Shown here in pieces: positions 1 to 48,105 of a DNA stretch of 48,105 nucleotides; within the stretch, counting starts at the first letter, position 1, and every line of letters begins with the position of its first letter. The stretch lies in the NCBI GenBank assembly GCA_015063305.1, contig SVUJ01000014.1:1-48105 (forward strand). Reading direction: 5' to 3'. The translations under genes were made by a program, and so were the position numbers. The notes under the pieces were generated by a model. The model searched no databases and had not been told where the DNA came from. It saw only the letters and a list, made by a program, of their open reading frames with translations. This DNA is from Oscillospiraceae bacterium. GTDB lineage: Bacteria > Bacillota > Clostridia > Oscillospirales > CAG-272.

Positions 1-136
1 GCGATTCGTGAATCGCCCCTACGGTTTTTGGGAACGTGTAATTCTTCTTGCATTTTCTTCCAAACCGTGCTATAATCATAATAGATCAACAGGGCCACAA
101 ACACCAAGACACAGAACCGTCCCCTGTCTTCAAAAA
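1..136 (+). repeat. Repeat module, copy 1 (right part only, cut by window edge)
   Basis: This is the right half of a module repeated in the first 4 kb. It contains the end of the GTAGGGGCGATTCGTGAATC-type palindrome, a promoter (TTGCAT at 48-53, 17 bp, TATAAT at 71-76) and the terminal segment ACACAGAACCGTCCCC near 110-126. The same order of parts occurs in copies 2, 3 and 4. Confidence 0.85.
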
Positions 137-421
137 TGGACTTGGGAAACTTTCTGCAAAAAATGGGTTTGGCAAACCTTCTGTAAGGATTGGATCGCAA
201 ACAAAGCATGGAATTGGTTCAATGGCGATAAATGGTATCAATCATTAGTTCGAAATCTTACAATTGGCGTAGTCGGTGGAATTGTCGGGGCATTGGCAGT
301 TTGGTTGATTCCGCTATTGAGCGCTTTCGCTGGAGCTACACTAGGAATTACTGTTTTAGGAGGTATTATAACGGGTATTATCGGTGGAATTGTTAGCTGG
401 CTCTACGATTTAATATCCTAA
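8..421 (+). CDS. Glycine-rich hydrophobic small protein, 5' end fused to the repeat (probably truncated)
   Basis: The frame is open from the left edge through the repeat module to a stop at 419-421. The part coded by unique sequence starts near 130. It has a Trp-rich stretch with an internal duplication (WETFCKKW, then WQTFCKDW), followed by two very hydrophobic glycine-rich segments resembling small membrane peptides or holin/bacteriocin-like proteins. No ATG with a ribosome-binding site lies in this frame after the promoter at 48-76, and the GTG at 8 is upstream of that promoter. The true 5' end is therefore probably lost or replaced by the repeat. The 62-residue two-helix protein begins 8 bases later and would be co-transcribed. 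The family is not recognised. Confidence 0.35.
   Translation: MNRPYGFWERVILLAFSSKPCYNHNRSTGPQTPRHRTVPCLQKWTWETFCKKWVWQTFCKDWIANKAWNWFNGDKWYQSLVRNLTIGVVGGIVGALAVWLIPLLSAFAGATLGITVLGGIITGIIGGIVSWLYDLIS
48..76 (+). promoter_or_regulatory. Sigma-A promoter inside repeat module 1
   Basis: TTGCAT (48-53) and TATAAT (71-76) are separated by 17 bp. The same promoter recurs almost base for base at 1410-1438 and 3550-3578, and with a few changes at 721-749. The repeat therefore supplies the promoter for whatever lies to its right. Confidence 0.7.
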
Positions 422-429
422 AAACAACT

Positions 430-618
430 ATGAAAAAAATAATCAAATCGTTTTTAATGATTTTTCCAGCAGTAATTATAGGATTTATTATTTTATCAAT
501 AACAAGCAGCTATGTTTTTTGGATTTTGTCAATAATTGCTACAGAAATAAGCATTGGGATTTTGGCAAATATTATCAAAGCAATTAACCTTCACAATAAC
601 AATCGAAATAAAAAGTAG
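430..618 (+). CDS. Small two-helix membrane protein
   Basis: A 62-residue protein with a basic N-terminus (MKKIIKSF), two hydrophobic helices (about 8-28 and 31-52) and a polar, basic C-terminal tail. It starts 8 bases after the preceding hydrophobic ORF, so the two probably share a transcript. Right after its stop, the end of repeat module 2 begins (GACAGAGGACGGTTCTCTGT). A small basic membrane protein directly behind a glycine-rich hydrophobic peptide is the layout of some peptide-bacteriocin immunity pairs, but nothing in the sequence proves that. The family is not recognised. Confidence 0.5.
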   Translation: MKKIIKSFLMIFPAVIIGFIILSITSSYVFWILSIIATEISIGILANIIKAINLHNNNRNKK

Positions 619-680
619 ACAGAGGACGGTTCTCTGTCTTGACAAATTGCTCTTCCCTGACACTTAAAAAGTAAATACTT

Positions 681-719
681 CTCCGCGGTTGTTTGAAACT
701 TTCAACCGCGGAGTTTTTT
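681..719 (+). terminator. Intrinsic terminator in repeat module 2
   Basis: An 11-bp perfect stem, CTCCGCGGTTG (681-691) with CAACCGCGGAG (703-713), followed by six T. The same hairpin recurs at 1247 and 3387, and a different stem sequence occupies the same slot at 4016. Confidence 0.85.
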
Positions 720-720
720 C

Positions 721-749
721 TTGCATTTTCTTCCAAAGTGTGTTATAAT
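721..749 (+). promoter_or_regulatory. Sigma-A promoter in repeat module 2
   Basis: TTGCAT (721-726) and TATAAT (744-749) with a 17-bp spacer. It starts one base after the T-tract of the terminator at 681-719, so the module both ends the upstream transcript and starts the next one. Confidence 0.65.
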
Positions 750-751
750 TA

Positions 752-1240
752 TTGCAAACCAAACAGGGCGACGAACGCCAAGACACAGAACCGTCCCCTG
801 TCTTTCCCGTTGGGACAACACCGATTGAATTGGAATACAATTTTCTACTTCCCGAAACAGAAATTACCTCGATAGAAATTGTTAAGCTTGGAATGTCCGA
901 ATATTGGTACAAGTCGCCCGAGGAACAATATTCTATTTGCAAAATTGAGGACACAACAGATTTTCTAAAGCAATTTTCGGAGGTGACTTGTTTTTTAAAT
1001 GTCGCTCCTCCAACAAAAGTGGAAGATGAATCAATCGTTTTCAAAATCTCTTACGGTGATGATTGCTATGAGTTAATAGGAGTAAATGGACAATCAAAAA
1101 TCCATTACGATCATTCCCCATTTGATGGTTACCGTTATTTTGAGGGACAACAATTTTCTCGCTTGATTGATTTGTACATTGAACAGAGATATAATGATAA
1201 AGAACACAGTCGACAGTTCTCTGTGTGCTATAAAAAGTAA
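752..1240 (+). CDS. Small soluble protein truncated at both ends by repeat modules
   Basis: The frame is open from a weak TTG at 752 to 1240. The first 18 or so codons lie in repeat module 2 and read ...DTEPSPVF, and the last 10 or so lie in module 3 and read ...QFSVCYKK. The unique core (about 806-1210) codes for roughly 135 polar, soluble residues with many acidic and aromatic side chains (for example IEIVKLGMSEYWYKSPEE). There is no ribosome-binding site or ATG at the 5' end. Both start and stop are therefore repeat-derived, and the unit looks like a gene fragment held between two modules. An internal ATG near 893 has no ribosome-binding site. The family is not recognised. Confidence 0.4.
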   Translation: MQTKQGDERQDTEPSPVFPVGTTPIELEYNFLLPETEITSIEIVKLGMSEYWYKSPEEQYSICKIEDTTDFLKQFSEVTCFLNVAPPTKVEDESIVFKISYGDDCYELIGVNGQSKIHYDHSPFDGYRYFEGQQFSRLIDLYIEQRYNDKEHSRQFSVCYKK

Positions 1241-1246
1241 ATACTT

Positions 1247-1285
1247 CTCCGCGGTTGTTTAAAACTTTCAACCGCGGAGTTTTTA
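1247..1285 (+). terminator. Intrinsic terminator in repeat module 3
   Basis: CTCCGCGGTTG (1247-1257) pairs with CAACCGCGGAG (1269-1279), followed by a run of T. It has the same stem as the terminator at 681. Confidence 0.85.
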
Positions 1286-1409
1286 TTGTATCTTTTGAGG
1301 TAATTTTATTCGTAGGGGCGATTCGTGAATCGCCCGTTTGGTTTGCCTGATTTTTGAGGCGGGCGCTTCGTGAATCGCCCCTACGGTTTTTGGGAACGTG
1401 TAATTCTTC

Positions 1410-1438
1410 TTGCATTTTCTTCCAAACCGTGCTATAAT
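1410..1438 (+). promoter_or_regulatory. Sigma-A promoter in repeat module 3
   Basis: TTGCAT (1410-1415), 17 bp, TATAAT (1433-1438). It faces the membrane protein that starts at 1538. Confidence 0.7.
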
Positions 1439-1537
1439 CATAATAGATCAACAGGGCGACGAACGCCAAGACACAGAACCGTCCCCTGTGTTCCCTAGTT
1501 GAAAGTAAGGTGTAATTTACGAATTGAGGAGGATTTT

Positions 1538-2017
1538 ATGTATAAGGAAGTCTATGAGGCGAAGCCTTTTTACGGAGTAAATCCTGCATTTGTGATATTT
1601 TGTGTAATAGCCGTTTTGATTACATTGATTCTTATTGCTTTTTGGAGAAAATTTGATATGGGAAGTCGCTTTTTCTTCTTGTTTATTTTGATCTTTTTCA
1701 TTTTCATAATTTCCTGTCAAGCGTACACATCCATTGACGCAAAACGCAAAGTGTATAATGCATATATTGCTGGCGAGTATCTCACAGTCCAGGGTGTAAT
1801 TTCTGATTATACACTTGCTGAGGAAGGACAGCCGAATTTACCGGATAGTTTTTATATTGATGGTGTAGAATTTTCTGTTCCTGGATTTGTAAGTGCTTGG
1901 GGATATCCGTTAAATCGTGTCAATGGCGGAATATTGGAAGATGGCATGTGCGTGAGAATTTGTTACATTCCCTACAAGTTTGAAAATGTTATTATGAAAA
2001 TTGAACAACTGGAGTGA
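1538..2017 (+). CDS. Small membrane protein with a C-terminal globular domain
   Basis: A 159-residue protein. The ATG at 1538 is chosen because GAGGAGG sits 6-8 bases upstream. Two hydrophobic helices (about residues 17-40 and 46-66) are followed by a soluble domain of about 90 residues rich in Gly, Tyr and acidic residues, containing a FYIDGVEFSVPG stretch. The topology suggests a membrane anchor with an extracytoplasmic domain, as in many small exported immunity-like or DUF proteins. I do not recognise the family. It is the first gene behind promoter 1410-1438 and, unlike its left neighbours, is intact, with its own start, ribosome-binding site and stop. Confidence 0.7.
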   Translation: MYKEVYEAKPFYGVNPAFVIFCVIAVLITLILIAFWRKFDMGSRFFFLFILIFFIFIISCQAYTSIDAKRKVYNAYIAGEYLTVQGVISDYTLAEEGQPNLPDSFYIDGVEFSVPGFVSAWGYPLNRVNGGILEDGMCVRICYIPYKFENVIMKIEQLE

Positions 2018-2035
2018 ATTCGTAAAAATCGTATT

Positions 2036-2150
2036 GCAAGCATCGCCTTTTGGGGACAAAAGGCAGGTTGTTGGGATAATCCCAGTCCCTTAAAGGTTTC
2101 AGGAATATTCCTGATAAGTCTGTGTTTGGGTGACCAAACGCGATGCTTGC
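2036..2150 (+). ncRNA. Putative structured RNA: closing stem enclosing four hairpins
   Basis: An 11-base perfect inverted repeat, GCAAGCATCGC (2036-2046) and GCGATGCTTGC (2140-2150), closes a 115-base segment. Inside are four hairpins: GCCTTTT/AAAAGGC (2045-2064, sharing two bases with the closing stem), TGGGA/TCCCA (2072-2084), the palindrome TCAGGAATATTCCTGA (2099-2114), and GTTTGG/CCAAAC with a GTGA tetraloop of GNRA type (2124-2139). A multi-branch junction with a GNRA loop is typical of a folded RNA or ribozyme-like element rather than a simple terminator, and no T-tract follows. It precedes the integrative-element remnant at 2294-2600. I do not recognise a known class. A DNA-level role, such as a recombination end, is the alternative. 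The strand is assumed from the neighbouring genes. Confidence 0.5.
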
Positions 2151-2220
2151 TGGTATAGTGCAATCTCATTCCCCTTATGGTAGGTGATTTGAAAAAAGTT
2201 TTAACCTTACGGTTACAAAA

Positions 2221-2291
2221 TTGCCTTTAAGTGAGGAAACAGTTGGAGGGTATTTATCCTCTAACTGTTACTCTCACGAAGAAGGAGGCAA
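2221..2291 (+). promoter_or_regulatory. Leader hairpin that can cover the ribosome-binding site of the small ORF at 2294
   Basis: A nested stem: TTGCCT (2221-2226) with AGGCAA (2286-2291), GTGAG (2231-2235) with CTCAC (2273-2277), and a 12-bp inner stem (2238-2249 with 2258-2269, one G-U pair). The outer stem takes up part of the Shine-Dalgarno GGAGG at 2284-2288, so translation of the downstream ORF could be controlled by folding. Function is inferred. Confidence 0.4.
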
Positions 2292-2293
2292 TT

Positions 2294-2491
2294 ATGCGTA
2301 AGGTCAAATTGATCATTCACGAAACCTTCCAAGGCAAACGCAAAACCGAAGATGTCTTTGCGGCAGTGTTTTTGTCAGACACTGCCTCATTGACTACGAA
2401 CACACATTCTGCTATAATAAAAGACACCGAACGATCTCAGGATTCACTTTGTTCCGAGAAAGGAGCAACTTATGGAACAAGTGAGGAATGA
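2294..2491 (+). CDS. Small ORF preceding an integrative-element serine recombinase (possible TnpW-type leader protein)
   Basis: A 65-residue protein with a strong ribosome-binding site (GGAGG at 2284-2288) and ATG at 2294. The first 35 or so residues (KVKLIIHETF, then EDVFAAVFLSDTA) look like a conserved small domain. The VFLSDTA motif resembles small proteins carried by Tn4451/Tn1549-type elements, which I name tentatively from memory. The second half is low complexity and may simply be read-through: a sigma-A promoter for the next gene lies inside it (2390-2418), and it overlaps the recombinase start by 20 bases. It belongs with the truncated recombinase as part of a degraded element. Confidence 0.5.
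   Translation: MRKVKLIIHETFQGKRKTEDVFAAVFLSDTASLTTNTHSAIIKDTERSQDSLCSEKGATYGTSEE
2390..2418 (+). promoter_or_regulatory. Promoter for the truncated serine recombinase
   Basis: TTGACT (2390-2395), 17-bp spacer, TATAAT (2413-2418), and a ribosome-binding site AAAGGAG at about 2459, just before the ATG at 2472. The promoter lies inside the preceding small ORF. Confidence 0.65.
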
Positions 2492-2693
2492 GCAAACCAT
2501 TTACAGTGCAGCAGTCTATTGCAGACTCAGCAAGGACGACGAGCAGGCAGGCGAAAGCATCAGTATTGAAACGCAAAAAATGATGCTGATGGATTTTTAT
2601 AAGGGATTTTGCATGGTTAAATATACTTGTATCTGTTTTCGCTTTATTGGGCTCGTATGTCGCTCTTGCAAAGTCAAAACTTATAAAGGATAA
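2472..2693 (+). pseudogene. N-terminal fragment of a large serine recombinase
   Basis: The first 43 or so residues match the start of TndX/TnpX-like large serine recombinases of clostridial integrative elements: AAVYCRLSKDD carries the catalytic Ser (residue 20), followed by GESISIETQKMML. A complete enzyme has more than 500 residues. Similarity stops near 2600, and the rest of the frame to 2693 is unrelated sequence ending at a chance stop. The catalytic domain is incomplete, so no activity is expected. It marks a past integration and deletion, with the right junction near 2600. Confidence 0.75.
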
Positions 2694-2784
2694 ATTCTCA
2701 AAAAACATTAATGATTATTCTTTTGATTTGTATAGCATTTTTTTAACTATATACTTTTTTGTCGATTTGTTTTTCTCTAAATGA
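2602..2784 (+). pseudogene. 3' fragment of a small membrane-protein gene behind the recombinase junction
   Basis: In the frame offset from the recombinase, 60 codons are open to TGA at 2782-2784 without a start codon. The peptide has two hydrophobic segments (LNILVSVFALLGSYVAL and YSIFLTIYFFVDLFF) around a Lys-rich loop. It looks like the tail of a membrane protein whose 5' end was lost when it was joined to the recombinase remnant. Confidence 0.35.
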
Positions 2785-2791
2785 TATAGTA

Positions 2792-2836
2792 CGGAAGACA
2801 GGGGACGGTTAGCGTGAAAACCGTCCTGGGAACACA
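2792..2836 (+). repeat. Degenerate repeat-module end
   Basis: GAAGACAGGGGACGGTT followed by a short spacer and AACCGTCCTGGGAACAC. These are the two inverted ends of the repeat module with its interior removed, so it now forms a short hairpin. It separates the membrane-protein remnant from the next ORF. Confidence 0.6.
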
Positions 2837-2852
2837 AAGAAAGGTTTAGAAT

Positions 2853-3269
2853 ATGAATAAATATAATGAACTTCTTAAAAATCAAATTTTGACTTCAGTT
2901 GTTGTAATTGTCTTGATCATTGTTTTAGCAATAATATTGTTTACACTTAACAAAAGACATTTTTTTGATGATCTCGGAAAAATTGGAAGAACTGTAGTTA
3001 ATCTATTTGTTGTTACAATCATATTACTTGCAGGTATTTATTTTTCTGTTCGAATACTACACTTATACCGAGATATACATGAACAAGCATATATAACATA
3101 TCATGGTAATTTTGAAGTAAGTCCATTCAAAGAAGGCTATGTAACATTGCGTGAGAAATCAGGTCACTTAAAACTTGATGGCAAAGTTGATTTGCCAGGC
3201 GGCCAATATTCTGGCACGATTGTTTATGCCCAAAATTCAAAGTATATTCTGGCCTGGAATGTTGAATAA
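2853..3269 (+). CDS. Small membrane protein with two helices and a soluble C-terminal domain
   Basis: A 138-residue protein with ATG at 2853 and AGAAAGG upstream. It has hydrophobic helices at about 12-32 and 45-67, then a soluble domain of about 65 residues including YHGNFEVSPFKEGYVTL and a GKVDLPGGQYSGTIVY stretch. The layout (two N-terminal helices, then a small extracytoplasmic domain) is like that of the 159-residue protein at 1538, though the sequences are not obviously alike. The gene has its own start, stop and terminator and appears intact. The family is not recognised. Confidence 0.65.
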   Translation: MNKYNELLKNQILTSVVVIVLIIVLAIILFTLNKRHFFDDLGKIGRTVVNLFVVTIILLAGIYFSVRILHLYRDIHEQAYITYHGNFEVSPFKEGYVTLREKSGHLKLDGKVDLPGGQYSGTIVYAQNSKYILAWNVE

Positions 3270-3279
3270 AATCATTTTT

Positions 3280-3314
3280 CTCCGCACTTCATTTTGAGGT
3301 GCGGAGTTTTTTTA
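3280..3314 (+). terminator. Intrinsic terminator after the 138-residue membrane protein
   Basis: CTCCGCACTTC (3280-3290) pairs with GAGGTGCGGAG (3296-3306, one G-U pair), followed by seven T. The design is the same as the module terminators, with a different stem. Confidence 0.85.
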
Positions 3315-3386
3315 TGACCGAAATAGTTCGCGGTGACGGAAGAAGACAGGGGACGCTTCTCTGTGTGCTATAAAAAGTAAATACTT

Positions 3387-3425
3387 CTCCGCGGTCGTTT
3401 AAAACTTTCAACCGCGGAGTTTTTA
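3387..3425 (+). terminator. Intrinsic terminator in repeat module 4
   Basis: CTCCGCGGT (3387-3395) pairs with ACCGCGGAG (3411-3419), followed by a T-run. Confidence 0.8.
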
Positions 3426-3549
3426 TTGTATCTTTTGAGGTGATTTTATTCGTAGGGGCGATTCACGAATCGCCCGTTTGGTTTGCCTGATTTTTGAGGC
3501 GGGCGATTCGTGAATCGCCCCTACGGTTTTTGGGAACGTGTAATTCTTC

Positions 3550-3578
3550 TTGCATTTTCTTCCAAACCGTGCTATAAT
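3550..3578 (+). promoter_or_regulatory. Sigma-A promoter in repeat module 4
   Basis: TTGCAT (3550-3555), 17 bp, TATAAT (3573-3578). It faces the small membrane protein at 3695. Confidence 0.7.
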
Positions 3579-3694
3579 CATAATAGATCAACAGGGCGAC
3601 GAACACCAAGACACAGAACCGTCCCCTGTCTTCCCCGTTGATCGTTTTGATAAAGACGGAAAGAGTGGGTATATTCGTTTTTGAGGTGTTAAAC

Positions 3695-3949
3695 ATGAAC
3701 AAAAAGAACGTCGGTCTGGCAATTATAATCGTATTCGTGTTAATTAGTGCTCTGCTTTTATTAGTTAAACAGTTCAGCCTTTCTGTGGCAAAGTGTTTGA
3801 TGTATAATTGTTTAGGGACATTTTGTATCCTTATTTGGAGTTCTTTTGTTCCAGTGTCTAAAATGCGAAGAAGGGTAGTTTCGGCATTTCTGTGGTATTG
3901 GCTCTTTTGGTATGCGCTTTTTTCTTCTGTAAAAGTGTTGATAACATAA
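3695..3949 (+). CDS. Small three-helix membrane protein
   Basis: An 84-residue protein. The ATG at 3695 is preferred over an upstream ATT/TTG because GAGGTG lies 7 bases before it. Three hydrophobic segments (about 7-25, 32-50 and 60-80) are separated by short basic loops (KMRRR). It sits alone between repeat modules 4 and 5, behind the module 4 promoter. The family is not recognised. Confidence 0.55.
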   Translation: MNKKNVGLAIIIVFVLISALLLLVKQFSLSVAKCLMYNCLGTFCILIWSSFVPVSKMRRRVVSAFLWYWLFWYALFSSVKVLIT

Positions 3950-3968
3950 CAATTTCAGCGTAACACAG

Positions 3969-4056
3969 GGTAACACAGGGGACGGTTCTCTGTGTGCTAT
4001 AAAAAGTAAATACTTCTCCACACTTGGACTTAAACTTTCAAGTGTGGAGTTTTTTC
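3969..4056 (+). repeat. Repeat module, copy 5 (left part only)
   Basis: It begins with ACAGGGGACGGTTCTCTGTG and the shared segment CTATAAAAAGTAAATACTTC, then a terminator with a different stem (4016-4056). The palindromic part, promoter and right end are absent, so this marks the right border of the array. Confidence 0.8.
4016..4056 (+). terminator. Intrinsic terminator at the right border of the array
   Basis: CTCCACACTTG (4016-4026) pairs with CAAGTGTGGAG (4039-4049), followed by TTTTTT. Confidence 0.85.
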
Positions 4057-4073
4057 TTTTAAAAAAACTTTTT

Positions 4074-4100
4074 AAACCCTGACAATATCTGTCAGGGTTT
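4074..4100. promoter_or_regulatory. Perfect 11-bp dyad upstream of the DNRLRE-like gene
   Basis: AAACCCTGACA (4074-4084), 5-bp spacer, TGTCAGGGTTT (4090-4100). A TATAAT follows at 4106-4111, so it could be an operator overlapping a promoter. A weak terminator is the alternative. A second dyad, TGTCAAG/CTTGACA, lies around 4117-4136. Confidence 0.4.
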
Positions 4101-4222
4101 GCTTTTATAATAGAGATGTCAAGCTATTTCTTGACACTAAAAAACAAAAGGAGGTAATTAAAATAAACCCTATAATTCAAAAAACAAACTCTATTTTCGG
4201 CGATCCCGACGCGTCACCCGAG

Positions 4223-5308
4223 ATGAACGCCAGATACCCCTACCGCCTTCTCTACCAAAAGGACGGAATATATTCGGCGTACTATTTCAGCGTGCCGATA
4301 TACAACAGGACGGCTGACACTTTGGTGTCGCCTCACTTTTCTGAAAAAGAGGGTGGGGCAGAGTTTCTTGGCTCTAACGCCAAGATAACGCTTGGAGAGG
4401 ATATCCTTATGGAGAACCCGAAGGGCAAATGTCGGATCTCGATGCCCTCGGGGTATAGATACGAAAGTGATGAGCTGATAAGCTACGATGGTATTGAGCT
4501 ATATCCCACTCTCAACGGCGTTGCCTGTATAGCGAAAGCGGAAGAGAAAAGAAAGCACACCTTCCGAATATCAACAGATGCACCGCTTTCCCACGTAAGC
4601 GGTAATCAAAAATGCTTTTGCACTATGCTCAGCGCCATCGAGCCGCACCTGAGCATTTCCTGCATCGGCTCGCTTGACAAAGAGAGGGAGCTGATATCCC
4701 CTGCCTATATTCAATATAGAAGGATAGAAGCAGACGAATTTGAAGTGAGTGTATGCACCGACTCGCCGAACGCCGAGTATCTTTTCTTTGAGATGAATCT
4801 GCACACCCCCAAGCTCTTTCTTGACACCACGGTGGAAACCAGATATCCCGACAAAAACAACGCCTTCGGCACAGTCGCTTTTATCGGAGAAACTCAGGAG
4901 TTCGGCGAGGAACGCCTCTTTTGCCGTCCGCTGCTTATGAGCCTTGGAGGTCTCAGAGACGCGGATATCGAGAGCGCAGCTATGTATATCCCCAAACTCG
5001 ATGGCGGCAGCTCCCTTTTGGCGGCGCACCGCCTTACCGCAAGATTTTGCAGCTTCGCCTCAAATTGGAACAACCAAAAGCCCTCCGCGTACAAGTATGT
5101 CTCCTCCGAGATCAAAAACGGCTACCACCGCATTGACGTAACCAATATGATAATCAAAAATCAAGAGATATCAAAATACGCCGAGGGGTGGATGCTCAGA
5201 GTCTCTCCCGAACACAAAGGGCTGTGTGTTATATCGACAGCAGACAGCTTTTTTGCCCCCCAAATACTCGAAATAACTTTCAGGAAAAATCTTTTGAATA
5301 ATTATTGA
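4223..5308 (+). CDS. Possible DNRLRE/carbohydrate-binding-type surface protein
   Basis: A 361-residue protein from the first ATG. The C-terminal 125 or so residues (RPLLMSLGGL, DIESAAMYIPKL, YHRIDVTNMI, GWMLRVS) have the pattern of DNRLRE-type beta-sandwich domains. The N-terminal part (GYRYESDELI, YDGIELYPTL) is beta-rich and unassigned. No signal peptide is visible. A strong ribosome-binding site, AGGAGG (4149-4154), stands at ideal distance from an in-frame ATA at 4163, 60 bases upstream of this ATG. The codons between are open, and no ribosome-binding site precedes the ATG at 4223. The natural start may therefore be a mutated or non-canonical codon, giving 381 residues. The gene stands alone. 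Confidence 0.65.
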   Translation: MNARYPYRLLYQKDGIYSAYYFSVPIYNRTADTLVSPHFSEKEGGAEFLGSNAKITLGEDILMENPKGKCRISMPSGYRYESDELISYDGIELYPTLNGVACIAKAEEKRKHTFRISTDAPLSHVSGNQKCFCTMLSAIEPHLSISCIGSLDKERELISPAYIQYRRIEADEFEVSVCTDSPNAEYLFFEMNLHTPKLFLDTTVETRYPDKNNAFGTVAFIGETQEFGEERLFCRPLLMSLGGLRDADIESAAMYIPKLDGGSSLLAAHRLTARFCSFASNWNNQKPSAYKYVSSEIKNGYHRIDVTNMIIKNQEISKYAEGWMLRVSPEHKGLCVISTADSFFAPQILEITFRKNLLNNY

Positions 5309-5328
5309 CAAATAATTGTCAATATATC

Positions 5329-5360
5329 TTGACAAAGTAGGATTTTTATGGTAGTATAAT
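5329..5360 (+). promoter_or_regulatory. Probable hppA promoter
   Basis: TTGACA (5329-5334) and TATAAT (5355-5360), with a long 20-bp spacer. The region just upstream is rich in TTGACA/TGTCAA copies (5304-5334), which could pair as dyads. Confidence 0.4.
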
Positions 5361-5421
5361 GTGTGCACGTTTAACTATTTGGGTGCATTTTTTATACTTT
5401 AAGCAAATTTGGAGGAAATTT

Positions 5422-7506
5422 ATGGAACTTTGGTTGGTTCTTCTTACCTTCGGAGCTGCACTTTTGGCGCTCTTGTTCGCAGCATTCACCGCGCGCAAGG
5501 TGCTCAAGTTCTCTGAGGGAACCGATTTGATGAAGAAGATATCTTTGTCTATACGCAAAGGCGCAAACGCATTTTTGAAGCGTCAGTATAGAATAGTTCT
5601 GGTCTTCTTCGGCATTATGTTCGCAATTCTCGGAGTTATGGCTATATTCGGTCTTTTAACTCCTTTCGTGCCCTTCGCGTTCCTCACGGGCGGATTCTTC
5701 TCGGCTCTTTCGGGCTTTATAGGAATGAAGATCGCTACCGCTTCAAATGCGAGAACGGCAAACGCTTGTCAGGAGGGTCTTAACCGCGGTTTGAGAATAG
5801 CATTCTCGGCAGGAAGCGTTATGGGCTTCACCGTTGTCGGTCTTGGACTTCTCGATATCTCACTTTGGTTCTTCCTTCTCAAGTTCGTATTTGGTCTTGA
5901 GGCTGCCGAAATAACAGCGGCTATGCTTACCTTCGGAATGGGCGCATCCTCGATGGCTCTCTTCGCTCGTGTTGGCGGCGGTATCTTCACCAAGGCGGCT
6001 GACGTTGGAGCAGACCTTGTTGGTAAGGTTGAGGCAGGAATTCCTGAGGACGACCCCCGTAACCCCGCCGTTATCGCAGATAACGTTGGTGACAACGTTG
6101 GTGACGTTGCAGGTATGGGAGCTGACCTTTACGAGTCCTACGTTGGCTCTGTGATCTCGGCTTGCGCACTCGGAGTTGCAGCATTTGGCGGATTCTCCGC
6201 TATGGCGCTCCCCATGCTCCTTGCGGCTCTCGGAGTTGTATGCTCTATCCTCGGAACATTCCTTGTAAGGACCAAAGAGGGCGCAACTCAGAAGCAGCTT
6301 CTCGGCTCTCTTGCAAGAGGAACTAACTTCTCTGCTATAGTTATCGCAATACTTTCCTTCCCGCTCGTTTACTTCGTGCTCGGACAGGAAAATTGGCCTA
6401 TGTATTTCGCTATCCTCGCGGGACTTATCGCGGGTGTGCTTATAGGTCAGGCTACAGAGTACTTCACCTCTGACAGCTATAAGCCCACAAGGGGTCTTGC
6501 GGCTACCTCTGAAACCGGTACGGCTACCATAATCATCGGCGGTCTTTCGGTTGGTATGATGTCCACTCTTCTTCCTATAGTTATAATAGCTATATGCGTT
6601 CTCGTTGCATTCTTCGTATCGGGCGGAGCCCAAAGCGCGTCTATGGGACTTTACGGTATAGCTCTTGCGGCAGTTGGAATGCTTTCAACTCTTGGAATCA
6701 CTCTCGCAACCGACGCTTACGGTCCTGTTGCCGACAACGCGGGCGGTATCGCTGAGATGGCTGGTCTTGACAAGAAGGTAAGAGAGCGTACAGATGCGCT
6801 CGACTCTCTCGGAAACACCACTGCAGCTACAGGTAAGGGCTTTGCTATAGGCTCTGCGGCTCTCACAGCTCTCGCACTTATGGCTTCCTACATAGATAAG
6901 ATAAAGACTATCGACGGCGGCGCTGAGAAGATAGCAGACCTCAGCATAACCAATCCCACCGTTCTTGTTGGTCTTTTCGTTGGAGCTTGCTTGCCCTTCA
7001 TATTCGCGGCTCTCACAATGAACTCTGTTGGCCGTGCGGCTCAGAGCGTTGTAAGAGAGGTTCGCCGTCAGTTCAAGGAGATCAAGGGCCTTATGGAAGG
7101 CGAGGCAGAGGCAGACTATGCAAGCTGTGTTGACCTTTGTACAAAGGCAAGTCTTCGCGAGATGATATTCCCCACTATCGTTGCTGTTGCAGTTCCTGTT
7201 ATTGTAGGACTTGTTCTCGGTTGCACAGGCGTTGTTGGTATGCTCGCAGGCGCTACAGTTTCGGGATTCCTTATGGCAGTATTTATGTCCAACTCGGGCG
7301 GAGCTTGGGACAACGCTAAGAAGTATATTGAGAGCGGTGTTCACGGTGGAAAGGGCTCTGATTGCCACAAGGCAGCAGTTGTTGGAGATACTGTTGGCGA
7401 CCCCTTCAAGGACACCTCAGGACCCTCTATCAACATTCTCATAAAGCTTCTTTCGATGGTATCGATAGTATTCGCAAGCATCGTTGTAGCTTTCTCGATC
7501 CTTTAA
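5422..7506 (+). CDS. hppA: K+-dependent membrane-bound pyrophosphatase (ion-pumping)
   Basis: A 694-residue polytopic membrane protein that hydrolyses cytoplasmic pyrophosphate and pumps H+ or Na+ out. Start ATG 5422 follows GGAGG. The catalytic signatures are intact: [11 protein letters not shown] (about 193-203), the Asp-rich loop beginning [13 protein letters not shown] and ending MGADLYESY (about 209-239), [30 protein letters not shown], and a C-terminal [14 protein letters not shown]. Ala468 in [10 protein letters not shown] occupies the position that is Lys in K+-independent enzymes, so this is the K+-stimulated subclass. H+ versus Na+ specificity cannot be settled by eye. It is monocistronic, with a strong terminator behind it. 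Confidence 0.95.
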
Positions 7507-7525
7507 TTGAAGATTAAAAAGGCAA

Positions 7526-7558
7526 AACCGCCACCCGAATCGGGTGGCGGTTGTTTTT
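7526..7558 (+). terminator. hppA terminator
   Basis: ACCGCCACCCG and CGGGTGGCGGT form an 11-bp stem with a 3-base loop, followed by TTGTTTTTCT. Confidence 0.9.
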
Positions 7559-7743
7559 CTATTCTATGTTTTGCTTACTTTACGGGAGGAGCAAGCCCCT
7601 CCCCTACCATTTTGGTGATGTTGGTTTTTCTGTTTTGTGTTTTGCTTATTTTTTATTTTACGGGAGGGGAAACCCCTCCCGCACCATTGAGCAATACAAA
7701 CCGACTATAGCAAAAAATAGTTTGAAAAGATTTGGAGAGGGTC
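7559..7743. repeat. Intergenic low-complexity and repeat remnants
   Basis: It contains two tandem-like copies of a segment of about 75 bp with GGGAGGAGCAAGCCCCTCCC and GGGAGGGGAAACCCCTCCC hairpins and the words GTTTTGCTTATTTTT. Related words recur near 20870-20960, 40890-40970 and 47590-47690. No convincing gene. Confidence 0.6.
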
Positions 7744-7776
7744 AAGGGAGAACCTTTCCTTAAAAGGTTCTCCCTT
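7744..7776. terminator. Bidirectional terminator between hppA and the coat-protein genes
   Basis: AAGGGAGAACCTTT pairs with AAAGGTTCTCCCTT around a short loop. Almost the same hairpin occurs at 33119-33151. Confidence 0.8.
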
Positions 7777-7790
7777 GCCGCATCCCCTAT

Positions 7791-8048
7791 TCAATTCCCT
7801 GCGAACTGCTGCTTTGCGGCGTTTACCTTGGTATCCTCCGCCTTTTCTGTCTTATACCAGCCCTTGGCTGACATCTCGGTAAAGAGCTCGTTCTGGATAC
7901 TGTGCTCGTCGGTCAGTATCCCCGAAAGACAGCTCATCACCGCCGAGGTCTCGCTTTCAGCCAAAAAGGTGTTATAAGCGGACGCCATATGCTTTTCACA
8001 GTTGAGAAGATCGGTCATTTTTGCCTTTTCATCAAATACGTTCTGCAT
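7791..8048 (-). CDS. CotF-like spore coat protein
   Basis: An 85-residue protein of the CotF/ferritin-like four-helix coat family. The pattern DLLNCEKHMASAYNTFLAESE, then LTDEHSIQNELFTEMSAKGWY, is typical: a helix with CEKxxxxxYN, a central DEHxIQ helix, and a C-terminal GWY motif followed by a polar tail. Family members coat the spore. ATG at 8048 with AAGGAAG upstream. It lies 27 bases downstream of a second small coat-like gene and is probably co-transcribed in the mother cell. Confidence 0.75.
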   Translation of the reverse strand: MQNVFDEKAKMTDLLNCEKHMASAYNTFLAESETSAVMSCLSGILTDEHSIQNELFTEMSAKGWYKTEKAEDTKVNAAKQQFAGN

Positions 8049-8075
8049 AATTCAACTAAGCTTCCTTTCAAAAAA

Positions 8076-8261
8076 TCATTTTAAATTGGATACGAGCTGG
8101 TCGTAGTGACGCTGGTGTCTGCACGCAAGCTGCTCGTATTTTGCGCCCAGAGCGCTATCCTGACTCTCTGTGGCGAACTGCTTGTATTTAGCTATTATAG
8201 TCTGCTCCATAGTAAGCAGATCGGAAAGTCCGCTCAGTTCTTTTGACGTTATCTGTGCCAT
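8076..8261 (-). CDS. Small coat-associated CotF-like helical protein
   Basis: A 61-residue protein starting at ATG 8261, chosen because GGAGG lies 8 bases upstream. An upstream ATG at 8279 has none. It is wholly helical: SGLSDLLTMEQTIIAKYKQFA, a short turn, then LGAKYEQLACRHQRHYDQLVSNL. The His/Glu-rich pattern is that of half a ferritin-like bundle. It is the upstream gene of a two-gene unit with the CotF-like protein, so a role in the spore coat is inferred from context. Confidence 0.7.
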   Translation of the reverse strand: MAQITSKELSGLSDLLTMEQTIIAKYKQFATESQDSALGAKYEQLACRHQRHYDQLVSNLK

Positions 8262-8377
8262 CGTTATATCCTCCTGCAATAATATGCTTTTATTTTATCC
8301 AAATACAGGATTATTATGCGAAAATTTAAAAGGAAAAGCGGACGCGCCGTACTAGGACGAATTATATACTGAAGAAT

Positions 8378-8420
8378 AAAACCCCCCGACAGAGCTTGAA
8401 GCTCTGTCGGGGGGTTTTTA
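8378..8420. terminator. Bidirectional terminator behind the YfcC carrier gene
   Basis: A 14-bp perfect stem, CCCCCCGACAGAGC (8382-8395) with GCTCTGTCGGGGGG (8401-8414), flanked by A-rich and T-rich tracts. Confidence 0.9.
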
Positions 8421-8461
8421 TTTTTAGAAAATTTTATCACTCTTTTATTCTTACACCGACA

Positions 8462-9865
8462 TCAATACCCAACGGCAAGTCCGAAAAGCAGGAGAGCCGA
8501 GGTGAGGATAAGGTTGAGCGTCTGGAACTTCCAGCTCCACCTGAACCACTCTACATAGCTTGTCTTCGCAAGCCCAAGGCTTATGAGAAGCGCGGGGTTG
8601 GTGGGATAGAATGCGTTTGAAAATCCATCGCCAAAGGCAAACGCCAGAATACAAAGCTGGGTCGATATTCCGAATATCTGCGCTATCGGCACGATAAGCG
8701 GTATGAGCATAAACGCCTTTGCCGAGCCCGACGGAATAAAGAAGTTCATCACGAGCACTATAAGATACACAAAAAGTATCACCGACCACTTGGGCATAGC
8801 CTCGGCAAGTCCGACTGCTCCGTGAAGTATGGTGTCGAGCACGTTCGCCTCCTCGAGCGTGTACTTTATCGAGGACGCCATAAGTATCATCGCCACCGCG
8901 GGCAGAATGCTTACAACTCCGTCAAGCGAGGTCTTTCCGAGGGCTGCGGGCCTCATTCCCGAAACCAGCACCGACACGATACCCGCAACAAGGAACATCA
9001 CCGCAACTATTATCATCGTGTAATCCTGAAGAGATGGGATAAATCCCGAGCAGAGTATCGTCACGATACCAACTCCAAGTATTACCGCAAAGCAGATAAG
9101 CGCCTTGTCCATCTGAGGAGAGGGAGTGAATTTTTCAGCCTTGGTGTCAAGCTCCACAGGCCTTTCTATCTTCTTAGCGTAAAAATAGAGGAAGCCCAAA
9201 AGAAGAAAATATATACAAACAAAGGAAAGCGCTCTCATCCAAGCACCCGAGAACATCGGAAGTCCCGCAAGCTGCTGCGCCACTCCGACCGTAAAGGGAT
9301 TGCAGACTCCCGCCGCAAAGCCACAGCCAACGGCAAGCAGGCTCATTCCTATGCCCACAAGGGCGTTCCAGCCGAGGTTTATCGCAAGAGCAACGACTAT
9401 CGGAACGAGCGGCACACACTCCTCAAAAGACCCGACCAACGAGCCGAGCGCCATAAAGAAGAGCACGGTAAATGCCATAAGTCTGTAGCGCACGCCGCCA
9501 AAGCGGTGCGCTATCCTGTCGAGCATATATTTGATAAGTCCGCATCGCTCAAGGCTGTTGAAAACTCCGCCGATGACGAGCAGAAAAGCGATGACCGCTA
9601 TCAGCGCTCCGCTTCCCGACGCGCCAAGCACGAGTATCGGCGAGAGAAGCCATTTCCAGAAGGGTATCCCACCCTCCCTGTAGGAAAATCCGCCGTCGGT
9701 ATTGATGACGGTGTTGCCGCTTGCGTCCTCAATTCGCTCGTAAGTGCCGCCGGGGATAACGAGCGTTAGCACGTACGCGGCTATCATCAGCGCGAAGATA
9801 ACTATTATGGCGGTTATAAAGGACTTGACGCCAATATTAAGTCCGCCCTTTTCATTATCCTTCAT
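8462..9865 (-). CDS. YfcC-family (C4-dicarboxylate/basic amino-acid type) carrier
   Basis: A 467-residue integral membrane protein with about 12 helices, of the YfcC/DcuC/ArcD-like family. Visible family features are the N-terminal helix ending LTLVIPGGTYER, a soluble loop (SYREGGIPFWKWLLSP), the GSFEECVPLVPI motif in a re-entrant region, MNFFIPSGSAKAFMLIPLI, and the C-terminal GDGFSNAFYPTNPALL. The substrate is unknown; members move dicarboxylates, arginine/ornithine or other amino acids. Its ATG overlaps the end of the M20 peptidase gene by 11 bases, so the two are translationally coupled. This suggests it imports the peptidase substrate or carries its product. Confidence 0.88.
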   Translation of the reverse strand: MKDNEKGGLNIGVKSFITAIIVIFALMIAAYVLTLVIPGGTYERIEDASGNTVINTDGGFSYREGGIPFWKWLLSPILVLGASGSGALIAVIAFLLVIGGVFNSLERCGLIKYMLDRIAHRFGGVRYRLMAFTVLFFMALGSLVGSFEECVPLVPIVVALAINLGWNALVGIGMSLLAVGCGFAAGVCNPFTVGVAQQLAGLPMFSGAWMRALSFVCIYFLLLGFLYFYAKKIERPVELDTKAEKFTPSPQMDKALICFAVILGVGIVTILCSGFIPSLQDYTMIIVAVMFLVAGIVSVLVSGMRPAALGKTSLDGVVSILPAVAMILMASSIKYTLEEANVLDTILHGAVGLAEAMPKWSVILFVYLIVLVMNFFIPSGSAKAFMLIPLIVPIAQIFGISTQLCILAFAFGDGFSNAFYPTNPALLISLGLAKTSYVEWFRWSWKFQTLNLILTSALLLFGLAVGY

Positions 9866-11189
9866 TTTGCACCTCCGTTATGATGTATCTGTAAAAGTCA
9901 ACGGCAGGAGCGAGAGTATCGATCGAAACGTTTTCGTCTATACCGTGTACGCTGTCAAGCTGAGCGTCGTCTATAATAAAGGGGGTGAAGCGCAGACAGT
10001 TGTCGCTCACGCGGCTCATATAACGGCAGTCGCTCGCCCCCGTCATTACGTAGGGAGAGGTCCTGACCTGCGGGTATACCGCGCCCACCGCGCGCTCAAC
10101 GAGCGCGAACGCCGCGCTCTTATGGTCGGACAGCCCCGACTGTATTCCCCTGTCAAGCACCACCGTTTCGATATCGAATTTCTCGGCAAGTGCGGCTATC
10201 TCGGCAATACTGTCCTCTGCCCCCTGATGGTGGGAATATCTCATATTTCCGATCACCCACGCCTCCTGCGGCAGAACGTTCGTTCCCTCAGAGCCCGATG
10301 CCATCGTAAATGCTACCGTGGTCTTGAGCATAGCACCCGCCGCTACCGACACCGAGGGGATAACTCGGCAGAGTATGGGTGAAAAGAGCTTTGGGTGACC
10401 CAAGATCGGCTTCAGCGCGCCGCTCATAGAGTCCGATATCGCGCGGAACATAGCGCATACCGTGGGAGATATCTCGGCGCGGAAAAGGTTGTTTTTCTCA
10501 ACTGCCGCCATAAATTTTCCAAGTCTTACTAAGGGTGTGTCCTTCGGCGGGGTCGAGGCGTGACCGCCCGCAGACCTTGCGATAAATTTCAGGTCGGCGC
10601 TGCCCTTCTCGCCAACTCCTATCATGGCATAGTTTCCCTTCGCTCCGCCGATAGGCTCGTTTATTATCATTCCGCCCTCGTCGAGCACCATAAAAAAGCG
10701 AATTCCTCGCTCGACAAGCGCCGACGATATAGCGTCAGAGCCAGCGCCGCTTGTCTCCTCGTTACAGCTTGAAATGAAGTATACATCGCGCGTTGGTGTG
10801 AATCCTTCCGCGGCAAGCTCGTCAGCCGCCTGAAGCATCGCCCAAAGACCGCCCTTCGTATCGAGCGCTCCGCGCCCAAAAAGCTTGCCGTCGGCTATCT
10901 CACCCGAAAAGGGAGGGTAGCTCCACGCGCCCGACGCCTCGACCACGTCGTGGTGGTTCATAAGCATTATCGGCTGGAGCTGGGGGTTCGTTCCTTTCCA
11001 TCTGAGCAGGATACTGCCGTCAAAATCCTCAAAGTCCGCTACCGAAAAGAGGCTCGGAAAGAGCTGTCTTAACAGCTCGTGAAAGCGGTAAAATTTAGTT
11101 TTATCCTGTTCTCCCTTAGCTGACACAGTTTCGCTCTGTATCATAAGAGATAAACGCTCGGCGTATTTTTCGGTTCTCTGGTCTGACAT
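9855..11189 (-). CDS. M20-family metallopeptidase (carboxypeptidase/aminoacylase type)
   Basis: A 444-residue cytoplasmic di-zinc hydrolase. The metal ligands are in place: NHHDVVEA (His and Asp), GRGALDTKG (bridging Asp), CNEETSGAG (catalytic Glu and ligand Glu), LDEGG, and a C-terminal ligand near GIDENVS. The dimerisation domain spans about 190-330, with the GHASTPP motif before it. The closest style is the PM20D1/carboxypeptidase S branch, which releases amino acids from peptides or N-acyl amino acids. It is the first gene of an operon with the YfcC carrier, from a perfect promoter at 11240-11268. The exact substrate is unknown. Confidence 0.88.
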   Translation of the reverse strand: MSDQRTEKYAERLSLMIQSETVSAKGEQDKTKFYRFHELLRQLFPSLFSVADFEDFDGSILLRWKGTNPQLQPIMLMNHHDVVEASGAWSYPPFSGEIADGKLFGRGALDTKGGLWAMLQAADELAAEGFTPTRDVYFISSCNEETSGAGSDAISSALVERGIRFFMVLDEGGMIINEPIGGAKGNYAMIGVGEKGSADLKFIARSAGGHASTPPKDTPLVRLGKFMAAVEKNNLFRAEISPTVCAMFRAISDSMSGALKPILGHPKLFSPILCRVIPSVSVAAGAMLKTTVAFTMASGSEGTNVLPQEAWVIGNMRYSHHQGAEDSIAEIAALAEKFDIETVVLDRGIQSGLSDHKSAAFALVERAVGAVYPQVRTSPYVMTGASDCRYMSRVSDNCLRFTPFIIDDAQLDSVHGIDENVSIDTLAPAVDFYRYIITEVQNEG

Positions 11190-11239
11190 AAGCTTGCCCC
11201 TTTTCTGTATAGTTCGCGCGATATTTGTCGTATTATATA

Positions 11240-11268
11240 ATTATACATCATTCAGAAAAAATAGTCAA
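11240..11268 (-). promoter_or_regulatory. Promoter of the M20-YfcC operon
   Basis: On the minus strand, TTGACT (11268-11263), 17-bp spacer, TATAAT (11245-11240). Confidence 0.75.
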
Positions 11269-11343
11269 TAGCAAGACGCCAAGCTACGCGCTATGAATAA
11301 TTGCCGCGTTTTCTTACAAAATAATATGTGACAATGCTTCCCC

Positions 11344-11372
11344 TTGACTTTTTAGGTAAAATATGTTAGCAT
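11344..11372 (+). promoter_or_regulatory. Promoter of the rfbH-like gene
   Basis: TTGACT (11344-11349), 17-bp spacer, TAGCAT (11367-11372), 23 bases before the ATG at 11395, with GGAAAGG in between. Confidence 0.6.
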
Positions 11373-11394
11373 AACGGAAAGGAATTATATATTC

Positions 11395-12732
11395 ATGCAA
11401 AAATGGATAAACGAGCGCGAGGCTCGCGAGGAGATATTAAAAGAGGTAAAGGAATACTGCGAGCGGTTTCACATATCCCCCGACTTCAAGGAGGGCGACC
11501 GTATTCCATACGCCTCTCGCGTGTACGACAGCGAGGAAATGTGTAATCTTGTAGACAGCTCGCTCGAATTCTGGCTCACCTCGGGAAGGTATACAGAGAG
11601 CTTTGAGAGCGAATTCGCAAAATATCTCGGAGTGCGATACTGCGCCCTCGTAAACTCGGGCTCGTCAGCAAATCTCCTCGCCTTTATGGCGCTCACCTCT
11701 CCGCTTCTTGGAGAGAGGGCGATACTGCCGGGCGACGAGGTCATTACCGTGGCGGCGGGCTTTCCCACCACCGTCACCCCCGCGATACAGTACGGCGCTG
11801 TGCCCGTGTTCGTTGATATAACGATACCCCAGTACAACATCGACGTGTCTATGCTGGACGCGGCGCTGAGTGAGAAGACAAAGGCGGTAATGATAGCCCA
11901 CACGCTCGGCAATCCCTTTGACCTTGCCGCTGTCAAAAGTTTTTGCGATAAGCACGGTCTTTGGCTGGTTGAGGATAACTGCGACGCGCTCGGCTCTGAG
12001 TACACCTTGGACGGCGAGAAGCGCAAGACCGGAACTGTGGGAGATATCGGAACGAGCAGCTTCTATCCCCCGCACCATATGACTATGGGTGAGGGCGGAG
12101 CGGTATATACCAACGACCCCACGCTCGCCGGAATTATCCGATCTATGCGAGATTGGGGCAGAGATTGCGTTTGTCCATCGGGTAAGGACAACCTGTGCCG
12201 CCACCGCTTTGACAAGCAGTACGGCGAGCTTCCCCTCGGATATGACCACAAATACGTTTACTCGCACTTTGGCTATAACCTGAAGGCGACCGATATGCAG
12301 GCGGCTGTCGGGTGCGCTCAGCTCAAAAAATTCCCATCCTTCGTGGATCGCCGCAGACACAACCACGCGCGTCTTCTCTCCGCGCTTGAGAGTGTTTCGG
12401 ATAAGCTGATACTCCCCGAGGCGTGTCCGAACTCCGACCCTTCCTGGTTCGGATTTCTCATCACCTGCCGCGAGGGCGTTGACCGCGAAAAGCTGGTGCG
12501 ATACCTTGAGGAGAGAGGCATTCAGACGAGAATGCTGTTTGCGGGTAACATCATAAAGCACCCCTGCTTTAACGAGATGCGAAGATCCGGCAAGGGCTAC
12601 AGGGTGGTCGGCGACCTCAAGGTCACCGACAGAGTTATGAGCTCTACCTTCTGGGTGGGGGTATATCCCGGAATGACCGACAGAATGATAGACTATATGG
12701 CAAAGACAATAATAGATGCAACTACCACTTAA
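11395..12732 (+). CDS. rfbH: RfbH-type CDP-4-keto-6-deoxyglucose-3-dehydrase (E1), PLP and [2Fe-2S]
   Basis: A 445-residue DegT-fold enzyme. The PLP lysine of ordinary DegT aminotransferases is replaced by His (His227 in SSFYPPHHMTMGEGG), the hallmark of the E1 dehydrase that removes the C3 hydroxyl in 3,6-dideoxysugar synthesis. Four cysteines match the E1 iron-sulfur ligand pattern: Cys196 (DNCDALGSEY), Cys258, Cys260 and Cys268 (CVCPSGKDNLC, i.e. C-x1-C-x7-C). The electron-donating reductase (E3) and the other CDP-sugar genes are not in this window, and the downstream neighbour is a HAD phosphatase. Substrate identity is inferred from the family. Confidence 0.88.
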   Translation: MQKWINEREAREEILKEVKEYCERFHISPDFKEGDRIPYASRVYDSEEMCNLVDSSLEFWLTSGRYTESFESEFAKYLGVRYCALVNSGSSANLLAFMALTSPLLGERAILPGDEVITVAAGFPTTVTPAIQYGAVPVFVDITIPQYNIDVSMLDAALSEKTKAVMIAHTLGNPFDLAAVKSFCDKHGLWLVEDNCDALGSEYTLDGEKRKTGTVGDIGTSSFYPPHHMTMGEGGAVYTNDPTLAGIIRSMRDWGRDCVCPSGKDNLCRHRFDKQYGELPLGYDHKYVYSHFGYNLKATDMQAAVGCAQLKKFPSFVDRRRHNHARLLSALESVSDKLILPEACPNSDPSWFGFLITCREGVDREKLVRYLEERGIQTRMLFAGNIIKHPCFNEMRRSGKGYRVVGDLKVTDRVMSSTFWVGVYPGMTDRMIDYMAKTIIDATTT

Positions 12733-12792
12733 TCGAGGGACGGACAGTCGAGGACGCCTGTCCCTACAAGAAGATATTTAACAGGAGCTTTT

Positions 12793-13446
12793 ATGAGTAG
12801 ATACGACCTCGCCGTTTTTGACCTTGACGGCACACTTATGAACACAAAGCCGGGAATATTCCCCGCGCTGAGATACACTATAGAGAAGATGGGACTGCGA
12901 ATGCTTGACGACGATACGCTCAGCACCTTTCTCGGCCCGCCCGTTCAGGACTCCTTCGCCAAGCACTATTCGCTCGAGGGCGAGATATTACAGGAGATAG
13001 CAACCACCTTCAGAGATCGCTACAGTACTGTAACGCTCTTCGAGGCGGAAATATACGAGGGTGTCCCCGAGCTGCTCGACGAGCTGATAAAGAGAGGGAT
13101 AAAGCCCGCGGTCGCTACCTATAAGCGAGAGGATTACGCGCTGAAGCTGCTCAGAAGGTTCGGGTTTGATAGCTACACCGACGTGATGTTCGGCGGAGAT
13201 CACGAAAATATCCTCAAGAAAAAGGATATAATAAAAAAGTGTATCACCGCCGCAGGCGTGACCGACCTCCGCCGTGTGCTTATGATAGGCGACAGTACGG
13301 GAGATGCGCTCGGAGCGGAAGCGCTCGGGGTGGATTTTGTTGCCGTGACCTACGGCTACGGTTTCAAGTGCGCCGACGACCTGAAAAATATCAAGCACAT
13401 CGGCATCGCCGATACCCCCTCGGATATAGTTAGATTTTTTGAATAG
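12793..13446 (+). CDS. HAD-superfamily phosphatase (phosphoglycolate phosphatase-like)
   Basis: A 217-residue soluble hydrolase with all four HAD motifs: DLDGT with nucleophile Asp10 and Asp12, a Thr/Lys pair in ATYK (motif II), a Lys in ILKKKD (motif III), and GDSTGD (about 165-170, motif IV). The helical cap lies between residues 16 and 80, the C1-cap arrangement of the Gph/pyrophosphatase branch. A good ribosome-binding site (AGGAG) precedes the ATG. It follows the rfbH-like gene by 60 bases with no terminator visible between, so it may be co-transcribed. The substrate is unknown. Confidence 0.85.
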   Translation: MSRYDLAVFDLDGTLMNTKPGIFPALRYTIEKMGLRMLDDDTLSTFLGPPVQDSFAKHYSLEGEILQEIATTFRDRYSTVTLFEAEIYEGVPELLDELIKRGIKPAVATYKREDYALKLLRRFGFDSYTDVMFGGDHENILKKKDIIKKCITAAGVTDLRRVLMIGDSTGDALGAEALGVDFVAVTYGYGFKCADDLKNIKHIGIADTPSDIVRFFE

Positions 13447-13451
13447 TAAGG

Positions 13452-13487
13452 GCAAGGGGGAACTTTTTATAAAAAGTTCCCCCTTGC
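13452..13487. terminator. Bidirectional terminator between the HAD and YhaN-like genes
   Basis: A perfect palindrome: GCAAGGGGGAACTTTTTA and its inverse. The core AAGGGGGAACTTTTT...AAAAAGTTCCCCCTT recurs at 17585, 37077 and 47942. Confidence 0.85.
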
Positions 13488-13495
13488 TTATCCTG

Positions 13496-15748
13496 TCACA
13501 ATTCTATCTTATTATACCTAACCCCCAAGGTGTCACACAGGTCGCACTCTCTGTTGTGACAGCTAAAGAGCACACATTGGTTTCCTTCGTCCACGAATTT
13601 TGAGATGACCTCAAGGACCGCCGAGGCTCTTTTATCGTCGAGCATCGAGAGGCTTTCGTCCATAAAGAAGGGCACTTCGGTCTTGAACACGTTCTTTATA
13701 AGCGCCAGACGGAGGGCGATATACACGGCATCGTAAGTTCCCGTGCTAAGCATTCCCACGGCTCTTTCCTTGCCCGAAAGCTCAACTCCCACCTCAAATT
13801 CTCCCGACAGGAATACGTCGGAATATTTTCCGCCGCTTATCCGGGCTATCAGCTCGCCCGCGCTCGCGCGGACGGCGGGGGCAAAGTTGTTTCTCATATC
13901 GGTATAGGCTTCCTCTACGGCGCGATACGCCCTGTCGAGCACGGCGTACTTCTCGCTACACTCGGAAAGCTCGGCTTCAAGCTTCTCTCTTTCCGCCCCG
14001 AGAGCTTCAAGCTCTTCGCGCAATCTCTCGGCGCGGTCTATCTTTATACCAAGAGCGCTCAGCTCCGCCTCTATCCTCTTCAGCTCGGCGCGCGCCGACT
14101 CGCACTCCGCCTCTGCTACTCCCTCGCTCACAAGCTCGCTTCTGTCGAGATCCGCGGGGACTGAGGCTATCAGCTCACGCTCGTCGTAAGCCCCAAGCAG
14201 CTTCTCGTCACGCTCGGCAAATCTCTCCTTGAGGAATACGCTTCTCTCAAGGTCGCCGTGCTGCTTGAGATAAGCAAGAATATCATTTATCAGCTCTTCA
14301 AGCGCGGCTTCGAGGTCGCCTCGCGGCTCTCTGCCATATTCGGAGAGCTTTTTTGTTGCCTCGGCAACGGCAAAATCAAGGCTCTGCTTTGCGTTAGCCT
14401 TTGCCCTGAGTACCGTTTCCTTTTCGCTGTCATATTCGCACTTACAAGCAAAGGAGTACTCAACTCTTTCCTTATAATCGTTCCGTCCAAGTCCGAGCGC
14501 CTTAAGCTCTCTTTGCGCCCGATTTTTGCGCTTCAGCGAGATAATGAATAAAACAAGCGCCGTTACCAGCAAAAGTCCCGCGCCGCCAATCGCGGCTATA
14601 CGCGCGCCGAGCATCGGCAATATCCAATACGCAGGTATCGCCAACACGCCCACCGCGCCAAGCACCAAAGAGGTTACAGACAGCGCCCTCGCGCCCCTGT
14701 ACGCCGAGGATATCCTTGCAATAAAGCTATCCTTCTCCTCTTTTACGGCTATAGCATCGGCAAGGGCGATAGCCTCGGTGTCGGCATTTGGCAGTTCAAT
14801 ATCGATATCAAGACTTGCGTTGTATTCTCTTTTCCTCTGCCCAAGCAGACGAAGTGTCTGCCTTATCACGGCAAGCTCCTCGGCATCGGGATTGAGGTTG
14901 CCAAGGGCATTTTCGCTCTCGAGTGCCGTCAGCTTTTCCCTCTCCGCGCGAAGATTTTCCTTAAGCTCGCGCAGCGCCGCGAAGCGGTCTATGAGCTTTA
15001 CGGCAGACAGCGCTTTTCTCTTTTCATCTGCCATAACGCACCTTGCCTCTGCCGCACTTTTGGCTTCGGCAAGAGCCATAAATCTCTCGCTCTGTTCAGC
15101 GCCGAGACGAAGCTCGGCTTCAAGCTCTGCCGCGCGCATTTTTATTTCGGCAAGTCTTTCGGATATCTGCCCCAAAAGTCCACCCTCTCCGCGCTCGTGG
15201 CGGTATTGCTTTTTCGCCTCCCTGAGAAGTGAGAGGACTTTTTCTCCGTCAACGCTCTCGTCGGCGGTGAGAGAAAGATTTGAAAGTGTTGAGGAGACCT
15301 TCTCCCCATTTATATTTGCGGTTCTGGTCTGTCCGCACCACAGGCAGCTCTCAAAGGTTTCTTTAGACACACCGAAAAAGACCTCCCCCGGCTCTTCTCC
15401 GACAAACACCCTCTCGGAGCTTCCAAGGTCGGTTACAGTCGCCTCCGAGCTTGAGGTCCTTCTGATATTGGTGCGCTCGATGCGGTATCTCTTGCCCTCG
15501 TGCTCTATCTCCATACTTCCCTCGGCGCGCATCGACGACCAGCTCAGCGAGCGGTCCTTGTCATAGGCAGAGGGAGAATTTTTCGAGCTTCTTTTGTTAA
15601 GCCCGTAAAGGAGATAGGTGACGAAGAGCAATATAGTGCTCTTCCCCGACTCGTTATCTCCCCTTATTATCGTAAACGGCTCTGAGAGCTCCACGCGGAG
15701 ATCTCGCAGAGCGCCGAATTCTGTTATATTTAACGAAAGTATCTTCAC
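13496..15748 (-). CDS. YhaN/SbcC-like ATPase with a membrane hairpin in its coiled coil
   Basis: A 750-residue SMC/Rad50-type ATPase. Walker A is GDNESGKST (residues 30-38), the signature is LSTGTYDAVYIALRLAL (about 665), and Walker B is FFMDESLSMLDD (about 690-703). Long coiled-coil arms (about 180-345 and 410-650) flank two hydrophobic helices (about 352-405: LSVTSLVLGAVGVLAIPAYW, then GGAGLLLVTALVLFIISL) where SbcC has its zinc hook; I see no CxxC hook. This matches B. subtilis YhaN rather than canonical SbcC. It likely works with the upstream nuclease (12-base gap) in DNA-end processing, possibly at the membrane. Confidence 0.85.
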   Translation of the reverse strand: MKILSLNITEFGALRDLRVELSEPFTIIRGDNESGKSTILLFVTYLLYGLNKRSSKNSPSAYDKDRSLSWSSMRAEGSMEIEHEGKRYRIERTNIRRTSSSEATVTDLGSSERVFVGEEPGEVFFGVSKETFESCLWCGQTRTANINGEKVSSTLSNLSLTADESVDGEKVLSLLREAKKQYRHERGEGGLLGQISERLAEIKMRAAELEAELRLGAEQSERFMALAEAKSAAEARCVMADEKRKALSAVKLIDRFAALRELKENLRAEREKLTALESENALGNLNPDAEELAVIRQTLRLLGQRKREYNASLDIDIELPNADTEAIALADAIAVKEEKDSFIARISSAYRGARALSVTSLVLGAVGVLAIPAYWILPMLGARIAAIGGAGLLLVTALVLFIISLKRKNRAQRELKALGLGRNDYKERVEYSFACKCEYDSEKETVLRAKANAKQSLDFAVAEATKKLSEYGREPRGDLEAALEELINDILAYLKQHGDLERSVFLKERFAERDEKLLGAYDERELIASVPADLDRSELVSEGVAEAECESARAELKRIEAELSALGIKIDRAERLREELEALGAEREKLEAELSECSEKYAVLDRAYRAVEEAYTDMRNNFAPAVRASAGELIARISGGKYSDVFLSGEFEVGVELSGKERAVGMLSTGTYDAVYIALRLALIKNVFKTEVPFFMDESLSMLDDKRASAVLEVISKFVDEGNQCVLFSCHNRECDLCDTLGVRYNKIEL

Positions 15749-15760
15749 TTTAGCACCTCG

Positions 15761-16879
15761 TCATCTTATATCTCGTCTGTCTATGGCATACAGCGCGACC
15801 TTGAGCGCCTGCGCGGCTATTTTGCGAACCTTTGGGTCGGAACTTTCGAGCTCGGCTCTGAGCTTTTTATATACCGCGCCGCGAAGTGTGGGGTCGCGCT
15901 CAAGCTCCGCCACGTCAATGCGCGGAAATGTTTCGTCCTCTATCTCGACAAGCATAAGCTCCTTTGATATCCCCCCGCGCAAAAAGCTCTTGTCGGGGGT
16001 GAAGCTCATATCCACCTCTCCCGTCAACGTCAGCCTCAGGGCGGTATTCTCATCAAACCCCTCGGTACGGATATATTCTCTCACGCGTTCAAGCAAAGAG
16101 GTGTCATCGGATATACCGCTTATATCAAGCGTTCGGCAAAGATATCTGCGCTCGGCAAAAATTATCCTCTCGGCGCTCTTTACCCTGCCGTCTTCGATAA
16201 TAACGCTCATCGCGCCGCCAAGCTCCTGCTCGTCAAAGGCTCTTCCCTCGGGACAGCCGCTATAGGCGATAACGCTATCCCCCTCGTAAATTATTCTGTC
16301 GAAATTATGAATGTGTCCAAGCGCCGCGTAGGCAAATCCGCACTCGGCAATATCCTTTCTCAAAAGGGGCGCGGAGCGCGAGAGGGGAGAGTCAAGCTCG
16401 GCGTGAGCGCAAAGAATGCCAACACCGTCGAGCGCGGGTCTTTGAAATCCCTCAAGCGGATCTTTTTCATAGGTATTGGAAGCAGTAAAGGCATACCCCG
16501 AGACCCAGAGCCCAAGCTCCTCAAGCTCGAATACCTGAATTTCTTCCGAACTGAAAACGTAGACGTTCTCGGGAAGCTTTTGCTTGAAATATATGGGTGT
16601 GCGAAGATACGGATCGTGATTTCCGGGCGAGATCACAACGGGACACTCAAGCGCGGAAAATGCTTTTATCACGCACTCCTCGGTTTCGGGAGAGGGATTT
16701 GTGGTATCAAAAAGGTCGCCGCTTATGAGCAAAAGATCAAAGGCGTTCTCCTTTACGTATCTCATCATCTTTTCAAATATTTCGCGCTGATGGCGTCTTG
16801 CCGCCACTCGCTCCGAATGCGTCATACGGCCAAACGGGCTGTCAAGATGTATATCGGCGGTATGAAATATCTTTATCAT
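15761..16879 (-). CDS. YhaO/SbcD-like calcineurin-type DNA exonuclease
   Basis: A 372-residue metallophosphoesterase, Mre11/SbcD fold. Metal motifs in order: DIHLDSP (Asp9, His11), GDLFD (about 55), GNHDP (about 86), CAHAEL and LGHIHNF (His-x-His). The C-terminal 130 or so residues form the capping domain (ISGISDDTSLLERVREYI...). It is the first gene of a two-gene unit with the YhaN-like ATPase and is probably its nuclease partner in double-strand-end repair. A minus-strand promoter (TTGCGT 16944-16939, 17 bp, TAAAAT 16921-16916) lies just upstream. Confidence 0.87.
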   Translation of the reverse strand: MIKIFHTADIHLDSPFGRMTHSERVAARRHQREIFEKMMRYVKENAFDLLLISGDLFDTTNPSPETEECVIKAFSALECPVVISPGNHDPYLRTPIYFKQKLPENVYVFSSEEIQVFELEELGLWVSGYAFTASNTYEKDPLEGFQRPALDGVGILCAHAELDSPLSRSAPLLRKDIAECGFAYAALGHIHNFDRIIYEGDSVIAYSGCPEGRAFDEQELGGAMSVIIEDGRVKSAERIIFAERRYLCRTLDISGISDDTSLLERVREYIRTEGFDENTALRLTLTGEVDMSFTPDKSFLRGGISKELMLVEIEDETFPRIDVAELERDPTLRGAVYKKLRAELESSDPKVRKIAAQALKVALYAIDRRDIR

Positions 16880-16915
16880 ATCTGTCGCTCGCTTTCGTTT
16901 TCATTCTTCAAATAC

Positions 16916-16944
16916 ATTTTAACACATTTATCTGCGTTACGCAA
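16916..16944 (-). promoter_or_regulatory. Promoter of the YhaO-YhaN unit
   Basis: Minus-strand TTGCGT, 17-bp spacer, TAAAAT. Confidence 0.5.
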
Positions 16945-17007
16945 GAAGGACTTTTTGCATAGACTGATAAAAAGCTCACAGAGCAAAAGAAAAGATTGGA
17001 GAATATT

Positions 17008-17577
17008 ATGCTTTTTGAGATCCCCTATAACCGCGAGCGCGCCGTTGAATACGCAAGGCGCTGGGCGCTCACCCGCAACCCGCTCTTTCTCGATTTCACA
17101 GGCAGAGGCGGAGATTGCACGAGCTTCGTGTCACAATGCGTCTTTGCGGGGTGCGGCGTGATGAATTTTACCCCTACCTTCGGGTGGTATTACAGGTCGT
17201 CCGAGGACAGAGCGCCCGCGTGGGCGGGAGTGGACGAATTTTTTGATTTTATAACAGGCGCGCCGCAGTTCAGAGCGGCAAACGGCGGCACAGGGCCGCA
17301 GGGCATCGACGTGATGGACGGAAGAATAATAGAGATAGGCGACGTTATACAGCTTGCGAATGACAGCGGAGAATTTTATCATTCGCTGATAATAAGCGGA
17401 TTTACCGACAACGACATTCTGGTGTGCGCCCACTCGGACGACGCGCTCGACCGCCCTATATCAACGTATAATTATGCCTCGCTCAGAGTTATCCACATAG
17501 AAAAAGCGGTGCTGAGCATCAACACCGACAAATATTTTGAAGACCTCATAAACGGCACAGCCATATCTTCTTTGTGA
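17008..17577 (+). CDS. Amidase-domain (NlpC/P60-like, Amidase_6 type) protein
   Basis: A 189-residue protein that is almost entirely one domain. YNRERAVEYARRWAL, NPLFLDF, GGDCTSFVSQCVFAG (presumed nucleophile Cys in GGDC) and a later FYHSLIISGF (catalytic His) follow the putative amidase domain usually seen on clostridial peptidoglycan-associated proteins. There is no signal peptide or membrane helix, so it acts in the cytosol or mother cell, or leaves by another route. ATG 17008 is chosen for the GGAGA 5-8 bases upstream. It is monocistronic, with a terminator right behind it. The cell-wall substrate is inferred. Confidence 0.8.
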   Translation: MLFEIPYNRERAVEYARRWALTRNPLFLDFTGRGGDCTSFVSQCVFAGCGVMNFTPTFGWYYRSSEDRAPAWAGVDEFFDFITGAPQFRAANGGTGPQGIDVMDGRIIEIGDVIQLANDSGEFYHSLIISGFTDNDILVCAHSDDALDRPISTYNYASLRVIHIEKAVLSINTDKYFEDLINGTAISSL

Positions 17578-17584
17578 GAGAGGT

Positions 17585-17616
17585 AAGGGGGAACTTTTTA
17601 TAAAAAGTTCCCCCTT
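17585..17616. terminator. Bidirectional terminator
   Basis: AAGGGGGAACTTTTT pairs with AAAAAGTTCCCCCTT. It is shared by the amidase-domain gene (+) and the UPF0340 gene (-). Confidence 0.85.
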
Positions 17617-17631
17617 GCTATCTTTCCCTTA

Positions 17632-18168
17632 TCAATATATCGCTCTTTCGCCGCCTATGTATTTCGGACGTGTACGCGCACACAAGATCTGCGCCTCGCC
17701 GATCTTCGATATCGAAAGTCTTACAGGCACGGCAACGTCGCGCAGGTGCATACCTATAAGCGTTCCGCCGATATCCATTCCCGCGTGCGCCTTGATATGC
17801 TCAAGCGCCACAGGGTCTGCAAATCCGCCGTATGCCGAGGTAGCGAACGACCCGCCCGCCTTCGGCTGGGGCTTTACGGCAACTATCTCGTATCCATACC
17901 TCTCGGCGCACTCTCTTTCAACTATAAGCGCTCTGTTCAGATGCTCACAGCACTGCGCGGCAAGATATATGCCCTTCTCCTTGAGGATAGGATAAACCGT
18001 GTCAAACACAGCCTTCGCCGCCTCAAAGGTCGAGCCCTTGCCTATGGTATCTCCCATTATCTCGGAGGACGAGCAGCCTATAACGAATATATCTCCCGCC
18101 TTAAGTCCCGCCGCGTCAAGCAGCTCGGTTATTGCCGTATAAGCGGCTTTTTTTATTTCTTCATACAT
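17632..18168 (-). CDS. UPF0340 / TIGR01440 family protein (YwlG-like)
   Basis: A 178-residue soluble protein. Recognisable family blocks are GDIFVIGCSSSEIMGDTIGKGS, LAAQCCEHLNRALIVE, GGSFATSAYGGFADPVALEHIKAHAGMDIGGTLIGMHLR and the C-terminal VPVRLSISKIGEA. The biochemical function of the family is not known. The length matches the family. It follows the DUF2156 gene by 16 bases and is co-transcribed with it. Confidence 0.88.
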   Translation of the reverse strand: MYEEIKKAAYTAITELLDAAGLKAGDIFVIGCSSSEIMGDTIGKGSTFEAAKAVFDTVYPILKEKGIYLAAQCCEHLNRALIVERECAERYGYEIVAVKPQPKAGGSFATSAYGGFADPVALEHIKAHAGMDIGGTLIGMHLRDVAVPVRLSISKIGEAQILCARTRPKYIGGERAIY

Positions 18169-18184
18169 ATCTGTTTTCTCCTGC

Positions 18185-19063
18185 CTATTCTTTCTTTTTT
18201 AAAGAAGCTCTCAGATGATATTTCGGTAGCATATACAAGGGGTGATAGGAAAGCTTTGAGATCCTCAGCCCCGCGTCTCCGCAGTCCTCTTCCCTATTTA
18301 TATAAAGCGCGTTGTGGGCATACTTCTCGGCAAAGCACTTCACTATCTTGGGATATACTCCGTTATAGGCGGTATCCGCCTTTTCAGTGTGGATTATCAG
18401 CGTGTCGCCAACGATCTCGCCGATAGAAAATCCGACAACCTTGCCCTCGACCCTCAACACGCCCGTCAGTTGCCCGTAAGCTCCGAGATTGTCGAGCTGC
18501 TCCTCAAGGTGGGCGCGCTCATATACCGCGTCCTCGGATATCCCCTCGCCGATACTGTCAAAATACTCACCGATAAACGCCTTCACGTCCTCGATGTCGC
18601 TCTCTTTTATCTCGTCAAAGGACACATCGCTATAAAGCTTGTTGAACTTGTTTATGTGATTTCTCTGACCGCAATATCTCTTGCCCTTAAGCTCGGCGAT
18701 ATCGGCGGCGCAGTAAATATAATCGTCCCAGTCCCTTGAGTTCTCGGGCGCTGTCGCCTCATATCGCTCGGCTATATACTCGGCTTCCTTAAGTGTAAGA
18801 CAGCTGAACAGAGCCGCCCCGCCCTCGCGCGATATCACCTTATCTATGAGCGCGGAATTAGTCCCGCAGTAATAGCTGACGGTGTCATCCATATTACCGA
18901 ATCGCAGAGCTATCCCACCCTCGCCCACATAATAGGATATATCGTAATAATCGCGCCAGAAAACGAGATTTGCGGGGGATATGTCACATATCCTGCCGCA
19001 ATATCCCTCAAGCTCACGCCTCAAAATCTCAAGGTCCTCAAGACCTATCCTCTTAAAATCCAT
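18185..19063 (-). CDS. DUF2156 (phosphatidylglycerol lysyltransferase C-terminal-like, GNAT-fold) protein
   Basis: A 292-residue soluble protein. The central and C-terminal part holds the family marks KGKRYCGQRNHINKF, LTGVLRVEGKVVGFSIGE, and NREEDCGDAGLRISKLSYHP (about 262-281), the segment found in MprF-like aminoacyl transferases. There are no membrane helices, so it is the stand-alone cytosolic form common in Clostridia, whose acceptor is unknown. It is the first gene of a two-gene unit with UPF0340, expressed from a strong promoter (19128-19100). Confidence 0.83.
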   Translation of the reverse strand: MDFKRIGLEDLEILRRELEGYCGRICDISPANLVFWRDYYDISYYVGEGGIALRFGNMDDTVSYYCGTNSALIDKVISREGGAALFSCLTLKEAEYIAERYEATAPENSRDWDDYIYCAADIAELKGKRYCGQRNHINKFNKLYSDVSFDEIKESDIEDVKAFIGEYFDSIGEGISEDAVYERAHLEEQLDNLGAYGQLTGVLRVEGKVVGFSIGEIVGDTLIIHTEKADTAYNGVYPKIVKCFAEKYAHNALYINREEDCGDAGLRISKLSYHPLYMLPKYHLRASLKKKE

Positions 19064-19099
19064 AAATCGAAACGATCCTTCTTCTTATCTACAGTATAC

Positions 19100-19128
19100 A
19101 TTATAATTATTATATCCTGATTTGTCAA
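19100..19128 (-). promoter_or_regulatory. Promoter of the DUF2156-UPF0340 unit
   Basis: Minus-strand TTGACA (19128-19123), 17 bp, TATAAT (19105-19100). Confidence 0.8.
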
Positions 19129-19144
19129 CACAAAAAGCTCCTTA

Positions 19145-19173
19145 TTGACAAAGATAGCGGGTGCGGTTATAAT
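19145..19173 (+). promoter_or_regulatory. Promoter of luxS-mtnN
   Basis: Consensus TTGACA (19145-19150), 17-bp spacer, TATAAT (19168-19173). It is divergent from the promoter at 19100-19128. Confidence 0.85.
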
Positions 19174-19196
19174 ATATTTAAACTATGGAGGATATT

Positions 19197-19658
19197 ATGG
19201 AAAGAATACAAAGCTTTTGCGTTGACCACGACTATATAACCGAGGGGATATACATCTCCCGTATCGACGGAGATATCACCACCTTTGATATGCGAACCAG
19301 AAAGCCCAACTGCGGCGACTATATGGATAATCTCACTATGCACTCGCTTGAGCATATGTTTGCCACCTATATAAGAAATTCCGAAATAGGAGATCGCGTG
19401 ATATATTTCGGACCTATGGGTTGCAGAACGGGATTTTATCTGCTCACACGCGATATCTCGCCCGACACAGTACTTTGCGAGGTGCTTTCGGTGCTCGAAA
19501 AAATATCCGCCCACGAGGGGGAGATGTTCGGCGCTACGCGCAAGGAGTGCGGAAACTACCGCGAGCTCGATATAAACGCCGCGCGCAAAGAAGCGGCAAG
19601 ATATCTTGCGGTGCTGAGCGGGAAGAAAAACGATTTTGTATATCCCGAGGGAGAGTGA
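19197..19658 (+). CDS. luxS: S-ribosylhomocysteine lyase (LuxS)
   Basis: A 153-residue metalloenzyme that splits S-ribosylhomocysteine into homocysteine and DPD, the AI-2 precursor. The metal site is visible as His49-x-x-Glu52-His53 (MHSLEHMFATYIRN) plus the Cys in KECGNYRELD. The catalytic Cys76 lies in FGPMGCRTGFYLL. ATG 19197 is preferred over the ATG at 19185 because that one lies inside the Shine-Dalgarno (TATGGAGG). mtnN follows 4 bases after the stop, giving a complete S-adenosylhomocysteine recycling pair. AI-2 signalling itself is not shown by the sequence. Confidence 0.93.
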   Translation: MERIQSFCVDHDYITEGIYISRIDGDITTFDMRTRKPNCGDYMDNLTMHSLEHMFATYIRNSEIGDRVIYFGPMGCRTGFYLLTRDISPDTVLCEVLSVLEKISAHEGEMFGATRKECGNYRELDINAARKEAARYLAVLSGKKNDFVYPEGE

Positions 19659-19662
19659 GAAA

Positions 19663-20346
19663 ATGATAGGAATAATAGGAGCTATGAAAATAGAGGTCGA
19701 TTCTCTTAAAAGAGAGATGACCGAGGTGAGTACAGAAACTGTAAGCGGCATCGAGTTCGTGAGCGGAAAGCTTTACGGCAAGGACGCCGTTGTAGCGCAG
19801 TGCGGAATAGGCAAAGTGTTTGCCGCCCTCTGTGCCCAGACGATGATACTCAGATATAAGATAGACGCGCTGATAAACACGGGCGTTGGCGGAACGCTCT
19901 CGGACGAGCTTAGCATTGGCGATATCGCCGTATCCACCGCCTGCGTACAGCACGATATGGACACCTCGCCGCTCGGCGACCCCGTGGGTCTGATATCGGG
20001 AATAAACGTAATAGAGCTGCCCGCCGACAAGGCGCTTTGCGATAGCGTTTGCGCCGCGGCATCGGAGCTTGGCATAAACCACCGCAGAGGAATTATCGCC
20101 TCGGGCGATTGCTTCGTAAGTGGCGCGGAGAAAAAGGCGTTTATCAAGGACACGTTTGGAGCGATCGCGTGTGAGATGGAAGGCGCGGCAATAGCGCAGG
20201 TCTGCTATGTGAATAAAGTGCCGTTTGCGGTAGTGAGAGCGATATCCGACAGCGCCGACGGCTCTGCCGAAATGGATTACGGCGAGTTTTCAAAGCTCGC
20301 GGCAGAAAATTCCGCAAAGGTTATAAAGTTGATATGTAATCGATAA
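19663..20346 (+). CDS. mtnN: 5'-methylthioadenosine/S-adenosylhomocysteine nucleosidase
   Basis: A 227-residue purine-nucleosidase fold enzyme that removes adenine from S-adenosylhomocysteine and methylthioadenosine, making the substrate of LuxS. Motifs: MIGIIGAMKIEVD at the N-terminus, NTGVGGTLS, GDCFVSG, ACEMEGAAIAQVC (substrate-binding Glu), and VRAISDSAD with the catalytic Asp. ATG 19663 is 4 bases after the luxS stop, with GAGAGTGAG as ribosome-binding site, so the two are coupled. The expected hairpin terminator behind it is broken (see 20355). Confidence 0.93.
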   Translation: MIGIIGAMKIEVDSLKREMTEVSTETVSGIEFVSGKLYGKDAVVAQCGIGKVFAALCAQTMILRYKIDALINTGVGGTLSDELSIGDIAVSTACVQHDMDTSPLGDPVGLISGINVIELPADKALCDSVCAAASELGINHRRGIIASGDCFVSGAEKKAFIKDTFGAIACEMEGAAIAQVCYVNKVPFAVVRAISDSADGSAEMDYGEFSKLAAENSAKVIKLICNR

Positions 20347-20354
20347 AGATAGTT

Positions 20355-20377
20355 AAGGGGGAACTTTTTATAAAAAG
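20355..20377 (+). terminator. Broken terminator hairpin behind mtnN (3' arm lost)
   Basis: The segment is the 5' arm and loop of the AAGGGGGAACTTTTTATAAAAAG terminator found intact at 13452, 17585 and 37077. The 3' arm TTCCCCCTT is missing: from 20377 the sequence switches to a GTCGG...CCGAC repeat that also occurs at 23866. Confidence 0.7.
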
Positions 20378-20608
20378 GTCGGTAGTCCCGACAGCCAAGC
20401 TTCGGGGGAGTCCGCCTTAATCGTTTATCCCGCCCCGAGATTCTTCGGTGCGCCTTTTCCTCGTTGTCATTCTCGAACGAAGTGAAGAATCTCGAGGAAA
20501 AGGCTTCCTCAAGAATGACGGCGGGGCGGGTATGACCCGCGGCAACAGATCGGGGTAGTTCACCTTAATGATTTATCCCCACCCGATGGTGAGGTTTTGC
20601 TTGTTATA
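20377..20608. repeat. Intergenic repeats (GTCGG-CCGAC type and GTCATTCT...AGAATCTC palindrome)
   Basis: It starts with GTCGGTAGTCCCGACAGCC and the words CAAGCTTCGGGG and AGTCCGCCTTAATC, repeated at 23866-23925 and, degenerate, at 32480-32580. Inside lies a palindromic element (GAGATTCTTC...GAAGAATCTC) around 20440-20510. No gene seen. Confidence 0.6.
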
Positions 20609-20715
20609 GGCTCTCCCTATGGGAGAGCTCCCGCGATAGCGGGTGAGAGGGCATTTGAAAATATTCACCCTCTCCGTCACTCCTTCGTCGTGCCACCTCT
20701 CCCAGAGTGAGAGGC
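20609..20715. repeat. Palindromic interspersed repeat, GGCTCTCCC type
   Basis: The ends GGCTCTCCCTATGGGAGAG and CTCTCCCAGAGTGAGAGGC are inverted. Inside are CCCGCGATAGCGGGTGAGAGGG and ACCCTCTCCGTCACTCCTTC. It is related in layout to the family at 24106, 32686, 41051 and 47399. Confidence 0.7.
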
Positions 20716-20750
20716 TTTGGGTAATATGACATTTGATTTTCTAATTTATA

Positions 20751-20797
20751 GCCTTCTCCTGTGGGAGAAGGGGGACCACGGAGTGGTGGATGAGGAG
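20751..20797. repeat. Palindromic repeat, CCTTCTCC type (half copy)
   Basis: GCCTTCTCCTGTGGGAGAAGG followed by GGACCACGGAGTGGTGGATG. The full-length inverted version is at 32964-33081, and another half copy is at 40840-40885. Confidence 0.65.
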
Positions 20798-20994
20798 TTT
20801 TTTCTGCGGCAGCAAGGCACCGCCCTACGGTTTGTGGGTAGAATTTGATTTTCTATTTTATGTGTTGCTTGTTTGTTTGTATCTCGGGGCGTCGGGGACG
20901 CCGGTCCCTACAATGGTGCGGGAGGCTAATAGCCTCCCGAAAAATAAACAAATAAGCAAAACATAAATTAGAAAACCCAACGTCACCAAAAATT

Positions 20995-21017
20995 GCCCCT
21001 CGGCTAAACCGAGGGGC
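20995..21017 (-). terminator. Terminator of the first metallo-beta-lactamase lipoprotein gene
   Basis: GCCCCTCGG and CCGAGGGGC stem with T-rich tract on the minus-strand side (AATTTTT). The same stem follows the second paralogue at 27689. Confidence 0.8.
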
Positions 21018-21047
21018 TTTAATTTGTTTTGTTTGTGTTGTACTATC

Positions 21048-23768
21048 TTACTTCTTCACCGCATACGGCGTGCTTCCACTGTTGTAGCTGAGAGCATTTC
21101 CTGTCCATACGTCATAGATGCCGTCGTAATCAGGGCCGTTTGAGGTGAACTTGATGGTCAGGGCGTGTACCTTTTCTGCTGTGAACATATACTTCACCGA
21201 AGCAAGCTCGTATCTGAGGAAGTTGCCCACCTCGTACGCATAGCCTTCTTCAATCTTTGTGGGCTCGCAGAAGTCGCTGACTACATCTGACCATTCGGTC
21301 CAAAGCACTACCGAAGCTTTCACTGTGTCGTAAAGCTCTATTTCAGCGCCCACCTTTCCGTGGTGCGAAACCTGTACCATATCCGATTCCAGATAGCTTC
21401 CGTAGGTGTTGCAAAGGTATCTGCTCTGGTATCTCAGTATATCGGCAAGGAGGAGCACCGTAGTGGTGTCGGCGGCATCGGCTGCCGACGTAGTAGCTCC
21501 CGCTGCCGCGCCTGTAGTTGCGATATGGAGTCTGGTCACCGTGCAGGTTTCGTTGGAATCGTGAATCGGAGCAGGGTTATCCACAAAGGTCATAAGCGTT
21601 TCTATCTCAAGGTTAGCGAAGTAGAATCTCTGACCTGCGAAGGATTTTATAAATTTAAAGCTTCCCGCACCGCCGTTATTTACAAACGTGTGCCAGTTGT
21701 CGATCTCTCCCGCAGAGCCCATCAGGGCAGCCTCTTGAGCGATTATTCCGCTGGAAGAAAGCTCACTCTTTTCGGGGAAAGAGCCTATAAGATATTCCAT
21801 TCTGAAGCTGGAGCTCTTTCCGTAGTTCGAAAGGAAGTTTTTAGCTCCGTTGAAGTGGTCGTTGTGCGAGTGAGTGATGACCCACGCCGCAACGCGGATG
21901 GGATTGGATGCCGAGGGGGCAGAGCCGTAGGCTTCGGTGTGAAGCTTAGACAGAGAGTTCCATATCATTGTTTCCGAGCCGTTGTAACCCGAGTCGTAGA
22001 TAACGAATCTTCCGTCCTCAAGTCTTATGATATAACACATACTGCGGCTGTGTCCTACCGTAGTGAACGCGGTGTCGGCAACCTTGGTGTAGGTGGGGTT
22101 GGGGGTCAGTATACTGCTGTCGGGAAGAGTTATCGAGTCTATCGGAGAGGAGATAACACGTATCGCCTTTACGTAATCCACGTACTCTTTTCCTTCGATC
22201 GCCTGCTTTTCGGCAGAGAAATAATTTTCCTTGTATTTGTAGCCGTCATAAACAACGTGAAGAACTATGCCCTTTTCCTCGTTGACGAGCGACTTAAATC
22301 CGCTGCCCTCGATCTCGTTTTCCCAAAGGACGGTGTATCCCGCAGCGGTGAGCTTCTGGCAGTATGCCTCAAACGCGTCAAGGCTCACTCCCTCGCCCGT
22401 ATAAACGAACTGGAGCGAATCGTCGTTTGCGTTGGTGGATCTTGTAAGCTCAATGTTCTGTGCCTCATCGGGACGCGGGAAATCGGTCTCCCACGCATCT
22501 ACCACAACGCCCTGAGCATAAAATTCGCTCGGCAGGTTCCATACGTATGCGCCGCCCACGCGTTTGCGGACATCCTTGAGCAGCTTTTCAAAGTCGGATA
22601 TACAGGTCTGCATACCCTTGTTGTTCCAAGCCGCAAGGATCACCTTATCTCCCTTTATCGATATCGCGTACTCATTGGCGTCAAGCTTTTCGATTATCTG
22701 TTGATACTCGGCTCTGTTGACCTTGCCCAGCAGAAGCTCCTTGGTGGCAACGGGGTCTGCATCGGTGATCTTTGAGAAGCTTGTGCGAGACAGACCTGTA
22801 CTGCTCGAGAAGGAGGAGATGAGGTTATCAACAGCTACGCACAGGTACTCGCGTCCGTCGCGGTATTCGGTTGCGTTGTTGGCGTCATTGTCAAGATCTG
22901 CACCAAACACAATGGTATAGTCAAATCCCGAGGCTGACATAAATTCGATCTGGTCTATCGACTTCACCTCGCTGGCGGGCAGAACGGTGTCATTCGAGCC
23001 GCTGCAAAGGTATTTTTCAATAAAATAGTTTACTCCGCAGATAGTCTGAACAGAGTTAGTTCCCACTATAGCTATCTTTCCGTCAGTGTAGGTTATTGCA
23101 AAGCCTTCGCCGTTGACAAGAGCCAGAGCCGTGGCAGATTCGGGGCGGTCAGTCTCACCTATAAGTATCTCCTTGGCGGTGGCGTTATCCTTATTCACCC
23201 TTGAGTCGCTGTTAACGGTCGCAGAGCTTCCTATGCCGTTTGCCAAGTTCTTTGCGCTATCTCCGAAGAGCTTGGCTCTGATACTTGCGTCATATATTAT
23301 AGAATAGTTTGAAAGCTCACAAGCTATGACCTCGGTCTGCATCTCAAGTCCGCAGCCCTTGCACTTTTTAGCCCTTCTGCCTTCGGTATAGCGGGTGGCT
23401 TCAAGCACCACCTCCCACTCAGCCTTCGCCTCGTGAGCGCCCGTGGCGGGGATATCCTCTTCTTTTTCATCTCCGCATACCGAGCATATTAGCTTTTGCT
23501 TTCCCGCCTCAACACAGGGCAGCTTGATGACCTCGGGAGCTCCGTAGGTGTGTCCTGCTGCGCACGGGTCGGGCGCGGTAGTGTTTTGAGGCTCGGTCGT
23601 GCTTTGAGCAGTTGTTGTACTTTGAGGTTCTGTTGTTCCTTCCGCCACGGTGGTAGCCGCCGTAGTGCCGGGCTCTCCATTGCCGCCGTTATCAAAGCAA
23701 GCAACGAGAAAAGCAAGCGTAGACATCACCAACAAAAGGCAAAAAACAGTACGTATCATTTTTTTCAT
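21048..23768 (-). CDS. Secreted metallo-beta-lactamase-fold lipoprotein, paralogue 1
   Basis: A 906-residue exported protein. ATG 23768 is chosen for AAGGAG upstream. Signal peptide with lipobox LVAC (Cys24), then a Thr/Pro-rich linker (about 25-68) and two CxxC zinc-ribbon-like units (CSVCGDE, CKGCGLE, about 70-150). Two tandem alpha/beta domains follow, each with a TAKEILIGETDRPES- or ATKELLLGKVNRAEY-like start and an IAIVG/VILAAWN core, resembling the small domain before some glycosidase catalytic domains (about 150-450). A C-terminal metallo-beta-lactamase domain carries THSHNDH (about 630-636) and VSHHGKVG, as in ComEC-type hydrolases, though there are no ComEC membrane parts. The substrate is unknown. 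Own promoter at 23841-23813. A 674-bp segment near the 5' end is shared with paralogue 2. Confidence 0.8.
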   Translation of the reverse strand: MKKMIRTVFCLLLVMSTLAFLVACFDNGGNGEPGTTAATTVAEGTTEPQSTTTAQSTTEPQNTTAPDPCAAGHTYGAPEVIKLPCVEAGKQKLICSVCGDEKEEDIPATGAHEAKAEWEVVLEATRYTEGRRAKKCKGCGLEMQTEVIACELSNYSIIYDASIRAKLFGDSAKNLANGIGSSATVNSDSRVNKDNATAKEILIGETDRPESATALALVNGEGFAITYTDGKIAIVGTNSVQTICGVNYFIEKYLCSGSNDTVLPASEVKSIDQIEFMSASGFDYTIVFGADLDNDANNATEYRDGREYLCVAVDNLISSFSSSTGLSRTSFSKITDADPVATKELLLGKVNRAEYQQIIEKLDANEYAISIKGDKVILAAWNNKGMQTCISDFEKLLKDVRKRVGGAYVWNLPSEFYAQGVVVDAWETDFPRPDEAQNIELTRSTNANDDSLQFVYTGEGVSLDAFEAYCQKLTAAGYTVLWENEIEGSGFKSLVNEEKGIVLHVVYDGYKYKENYFSAEKQAIEGKEYVDYVKAIRVISSPIDSITLPDSSILTPNPTYTKVADTAFTTVGHSRSMCYIIRLEDGRFVIYDSGYNGSETMIWNSLSKLHTEAYGSAPSASNPIRVAAWVITHSHNDHFNGAKNFLSNYGKSSSFRMEYLIGSFPEKSELSSSGIIAQEAALMGSAGEIDNWHTFVNNGGAGSFKFIKSFAGQRFYFANLEIETLMTFVDNPAPIHDSNETCTVTRLHIATTGAAAGATTSAADAADTTTVLLLADILRYQSRYLCNTYGSYLESDMVQVSHHGKVGAEIELYDTVKASVVLWTEWSDVVSDFCEPTKIEEGYAYEVGNFLRYELASVKYMFTAEKVHALTIKFTSNGPDYDGIYDVWTGNALSYNSGSTPYAVKK
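22935..23608. repeat. Long inverted repeat, left arm (with 25110-25783)
   Basis: 674 bp matching the inverse of 25110-25783 with about five mismatches seen by eye, including two at the VEAGK/VEVGK codon. It codes for the end of the linker, the zinc ribbons and the first alpha/beta domain of paralogues 1 and 2. Similarity drops sharply at both ends. Confidence 0.85.
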
Positions 23769-23812
23769 AGATTTATCTCCTTCCAAGAGAGCTGAATTGG
23801 GTTTCTTCCTAA

Positions 23813-23841
23813 ATTATACCATAATTTATACCTTTTGTCAA
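23813..23841 (-). promoter_or_regulatory. Promoter of lipoprotein paralogue 1
   Basis: Minus-strand TTGACA (23841-23836), 17 bp, TATAAT (23818-23813). Confidence 0.8.
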
Positions 23842-23865
23842 TCGTTTCTCTTGGCGAGGCGGGGG

Positions 23866-24105
23866 TCGGCAGTGCCGACAGCCAAGCTTCGGGGCAGTCC
23901 GCCTTAATCAATTATTCCCACTCGACGGTGAAGTTTTGTTTTATTATAGGCTCGCCCTTTCGGTAGCGAAGCGGCGCGAGCGTAATGAATGACACCACAG
24001 TGCGGTGTCATTCATTGCGCTCACGCCGCTTCGCTACCTCGACGCCCCGAGAAACAAACATTACAATTTAATTTCACCTCAACAGTGGGGCTTTGCTCTA
24101 TTAAA
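23866..24105. repeat. Intergenic repeats: GTCGG type plus long GTAGCGAAGCGGCG palindrome
   Basis: 23866-23925 repeats the GTCGG...AGTCCGCCTTAATC element. From about 23961 to 24040, GTAGCGAAGCGGCGCGAGCG is followed by the inner dyad GACACCACAGTGCGGTGTC and then its full inverse, making a near-perfect palindrome of about 80 bp. Single-armed versions are at 27756 and 47789. Confidence 0.7.
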
Positions 24106-24227
24106 GGCTCCCTTGTGTAAAGGGAGCTCCCGCGATAGCGGGTGAGGGATTGTTTGTTCTTTTAATATTATTTTACAATCCCTCCGTCACGGCGTTGCCG
24201 CGCCACCTCCCTTTACACAAGGGAGGC
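24106..24227. repeat. Palindromic interspersed repeat, GGCTCCCTTGTGTAAAGG type, copy 1
   Basis: 122 bp. Inverted ends GGCTCCCTTGTGTAAAGGGA and TCCCTTTACACAAGGGAGGC. Inside are CCCGCGATAGCGGGTGAGGG and AATCCCTCCGTCACGGCG. The size and ends are those of a MITE, and it codes for no protein. Confidence 0.8.
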
Positions 24228-24309
24228 TTTTTGTAAGACAATCCGTCCGTAATTTTTATTCGTAGGGGTCGCGTCCGATTTTCTATTTTATTTCTTGCTT
24301 ATTTATTCA

Positions 24310-24804
24310 TTATCTTAAAATCCCTTTTGCCATCTCCTCCGCCTTTTCGGCATCGGGGGCTATCACCATCACCGTGTACTTCCCTTTGACGCAGACGGCC
24401 GAATTCCGAGCAATATCGGCATATTCCGTACCCCTCAACAAAACGCTGAGCGCGTCTGCTCTCCCGAGACAGAGCGCCGCTACGCTGTCGCTGTCCGACG
24501 ATGAATAGCATTTGAATACGGCAACCTCATACGGCGCGCCCGCGGCGCACAGATATATCGAATATTCCTCAATCAATTCAAAAACATCCTTTGCGTTCGA
24601 CCCATACATCACGCTCATCGTGTCGGAAGGAAGCTCTCGCAAGGACGTGCCCTCTTTGCCGCAGCAATACATCTGCCCCACGGGAAGCTTTAGCTCGTCG
24701 CACAGACGCAGGGCGATATCCTCGCAGCTTTTTTGCTCACTCAGGCAGGAGGATAACAGCAGAACGCAGAGCCCCAGCGCCAAAATTTTGTGAACTCTTT
24801 TCAT
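24310..24804 (-). CDS. Small lipoprotein, probably DUF4358
   Basis: A 164-residue exported protein: signal peptide with lipobox LLSSC (Cys20), then a domain containing YEVAVFKCYSSSDSDSVAALCLGRADAL, ARNSAVCVKGKYTVMVIAPDAEKAEEMAKGIL. The pattern "AVFK, Ser/Asp-rich helix, VxVKGKYxxxVxxPDxxKAEE" is that of DUF4358 lipoproteins common in Clostridia, whose function is unknown. Several extra Cys (for example YCCGKEG) are unusual for this family. It lies between the two divergent metallo-beta-lactamase lipoproteins, inside the segment bounded by their inverted repeat. Confidence 0.7.
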   Translation of the reverse strand: MKRVHKILALGLCVLLLSSCLSEQKSCEDIALRLCDELKLPVGQMYCCGKEGTSLRELPSDTMSVMYGSNAKDVFELIEEYSIYLCAAGAPYEVAVFKCYSSSDSDSVAALCLGRADALSVLLRGTEYADIARNSAVCVKGKYTVMVIAPDAEKAEEMAKGILR

Positions 24805-24899
24805 TTTCTTCTCCCCTCTTTTTTATTTTAATGATATGTGGCAAACATCTCAAATAGGCTTACAAAAGGGATAAAGGGTAGGGAAATTTTCTTCCCTTA

Positions 24900-24929
24900 T
24901 TGACAAGTCCTCTCTTTTTATGATACAAT
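24900..24929 (+). promoter_or_regulatory. Promoter of lipoprotein paralogue 2
   Basis: TTGACA (24900-24905), 18 bp, TACAAT (24924-24929). A strong AGGAGGAGA ribosome-binding site precedes the ATG at 24968. Confidence 0.75.
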
Positions 24930-24967
24930 ATCACCAATAGTTTTAATCTGTCACAGGAGGAGAGATC

Positions 24968-27673
24968 ATGAAAAAAACAATACGAGCACTTCTTTGTTTT
25001 TTGTTGGTGATGTGCACCCTCGCTTTCCTTGCTTCCTGTCTTGAAAGCAACGACGGGCAAGAGCCGGGTACTGCCGAGACCACTACCGCAGCGGACGGTG
25101 CTGCCGAGCCTCAAGGCACGACCGAGCCTCAAAACACTACCGCGCCCGACCCGTGCGCAGCAGGACACACCTACGGAGCTCCCGAGGTCATCAAGCTGCC
25201 CTGTGTTGAGGTCGGAAAGCAAAAGATAAAATGCTCGGTATGCGGAGATGAAAAAGAAGAGGATATCCCCGCCACGGGCGCTCACGAGGCGAAGGCTGAG
25301 TGGGAGGTGGTGCTTGAAGCCACCCGCTATACCGAAGGCAGAAGGGCTAAAAAGTGCAAGGGCTGCGGACTTGAGATGCAGACCGAGGTCATAGCTTGTG
25401 AGCTTTCAAACTATTCTATAATATATGACGCAAGTATCAGAGCCAAGCTCTTCGGAGATAGCGCAAAGAACTTGGCAAACGGCATAGGAAGCTCTGCGAC
25501 CGTTAACAGCGACTCAAGGGTGAATAAGGATAACGCCACCGCCAAGGAGATACTTATAGGTGAGACTGACCGCCCCGAATCTGCCACGGCTCTGGCTCTT
25601 GTCAACGGCGAAGGCTTTGCAATAACCTACACTGACGGAAAGATAGCTATAGTGGGAACTAACTCTGTTCAGACTATCTGCGGAGTAAACTATTTTATTG
25701 AAAAATACCTTTGCAGCGGCTCGAATGACACCGTTCTGCCCGCCAGCGAGGTGAAGTCGATAGACCAGATCGAATTTATGTCAAGCGTAAACTTCGGATA
25801 CACCCTTGTGTTCGGAGCGGATCTTGACAACGACCCCGGAACTCCCTTTGGATACGGCGGCGGACGCGATTATATCTGCACCGCGGTTGATGATCTCATC
25901 TCCTCCTTCTCGAGCAACACGGGCATGAACCGCGATCGCTTCTCAAAGATCACCGATGCAGACCCCGTTGCCACCAAGGAGCTTATAATCGGTAAGGTCA
26001 ACAGAGCCGAATATCAGGCGATCATCGAAAAGCTCGACGCAAATGAGTACGCGATATCGATAAAGGGAGATAAGGTAATACTTGCAGCTTGGAACAACAA
26101 GGCTATGCAGGTATGTATATCCGACTTTGAAAAGCTGCTCAAGGACGTTCGTGAGAGCTCGGGCGGAATCAAGGTTTGGAATCTGCCCGGCGAGTTCTAC
26201 GCTAAGGGCGTAGCGGTAGACGCGTGGGAGACCGATTTCCCGCGTCCCGATGAGGCCGAGAACATTGAGCTTACAAGATCTATAAACGCCAACGACGACT
26301 CCCTTCAGTTCACGTATACGGGAGAAGGCGTTAGCCTTGAGGCGTTTAAAGCTTATTGCCAGAAGCTCACCGCTTCGGGCTACACCGTTGTTTGGGAAAA
26401 TGAGATCGAGGGCAGCGGATTTAAGTCGCTTGTAAACAGCGAAAAAGGAATAGTCCTTCACGTTATCTATGATAACTATAAATATGAGAGCAACTACTTC
26501 GATCCCGTAAAGCAGGCTGAAGAGGGCGCAAACTACCTTGACTACGAAAAGGCAATACGCGTTACCTCTTCTCCCATCGACTCTATCACCCTTCCCGACA
26601 GCAGCATATTGACCCCAAATCCCACCTATACCAAGGTTGCGGATTCTACTGTGACCGCGATAGGTTATACACACGCTTACGTTGGTATGTGCTATATCAT
26701 AAGGCTTGAGGACGGAAGATTTATAATCTACGACTCAGGAAACGGCGGCTGTGAGGGAATGATATGGAACGCGCTTGTAAATCTTCACACCGAAGCCTAC
26801 GGCTCTGCTCCCTCGGCTTCAAACCCCATTCACGTTGCGGCTTGGATAATAACCCACTCGCATACAGACCATAAGTACGGAGCTAAGAATCTCCTTAAGA
26901 ACTACGGAACAAGCAAGCTTTTCAAAATGGATTATCTTATAGGAACTTTCCCCGCAACAAGTGAGCTTTACTCTTCGGGCGGAGTTGCGCAGGATATTGC
27001 CGAGATGGGCTCTGCGGGAGAGATAGAGAGTTGGCAAGCTCTTGTAAGTAACGGCGGCGCGGGAAGCTTTAAGTTCATAAAGGCATTCACGGGTCAAAGA
27101 CTCTATTTCGCTAACCTTGAGATAGAGATTCTGATGACATACGAGGATCACCCCTCGGTAATTCATAATTCAAATGAAACAAGTACCGTTACAAGACTTA
27201 CTATAGAAACAACGAACGCGGCAAAGGGAGCTGCCACTACGGCGGCAAACACCGCCCGCACAACAACAGCTATCTTCCTTGGCGACGCGCTGAGATATCA
27301 GAGCAGATATCTGTGCAATATGTACGGCGATTACCTGCAGTCGGATATAGTACAGCTCGCACACCACGGAAACCTCGGCTGCGAGAGCGAGCTTTATGCT
27401 ACGATACGACCCAGCGTGGTCCTTTGGCCCGAATGCTCGATCGACATTGAGGACTATTGTAACCCGAGCAATCACGACATAGGTTACCAATATGAGGTTG
27501 ACCAGTTCGTGAGATACGAGCTTGACTCGGTCAAGTATATCTACGGCTCTTATGAGGGCTACGCAACCACCATCAGTCTTAGCACGAGCAACGCCGATTA
27601 CGGCAGCTTCTACGATGCGTGGACGGGCGAGGCAAAGACCCATAACGGCACAACTTGGATAAAAGTAAGATAA
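24968..27673 (+). CDS. Secreted metallo-beta-lactamase-fold lipoprotein, paralogue 2
   Basis: A 901-residue protein with the same layout as paralogue 1: lipobox LASC, Thr/Pro linker (shorter), two zinc-ribbon-like CxxC units, two tandem alpha/beta domains, and a C-terminal metallo-beta-lactamase domain with His630-Ser-His632-Thr-Asp634-His635 and LAHHGNLG. From about residue 48 to 272 it is nearly identical to paralogue 1 at DNA level; after that it diverges to ordinary paralogue levels. It is transcribed away from paralogue 1 from its own promoter. The function is unknown; a surface hydrolase acting on a phosphodiester or lactone-like bond would fit the fold. Confidence 0.8.
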   Translation: MKKTIRALLCFLLVMCTLAFLASCLESNDGQEPGTAETTTAADGAAEPQGTTEPQNTTAPDPCAAGHTYGAPEVIKLPCVEVGKQKIKCSVCGDEKEEDIPATGAHEAKAEWEVVLEATRYTEGRRAKKCKGCGLEMQTEVIACELSNYSIIYDASIRAKLFGDSAKNLANGIGSSATVNSDSRVNKDNATAKEILIGETDRPESATALALVNGEGFAITYTDGKIAIVGTNSVQTICGVNYFIEKYLCSGSNDTVLPASEVKSIDQIEFMSSVNFGYTLVFGADLDNDPGTPFGYGGGRDYICTAVDDLISSFSSNTGMNRDRFSKITDADPVATKELIIGKVNRAEYQAIIEKLDANEYAISIKGDKVILAAWNNKAMQVCISDFEKLLKDVRESSGGIKVWNLPGEFYAKGVAVDAWETDFPRPDEAENIELTRSINANDDSLQFTYTGEGVSLEAFKAYCQKLTASGYTVVWENEIEGSGFKSLVNSEKGIVLHVIYDNYKYESNYFDPVKQAEEGANYLDYEKAIRVTSSPIDSITLPDSSILTPNPTYTKVADSTVTAIGYTHAYVGMCYIIRLEDGRFIIYDSGNGGCEGMIWNALVNLHTEAYGSAPSASNPIHVAAWIITHSHTDHKYGAKNLLKNYGTSKLFKMDYLIGTFPATSELYSSGGVAQDIAEMGSAGEIESWQALVSNGGAGSFKFIKAFTGQRLYFANLEIEILMTYEDHPSVIHNSNETSTVTRLTIETTNAAKGAATTAANTARTTTAIFLGDALRYQSRYLCNMYGDYLQSDIVQLAHHGNLGCESELYATIRPSVVLWPECSIDIEDYCNPSNHDIGYQYEVDQFVRYELDSVKYIYGSYEGYATTISLSTSNADYGSFYDAWTGEAKTHNGTTWIKVR
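25110..25783. repeat. Long inverted repeat, right arm (with 22935-23608)
   Basis: 674 bp, the near-identical inverse of 22935-23608. Outside the arms, the codons on both sides differ clearly (EPGTAETTT versus EPGTTAATT before; FMSSVNFGY versus FMSASGFDY after). Confidence 0.85.
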
Positions 27674-27688
27674 ATCAGAACACACAAA

Positions 27689-27721
27689 CAGCCCCTCGGC
27701 AGAACCGAGGGGCTGTTTGTG
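27689..27721 (+). terminator. Terminator of lipoprotein paralogue 2
   Basis: CAGCCCCTCGG (27689-27699) pairs with CCGAGGGGCTG (27705-27715), followed by TTTGTG. Confidence 0.85.
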
Positions 27722-27738
27722 TGGGTTTTACTTTATTA

Positions 27739-27928
27739 TCGGCTCTCCCTTTGGGTAGCGAAGCGGCGCGAGCGTAATGAATGACACCACAGTGCGGTGT
27801 CAGAACGCAAGCGTGACCGAGCCGCAGCGAGACGCTGTCGCGTCAGCGACTGAGGGGGCTTTTGAAAACATTCACCCTCTCCGTCACTCCTTCGTCGTGC
27901 CACCTCTCCCGGAGGGAGAGGCTTGGGT
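27739..27928. repeat. Chimeric interspersed repeat
   Basis: It begins as the GGCTCTCCC family (compare 20609), switches to the GTAGCGAAGCGGCGCGAGCG family (27756 onward, compare 23961 and 47789), and returns to ACCCTCTCCGTCACTCCTTC...GGGAGAGGC. It looks like one element inserted into or recombined with another. Confidence 0.65.
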
Positions 27929-27993
27929 AACATAACGTTGGTTTTCTTATTTTATATTTTGTGTGAAATGTAAAGACCGTGCTGTTGCAGGCA

Positions 27994-28653
27994 TTAGCTT
28001 TTCTTTTTGTCTTTAGCCTTTTCCTTCGCTTCTTTTGCCTTTTCTTTTTCCTTTTTCTTTTTATCCTTTTCCTCTTCCTTCTGCTCTTCCTCGGTTATGG
28101 GTTCGGGATATTTTTCGTCTATCATCGCTCTCGCTATGCTCTTCAGATAGGCGCTGAGCGACACGATACCGTAAAGCGCGGTTAAAAAGTCCTCGTCGTG
28201 CTCAACGTCAAGCCCCTTTGCCGCTAACATCTGATCTATCATTTCGGGCGCGTATGCTCGCGCGTCGTCCTTTATGTCCATAAATCTTGCGTAAAGCGCG
28301 CTGAGTGAGCTTCCGTCAAAGCCCTCTATGGCGTAAGCGCCGTCAAGTATCCTCTTTATCTCCCCAATCGACAGGGTGTTCTTCATCGTGTAGACCGTCA
28401 GTATCTGCAAGATCTGCTCCTTAGAGTACTTCTTGCCCTTCACGGGAGCGATAACTCCGTCCTTCGAGTAGTTGTTTATCATTGTTTTGGTGAGCTGTCT
28501 GTCCTTAAAGCGCTCAGACCCCTCCTTCTGCTTCTCGGTCACCAGATTTATTATCTGGTCCACGTAAAGGTCTATTGCGGGTATCTCGTTGCCCTTAAGC
28601 TCGGCGTCGTTCACGGCATCGTTTATTATAATATCAAGCTCGGTTTTCTTCAT
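27994..28653 (-). CDS. DUF1836 protein (MerR-like helix-turn-helix regulator)
   Basis: A 219-residue soluble protein. The N-terminal 150 or so residues carry the DUF1836 pattern: LYVDQIINLV, then LTKTMINNYSKDGVIAPVKGKKYSKEQILQILTVYTMKNTLSIGEIKRIL, a winged-helix motif like that of MerR proteins. The C-terminus is an unusually long Lys/Glu-rich tail (about 185-219) with tandem KEK/KAKE units, highly charged and probably disordered. ATG 28653 is preferred for AGAGGG upstream; a GTG at 28674 is possible. It is divergent from the next membrane-protein gene. The DNA target is unknown. Confidence 0.82.
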   Translation of the reverse strand: MKKTELDIIINDAVNDAELKGNEIPAIDLYVDQIINLVTEKQKEGSERFKDRQLTKTMINNYSKDGVIAPVKGKKYSKEQILQILTVYTMKNTLSIGEIKRILDGAYAIEGFDGSSLSALYARFMDIKDDARAYAPEMIDQMLAAKGLDVEHDEDFLTALYGIVSLSAYLKSIARAMIDEKYPEPITEEEQKEEEKDKKKKEKEKAKEAKEKAKDKKKS

Positions 28654-28689
28654 GTCGTATCCCTCTTTTGTCACTTAGTATCGAATACT

Positions 28690-28718
28690 ATGATACACCA
28701 TTTTAGATGTCGTGTCAA
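28690..28718 (-). promoter_or_regulatory. Promoter of the DUF1836 gene
   Basis: Minus-strand TTGACA (28718-28713), 17 bp, TATCAT (28695-28690). Confidence 0.65.
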
Positions 28719-28736
28719 GAGCCAAATAAATTACTG

Positions 28737-28765
28737 TTGCTTTAAAACAGGATATATGATATACT
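28737..28765 (+). promoter_or_regulatory. Promoter of the 175-residue membrane protein gene
   Basis: TTGCTT (28737-28742), 17 bp, TATACT (28760-28765). Confidence 0.6.
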
Positions 28766-28794
28766 TATCTATATAAGATATCAGGGAGGCTTTT

Positions 28795-29322
28795 ATGGAG
28801 CTTGGATTTTACGAAAGAGTGATAAGATCGTCAAACAGAAAGAGAGTTGCGGCGTATAAGATCTTGCTTTCGCTGCTGTATGCGCTTGTTGCTGCGGGAT
28901 TTCTGCTTTGGGCGCTCTTGCGCGATATCTCGCCCGCTGTCATAGTTATCGCGCTTGCAGTCGTTGGTATCGCGGCGTTTGTAAGCCTTCGAAGAATAGA
29001 CCCCGAATACGAATACTCGATAAATTCTTCCTATATAACCTTGGCAAAGATATACGGAAAAAGCCGCCGCAAGGAGCTGTTTGAAACCTCTGCCGAAAAG
29101 CTGCTTTTCGTTGCTCCACTGGGCGAGGAGAATATGAAAAAGGCGCTTGATTACCACCCAAAGGAGCAGTACGATGTTTATCTTTCGGCATCGGGAGTTC
29201 CGATATGGCTGGCGGTCTTTGAGGACACGGACGAGAAAAATATCCTTTTTGTTTTTGAAGCTGAGGACGAGGCGATAAAGCTGCTTCGTATGCTCAATCC
29301 CTCTGTGATAAGATACAGATAA
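28795..29322 (+). CDS. Two-helix membrane protein of unknown function (DUF6106-like layout)
   Basis: A 175-residue protein. A short basic N-terminus (ERVIRSSNRKRVAAYK) leads into two close hydrophobic helices (about 23-41 and 47-65). A cytoplasmic domain follows, with EYEYSINSSYITLAKIYGKSRRKELFE, a pattern seen in small Clostridia membrane proteins that carry an EYEY...IYGKxxRK motif (tentatively DUF6106), and a C-terminal acidic region. AGGGAGG precedes the ATG. It is transcribed divergently from DUF1836. No function can be assigned. Confidence 0.72.
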   Translation: MELGFYERVIRSSNRKRVAAYKILLSLLYALVAAGFLLWALLRDISPAVIVIALAVVGIAAFVSLRRIDPEYEYSINSSYITLAKIYGKSRRKELFETSAEKLLFVAPLGEENMKKALDYHPKEQYDVYLSASGVPIWLAVFEDTDEKNILFVFEAEDEAIKLLRMLNPSVIRYR

Positions 29323-29327
29323 AAGAG

Positions 29328-29553
29328 ATGGGGCTGCTTCATTAAGATGCAGAAGTCGTGATTTGGTTCTCGTCGGCGTACGAGGGTACGCCAGAGAGCC
29401 AAAGCGCGGCTAAAAAACACACATTAAATAAAATTGAAATTCGTAAGAATTTCTACATTAAAACCGCTCTTACTATCAATTTATGAAAGTAAAAGCGGTT
29501 TCTTTTTTATTTTTCTGTGTGTTTTTGTTCTGCGCTGAATGAATCAGCCCCAT
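29328..29553. mobile_element. MITE-like element with 26-bp imperfect inverted ends
   Basis: The left end ATGGGGCTGCTTCATT and the right end AATGAATCAGCCCCAT are inverse with one mismatch, and the match continues to GCAGAA/TTCTGC. Next inwards AAAAACACACA pairs with TGTGTGTTTTT. The interior has a hairpin CCGCTCTTACT...AGTAAAAGCGG. 226 bp, no coding capacity, no clear target duplication. Confidence 0.6.
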
Positions 29554-29561
29554 TATTGTTA

Positions 29562-32384
29562 CTAATTTTTGCTCTTATCGATTATGGTATTCTTGTTAAA
29601 GACTATCTTATTGCCTGTAAACGCATCGTAAACGGCATAGTCGGGGCCGTTTGAGGTAAGCTTAAGAGTTACGCAATATCTTGTGTCCGAAGAGAAGATA
29701 TACTTAACAGAATCAAGCTCGTGGCAGACGAAAACGTTTACCTTGATATGCGCGGCCTCGTCAACCTTATCGGGGTCCTTCCACTGGCCAACGATAGCGT
29801 TTGCGTGAGGCCAGAGAACTACGGTGGGACGAGCAGCAGCGTAGAGCTCTATCTCGCAGCCTATGTTACCGTGGTGAGCGAGCTGAACTATGTCAGACTG
29901 CATGTAGCTTCCGTACATAGCGCACATATAGCGGCTCTGACCGGGGTTAGCGTCAGCGAGAATGAGAGCTGTAGTCTTGTATCCCTCGGCAGCTCCCGAT
30001 ACGGTAGCTCCCTTGGTTGCGCTCGTGCTGTTTATAGTGAGTCTGGTGATCGTACAGCTATCGTTAGAATGGTAGAAGCTTGCGGGGTGATCCTCATAGG
30101 TCATAAGAACCTCGATCTCAAGGTTAGCAAAGTAGAGCCTTTGACCCGAAAATGCCTCGATAAACTTGAACGTTCCCGCTCCGCCGTTGTTGACCTTAGC
30201 CTGAAGCGCCTCGATCTGTCCCTCCTTGCCGAGCGTTGCAATATCCTCGGTTCTGCTTCCCGTAGCGTACAGGGTGTTCTGTGCGGGGAAGCTTCCTATA
30301 AGATAATCCATTCTGAATGCGGCGTCCTTTCCGTACTCAGTGAGGAATTTACTGAACGCGGCGAAGTGGTCTGTGTGAGAGTGAGTTATTATCCAAGCCG
30401 AAACACGGATGGGATTCGAAGCCGAGGGAGCAGAGCCGTAAGCCTGTGTATGGAGCTCTATAAGAATACTCCATATCTTTGAGTAAGCGCCCGAGTTGCC
30501 GCCGTCATAAACTATAAAGCTTCCGTCCTCAAGTCTTATGATGTAGCACATACCAACGAGATTCGCCTCAAGTCCGACCGAGGACATGGTAGAATCCGCA
30601 ACCTTGACGTAATTGGTGTCCTTGTTTATCAAAGAGCCCGAGGGGGTCACTATCGAATCTATGGGCGAGGAGGTCACTCTGATACTCTTTTCGTATTCAA
30701 CGTAGAGCTTTCCTGTTTCTGCCTTTTTCTCCTCTGAGAAGTAGTCAGCGGCATACTTGTAATCGTTATACGCCACGTTGAGAACCGTGCCCTTTGCCTC
30801 GTTTACGTAAAGGCGGAAGATGCTGTTCTCTATTGTGTTTGTGGTTACCATCGTGTATCCCGCAGCGGTGAGCTTCTGGCAGTACGCCTCAAATGCTGTT
30901 GCATTTACTCCGCTTCCCGTGTAGAGGAACTGCAAGGAACCGTTATTAGCGTCGATAGATCTTGTGAAGTCTATATTCTGTGCCTCGTCGGGACGCGGGA
31001 AGTCAACTATCCAGTCGTTGCTTACAACGCCCTTTGCATAGAAGCCGTCGGGAATATTCCAATATTTCGCTCCGCCCGAGGTAGTCTTTATGTCCTTGAG
31101 GAGCTTTTCAAATTCAGCCACGCAGGTCTCCATGCCCTTGGTGTTCCAAGCCGCAAGCATTACCTTGCCGTCCTTGACCATTATTCCGTATTCGTTAGCG
31201 TCAAGAGTTCTGAGGAATGTCATAAACTCAAGTCTGTCAACCTCTCCGATAAGTATCTCCTTATCGGCAACGCTGTTTGCATCGGACTTCTTGGTGAAGA
31301 CAGAAACGTTAAGTCCTGACTGGGTAGCAAAGCCGTTCGCAAGGTTGTCGGCAGCGATACAGTTATAGTCGCGTGCATCTTTTGACGAGTCGGAACCTTT
31401 ATCGTTGTCGAGTTTATCGCTGAAGACGAGAGTATGGCCGAACGAGTTGCTTGAAAGCACCTCCTCTGCCGTGGTGCTTCCAACTACAGAGGTGGGAAGT
31501 GTTGCAGACGCGCCGGAGAGATAATTGTTAATGAAATAGTTCACTCCGTATATAGTCTCTGCCGGTGTAGTTCCGACTATCGCGATCTTGTTTCCGCTCA
31601 CGGTTATAGCAAATCCGTTGCCGTTTACAAGAGCCAGAGCCGCAGCCGACTCGGGGCGGTCTGTCTCACCGATAAGTATTTCTGTAGATACCGCGTTTTC
31701 CACAGGGGTGTTACGAATCGTAGTTACCGTTACGCCCGAGGAAATGAGGTTTGCAAGATCATTTACCGTTGCGGAAAAGAGCTTGGTTTTTACAGCACCG
31801 TCATAAACCGCGGTGTGTGAAGCAAGATTAACGGTTGTGGTGGTCGATCCCGCATTGACGGTTACTTCCTTGCCCAAAGCTGTCACCGACTTGGTTGCCA
31901 TTTCAAGTCCGCAACCGGTACATCTCTGAGCTCTTCTTCCCTCAGCGGTTGCGGTTGCAACGAGAACGGTCTCCCATCTCTCGCCCTTTACGTGGTTGCC
32001 TGTTGCAGCTATGGTCTGCTCTTCAAGCTGAGCATCGCAGACAGAACACTTCTTAACCTGTTTTCCGTCCTGAGCGCAGGTTGCCGCGAGAACTACCTCC
32101 CAATCGCTCTTGGGTGTATGAACACCGGTTGCAGCTATGTCTTCTTCCTTTTGGTCGCCGCATACCGAGCATTTAAGCTTCTGCTTTCCCGCCTCAACGC
32201 AGGTCGCCTGCTTGATGACCTCGGACACCTCATAGGTGTGTCCCGCATCGCAGTTGGGAGCGGACTGTGTGGTTGCCTCTGTAGTGGTATCCGGCTCATC
32301 GGGCGTCTTGTCACAAGCCACAGCAAGGACGACTACCAAGAGCAAAGACAGAACACAGAGAAGAATTCTCATAGATTTTTTCAT
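29562..32384 (-). CDS. Secreted metallo-beta-lactamase-fold lipoprotein, paralogue 3
   Basis: A 940-residue protein. ATG 32384 is chosen for GAAAGGGG upstream. Signal peptide with lipobox LAVAC, short Thr-rich linker, and three rather than two zinc-ribbon-like units (CSVCGDQ, CSVCDAQ, CTGCGLE). Two tandem alpha/beta domains follow (EILIGETDRPES; EILIGEVDRLEF). The C-terminal metallo-beta-lactamase domain has THSHTDH (about 668-674) and LAHHGNIG. It is similar to paralogues 1 and 2 throughout, but without the near-identical block they share, so it is the older branch. Own promoter on the minus strand upstream. Some small-domain residues match conserved positions in both other copies, which argues all three are functional. 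Confidence 0.8.
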   Translation of the reverse strand: MKKSMRILLCVLSLLLVVVLAVACDKTPDEPDTTTEATTQSAPNCDAGHTYEVSEVIKQATCVEAGKQKLKCSVCGDQKEEDIAATGVHTPKSDWEVVLAATCAQDGKQVKKCSVCDAQLEEQTIAATGNHVKGERWETVLVATATAEGRRAQRCTGCGLEMATKSVTALGKEVTVNAGSTTTTVNLASHTAVYDGAVKTKLFSATVNDLANLISSGVTVTTIRNTPVENAVSTEILIGETDRPESAAALALVNGNGFAITVSGNKIAIVGTTPAETIYGVNYFINNYLSGASATLPTSVVGSTTAEEVLSSNSFGHTLVFSDKLDNDKGSDSSKDARDYNCIAADNLANGFATQSGLNVSVFTKKSDANSVADKEILIGEVDRLEFMTFLRTLDANEYGIMVKDGKVMLAAWNTKGMETCVAEFEKLLKDIKTTSGGAKYWNIPDGFYAKGVVSNDWIVDFPRPDEAQNIDFTRSIDANNGSLQFLYTGSGVNATAFEAYCQKLTAAGYTMVTTNTIENSIFRLYVNEAKGTVLNVAYNDYKYAADYFSEEKKAETGKLYVEYEKSIRVTSSPIDSIVTPSGSLINKDTNYVKVADSTMSSVGLEANLVGMCYIIRLEDGSFIVYDGGNSGAYSKIWSILIELHTQAYGSAPSASNPIRVSAWIITHSHTDHFAAFSKFLTEYGKDAAFRMDYLIGSFPAQNTLYATGSRTEDIATLGKEGQIEALQAKVNNGGAGTFKFIEAFSGQRLYFANLEIEVLMTYEDHPASFYHSNDSCTITRLTINSTSATKGATVSGAAEGYKTTALILADANPGQSRYMCAMYGSYMQSDIVQLAHHGNIGCEIELYAAARPTVVLWPHANAIVGQWKDPDKVDEAAHIKVNVFVCHELDSVKYIFSSDTRYCVTLKLTSNGPDYAVYDAFTGNKIVFNKNTIIDKSKN

Positions 32385-32423
32385 AAAAGAACCCCTTTCA
32401 TTTAATTCATTTCGATTTGGAGA

Positions 32424-32455
32424 TATTTTACCATAAACACCCCCGATTGTCAAGA
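32424..32455 (-). promoter_or_regulatory. Promoter of lipoprotein paralogue 3
   Basis: Minus-strand TTGACA, 17-bp spacer, TAAAAT, reading toward the ATG at 32384. The -35 lies around 32449-32454. Confidence 0.7.
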
Positions 32456-32479
32456 GAATTCAGTATTTTTTAACATTCC

Positions 32480-32685
32480 GTCGGCAGTGCCGGTCGGGAG
32501 TCCCGACAGCCAGCGGGGAGCCCCCGCGGGCAAGCGGGTATGACCCGCGGCAATAGCTCGGAGAAGTTCACCTTAATTGATCAACCCCACCCGATGGTGG
32601 GGGTGGGTAAAACCTGCGGTAACACTTCGGGGTAATTCACCTTAGTCATTTATCCCGCTCCAATGGTGAAGTTTTACCTATCATA
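32480..32685. repeat. Degenerate intergenic repeats
   Basis: Fragments of the GTCGG/CCGAC element (GTCGGGAGTCCCGACAGCC), two tandem versions of a segment of about 60 bp (GGTATGACCCGCGGCAATAG..., GGTAAAACCTGCGGTAACAC... with AGTTCACCTTAATTGATC) and the word CACCCGATGGTG. No gene seen. Confidence 0.55.
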
Positions 32686-32807
32686 GGCTCCCTTGTGTAA
32701 AGGGAGCTCCCGCGATAGCGGGTGAGGGATTGTTTTTGTTTTAAAATTCTATTTACAATCCCTCCGTCACGGCGTTGCCGTGCCACCTCCCTTTACACAA
32801 GGGAGGC
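32686..32807. repeat. Palindromic interspersed repeat, GGCTCCCTTGTGTAAAGG type, copy 2
   Basis: Same 122-bp design and nearly the same sequence as 24106-24227, including CCCGCGATAGCGGGTGAGGG and CACGGCGTTGCCGTGCCACC. Confidence 0.8.
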
Positions 32808-32963
32808 TTTATTTTTGTTCGCCTTAATTGTTTAACCCCACCCCGATGGTGGGGTTTTAGTTATTTTGCGGACGACCGATGGTCGCCCCTACATTTCGGC
32901 GGGAGCAAGCCCACGCCCTACCGCGGGTTTTACCCGCCGATGGTAGAGTTTTGCTTTATATAA

Positions 32964-33081
32964 GCCTTCTCCAGTGGGAGAAGGTGGCACGACGAAGGAG
33001 TGACGGATGAGGTGTTTTAAAAACACAAACTAACTCCTCATCCACCGCTAACGCGGTCCCCCTTCTCCCACAGGAGAAGGC
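32964..33081. repeat. Palindromic repeat, CCTTCTCC type (full copy)
   Basis: GCCTTCTCCAGTGGGAGAAGG at the left and CCTTCTCCCACAGGAGAAGGC at the right are inverted. Between them, GACGGATGAGG and CCTCATCCACC form a second inverted pair. Half copies are at 20751 and 40840. Confidence 0.75.
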
Positions 33082-33118
33082 TTTTAGAAAAATAGTGTAA
33101 AAAGGTTTGGAGAGGGTC

Positions 33119-33151
33119 AAGGGAGAACCTTTCCTTAAAAGGTTCTCCCTT
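33119..33151. terminator. Terminator behind the NagB-like gene
   Basis: AAGGGAGAACCTTT pairs with AAAGGTTCTCCCTT. It is the same hairpin as 7744-7776 and lies 22 bases past the nagB-like stop. Confidence 0.8.
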
Positions 33152-33173
33152 GTTTATAAAACTAACTATTGAA

Positions 33174-34148
33174 TTAATATCCAACCTTTTCCCAGCACTC
33201 AAACGGAGCTGCGAGCTCTTCGCTGATGTAGACCTGAGTCTTCTTTGTCTGAAGCATAGAGCTGGGGAGGTAGGGTGTGATAGGTCCGTGTGTGCAAAGA
33301 CGAGAGGTCATTCTCTGCCAAGAGGAGAATGTACCGCAGGTTGCGAGTGCGTGAACCTCTATTCTCTCCTTAGCGCGCATTACGTCGAGAGGACCAATGG
33401 TTGCTGCGCAGGGAGGAACGTTTGCTATGTCACCCGACTGACCGAACGTACCGTTAAGGGAGTTCTGCATAATGGTCATGGGGTGGAGCTTAACGATCTG
33501 AGCGGGCTGGTTGAGCCACTCCTCGATGTCACCGCTTCCGATGAACTCGGGAATAGGATCAACGAATGCCATGTGGCCTGCCCATCCGGGAGATGTGGAC
33601 GCGATATCAGCGCCTGTTCCCTCGGTTATATCGTCGATGATCTTGGAGTAATCCTTGATGTTTGCGTTTGTGGGGAAGTGAACGTTCTCCATAGGCATAC
33701 GGAGCTTCTCGTCGATCTGGTTGTAGAGGTACTTGATCATAGAATGAGCAAAGCCTGCCTCGTAGGTGATAGGAGCGATGTTACCGTCCTGGTCAGCCCA
33801 CTCGTCCTCTGCTACGATATGTACCTTAGAGCAGTCTACCTTGAAGTAGTTGATGAGCTGAGCGAGAGGAATGTAGGTATCGGGCTCGGGGTTACCGAGG
33901 ATCATTGTGAAGCTTCTTCCCGCTTCGCTTGCTTCCTTAAGACGTGTGAAAAGTGTGGAGATGAGAACGGGGTGGGGGTTCATCATAACCTTTACCTCGA
34001 ACTCGGGGTGCCACCAAGCTTCTCTCTTCTCAAGATCCTTGCCGCTGAGGCTACGAACGTATTCACATACCTTTTTGTCCTTGAAGGGAACAAAATCATG
34101 AGGCTGGAAATCAAATTTCGTTGCGGGATCAGTGATAAATTTGTTCAT
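33174..34148 (-). CDS. Glucosamine-6-phosphate deaminase/isomerase-family protein (NagB-like)
   Basis: A 324-residue member of the NagB sugar-phosphate isomerase fold, longer than classical NagB (about 240-265). VAEDEWADQDG stands where NagB has its LDEY motif with the catalytic Asp, and STSPGWAGHMAFVDPIP corresponds to GIGxxGHIAFNEP with the catalytic His. The extra length is an N-terminal segment (about 1-65) and a C-terminal extension. It follows the NagA-like gene by 47 bases, which supports a role converting glucosamine-6-phosphate or a related amino-sugar phosphate to a ketose phosphate. The exact substrate is not certain because the motifs are divergent. Confidence 0.78.
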   Translation of the reverse strand: MNKFITDPATKFDFQPHDFVPFKDKKVCEYVRSLSGKDLEKREAWWHPEFEVKVMMNPHPVLISTLFTRLKEASEAGRSFTMILGNPEPDTYIPLAQLINYFKVDCSKVHIVAEDEWADQDGNIAPITYEAGFAHSMIKYLYNQIDEKLRMPMENVHFPTNANIKDYSKIIDDITEGTGADIASTSPGWAGHMAFVDPIPEFIGSGDIEEWLNQPAQIVKLHPMTIMQNSLNGTFGQSGDIANVPPCAATIGPLDVMRAKERIEVHALATCGTFSSWQRMTSRLCTHGPITPYLPSSMLQTKKTQVYISEELAAPFECWEKVGY

Positions 34149-34195
34149 TGTTTTTTCTCCTTATCTTAAATTTTTTAATTTTCTATATTCAAATC

Positions 34196-35329
34196 TTATT
34201 TGATTTGATTTCCTTTTAAGAATACGTGCTTGACGTCGAAGAGCGCGTCGGTCACGATAAGGTTGGCGACCTTTCCGATCCCGATCTCTCCTCTGTCCTC
34301 AAGACCAAGCATTTTCGCGGGGTTTATCGAGGCGTACTTGAATATCTGGCAAAGCGAGCTGCCCGTGTGGTAGATCATATTGCGGCACGCGCCCGAGAGC
34401 AGCATCTTAGAGCCCGCGATCTCTCCCGAGTTGTCAAATCCGATGTCGGTCGCCTCCTCGTATCCGGGGGGCACGGGTCCGTCACTCACATAAGCGTCCG
34501 AGATAAGGATTATCTTATCCTCTCCCTTTATCTTTTTAACAAGACGGAGCATATACGGGTCAACGTGGATACCCACTCTGTCGCATATAAGCTCGGCGTA
34601 TATCTCGTCGTTATACCAAACCGCCTCGTCAACGCAGACACCGCGGCACTCGGGATACTTATTCAGCGTTCCCGTTGCGTTTGTGTGGTGTGTTGCGAGC
34701 TTCAGTCCGTAGGGCTTGAGTCTTTGGACCTGATAAGGATCAGCCTCGCTGTGCGCAACCGAGAAGACAGCCTTCGGGTTTACAAGCCTTGCATCCTTCA
34801 TAAACATTTCTATATTTTCTCTTTCGGGAGCAACGCCCCAAACGTAGACCTTGTCGCCGATAGCGTCAAGCAGAGCGCTGTAGTCCTCGCGGCGTATATC
34901 TCCCTTCCAGGGGTTGTTCTCTCTGTCACAGCCGAACTTGGGGTTCATATAAGGAGCTTCCATATAAAAACCGAGAATGTTGGGAGCTTCTCCGCTGTCC
35001 TTAGCCGCCTGTATAACTCCCGCCGCCTCGATGAGCTGGTCGGAGTTCATAGCGAAATAGAGGGTGGGGAGAACGTCTGTAACTCCGCTCTCGAGCAGAG
35101 CTTTAGCCGCGCCCACGGGGTTCTCAAAGAAGAACTGATTGTTTCCCGCGTGAGTATGTATATCTATAAGACCGGGGCCTGTGAAAAGTCCGCCCGCGTC
35201 GATACACTCAGCCGCGCCTACCTTTATATTTTTACCGAAATCAACTATCCTGTCGCCGTCCATAACGATAGCGCCGTTCGGTATCATATGGTCAGCCATT
35301 ACGATATTTGTATTGATTATTGCTTTCAT
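34196..35329 (-). CDS. N-acetylglucosamine-6-phosphate deacetylase-like amidohydrolase (NagA-like)
   Basis: A 377-residue amidohydrolase (TIM-barrel metal enzyme). Metal and catalytic positions are present: IDIHTHAG (His-x-His), MEAPYMNPKFG (Glu, at the place of EGPF in NagA), VAHSEAD, ATHHTNATG (in place of HLFNAM), and LISDAYVSDG with the catalytic Asp. The motif wording differs from textbook NagA, so a variant substrate is possible. It is the first gene of an operon with the NagB-like gene, with an AraC regulator just upstream and a strong promoter (35416-35388). Confidence 0.82.
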   Translation of the reverse strand: MKAIINTNIVMADHMIPNGAIVMDGDRIVDFGKNIKVGAAECIDAGGLFTGPGLIDIHTHAGNNQFFFENPVGAAKALLESGVTDVLPTLYFAMNSDQLIEAAGVIQAAKDSGEAPNILGFYMEAPYMNPKFGCDRENNPWKGDIRREDYSALLDAIGDKVYVWGVAPERENIEMFMKDARLVNPKAVFSVAHSEADPYQVQRLKPYGLKLATHHTNATGTLNKYPECRGVCVDEAVWYNDEIYAELICDRVGIHVDPYMLRLVKKIKGEDKIILISDAYVSDGPVPPGYEEATDIGFDNSGEIAGSKMLLSGACRNMIYHTGSSLCQIFKYASINPAKMLGLEDRGEIGIGKVANLIVTDALFDVKHVFLKGNQIK

Positions 35330-35387
35330 ATCATTATCTCCGTAAGATTTTTAATGAAAAAGGCTCACGCCCAACACAGTTAAACAC

Positions 35388-35416
35388 ATTATACCATATT
35401 TTAGTGAAATAGTCAA
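35388..35416 (-). promoter_or_regulatory. Promoter of the nagA-nagB-like operon
   Basis: Minus-strand TTGACT (35416-35411), 17 bp, TATAAT (35393-35388), within the 105-bp gap after the AraC gene. The AraC protein is the likely regulator (inferred). Confidence 0.75.
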
Positions 35417-35434
35417 ACACTATTTTAAATTATT

Positions 35435-36223
35435 TTACCCCATTTTCCTACCGCGCGCGGCAAATTCCGACGGAGTATATCCCGAAAGGGTCTTGAAGAC
35501 CTTGCAGAAGTAAGAGGAATTCGCAAATCCCACCTTCGCCGCTATCTCGTCCACCGAGAGCTCGGAGTTGACCAGCAGCTCCTTAGCCTTGTCCACTCTG
35601 TACTGCTGTATATACTTCGTGGGCGGTGTGTTGAAGACCGCAAGGAAAATGTTTCTGTAGTAGGTCTCTCCAATCCCCGACATACGCGCGAGCTGGGGGG
35701 TATAGAGGTCGGGATCGCTGTAATTGGTTTCGATATATTTTACCGAGCGGTGTATCAGCCCATACTTGCCCGCAAGCGTGGAGTTGAACGAGCTTTCCTC
35801 GGATATGCGCGTGATGATGCCGTATATCTCGGAAAGGCACTTGGAGTAATAAGCGGGGCCCTTGAGCGACCAGAAGTGAGCAAGGTTCAGCGCCTTTTTT
35901 GCTATCTCCTTGTTCTCGGGGAGATAGAATGAGTGGGGCGCGATATTATCGCAAAGTCCCTCGGCATCAAACTCTATAACGGTACATATTCCGTATCTCT
36001 CAATGTCAAGCTCGTATTCGGTGTTTGCGGGAAGGAAAAGTATATTCTCCGCGTCTGCCGTGTACTCCTTACCGCCGACGGTGTATACCGACACGCCCGA
36101 CTGTCTTATAACAAGCGCGGAGCTGTTTGTCTTTGACTTAGCGGAGGTATGCTTTTTGAGCTTGAGCGAGTATACGTCGCGCAGCTTTGATATAACGATG
36201 GAGGAAATATCGAATTTTTTCAT
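35435..36223 (-). CDS. AraC-family transcriptional regulator
   Basis: A 262-residue protein. The N-terminal 120 or so residues form a cupin-like sensing half (VYTVGGKEYTADAENILFLPANTEYELD). The C-terminal part (about 160-258) is the double helix-turn-helix: DLYTPQLARMSGIGETYYRNIFLAVFN and ELSVDEIAAKVGFANSSYFCKVFKTLSGYTPSEF, both typical. ATG 36223 follows AAGGAG. It is upstream of and on the same strand as the amino-sugar genes, so it probably controls them in response to a sugar phosphate. Its own promoter is at 36312-36284. Confidence 0.88.
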   Translation of the reverse strand: MKKFDISSIVISKLRDVYSLKLKKHTSAKSKTNSSALVIRQSGVSVYTVGGKEYTADAENILFLPANTEYELDIERYGICTVIEFDAEGLCDNIAPHSFYLPENKEIAKKALNLAHFWSLKGPAYYSKCLSEIYGIITRISEESSFNSTLAGKYGLIHRSVKYIETNYSDPDLYTPQLARMSGIGETYYRNIFLAVFNTPPTKYIQQYRVDKAKELLVNSELSVDEIAAKVGFANSSYFCKVFKTLSGYTPSEFAARGRKMG

Positions 36224-36283
36224 TTTTACTCCTTGCTTAATATGCTGTAAATTACAAGCAAAAGTGTGTGTTTTACTGTTATG

Positions 36284-36312
36284 ATTTTAACATACCGCCC
36301 ACAAAAAGTCAA
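36284..36312 (-). promoter_or_regulatory. Promoter of the AraC gene
   Basis: Minus-strand TTGACT (36312-36307), 17 bp, TAAAAT (36289-36284). Confidence 0.65.
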
Positions 36313-36437
36313 CAGGGATAGAAATATAATCAAAAAAACAAGACGGCTTTTGGGGTTGGAAAGTGGTGAAAATTTATAGAATAGGAAAACAGAGTGAGGC
36401 AAAAACTAATATAAAAATAATTTTCGGGGGTACGGAT

Positions 36438-36875
36438 ATGAATATAGACAAGGAGCAATATAAAAAATACGCCAAGGCGCACGCGCCAAAATCACCTTTG
36501 CTGAAGGACTGCATAAAGGCGTTTTTGTTCGGCGGTGCTATCTGCGCCTTCGCGCAAGGGCTTATGGATATCTACGGCAAGGTGTGTAAAATGGACGAGG
36601 AGAGCGCGGGAACGCTCGTGTCGGTAACACTGATATTTATCGCGGTCGCGCTGACCGCCGTGGGGGTATTCGATAAGATAGCCAAGCACGCGGGAGCGGG
36701 AACGCTCGTGCCGATCACGGGATTTGCCAATTCTGTGGTGTCGCCTGCGATCGACAGCCGCGCCGAGGGCTTTGTGCTCGGCGTTGGCGCGAAGATATTT
36801 ACCGTGGCAGGCCCCGTCCTGCTCTACGGAACACTCGCAGGCGCAATATACGGCTTTATCTATTGGTTGTTTTAG
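36438..36875 (+). CDS. spoVAC: Stage V sporulation protein AC
   Basis: A 145-residue membrane protein of the SpoVA channel that moves dipicolinic acid into the forespore and releases it at germination. Family blocks are clear: SPLLKDCIKAFLFGGAICAFAQGLMDIY, AGTLVSVTLIFIAVALTAVGVFDKIAKHAGAGTLVPITGFANSVVSPAIDSRAEGF, and GVGAKIFTVAGPVLLYGTLAGAIYG, with four to five helices. ATG 36438 is chosen because the match begins there and CGGGGG lies upstream. The other spoVA genes (AD, AEb) are not adjacent, unlike the usual operon. A sigma-G promoter would be expected but I could not define one with confidence. Confidence 0.9.
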   Translation: MNIDKEQYKKYAKAHAPKSPLLKDCIKAFLFGGAICAFAQGLMDIYGKVCKMDEESAGTLVSVTLIFIAVALTAVGVFDKIAKHAGAGTLVPITGFANSVVSPAIDSRAEGFVLGVGAKIFTVAGPVLLYGTLAGAIYGFIYWLF

Positions 36876-36886
36876 GGATGTGCGAC

Positions 36887-36919
36887 AAGGGGACACCTTT
36901 TGAGAAAAGGTGTCCCCTT
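36887..36919 (+). terminator. spoVAC terminator
   Basis: AAGGGGACACCTTTT pairs with AAAAGGTGTCCCCTT, 11 bases after the stop codon. Confidence 0.85.
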
Positions 36920-37076
36920 AAACCCCTTCCAAACCTTTTCAAAGCATTTTTAGTTATAGAGGGTTTGTATTGCTAAATGGTGCGGGGCGTCGAGGACGTC
37001 GCCCCGAGATACAAACATTACAACCTAAACCTCATCACTATAGCCAAAAACAGTTTGAAAGTTTTTGAGGGGGTCA
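36920..37076. repeat. Intergenic repeat words
   Basis: GGTTTGTATTGCTAAATGGTGCGGGGCG, GTCGAGGACGTCGCCCCGAG and ACAGTTTGAAAGTTTTTGAG recur near 7680-7735, 20885, 47690 and 47880-47940. No gene seen. Confidence 0.5.
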
Positions 37077-37108
37077 AAGGGGGAACTTTTTATAAAAAGT
37101 TCCCCCTT
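37077..37108. terminator. Terminator behind prs
   Basis: AAGGGGGAACTTTTT pairs with AAAAAGTTCCCCCTT, 17 bases past the prs stop. Confidence 0.85.
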
Positions 37109-37125
37109 GGTATCTATCTATTCTA

Positions 37126-38271
37126 TTAATCCTCAAATTCCATCTTCATCTGAGAAGGCTGTTTTTTCTTATGCTTCTCAAGGAGCTTCTGGATTCTCTT
37201 AACAGGATTGAGAAGTCCGCTTATAGTTTCGTCGTGGTTGAGCGTGTCTATTATATAAGCCACGTACTTGCACATATTTACCTCAACGTACCACTCCTTC
37301 TCGTTCAGACCGGGACGGCGGTATACGAGGTTCGATGTGAATATCTTATCGAATATACCATCAGCATATGCTTTGTCGAACTTATCAAATCCGTCTGTAA
37401 ACAGACCGAAGGTCGTGAATGCGAATATTCTCTTCGCGCCCTTCTGCTTGAGCTGTACGGCAACGTCGATAAGCGACTCTCCCGAGGAGATCATATCGTC
37501 AACTATGATAACGTCCATACCCGTAAGATCTCTTCCGAGGTACTCGTGAGCCTCGATGGGGTTTCTGCCGTTCACAACTACCGAGTAGTTACGGCGCTTG
37601 TAGAACATACCTATATCTACACCAAGCACTGAGGAGAAGTACATACAACGAGCCATAGCTCCCTCGTCGGGGGATATTATCATAAGATTTTCCTTGTCCA
37701 GCGATATGTCGGGCACGGCTCTTACGAGCGCCTTTATCATCTGGTAGGTAGGTCTTACGTCGTCAAAGCCCGCAAGCGGGATCGCGTTCTGCACGCGCGC
37801 GTCGTGCGCGTCAAAGGTGATTATGTTGGTAACTCCGATACTGACGAGCTCCTGAAGCATTATAGCGCAGTCGAGAGACTCTCTGCCCGTTCTCTTATGC
37901 TGTCTTCCCTCGTAGAGCATAGGCATTATAACCGACACTCTTCTTGCCTTTCCTGCGTTAGCGGCGATTATACGCTTAAGGTCAGCGTAGTGATCGTCGG
38001 GGCTCATAGGAACTTCCTGACCGTACATCTTGTATGTAACTCCGTGATTGAACATATCACAGATGATGTAGAGGTCGTGACCTCTGAGCGACTCGTGAAG
38101 GAGCGCCTTTGCCTCTCCCGTTCCGAATCTGGGGCAATCTACGTCAACGAGGAATGTTCCCTCTCCGCTGTGGCGGCGCCACTCCTTGAGATAGTGGTCA
38201 ACCTGAGCGGCGAAATCCTCGCAGCCCCTCATTCCTATTACGCTAAGCTCACCGAAGTTTCTTTCCTTCAT
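37126..38271 (-). CDS. prs: Ribose-phosphate pyrophosphokinase (divergent, long form)
   Basis: A 381-residue enzyme making PRPP from ribose-5-phosphate and ATP. Type I PRT motifs are visible: VIIVDDMISSGESLIDVA (PRPP/ribose-5-phosphate loop), ITFDAHDARVQN, and MPMLYEGRQHKRTGRESLDC in place of the usual PY.RQD..... flexible loop. Compared with the common 310-320 residue form it has a longer N-terminus and a C-terminal extension ending in a Lys-rich tail. This is a divergent clostridial branch. It is a single gene with its own promoter and terminator. Confidence 0.88.
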   Translation of the reverse strand: MKERNFGELSVIGMRGCEDFAAQVDHYLKEWRRHSGEGTFLVDVDCPRFGTGEAKALLHESLRGHDLYIICDMFNHGVTYKMYGQEVPMSPDDHYADLKRIIAANAGKARRVSVIMPMLYEGRQHKRTGRESLDCAIMLQELVSIGVTNIITFDAHDARVQNAIPLAGFDDVRPTYQMIKALVRAVPDISLDKENLMIISPDEGAMARCMYFSSVLGVDIGMFYKRRNYSVVVNGRNPIEAHEYLGRDLTGMDVIIVDDMISSGESLIDVAVQLKQKGAKRIFAFTTFGLFTDGFDKFDKAYADGIFDKIFTSNLVYRRPGLNEKEWYVEVNMCKYVAYIIDTLNHDETISGLLNPVKRIQKLLEKHKKKQPSQMKMEFED

Positions 38272-38307
38272 AATGATCCTCCATGCTTGATTTCTTTAAT
38301 ATGAGTA

Positions 38308-38337
38308 ATTATAACACAAACCGATATTATTTTTCAA
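38308..38337 (-). promoter_or_regulatory. prs promoter
   Basis: Minus-strand TTGAAA (38337-38332), 18 bp, TATAAT (38313-38308). The ATG at 38271 follows GGAGGATCATT. Confidence 0.7.
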
Positions 38338-38421
38338 TAACTTTTAAAAATTTTTATGATTTAAGAACAAAATATAAAACTTTGTGTATTTTCGCGTCTT
38401 ATATTGTCGATTTTGATTAGA

Positions 38422-40803
38422 TCACTTGAGCGTGACGATAGTAACTCCGCCATCTCCCTCGCCGTATTTGCCTATACGGAAGCTCGCAACGCGGCTGTCG
38501 TGCTTCAGATACGACCAAAGCGCGTTCTTCAGCGCCCCCGTACCCTTGCCGTGAATAAGGCGGACTGTGGAAAATCCGGAGAGCTGCGCCTCGTCGAAAT
38601 ATTTGTCAACGGCTCCCCACGCCTCATCTCCCGTCTTTCCACGCAGATCTATCTCATCTCTGAAATCTCGGCTGACCGTCATTCTGTAGGAATTCTTCTT
38701 GGTCTGCGCGGTGGTGGTCGTAGCCTCGTCGGGGATAAGCTCAAGGTCGGTTATCGAAACCTTAGTCTTTATTATTCCCGCCTGTACCTCGACCTTGTTC
38801 GCTCCCTCAGGAGCGTCAAGCACTACCGCCTTTCTGCCAAGCGACACGATAAGTACCTCGTCGCCGCGACGGAGCGCCCTCGGAAGCACGTATTTTTCAT
38901 CTCTCTTGCGCTCGGTGACGGGGTTATACTTACCCTCATTCGCTCGCAGATGCTCACGCAGCTCCTTGCGGGCGCGTTCAAGCTCTTCTCCGAGCTTTTC
39001 CGACTCCCTCTCGCGGCGGAGCTTGTCCATCTGCGCCATAATAAACTCGCTTGAAGCCTTCGCGCTCTCGACCATATTCTGCGAGCGGCTTCTCGCGTTT
39101 TCAAGCGTCTTTTCGGCAGAGGACAGCCTTTCGTTTATCTGTCTTTCAGCCTCGGCGCGAAAACTCTCGTATTCCTCGCGGCTCGCTCTCGCCCGCTCAA
39201 GCTCCCTCTCCATCTCGCTTCTCGCCGCCTCGAGCTCGCCTATCACGTTCTCAAAATGCTTGTTCTCCTCGCTCACGTACGAGCTTGCCCTCGATATTAT
39301 ATATTCGGGAAGCCCCAGCTTTTGCGATATCGCAAAGGCGTTCGACTTTCCGGGCGTTCCTATAAGAAGCTTGTAGGTGGGTCTGAGCGTCTCAACGTCA
39401 AACTCGCAGGAAGCGTTCTGCACTCCCTCGGTGTCGAGCGCGTAAGCTTTGAGCTCTGTATAGTGAGTGGTCGCCGCGCAGAGCGCGCCCGCCTCTCTCA
39501 TATTCTCTATCACCGCAACTGCAAGTGCCGCGCCCTCAACGGGGTCCGTTCCCGCGCCAAGCTCGTCAAATAGAACCAGCGAGCGCTCGTTTCTTTCCTT
39601 TACTATAGAAACTATATTCACCATATGTGACGAGAAGGTAGAGAGCGACTGCTCTATGCTCTGCTCATCACCAAGGTCAACGAGTACGCGCTCGAAAATA
39701 CAAAGGCGCGAGCCCTCGTCGGCAGGGATATGAAGCCCCGCCTGAGCCATAAGCGCGAAAAGTCCGAGCGTTTTGAGCGTGACCGTCTTACCGCCCGTAT
39801 TAGGGCCTGTGATTATAAGCGTATCGTATTCACCGCCGAGCGCCACGTTTATCGGCACAACGGAGTTCTTGTCTATAAGGGGGTGTCTTGCGCGGCGAAG
39901 AGAAATGACCCTCTCCTCGCATATCTCGGGCTCTCGCGCGTCCATCTTTCTGGAGAGCTCAGCCCTCGCAAAAATAAACGCAAGCTCGGTTATGTTGGCG
40001 TAATTGAGAAGCAATATCTCGGATATTCCGCTGATATCCGCCGAAAGCTCACCAAGCACCTTTTCTATCTCGTATGCTTCCTTTGCCTCAAGCATTCTCA
40101 GCTCGTTGTTCGCCTCGACCACCGCCATCGGCTCAACGAAAACGGTAGCGCCAGAGGACGAGGTGTCGTGTATAAGTCCCTTGACCTCGTTGCGGCACTC
40201 GGCGCGCACGGGAACAACGTAACGTCCGTTACGCATAGTGACTATATTTTCCTGAAGATACTTGGCGTTAGAGCCGCTGAGATACCCCTTGAGAGTTTCC
40301 TTTATCTTATTGTTAGCTCCCCTTATCTTTCGCCTGATGTCACCGAGCGCCGAGCTTGCCTCGTCGGCTATCATATCCTCGGATATTATCGAGCGGCTTA
40401 TCCTGTCCTCTATGTGCTTATTGGGCATAAGTCGCCCGAAAATCTCGTCAAGCACGGTGTCGAATGTTCTGTTTGAGCGGATATAATCGCAGAGTGAGCG
40501 TGAGGTGCGAAGCACCGCCGCCGCGTCGAGAAGCTCGCGGGGGGTAAGAGTTGCGCCCTTGCCCGCCCTGTCACAGATAGCGCTCATATCCTTGACCGAG
40601 CCGAAAGAGGGCATACCCTTGGCATCGGCAAGTCTGCGCGCGTCGGTGGTTCTCTTTTGTTCACGCAAAACGAGCTCGACCCTCTGATGCGGCTCAAGCG
40701 CGAGGGAAAGCTCCTTTGCTCCCTCGGTCGCCGCGACAGACGCGAGCATATTTTTTATTTTATCAAATTCGAGTGTTGTGAGTGTTTTTTGTGTTATGCT
40801 CAT
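38422..40803 (-). CDS. mutS2: Endonuclease MutS2
   Basis: A 793-residue MutS-family ATPase without mismatch-binding domain I, acting in recombination control and ribosome rescue. ATG 40803 fits the family start (SITQKTLTTLEFDKIKNML) and has AAAGGAA upstream. Walker A GPNTGGKTVTLKTLGL (about 330-345), Walker B LVLFDELGAGTDP (about 407-419), a long coiled coil (about 500-610), a KOW-like segment (RRGDEVLIVSLGRKAVVL), and the C-terminal Smr nuclease domain (IDLRGKTGDEAW...HGKGTGALK, about 715-793) are all present. It is a single gene between prs and the recO operon. Confidence 0.94.
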   Translation of the reverse strand: MSITQKTLTTLEFDKIKNMLASVAATEGAKELSLALEPHQRVELVLREQKRTTDARRLADAKGMPSFGSVKDMSAICDRAGKGATLTPRELLDAAAVLRTSRSLCDYIRSNRTFDTVLDEIFGRLMPNKHIEDRISRSIISEDMIADEASSALGDIRRKIRGANNKIKETLKGYLSGSNAKYLQENIVTMRNGRYVVPVRAECRNEVKGLIHDTSSSGATVFVEPMAVVEANNELRMLEAKEAYEIEKVLGELSADISGISEILLLNYANITELAFIFARAELSRKMDAREPEICEERVISLRRARHPLIDKNSVVPINVALGGEYDTLIITGPNTGGKTVTLKTLGLFALMAQAGLHIPADEGSRLCIFERVLVDLGDEQSIEQSLSTFSSHMVNIVSIVKERNERSLVLFDELGAGTDPVEGAALAVAVIENMREAGALCAATTHYTELKAYALDTEGVQNASCEFDVETLRPTYKLLIGTPGKSNAFAISQKLGLPEYIISRASSYVSEENKHFENVIGELEAARSEMERELERARASREEYESFRAEAERQINERLSSAEKTLENARSRSQNMVESAKASSEFIMAQMDKLRRERESEKLGEELERARKELREHLRANEGKYNPVTERKRDEKYVLPRALRRGDEVLIVSLGRKAVVLDAPEGANKVEVQAGIIKTKVSITDLELIPDEATTTTAQTKKNSYRMTVSRDFRDEIDLRGKTGDEAWGAVDKYFDEAQLSGFSTVRLIHGKGTGALKNALWSYLKHDSRVASFRIGKYGEGDGGVTIVTLK

Positions 40804-40839
40804 TGTTTGTATTCCTTTGGTAAGGTTTTCCTTGTTATA

Positions 40840-40885
40840 GCCTTCCTCCGGGAGGAAGGGGGACCACGGAGTGGTGGATGAGGAG
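40840..40885. repeat. Palindromic repeat, CCTTCTCC type (half copy)
   Basis: GCCTTCCTCCGGGAGGAAGG and GGACCACGGAGTGGTGGATG, as in 20751-20797. 40886-41050 holds more repeat words (GGGAGGAGCAAGCCACTCCC, GGGGCGACGTCTTCGACGCC) and no gene. Confidence 0.6.
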
Positions 40886-41050
40886 TAGGTTTTTCTCGGG
40901 AGGAGCAAGCCACTCCCCTACCATTTTGGTCACATCTGTTTTTCTATTTTATGTTATGCCTATTTGTTTATTATACGGGGCGACGTCTTCGACGCCCCGA
41001 GAAATAATCATTACAATTCAATCTCATCGCAACGGTGAGGTTTTATTATA

Positions 41051-41166
41051 GGCTCCCTTGTGTAAAGGGAGCTCCCGCAATAGCGGGTGAGGGATTGTTT
41101 TTGATTTGTTTTTTTACAATCCCTCCGTCACGCTTCGCGCGCCACCTCCCTTTACACAAGGGAGGC
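41051..41166. repeat. Palindromic interspersed repeat, GGCTCCCTTGTGTAAAGG type, copy 3
   Basis: 116 bp, with the same inverted ends as 24106-24227. The inner part reads CACGCTTCGCGCGCCACC instead of CACGGCGTTGCCGCGCCACC. Confidence 0.8.
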
Positions 41167-41213
41167 TTTTTTAATAATACGATCCGACGGGAATCCTCCG
41201 CGTCATACTTTGA

Positions 41214-42005
41214 TCACTTCACCTTTTTATAAAACTCCAATGTGTCGAACCCCCGCTCAAGATGGTTCTGCAAATATATCTCGCCAAGCCGCGAGAGGTC
41301 GGCGATATCCCGCTCCTCCTTAAGCTCAAAGGCAAGCATACGCGACGGCTGCGCCGTCATAATGTATCCGAGCGCCGCGACGAGCGCCTCGCTCATCGGG
41401 AAAAGGATATTCCTCGCCATATACGCGTCGGTCTCGGGCAGCTCGGTCTGTCCCTTGGCGCTCTCGCCAAGACACTTGGAACATATCACAGAGCCGTTCA
41501 TAACGTCAAGATACATAGTTTCCGCCCTTGTCGCTCCGCACTTCCCGCAAGAGGACAAGTCGGGGGTAAATCCCGACGAAAAGGCGGCGTACAGCTCGTA
41601 AGCTCCCTTTATCATATCATACGGCTTTATCTTGTTTTCTATCGCGTAAAGGGTGTTCATCGTCACACGCAAAAGCTCGTCTGCGTTTACTCCTTCTCCG
41701 CTTATCTCGGCGGCGATATCCACAACGTACGCCGCCAGCGCCAGCGCCTCAAGCTCTGTCCCCGCGGGACAAAATCTCCTATTCACCGAGCCGCCCGCAA
41801 GCCACCTCATACCGTTTTTTTCATAGCATTCAAAGTTTGCGTAGGTATAAAGACTGCACAGCGCGAGATTTTTGCTTTTCATGCTCCGCGCGCCCTTAGC
41901 ACTTATCAATATCCTTCCGTGCTCCGCCGTGAGGACGGTGAGGAGCTTATCGCTCTCTCCCGAAGCCGCCTCGCGCAGAACAAGACCGTCAACAGTTGTC
42001 CGCAC
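41214..42005 (-). CDS. recO: DNA repair protein RecO
   Basis: A 263-residue protein. The N-terminal OB fold (VDGLVLREAASGESDKLLTVLTAEHGRILISAKGARSMKSKN) binds single-stranded DNA. The helical C-terminal part contains a four-Cys zinc site (CGKCGATRAE, then VICSKCLG). It loads RecA with RecR in the RecF pathway. It is the last gene of the yqfC-yqfD-phoH-ybeY-era-recO operon and starts 29 bases after era. Confidence 0.92.
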   Translation of the reverse strand: MRTTVDGLVLREAASGESDKLLTVLTAEHGRILISAKGARSMKSKNLALCSLYTYANFECYEKNGMRWLAGGSVNRRFCPAGTELEALALAAYVVDIAAEISGEGVNADELLRVTMNTLYAIENKIKPYDMIKGAYELYAAFSSGFTPDLSSCGKCGATRAETMYLDVMNGSVICSKCLGESAKGQTELPETDAYMARNILFPMSEALVAALGYIMTAQPSRMLAFELKEERDIADLSRLGEIYLQNHLERGFDTLEFYKKVK

Positions 42006-42034
42006 CTCTAAAACCGAGCCCTATCAGTAAGGGC

Positions 42035-42922
42035 TCACTCCTTGTCAGAATATCCGAAATTGCTAACCATTCCAACGCTGTCGCGCCAATTTTCCTTTAC
42101 CTTTACCCAAAGATTGAGGTAGACCTTCGTGCCGAAGAGCTTTTCAAGGTCGGCTCTCGCGTAGCTTCCGATAAGCTTGAGCGACGCACCCTGCTTACCC
42201 ACGATTATTCCCTTGTGCGATGCCTTCTCGCAAAAGATCTCGGCGCGAATGCTGATAAGCTTTTTCTCGTCCTTGAATTCTTCAATCACCACCGCAGTTC
42301 CGTGCGGCACTTCTTTGTTGAGGGTTCTGAGTATCTTTTCTCTGATTATCTCAGCCGCAAGCTGTCTTTCGGGCTGGTCGGTCACCATATCCTCAGGGAA
42401 GAACCACTCGCTCTCGCCAAGGAACTTGTCGCACTCATCAAGCAGCTCAGAAACGTTCTTTCCGCTTCTTGCGCTTATCGGCACGAACGCCTGAAAACTG
42501 TGGCGCTCGGAGTACCTCGCGAGCGCGAGGGCGATATCCTCCTTGCGGTACATATCTATCTTGTTGAGGGCGAGTATCGCGGGTATTCCCGACTTTTTGA
42601 GATAAGCGATAACGTTCTCCTCGACCGCGGTTATCTCCTTGCCCGTGTCGACCACGAGTATGACTGCGTCCGCCTCCTGCATAGTGCTGTTTGCGGCACT
42701 CACCATATATTCTCCGAGCTGATTTTTAGGACTGTGCATACCGGGGGTGTCGAGAAATACGTACTGATTTTCTCCCTTTGTGTGTATTCCGATTATTCTG
42801 TTTCTCGTTGTCTGCGGCTTGTTTGAAACTATCGCCACCTTTTCTCCGAGTATAGAGTTCATAAGCGTGGATTTCCCCACGTTAGGTCTGCCGACGATAG
42901 CTATAAATCCTGTTTTTTTCAT
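42035..42922 (-). CDS. era: GTPase Era
   Basis: A 295-residue GTPase needed for 16S rRNA maturation and 30S assembly. G1 GRPNVGKST, G3 DTPGMH, G4 NKID (LALNKIDMY) and G5 PISARSGKN are present, followed by the KH RNA-binding domain (KGIIVGKQGASLKLIGSYA). The switch region TTRNRIIGI is also present. The length matches the family. It lies between ybeY and recO in the conserved order. Confidence 0.96.
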   Translation of the reverse strand: MKKTGFIAIVGRPNVGKSTLMNSILGEKVAIVSNKPQTTRNRIIGIHTKGENQYVFLDTPGMHSPKNQLGEYMVSAANSTMQEADAVILVVDTGKEITAVEENVIAYLKKSGIPAILALNKIDMYRKEDIALALARYSERHSFQAFVPISARSGKNVSELLDECDKFLGESEWFFPEDMVTDQPERQLAAEIIREKILRTLNKEVPHGTAVVIEEFKDEKKLISIRAEIFCEKASHKGIIVGKQGASLKLIGSYARADLEKLFGTKVYLNLWVKVKENWRDSVGMVSNFGYSDKE

Positions 42923-42953
42923 TTTTCTGCCTCTTTTATCTTAGTCTTTAGGG

Positions 42954-43439
42954 TCATTTAACGGCAAGACCGAGCATCTCCATGATGGCGGTCTGACGGC
43001 GGCGCATATCAAGCTCCTCGTCCTCGCTGTTCACGTGGTCGTAGCCGAGCAGGTGGAGCATAGAGTGTACGCAAAGGAATGCAACCTCTCGCTCAAAGCT
43101 GTGTCCGAACTCCTCCGCCTGCTGCTTTGCCCTCTCAAGCGAGATAACTATATCGCCAAGCATATTTTCAAGCTCGTCGACCGCGGGCTCTTCGCCCCCG
43201 TCAAAATCGAACAGCGGGAAGGACAGCACGTCGGTGGCGCTGTCTATCTTTCTGAAATTGCGGTTGAGCCTTCTTATACCCTCGTCGTCGGTAAAGCTGA
43301 CCGACACCTCACAGCTGTTGCGATACCCCTCGTAAGCCAGCGCCGCCTCGACCGAGAGCCTGACCAGACGCTTTATCTTATAGGTGACGGGAAGCTTGTC
43401 CTGTGAATTTTCAAAATATATCATTACTCTGTTTTTCAT
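42954..43439 (-). CDS. ybeY: Endoribonuclease YbeY
   Basis: A 161-residue zinc RNase for 16S rRNA 3'-end processing and ribosome quality control. The His triad HxxxHxxxxxH is seen as HSMLHLLGYDH, with the family block NRNFRKIDSATDVLSFPLFD before it. It starts 23 bases after phoH ends and precedes era. Confidence 0.95.
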   Translation of the reverse strand: MKNRVMIYFENSQDKLPVTYKIKRLVRLSVEAALAYEGYRNSCEVSVSFTDDEGIRRLNRNFRKIDSATDVLSFPLFDFDGGEEPAVDELENMLGDIVISLERAKQQAEEFGHSFEREVAFLCVHSMLHLLGYDHVNSEDEELDMRRRQTAIMEMLGLAVK

Positions 43440-43462
43440 AGTGTTCTCTCCTGTGGAAAAGT

Positions 43463-44491
43463 CTATTTTTGAGTTTTCGGAGATCTGTCGGCTCTATATG
43501 TCCGCGCCTCTCTTTGCTCTGCACGTTCCTTTTCGTATTTCTCGTAGGCGCGGATTATGCTTTGCACGAGCTTGTGTCTTACCACGTCGCGGTCGGTAAA
43601 GCTGTGTATCGCGATATCGTCCAGCCCCTCGAGTATTTTCACGGCAGACGCAAGTCCGCTCTTCTGCCCCGTGGGCAGGTCGGTCTGAGTAAGGTCACCC
43701 GTGATGACCGCCTTTGAGTTAAATCCAAGTCTTGTCAGAAACATCTTCATCTGCTCGGGCGTTGAGTTCTGAGCCTCATCAAGAATTATGAAGCTGTCGT
43801 CAAGCGTTCTTCCTCGCATATAGGCAAGGGGTGCGATCTCGATAGTGCCCTTTTCTATATGCCGCTGATAATTCTCCGCCCCCATCATCTCAAAGAGCGC
43901 GTCGTAAAGCGGACGAAGATAGGGGTCTATCTTGCTCTGAAGGTCGCCGGGCAAAAATCCCAGCTTCTCTCCCGCCTCGATAGCGGGACGGGTGAGGATT
44001 ATCCTGCTCACCTGCTTCTCGCGAAGCGCCTTGACCGCCATAGCAACCGCCAGAAAAGTCTTTCCTGTTCCCGCAGGGCCAACTCCGAAGACGATGGTGT
44101 TCTTCTTTATAGCGTCCACGTAATTCTTCTGCCCCACCGTCTTCGCCTTTATCGGCTTTCCCTTGGCGGTAATGCAGATGCAATCGTGCTCAAGACCCGA
44201 GAGCTCCTTCTCTCTGCCGTCCTTGAGCATATCTATAACGTATCCGACCTGCTGCTCGGAGAGCGTGTCGTGATAATTCGCCATATCCCCAAGATATTTT
44301 ACGGCATCCGCCGCCATCGCCACCGAAGCCGCGCTCTCGCCGCTTATCATAACGGCATCTCCGTCGGCATCCGAGCGATTGTATATCTGAACGCCGAAGG
44401 CGTTCTCTATCATTCGCACGTTCACATCGAAGCTTCCGAATATTCTCGCCGTGATCTCGGTATTTTCAATCGTTACAGTTTTCTGCTCCAT
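43463..44491 (-). CDS. PhoH-family ATPase (YbeZ-like)
   Basis: A 342-residue ATPase. ATG 44491 is chosen because GGAGGTG precedes it and the family homology starts there; the frame upstream is only open by chance. Walker A VGPAGTGKTFLA, DEAQNSTPEQMKM (Walker B), the ILTRPAIEAGEKLGFLPGDL block and an N-terminal KH-like region (about 10-80) are typical. It usually acts with YbeY in RNA metabolism, and here it is directly upstream of ybeY. The C-terminal tail is short and Lys/Arg-rich. Confidence 0.93.
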   Translation of the reverse strand: MEQKTVTIENTEITARIFGSFDVNVRMIENAFGVQIYNRSDADGDAVMISGESAASVAMAADAVKYLGDMANYHDTLSEQQVGYVIDMLKDGREKELSGLEHDCICITAKGKPIKAKTVGQKNYVDAIKKNTIVFGVGPAGTGKTFLAVAMAVKALREKQVSRIILTRPAIEAGEKLGFLPGDLQSKIDPYLRPLYDALFEMMGAENYQRHIEKGTIEIAPLAYMRGRTLDDSFIILDEAQNSTPEQMKMFLTRLGFNSKAVITGDLTQTDLPTGQKSGLASAVKILEGLDDIAIHSFTDRDVVRHKLVQSIIRAYEKYEKERAEQREARTYRADRSPKTQK

Positions 44492-44526
44492 TCGCACCTC
44501 CGTTATAGGGGGCAAAACGCCCCCGA

Positions 44527-45714
44527 CTATGGCATACCGTCTATCTGAATTTCTTTTATCCTTGCAATATCCTCGATAAGCCGAACGCGGCACTTTATCA
44601 CGTACGCCGTGTCGGTACTCTCGCAAAGAGTGCTTTTCCCAAGCAGCTCGGCGCTTTGCGAAAGCTCGGATAAAAGCCTTTCGAGCTTATACTCCGCAAG
44701 CTTTTCCGCGTCCTGTGCCGAGCGCTCGGCGCTCTCGTAGGTATATTCAAAGTGCTTTACCGTACGTATCCCCACGGGAAGCTCTCCCGCCGAGAGTATA
44801 TCGAGATATTCTACCGTATCTATTGTATCACAAGTGTCACATAAATTTCTACTGTTTCGGTAAATTTTTATCTCTTTTTCAAAAAAAACAAGGTATTTTT
44901 CGCAAAAAACTCTGCCCGTATAGACTTTTTTATCGTAAACAAGGGGTATTTCGACCTCAATATCCCGCTCGGTACGTGCCAGCACCCGTCCGCGCGCGGC
45001 GGTATAGCGCAGTCCCTCGTCCTCAGATCCATACACTCCGCTCACGATAAGGTCGCCCTCGCGCACCTCTGCGCCTATGTCAAGAAGGATATTGCCGCGC
45101 ACATTCTCAAAAAGCTCTATCTGCCCATCTCTTGCCGCGACTATATTCGAGGCGGCGTATTCCTCGCGCTCCTCCACCACCTCGCTCTCCCTTATTTCGA
45201 CCTGCGCCACCGTGCCGATAAGGTTCACAGATATCCAGGAGATGTCGTCGGAATAGACTATCACCCTGTTTTCGATAGAATCGGCGTCGATTTGGCTGAT
45301 AATATCCCCCACGTGCAGACCGCAAAGCGCGAGCTGCTCCCTCACCTCGCTCTCGCCGAGGCGCTTGTTGCCGTCGATCCTTATATCCCATACCACACGG
45401 CTTGATAAAAAGAGGATAAGCGCAAAAACAAGCACTCCAACCCCCACTCCGTACCTATGTCGGTAGCGAAACGCCACCGCAGGACCGCCCCTGTCCCCCA
45501 CCTCGCGGATATCGATACCCCGCTCAGCGCACCTTTTTCGCAATCTTCTCGCATCTCGCAGAGGAGAGGTGAAAATAAATTCCTCGCCCTCAAACCGCGC
45601 ATCTCTGTAAATATATCCGTATTGCATACAGATATTCATTATTTTTGCCGAATTCTCCCGTGTGCAGGAGAGTATCTTATAGCCGAACGCAGACCTCAGA
45701 GTTTTTTCTATCAT
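44527..45714 (-). CDS. yqfD: Sporulation protein YqfD
   Basis: A 395-residue mother-cell membrane protein of the SpoIVFA/YqfD family. The N-terminal part (about 1-90) is soluble. One transmembrane helix (VGVLVFALILFLSSRVVW, about 92-110) is followed by IRIDGNKRLGESEVREQLALCGLHVGD and a long extracytoplasmic domain with VRGNILLDIGAEVREGDLIVSGV. It overlaps yqfC by 4 bases (ATGA type), so translation is coupled. Its sporulation role is known for the family; the exact biochemistry is not. Confidence 0.9.
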   Translation of the reverse strand: MIEKTLRSAFGYKILSCTRENSAKIMNICMQYGYIYRDARFEGEEFIFTSPLRDARRLRKRCAERGIDIREVGDRGGPAVAFRYRHRYGVGVGVLVFALILFLSSRVVWDIRIDGNKRLGESEVREQLALCGLHVGDIISQIDADSIENRVIVYSDDISWISVNLIGTVAQVEIRESEVVEEREEYAASNIVAARDGQIELFENVRGNILLDIGAEVREGDLIVSGVYGSEDEGLRYTAARGRVLARTERDIEVEIPLVYDKKVYTGRVFCEKYLVFFEKEIKIYRNSRNLCDTCDTIDTVEYLDILSAGELPVGIRTVKHFEYTYESAERSAQDAEKLAEYKLERLLSELSQSAELLGKSTLCESTDTAYVIKCRVRLIEDIARIKEIQIDGMP

Positions 45715-46007
45715 TTCCCCACCTCGCCGAAATTTATAGCCTTTATTCGTCCTTCAATCCCCACTGCCCCCAAATAATATGAGGTACAAACCAGCTTTTC
45801 TCCCCACACCGTTATCTCGGATGCTCCCATTTCAAGCCGTATTTCGTCGGGTCTGTAGACAAGTATGCGCCCGCAGCCGCGCACCGTCATCGAGCTTCTG
45901 CCGCGTATCTCCACCATTCCCTCGTGTGGAAAGACGTCGGGCTCTATGTCAAGCCCTCGGCATATCCTCTCCCTGAGCGTTTCTCGGTTTTCATCTCTTT
46001 CTTTCAT
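45711..46007 (-). CDS. yqfC: Sporulation protein YqfC
   Basis: A 98-residue member of the YabP/YqfC family: VEIRGRSSMTVRGCGRILVYRPDEIRLEMGASEITVWGEKLVCTSY is the typical beta-rich core. ATG 46007 follows a GGGGGG ribosome-binding site; an ATG 39 bases upstream has none. It is the first gene of the operon leading through yqfD, phoH, ybeY and era to recO. The usual yqfF (pgpH), dgkA and cdd genes of this block are absent. Confidence 0.9.
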   Translation of the reverse strand: MKERDENRETLRERICRGLDIEPDVFPHEGMVEIRGRSSMTVRGCGRILVYRPDEIRLEMGASEITVWGEKLVCTSYYLGAVGIEGRIKAINFGEVGK

Positions 46008-46107
46008 ATTATCCCCCCAAAAAAGCCGCGCGCTCGGAATAATCAAACACGGGCGGAATAGATATTTATTAGTTCTATCAAATATTTATGTACCAAGGAG
46101 CGGACAA

Positions 46108-47292
46108 ATGACCAAAGAAGAAAACGTCGGAAGAAAAGCCACCAAACGCGCTCGGTCATTACCAAGCGCGGGACAGCTCATCTTCTCCTTTATGAGCCTG
46201 TTTTCTCTGGCGCTTATCATAAGAAACTCGGATATAGCGATAAAATACGCCGCCGAAGGCCTTTCTCTCTGTACAAAAAGCGTTATCCCCTCGCTCTTTC
46301 CCTTTATGGTGCTCTCGGATATAGTGGTAAGCTGTGGTGCGGTATCCTTTATCGCAAGACTATTACAAAAGCCGACACGCCTTTTGTTCGGAGTGAGCGG
46401 AGAGAGTGGTTGCTCGGTGATACTCGGTATGCTCTGCGGTTTTCCCACAGGAGCGCGTTCGGCGCTATCTGTCTACGACGCGCGTAGGATATCAAAGGCC
46501 GAGCTTGAGCGTCTGCTCTGCTTTTGCAACAGTCCAAGCTCGGCATTTTTGATAAGCGCGGTAGGAATATCGCTTTTCGGCTCTCGTAAATACGGCATCG
46601 CGCTATATCTCATCACTCTTCTCTCGGCGATCCTGACAGGAATCATTTTCAATCTAAAATCCCGCCTGTTTTCACACAAAAGCGACACTTTCTCCCCACT
46701 TGATAAGAATTGTGAGAATATTTCTTTTTCTTCCGTGGGAAAATTCACCACTTTAAACTTTACCGAGGCGGTATCCGCCTCGGCGTTCAGCCTTATAAAG
46801 ATATCTGCATTCGTGGTTTTCTTTACCGTATTTATAGGAACTCTATCTTCAGCACTAAGCAGCTTCGAGATGTCCCCCAACACAAATGCTCTTATATTCG
46901 GATTTTTTGAAATGACGAGCGGAGTGGCGAGATCCGCCGCCGTTTCCCCCACCGAGCAGGGCGCGATACTCGCCGCATTCTGCGCGGGTTGGTCGGGACT
47001 GTCGGTGCATTTTCAGATAATGAGCATTTGCTCGGGCAGAGATATCTCATTTAAATCATATTTCAAAGCAAAATTCCTTCAAGGCGTTTTGTGCGCGCTT
47101 CTGATGAAATCATATCTCGCGTTTTTTGCAAAGGATATGATCTTCAACGCCGAGCCGACCGCCATTTTCCTCACAAAAACCACATTTGACCGCCTTGATA
47201 TTCTTACCTTGATATGCTTCTCGATAGCTCTTTTTGTTGGCATTGCGAAATTCCGCAAAATTCGCAAAAATCGACACATTTCCCCCACTTAG
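46108..47292 (+). CDS. ylbJ: Sporulation integral membrane protein YlbJ
   Basis: A 394-residue polytopic membrane protein with about nine helices, of the YlbJ/nucleoside-recognition (Gate) type. Family marks are SVIPSLFPFMVLSDIVV, GMLCGFPTGARSALSVYD, LLCFCNSPSSAFLISAVG and AAFCAGWSGLSVHFQIMSI. ATG 46108 has AAGGAG upstream, and the frame before it (back to 45865) overlaps yqfC and is spurious. It is needed for spore cortex formation in Bacillus. It is divergent from yqfC with 100 bp between, so the two sporulation genes may share a control region. Confidence 0.9.
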   Translation: MTKEENVGRKATKRARSLPSAGQLIFSFMSLFSLALIIRNSDIAIKYAAEGLSLCTKSVIPSLFPFMVLSDIVVSCGAVSFIARLLQKPTRLLFGVSGESGCSVILGMLCGFPTGARSALSVYDARRISKAELERLLCFCNSPSSAFLISAVGISLFGSRKYGIALYLITLLSAILTGIIFNLKSRLFSHKSDTFSPLDKNCENISFSSVGKFTTLNFTEAVSASAFSLIKISAFVVFFTVFIGTLSSALSSFEMSPNTNALIFGFFEMTSGVARSAAVSPTEQGAILAAFCAGWSGLSVHFQIMSICSGRDISFKSYFKAKFLQGVLCALLMKSYLAFFAKDMIFNAEPTAIFLTKTTFDRLDILTLICFSIALFVGIAKFRKIRKNRHISPT

Positions 47293-47398
47293 GTATTATT
47301 TTATTGAAAATATTGTTATTTAAGTTGTTGTTTTTCCCCACCTTGGCGTTTTTTGTTTGTTCAATCTCACCGTGACAGTGAGGTTTTGTTTTGTTAGA

Positions 47399-47517
47399 GG
47401 CTCCCTTGTGTAAAGGGAGCTCCCGCGATAGCGGGTGAGGGATTGTCTTGTTTTAATGTTCTATTTACAATCCCTCCGTCACGGTAAGCCGCACCCCCCC
47501 CTTTACACAAGGGAGGC
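47399..47517. repeat. Palindromic interspersed repeat, GGCTCCCTTGTGTAAAGG type, copy 4
   Basis: 119 bp, same ends as the copies at 24106, 32686 and 41051. The right inner part is slightly eroded (CACGGTAAGCCGCACC). Confidence 0.8.
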
Positions 47518-47941
47518 TCTTTTAATAATACAATCTGTCTGTAATTTTATTCGTAGGGGCGATTCACGAATCGTCCGCGGACGTGCAATGCACGCCCCTA
47601 AATTCGGCGTGAGCAAGCCCCCACCCTACGATTTTAGGTGAAGTTTAGTTTTCTAATTTATGTTTTGCTTATCTGTTTATTTCTCGGGGCGTCGAGGACG
47701 TCGCCCCCTACAATTTTAAATATCTGTTGTGGTAAATCACACTGTAACAGATTGCACGTTAAATATTAGTTAACCTGTAGGGGTCGACGTAGCGAAGCGG
47801 CGTGAGCGCAATGAATGACACCACAGTGCGGTGTCAGAACGCGAGCGTGACCGAGTCGCAACGAGAGCCTCGGCGCCCCACACCATTTAGCAATACAAAC
47901 TGTCTGTAGTTAGAAATAGTGTGAAAGTTTTTGAAGGGGTC
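47518..47941. repeat. Repeat-filled intergenic region
   Basis: It contains GTAGGGGCGATTCACGAATC (the same word as in the left-hand array modules), GGACGTGCAATGCACGCCCC, CGGGGCGTCGAGGACGTCGC, and from 47789 the GTAGCGAAGCGGCGTGAGCG / GACACCACAGTGCGGTGTC element (compare 23961 and 27756). No gene seen. Confidence 0.6.
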
Positions 47942-47973
47942 AAGGGGGAACTTTTTTCAAAAAGTTCCCCCTT
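47942..47973. terminator. Hairpin terminator in the terminal intergenic region
   Basis: AAGGGGGAACTTTTT pairs with AAAAAGTTCCCCCTT. No gene ends nearby, so it probably serves a lost gene or is part of a spreading repeat. Confidence 0.7.
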
Positions 47974-48024
47974 GGCGTACCTGCGATAAAGCAGGTGCGC
48001 TTTTTTAATTCAGCGTTTTCTGTC

Positions 48025-48099
48025 AAGACAAATTCACAACTGTATGCTATAATGATATCACAAACCTACAGCTGAACGTTTGAATCAAAGATTAGGAGG
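48025..48099 (+). promoter_or_regulatory. Promoter and ribosome-binding site for a gene beyond the window
   Basis: AAGACA (48025-48030), 17 bp, TATAAT (48048-48053), then AGGAGG at 48094-48099. The start codon should fall just past 48105. Confidence 0.6.
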
Positions 48100-48105
48100 G
48101 CTATT

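What the first reader, a model, noticed from the sequence alone, without database searches (positions are those of the whole stretch)
1..4056. Array of small-gene cassettes separated by portable terminator-promoter modules
Five copies of one repeat module (some partial) divide the first 4 kb into short units that each hold one or two small ORFs, mostly two- or three-helix membrane proteins unrelated to each other. Each complete module stops the upstream transcript (hairpin plus T-run) and restarts transcription (17-bp-spaced sigma-A promoter) for the next unit. That is the logic of a cassette array: any fragment that lands between modules is expressed at once. It is not an integron by the motifs I can see. 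This is the strongest candidate here for an undescribed arrangement. Seen: module sequence, order, promoters, terminators. Inferred: that cassettes are gained and exchanged.
Basis: partly seen in the sequence, partly recalled or inferred. Interest (0 to 1): 0.75.

Follow-up and report, generated by a model that had tools for sequence, protein, structure and literature searches.

The report
Insulated array of orphan immunity-like genes
Leftover pieces of what look like bacterial toxin–immunity gene pairs sit in a row in this genome, each boxed in by a repeated DNA module built on transposon ends that carries a stop signal for the gene before and a start signal for the gene after, so old immunity genes may each stay switched on.

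Summary
Five module copies divide window 1–4056, with real terminator hairpins and 17-bp-spaced promoter-like sites. The array starts at a contig edge and probably continues from contig C13; further units lie on C12, C3 and C15. The module is composite: its ends are inverted repeats (ACAGGGGACGGTTCTCTGT) that elsewhere bracket a Y1/RAYT-type transposase gene; inside are a terminator, usually a GTAG-type REP doublet, and a promoter. The repeats are scattered in other Clostridia; the terminator and promoter parts were found only at these five loci. One unit copies the 3' end of an intact polymorphic-toxin-like gene plus its downstream gene (705 bp, 95%). Another is a cut relative (27% over 88 residues) of a lipoprotein gene in an RHS toxin array. 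The rest are mostly small membrane proteins or lipoproteins. Best reading: displaced toxin-tail/immunity remnants, insulated one by one by a lineage-specific terminator–promoter module. An integron is unlikely: the two tyrosine recombinases found lie elsewhere. Orphan immunity arrays are known; insulating each unit with transposon ends was not found in the papers searched. Immunity function, expression and exchange between strains are untested.

The parts
1..127 (+). module copy 1, right part: half of the GTAG-type REP doublet (about 1-24), promoter 48-76, leader, L cap 109-127
   Evidence: the left half is probably the end of contig C13 (21-nt exact overlap)
128..421 (+). unit 1: 97-codon open tail without start codon, glycine-rich and hydrophobic; end of a lost gene, toxin-like by inference only
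   Evidence: open from cap to stop, P 0.002 in 500 first-order Markov resamples; no match in the 195 other relatives searched
430..618 (+). unit 1: 62-aa membrane protein, immunity-like by position only
619..801 (+). module copy 2: R cap 619-637, terminator 681-713, promoter 721-749, L cap 783-801; no REP doublet
803..1204 (+). unit 2: 134 open codons; N-terminally cut relative of a lipoprotein-like gene in an RHS array of another genus
   Evidence: 27% over 88 residues to L260:4777-5250; E 2.9e-6 and 4e-7 in very small search spaces
1206..1489 (+). module copy 3, complete: R cap 1206-1224, terminator 1247-1279, REP doublet about 1311-1386, promoter 1410-1438, L cap 1471-1489
1538..2017 (+). 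unit 3: 159-aa membrane protein (DUF4131, just below Pfam cut-off)
   Evidence: relatives in 12 of 294 other family genomes
2231..2690 (+). remnant inside unit 3: small ORF and a piece that looks by eye like the N-terminus of a large serine recombinase
   Evidence: translations; no Pfam or NCBIfam match for 2472-2690
2798..2826 (+). variant R cap ACAGGGGACGGTTAGCGTGAAAACCGTCC inside unit 3
   Evidence: sequence
2853..3269 (+). unit 3b: 138-aa membrane protein, followed by its own terminator 3280-3306
   Evidence: relative in L259 (E 4e-12); terminator
3346..3629 (+). module copy 4, complete: R cap 3346-3364, terminator 3387-3419, REP doublet about 3450-3525, promoter 3550-3578, L cap 3611-3629
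3631..3949 (+). unit 4: 17-codon open tail (3631-3684) and 84-aa membrane protein (3695-3949)
   Evidence: the tail alone is not significant
3975..4049 (+). module copy 5, left part: R cap 3975-3993 and terminator 4016-4049 of another stem type; end of the array

Best explanation
The region is one end of a dispersed set of displaced toxin-immunity remnants. A resident polymorphic-toxin-like locus (contig C13: Rv2525c-like protein, 743-aa Big_2 protein with an exchangeable C-terminal domain, 198-aa membrane protein) is followed by units that keep the 3' end of a lost gene and/or a small membrane protein or lipoprotein, most likely its immunity gene. The units are separated by a module whose outer ends are the inverted repeats of a Y1/RAYT-type (TIRYT) element, with a terminator, usually a GTAG-type REP doublet, and a promoter inside. 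The module ends one unit's transcript and starts the next, so each orphan gene is its own transcription unit. Shown: module anatomy, its link to a transposase family, the copy of one unit at a second site, low GC, homologies of some units. Inferred: immunity function, promoter activity, the origin of the cap-to-gene joins by insertion plus adjacent deletion or by illegitimate recombination, and recombination between module copies.
For: The C15 unit is the last ~22 codons of the C13 toxin-like gene plus its downstream gene (705 bp, 95%) joined to terminator, promoter and L cap. The C-terminal domain of the C13 protein also ends a Big_2 protein of the same genus (G004) and RHS proteins of two other genera (G155, G252), each followed by a small gene; RHS identity is over the NCBIfam cut-off in G252 and partial in G155. 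The N-terminus is kept (43-60%) while the C-terminus differs in two further G004 genes, G076 and G355. Unit 2 is related to a gene in the G252 RHS array, and units 3 and 3b have relatives two genes apart in a small-gene island of G140. GC is 28-37% in 10 of 11 captured units and 39.4% in the eleventh, C3u2, against 4 of 344 background 500-bp windows at or below 36.6%. Caps bracket a Y1_Tnp gene in L110 (PF01797, E 2e-14), L207 and G149, and diverged caps do in G276. 19 of 23 cap places in the genome (up to 2 mismatches) lie at the five loci; reversed-pattern control 2 hits. Terminator covariation.
Against: No unit protein got a Pfam or NCBIfam name that points to immunity. Unit 2 lacks a start codon. 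Tails are convincing only for unit 1, unit 2 and C15; units 3 and C12u2 have none of note. In the 16 loci read, relatives of unit 3 and C13u2 mostly have no toxin-like gene beside them, judged by eye in about 1.5 kb. The unit 1 tail matched nothing in 195 other relatives. The toxin domain in G252 is split over two frames. The genome shows no cap-type transposase. The lead toxin-like gene itself has 45.7% GC. The toxin-domain model failed (pLDDT 36).
Confidence: 0.6

Rival explanations
1. Transposon litter: non-autonomous TIR elements that happened to carry a terminator and promoter inserted repeatedly into a decaying toxin island; the units are debris without selected function.
For: Caps are dispersed repeats that in other Clostridia often lie beside ordinary genes. 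Unit 2 has no start codon. A recombinase-like remnant lies in unit 3. No cap-type transposase was found in the genome.
Against: In the modules read the order is always terminator before promoter, gene-ward; terminators keep pairing through compensatory change; 10 of 11 units keep a small ORF with its own start; 0 of 11 doublets elsewhere hold terminator plus promoter.
Confidence: 0.27
2. A dedicated integron-like cassette system in which units are captured and exchanged by site-specific recombination at the cap.
For: Cap-flanked units; one apparently empty promoter-cap-terminator unit on C12; one unit present at two loci.
Against: The two tyrosine recombinases found are at C3:24577 and C21:1340, not beside an array. 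At least the C15 unit and unit 2 begin inside genes. The caps match the ends of a Y1-transposase element and are mostly met as tight R-L doublets.
Confidence: 0.06
3. Cassettes of small antimicrobial peptides rather than immunity genes.
For: Unit 1 tail is glycine-rich and hydrophobic, with a non-significant match to Bacteriocin_IIc (E 0.25).
Against: That match is at chance level; most units encode 84-207-aa membrane proteins or lipoproteins, and some have relatives in an RHS array or a small-gene island.
Confidence: 0.05

Closest known systems
rAID systems of Bacteroidales (passages of PMC12247911 seen)
   Same: Row of co-oriented, low-GC, short genes with conserved intergenic sequence motifs; orphan immunity by inference here.
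   Different: No tyrosine recombinase beside the array; the intergenic module carries terminator, promoter and transposon ends; toxin tails remain.
Heterogeneous polyimmunity loci (passages of PMC3482391 seen)
   Same: Same-strand row of mostly unrelated immunity-like genes.
   Different: The passages describe tight, probably polycistronic loci, never interrupted by toxin cassettes and usually one per organism; here units are insulated, a toxin tail is kept and there are several loci.
Displaced effector/immunity arrays of Vibrio cholerae T6SS (abstract start and passages of PMC5361080 seen)
   Same: Displacement leaves effector 3' ends and immunity genes behind.
   Different: A word search of that text gave 0 hits for promoter and terminator and one unrelated hit for repeat.
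Tandem T7SS immunity genes of firmicutes (passages of PMC9484751 seen)
   Same: Immunity gene clusters that change by recombination between repeated blocks.
   Different: Paralogues of one family with homology inside and after the genes; here unrelated genes and a separate module.
TIRtrons/TIRYT repeats and REPINs (passages of PMC3733652 and PMC6006769 seen)
   Same: RAYT-like gene flanked by terminal inverted repeats; repeats dispersed as dimers; GTAG-type REP doublets. Published TIR motif GGGGWSAS differs from GGGGACGG at one position.
   Different: The passages seen do not describe them as terminator-promoter adapters or as flanks of immunity genes.

Membership tests
Integron / gene-cassette array | integrase gene next to the array | tested here: not met
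   PF00589 finds two genes, C3:24577 (about 29 kb from the C3 units) and C21:1340; assembly 94.6% complete
Integron / gene-cassette array | attC sites and one complete ORF per cassette | tested here: inconclusive
   no attC tool used; C15 unit and unit 2 start inside genes
rAID | tyrosine recombinase upstream of the array | tested here: not met
   none seen by eye among listed ORFs of L032 or window 1-9000
rAID | two or more co-directional genes with GC below 41% | tested here: met
   window units all on the + strand; 11 of 11 captured units measured 28.2-39.4% GC
rAID | short genes of about 100-300 codons | tested here: inconclusive
   small ORFs range from 62 to 298 codons; two in the window (62 and 84) are shorter
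rAID | conserved intergenic sequence motifs | tested here: met
rAID / polyimmunity locus | genes are functional immunity genes | not testable with these tools
   only homology and position
Polyimmunity locus | short gaps, likely polycistronic, no toxin cassettes between | tested here: not met
   terminator and promoter between units; toxin tail in the C15 unit
Polymorphic toxin (C13 lead gene) | conserved N-terminus with exchangeable C-terminal domains | tested here: met
   in the set compared, two kinds of C-terminus
Polymorphic toxin (C13 lead gene) | C-terminal domain is toxic and neutralised by the downstream product | not testable with these tools
   needs co-expression
TIRYT/RAYT-derived non-autonomous element | ends match the inverted repeats that flank a Y1 transposase gene | tested here: met
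   L110, L207, G149, diverged in G276
TIRYT/RAYT-derived non-autonomous element | cognate transposase in the same genome | tested here: not met
   two Y1 genes of another kind; the cap-type query finds none in G000

The most novel reading that the evidence does not exclude
A transposon-end doublet has been turned into a portable transcription adapter: whatever toxin-immunity remnant lies next to it is cut off from its old operon and given its own promoter and terminator, and near-identical adapters at five loci let units be copied between them. This would be an insulated, modular store of immunity against past toxins in Clostridia, built without a recombinase gene in the array.
Probability: 0.35. 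Interest if true: 0.72.

Novelty: new variant of a known kind. Interest (0 to 1): 0.5.

Why it matters
Orphan immunity arrays are described in Bacteroidales, Vibrio and firmicutes, but how a displaced immunity gene stays expressed once its toxin operon is gone is not obvious. Here each unit has its own stop and start signals at its edges, built on the ends of a transposable element. If they work, this gives a concrete mechanism and a DNA signature for finding insulated immunity stores in other genomes.

Tried and rejected
Known RNA family in the module: Rfam gathering search of window 1-8000 gave 0 matches. tRNA-linked island: 0 tRNA genes in the window. Module as a REPIN of the genome's own RAYTs: fits only the middle part. 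Terminator-promoter modules as a general feature of cap doublets: of 11 R-L interiors of 60-450 nt, 3 had a terminator-like site on either strand, 0 a promoter-like site. Caps as markers of small-gene cassettes in general: of 18 L-to-R intervals of 150-3000 nt, about 6 hold a 142-330-aa membrane protein or lipoprotein by eye, the others other genes. Unit 1 tail: no match in 195 other relatives. Cassette proteins against loci then held: best match outside this genome E 0.028. Toxin-domain structure: useless model, no fold search made; PDB profile search gave one chance-level row. Literature: motif search 18 (8 papers, none relevant by title) and searches (15 of 160 listed) showed no description of such a module; this covers only the open-licence library, and for 61 only the listed rows.

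The openness test is flawed for unit 4 and perhaps C3u1, where the longest frame runs into the small ORF itself; its pooled P is not used, and its null is a first-order Markov resample. The C-terminus comparison left out the G087 and G046 genes through my filter; those were read by eye only.
Full report
What is there. The window is contig C6:1-48105 of a genome of 1,579,298 bases in 22 contigs, 94.6% complete. It is unnamed; a genome of the same family, G096, shares a contig end with a Clostridia bacterium record (L080 against L189). The first 4 kb hold five copies of a module, two complete (1200-1495, 3340-3635; 96% identical) and three partial. A complete module reads: R cap (ACAGGGGACGGTTCTCTGT or variants), terminator hairpin with T-run, GTAG-type REP doublet, promoter, L cap (the inverted form). 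The four terminators of the window fold strongly. A pattern search over the array stretches gave 13 terminators, 11 distinct, in three stem types, with two-sided compensatory change at 4 of 11 stem positions; one of the 11 breaks one pair. Eleven module promoters have a 17-bp spacer and TG before the -10, which is TATAAT in 10 and TACAAT in one; the -35 is TTGCAT in 8, TTGCAA in 1 and TTGACA in the 2 of C3.

Where else in the genome. With the 296-nt module as query G000 has 52 matches at E up to 0.001 (40 of 56 first-look candidates scored). Rows covering the terminator (query 31-85) or promoter (205-240) part lie only on C6, C13, C12, C15 and C3. The middle part (about 101-200) is scattered over many contigs; it is a GTAG-tagged hairpin doublet, and the genome has two Y1_Tnp genes that did not match the cap-type transposase in a script search. 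C13 ends and C6 begins inside a module with a 21-nt exact overlap, so they are probably neighbours; the overlap lies in a repeated palindrome, so this is inference. In the genus, 15 of 30 genomes including the own match the module (list cut and for some genomes only 25 candidates scored); among the rows listed, other genomes match the REP part, except one 26-nt L-cap match in G020.

What the caps are. In the own genome the cap pattern with up to 2 mismatches has 23 distinct places, 19 of them at the five loci; the others are C5:5264, two on C4 and one on C19; the reversed control pattern has 2 hits. The pattern without mismatches occurs in 11 of 295 family genomes including the own, 8 of 71 genera. 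In the 120 stretches (caps with up to 3 mismatches) R-then-L neighbours are under 150 nt apart in 52 of 66 cases; L-then-R neighbours are under 150 nt in 0 of 22, the closest at 209.

In L110 the R and L caps bracket a 250-aa Y1 transposase gene (PF01797 E 2e-14). A script search with that protein over the loci then held gave nine open frames. Set against the cap lists, L110 and L207 (Sedimentibacter saalensis; one cap with 3 mismatches) are bracketed, L167, L176 and L100 have a cap close by or overlapping, and L192, L220, L212 and L193 have none within about 700 nt. In the family 5 of 295 genomes match this transposase. In G149 it is bracketed by caps, in G276 by diverged caps (4 mismatches); in G039 it is cut short between two caps of the same sense; in G223 a C-terminal piece lies beside caps; G207, a weak match, was not examined. 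This fits TIRYT elements (passages of PMC3733652 and PMC6006769).

What lies between. C13 has a lead locus: an Rv2525c-like protein (27.1 bits, cut-off 27.2), a 743-aa protein with six Big_2 repeats and a 198-aa membrane protein. The C-terminal domain of the 743-aa protein matches 4 of 295 genomes including the own: a Big_2 protein of G004 (same genus), a partial RHS protein at a contig start of G155, and an RHS protein of G252, where the domain is split over two frames; each has a small gene downstream. RHS core is over the NCBIfam cut-off in two G252 frames and below it in G155. The N-terminal 91 aa match 62 of 147 genomes, but many of these are probably just Big_2 repeats; the strongest matches (45-60% identity) are in G087, G046, G004, G355, G076 and G031. 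In the genes compared by script, one G004 gene shares the lead's C-terminus, while two other G004 genes, G076 and G355 have another kind. That is the hallmark of polymorphic toxins.

The C15 unit is a 705-bp copy (95%) of the last codons of the lead gene plus the following gene, joined to terminator, promoter and L cap, and ends in an R cap that runs into what is by eye the rpmH promoter region. Unit 2 is related over 88 residues (27%) to a 158-aa lipoprotein-like gene in the RHS region of G252 and lacks its N-terminus. Units 3 and 3b have relatives within about 1 kb of each other in a small-gene island of G140 without caps. Unit 3 relatives occur in 13 of 295 genomes and C13u2 relatives in 6 of 295, own included; in the 16 loci read most stand without a toxin-like gene beside them. 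The C12 units and C3u1 look by eye like lipoproteins. Ten of 11 captured units have 28-37% GC and C3u2 39.4%; the background mean is 48.7%. In other genera, small membrane proteins or lipoproteins also lie next to caps in G109 and G142, so the association may not be confined to this species even though the terminator-promoter module was not found elsewhere.

How it most likely works. RNA polymerase starts at the module promoter, reads the L cap, any leftover 3' end of a lost gene and the small gene, then stops at the next terminator; the REP doublet between stop and start (-49 kcal/mol as RNA) may add insulation. In C15 and unit 2 the cap joins a gene at an internal point, which suggests element insertion followed by adjacent deletion, or illegitimate recombination during displacement, not site-specific capture. 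Near-identical modules at several sites could then support homologous exchange. Shown: anatomy, covariation, transposase link, one copied unit, some homologies. Inferred: expression, immunity, exchange.

Compared with the known. Closest are rAID arrays, heterogeneous polyimmunity loci and displaced effector/immunity arrays. The array works like these but fails rAID's recombinase test and the polycistronic, toxin-free description of polyimmunity loci. The distinct element is one-by-one insulation by a terminator-promoter module with transposon ends; 0 of 11 similar doublets elsewhere have it. Literature searches showed no description of it in the open library.

Noticed in passing
window 21051-32459: Three long related lipoprotein-like frames (921, 908 and 965 codons); the first two are inverted to each other and share a 674-nt stretch at 99%.
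   Followed up: no
window 2231-2690: Small ORF plus a piece that looks by eye like the N-terminus of a large serine recombinase, inside unit 3.
   Followed up: partly
L031 about 10279-10345 (C12): Apparently empty unit: the module promoter runs directly into a near-perfect palindromic cap and a terminator.
   Followed up: partly
L033 about 6200-7190 (C15): A unit sits between what look like an ABC transporter gene and rpmH; a stretch like AGAAAAAACTCTTGACAAA is present on both sides of it.
   Followed up: no
L064 (C10:31129-31337): REP-type matches overlap and follow one of the genome's Y1 transposase genes.
   Followed up: no
L261 and L295 (G004:C12): Three Big_2 toxin-like genes with similar N-termini within about 10 kb; one C-terminus of the C13 kind, two of another kind.
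   Followed up: partly
window 5359-7506: Large membrane protein that looks by eye like a membrane pyrophosphatase; not searched.
   Followed up: no
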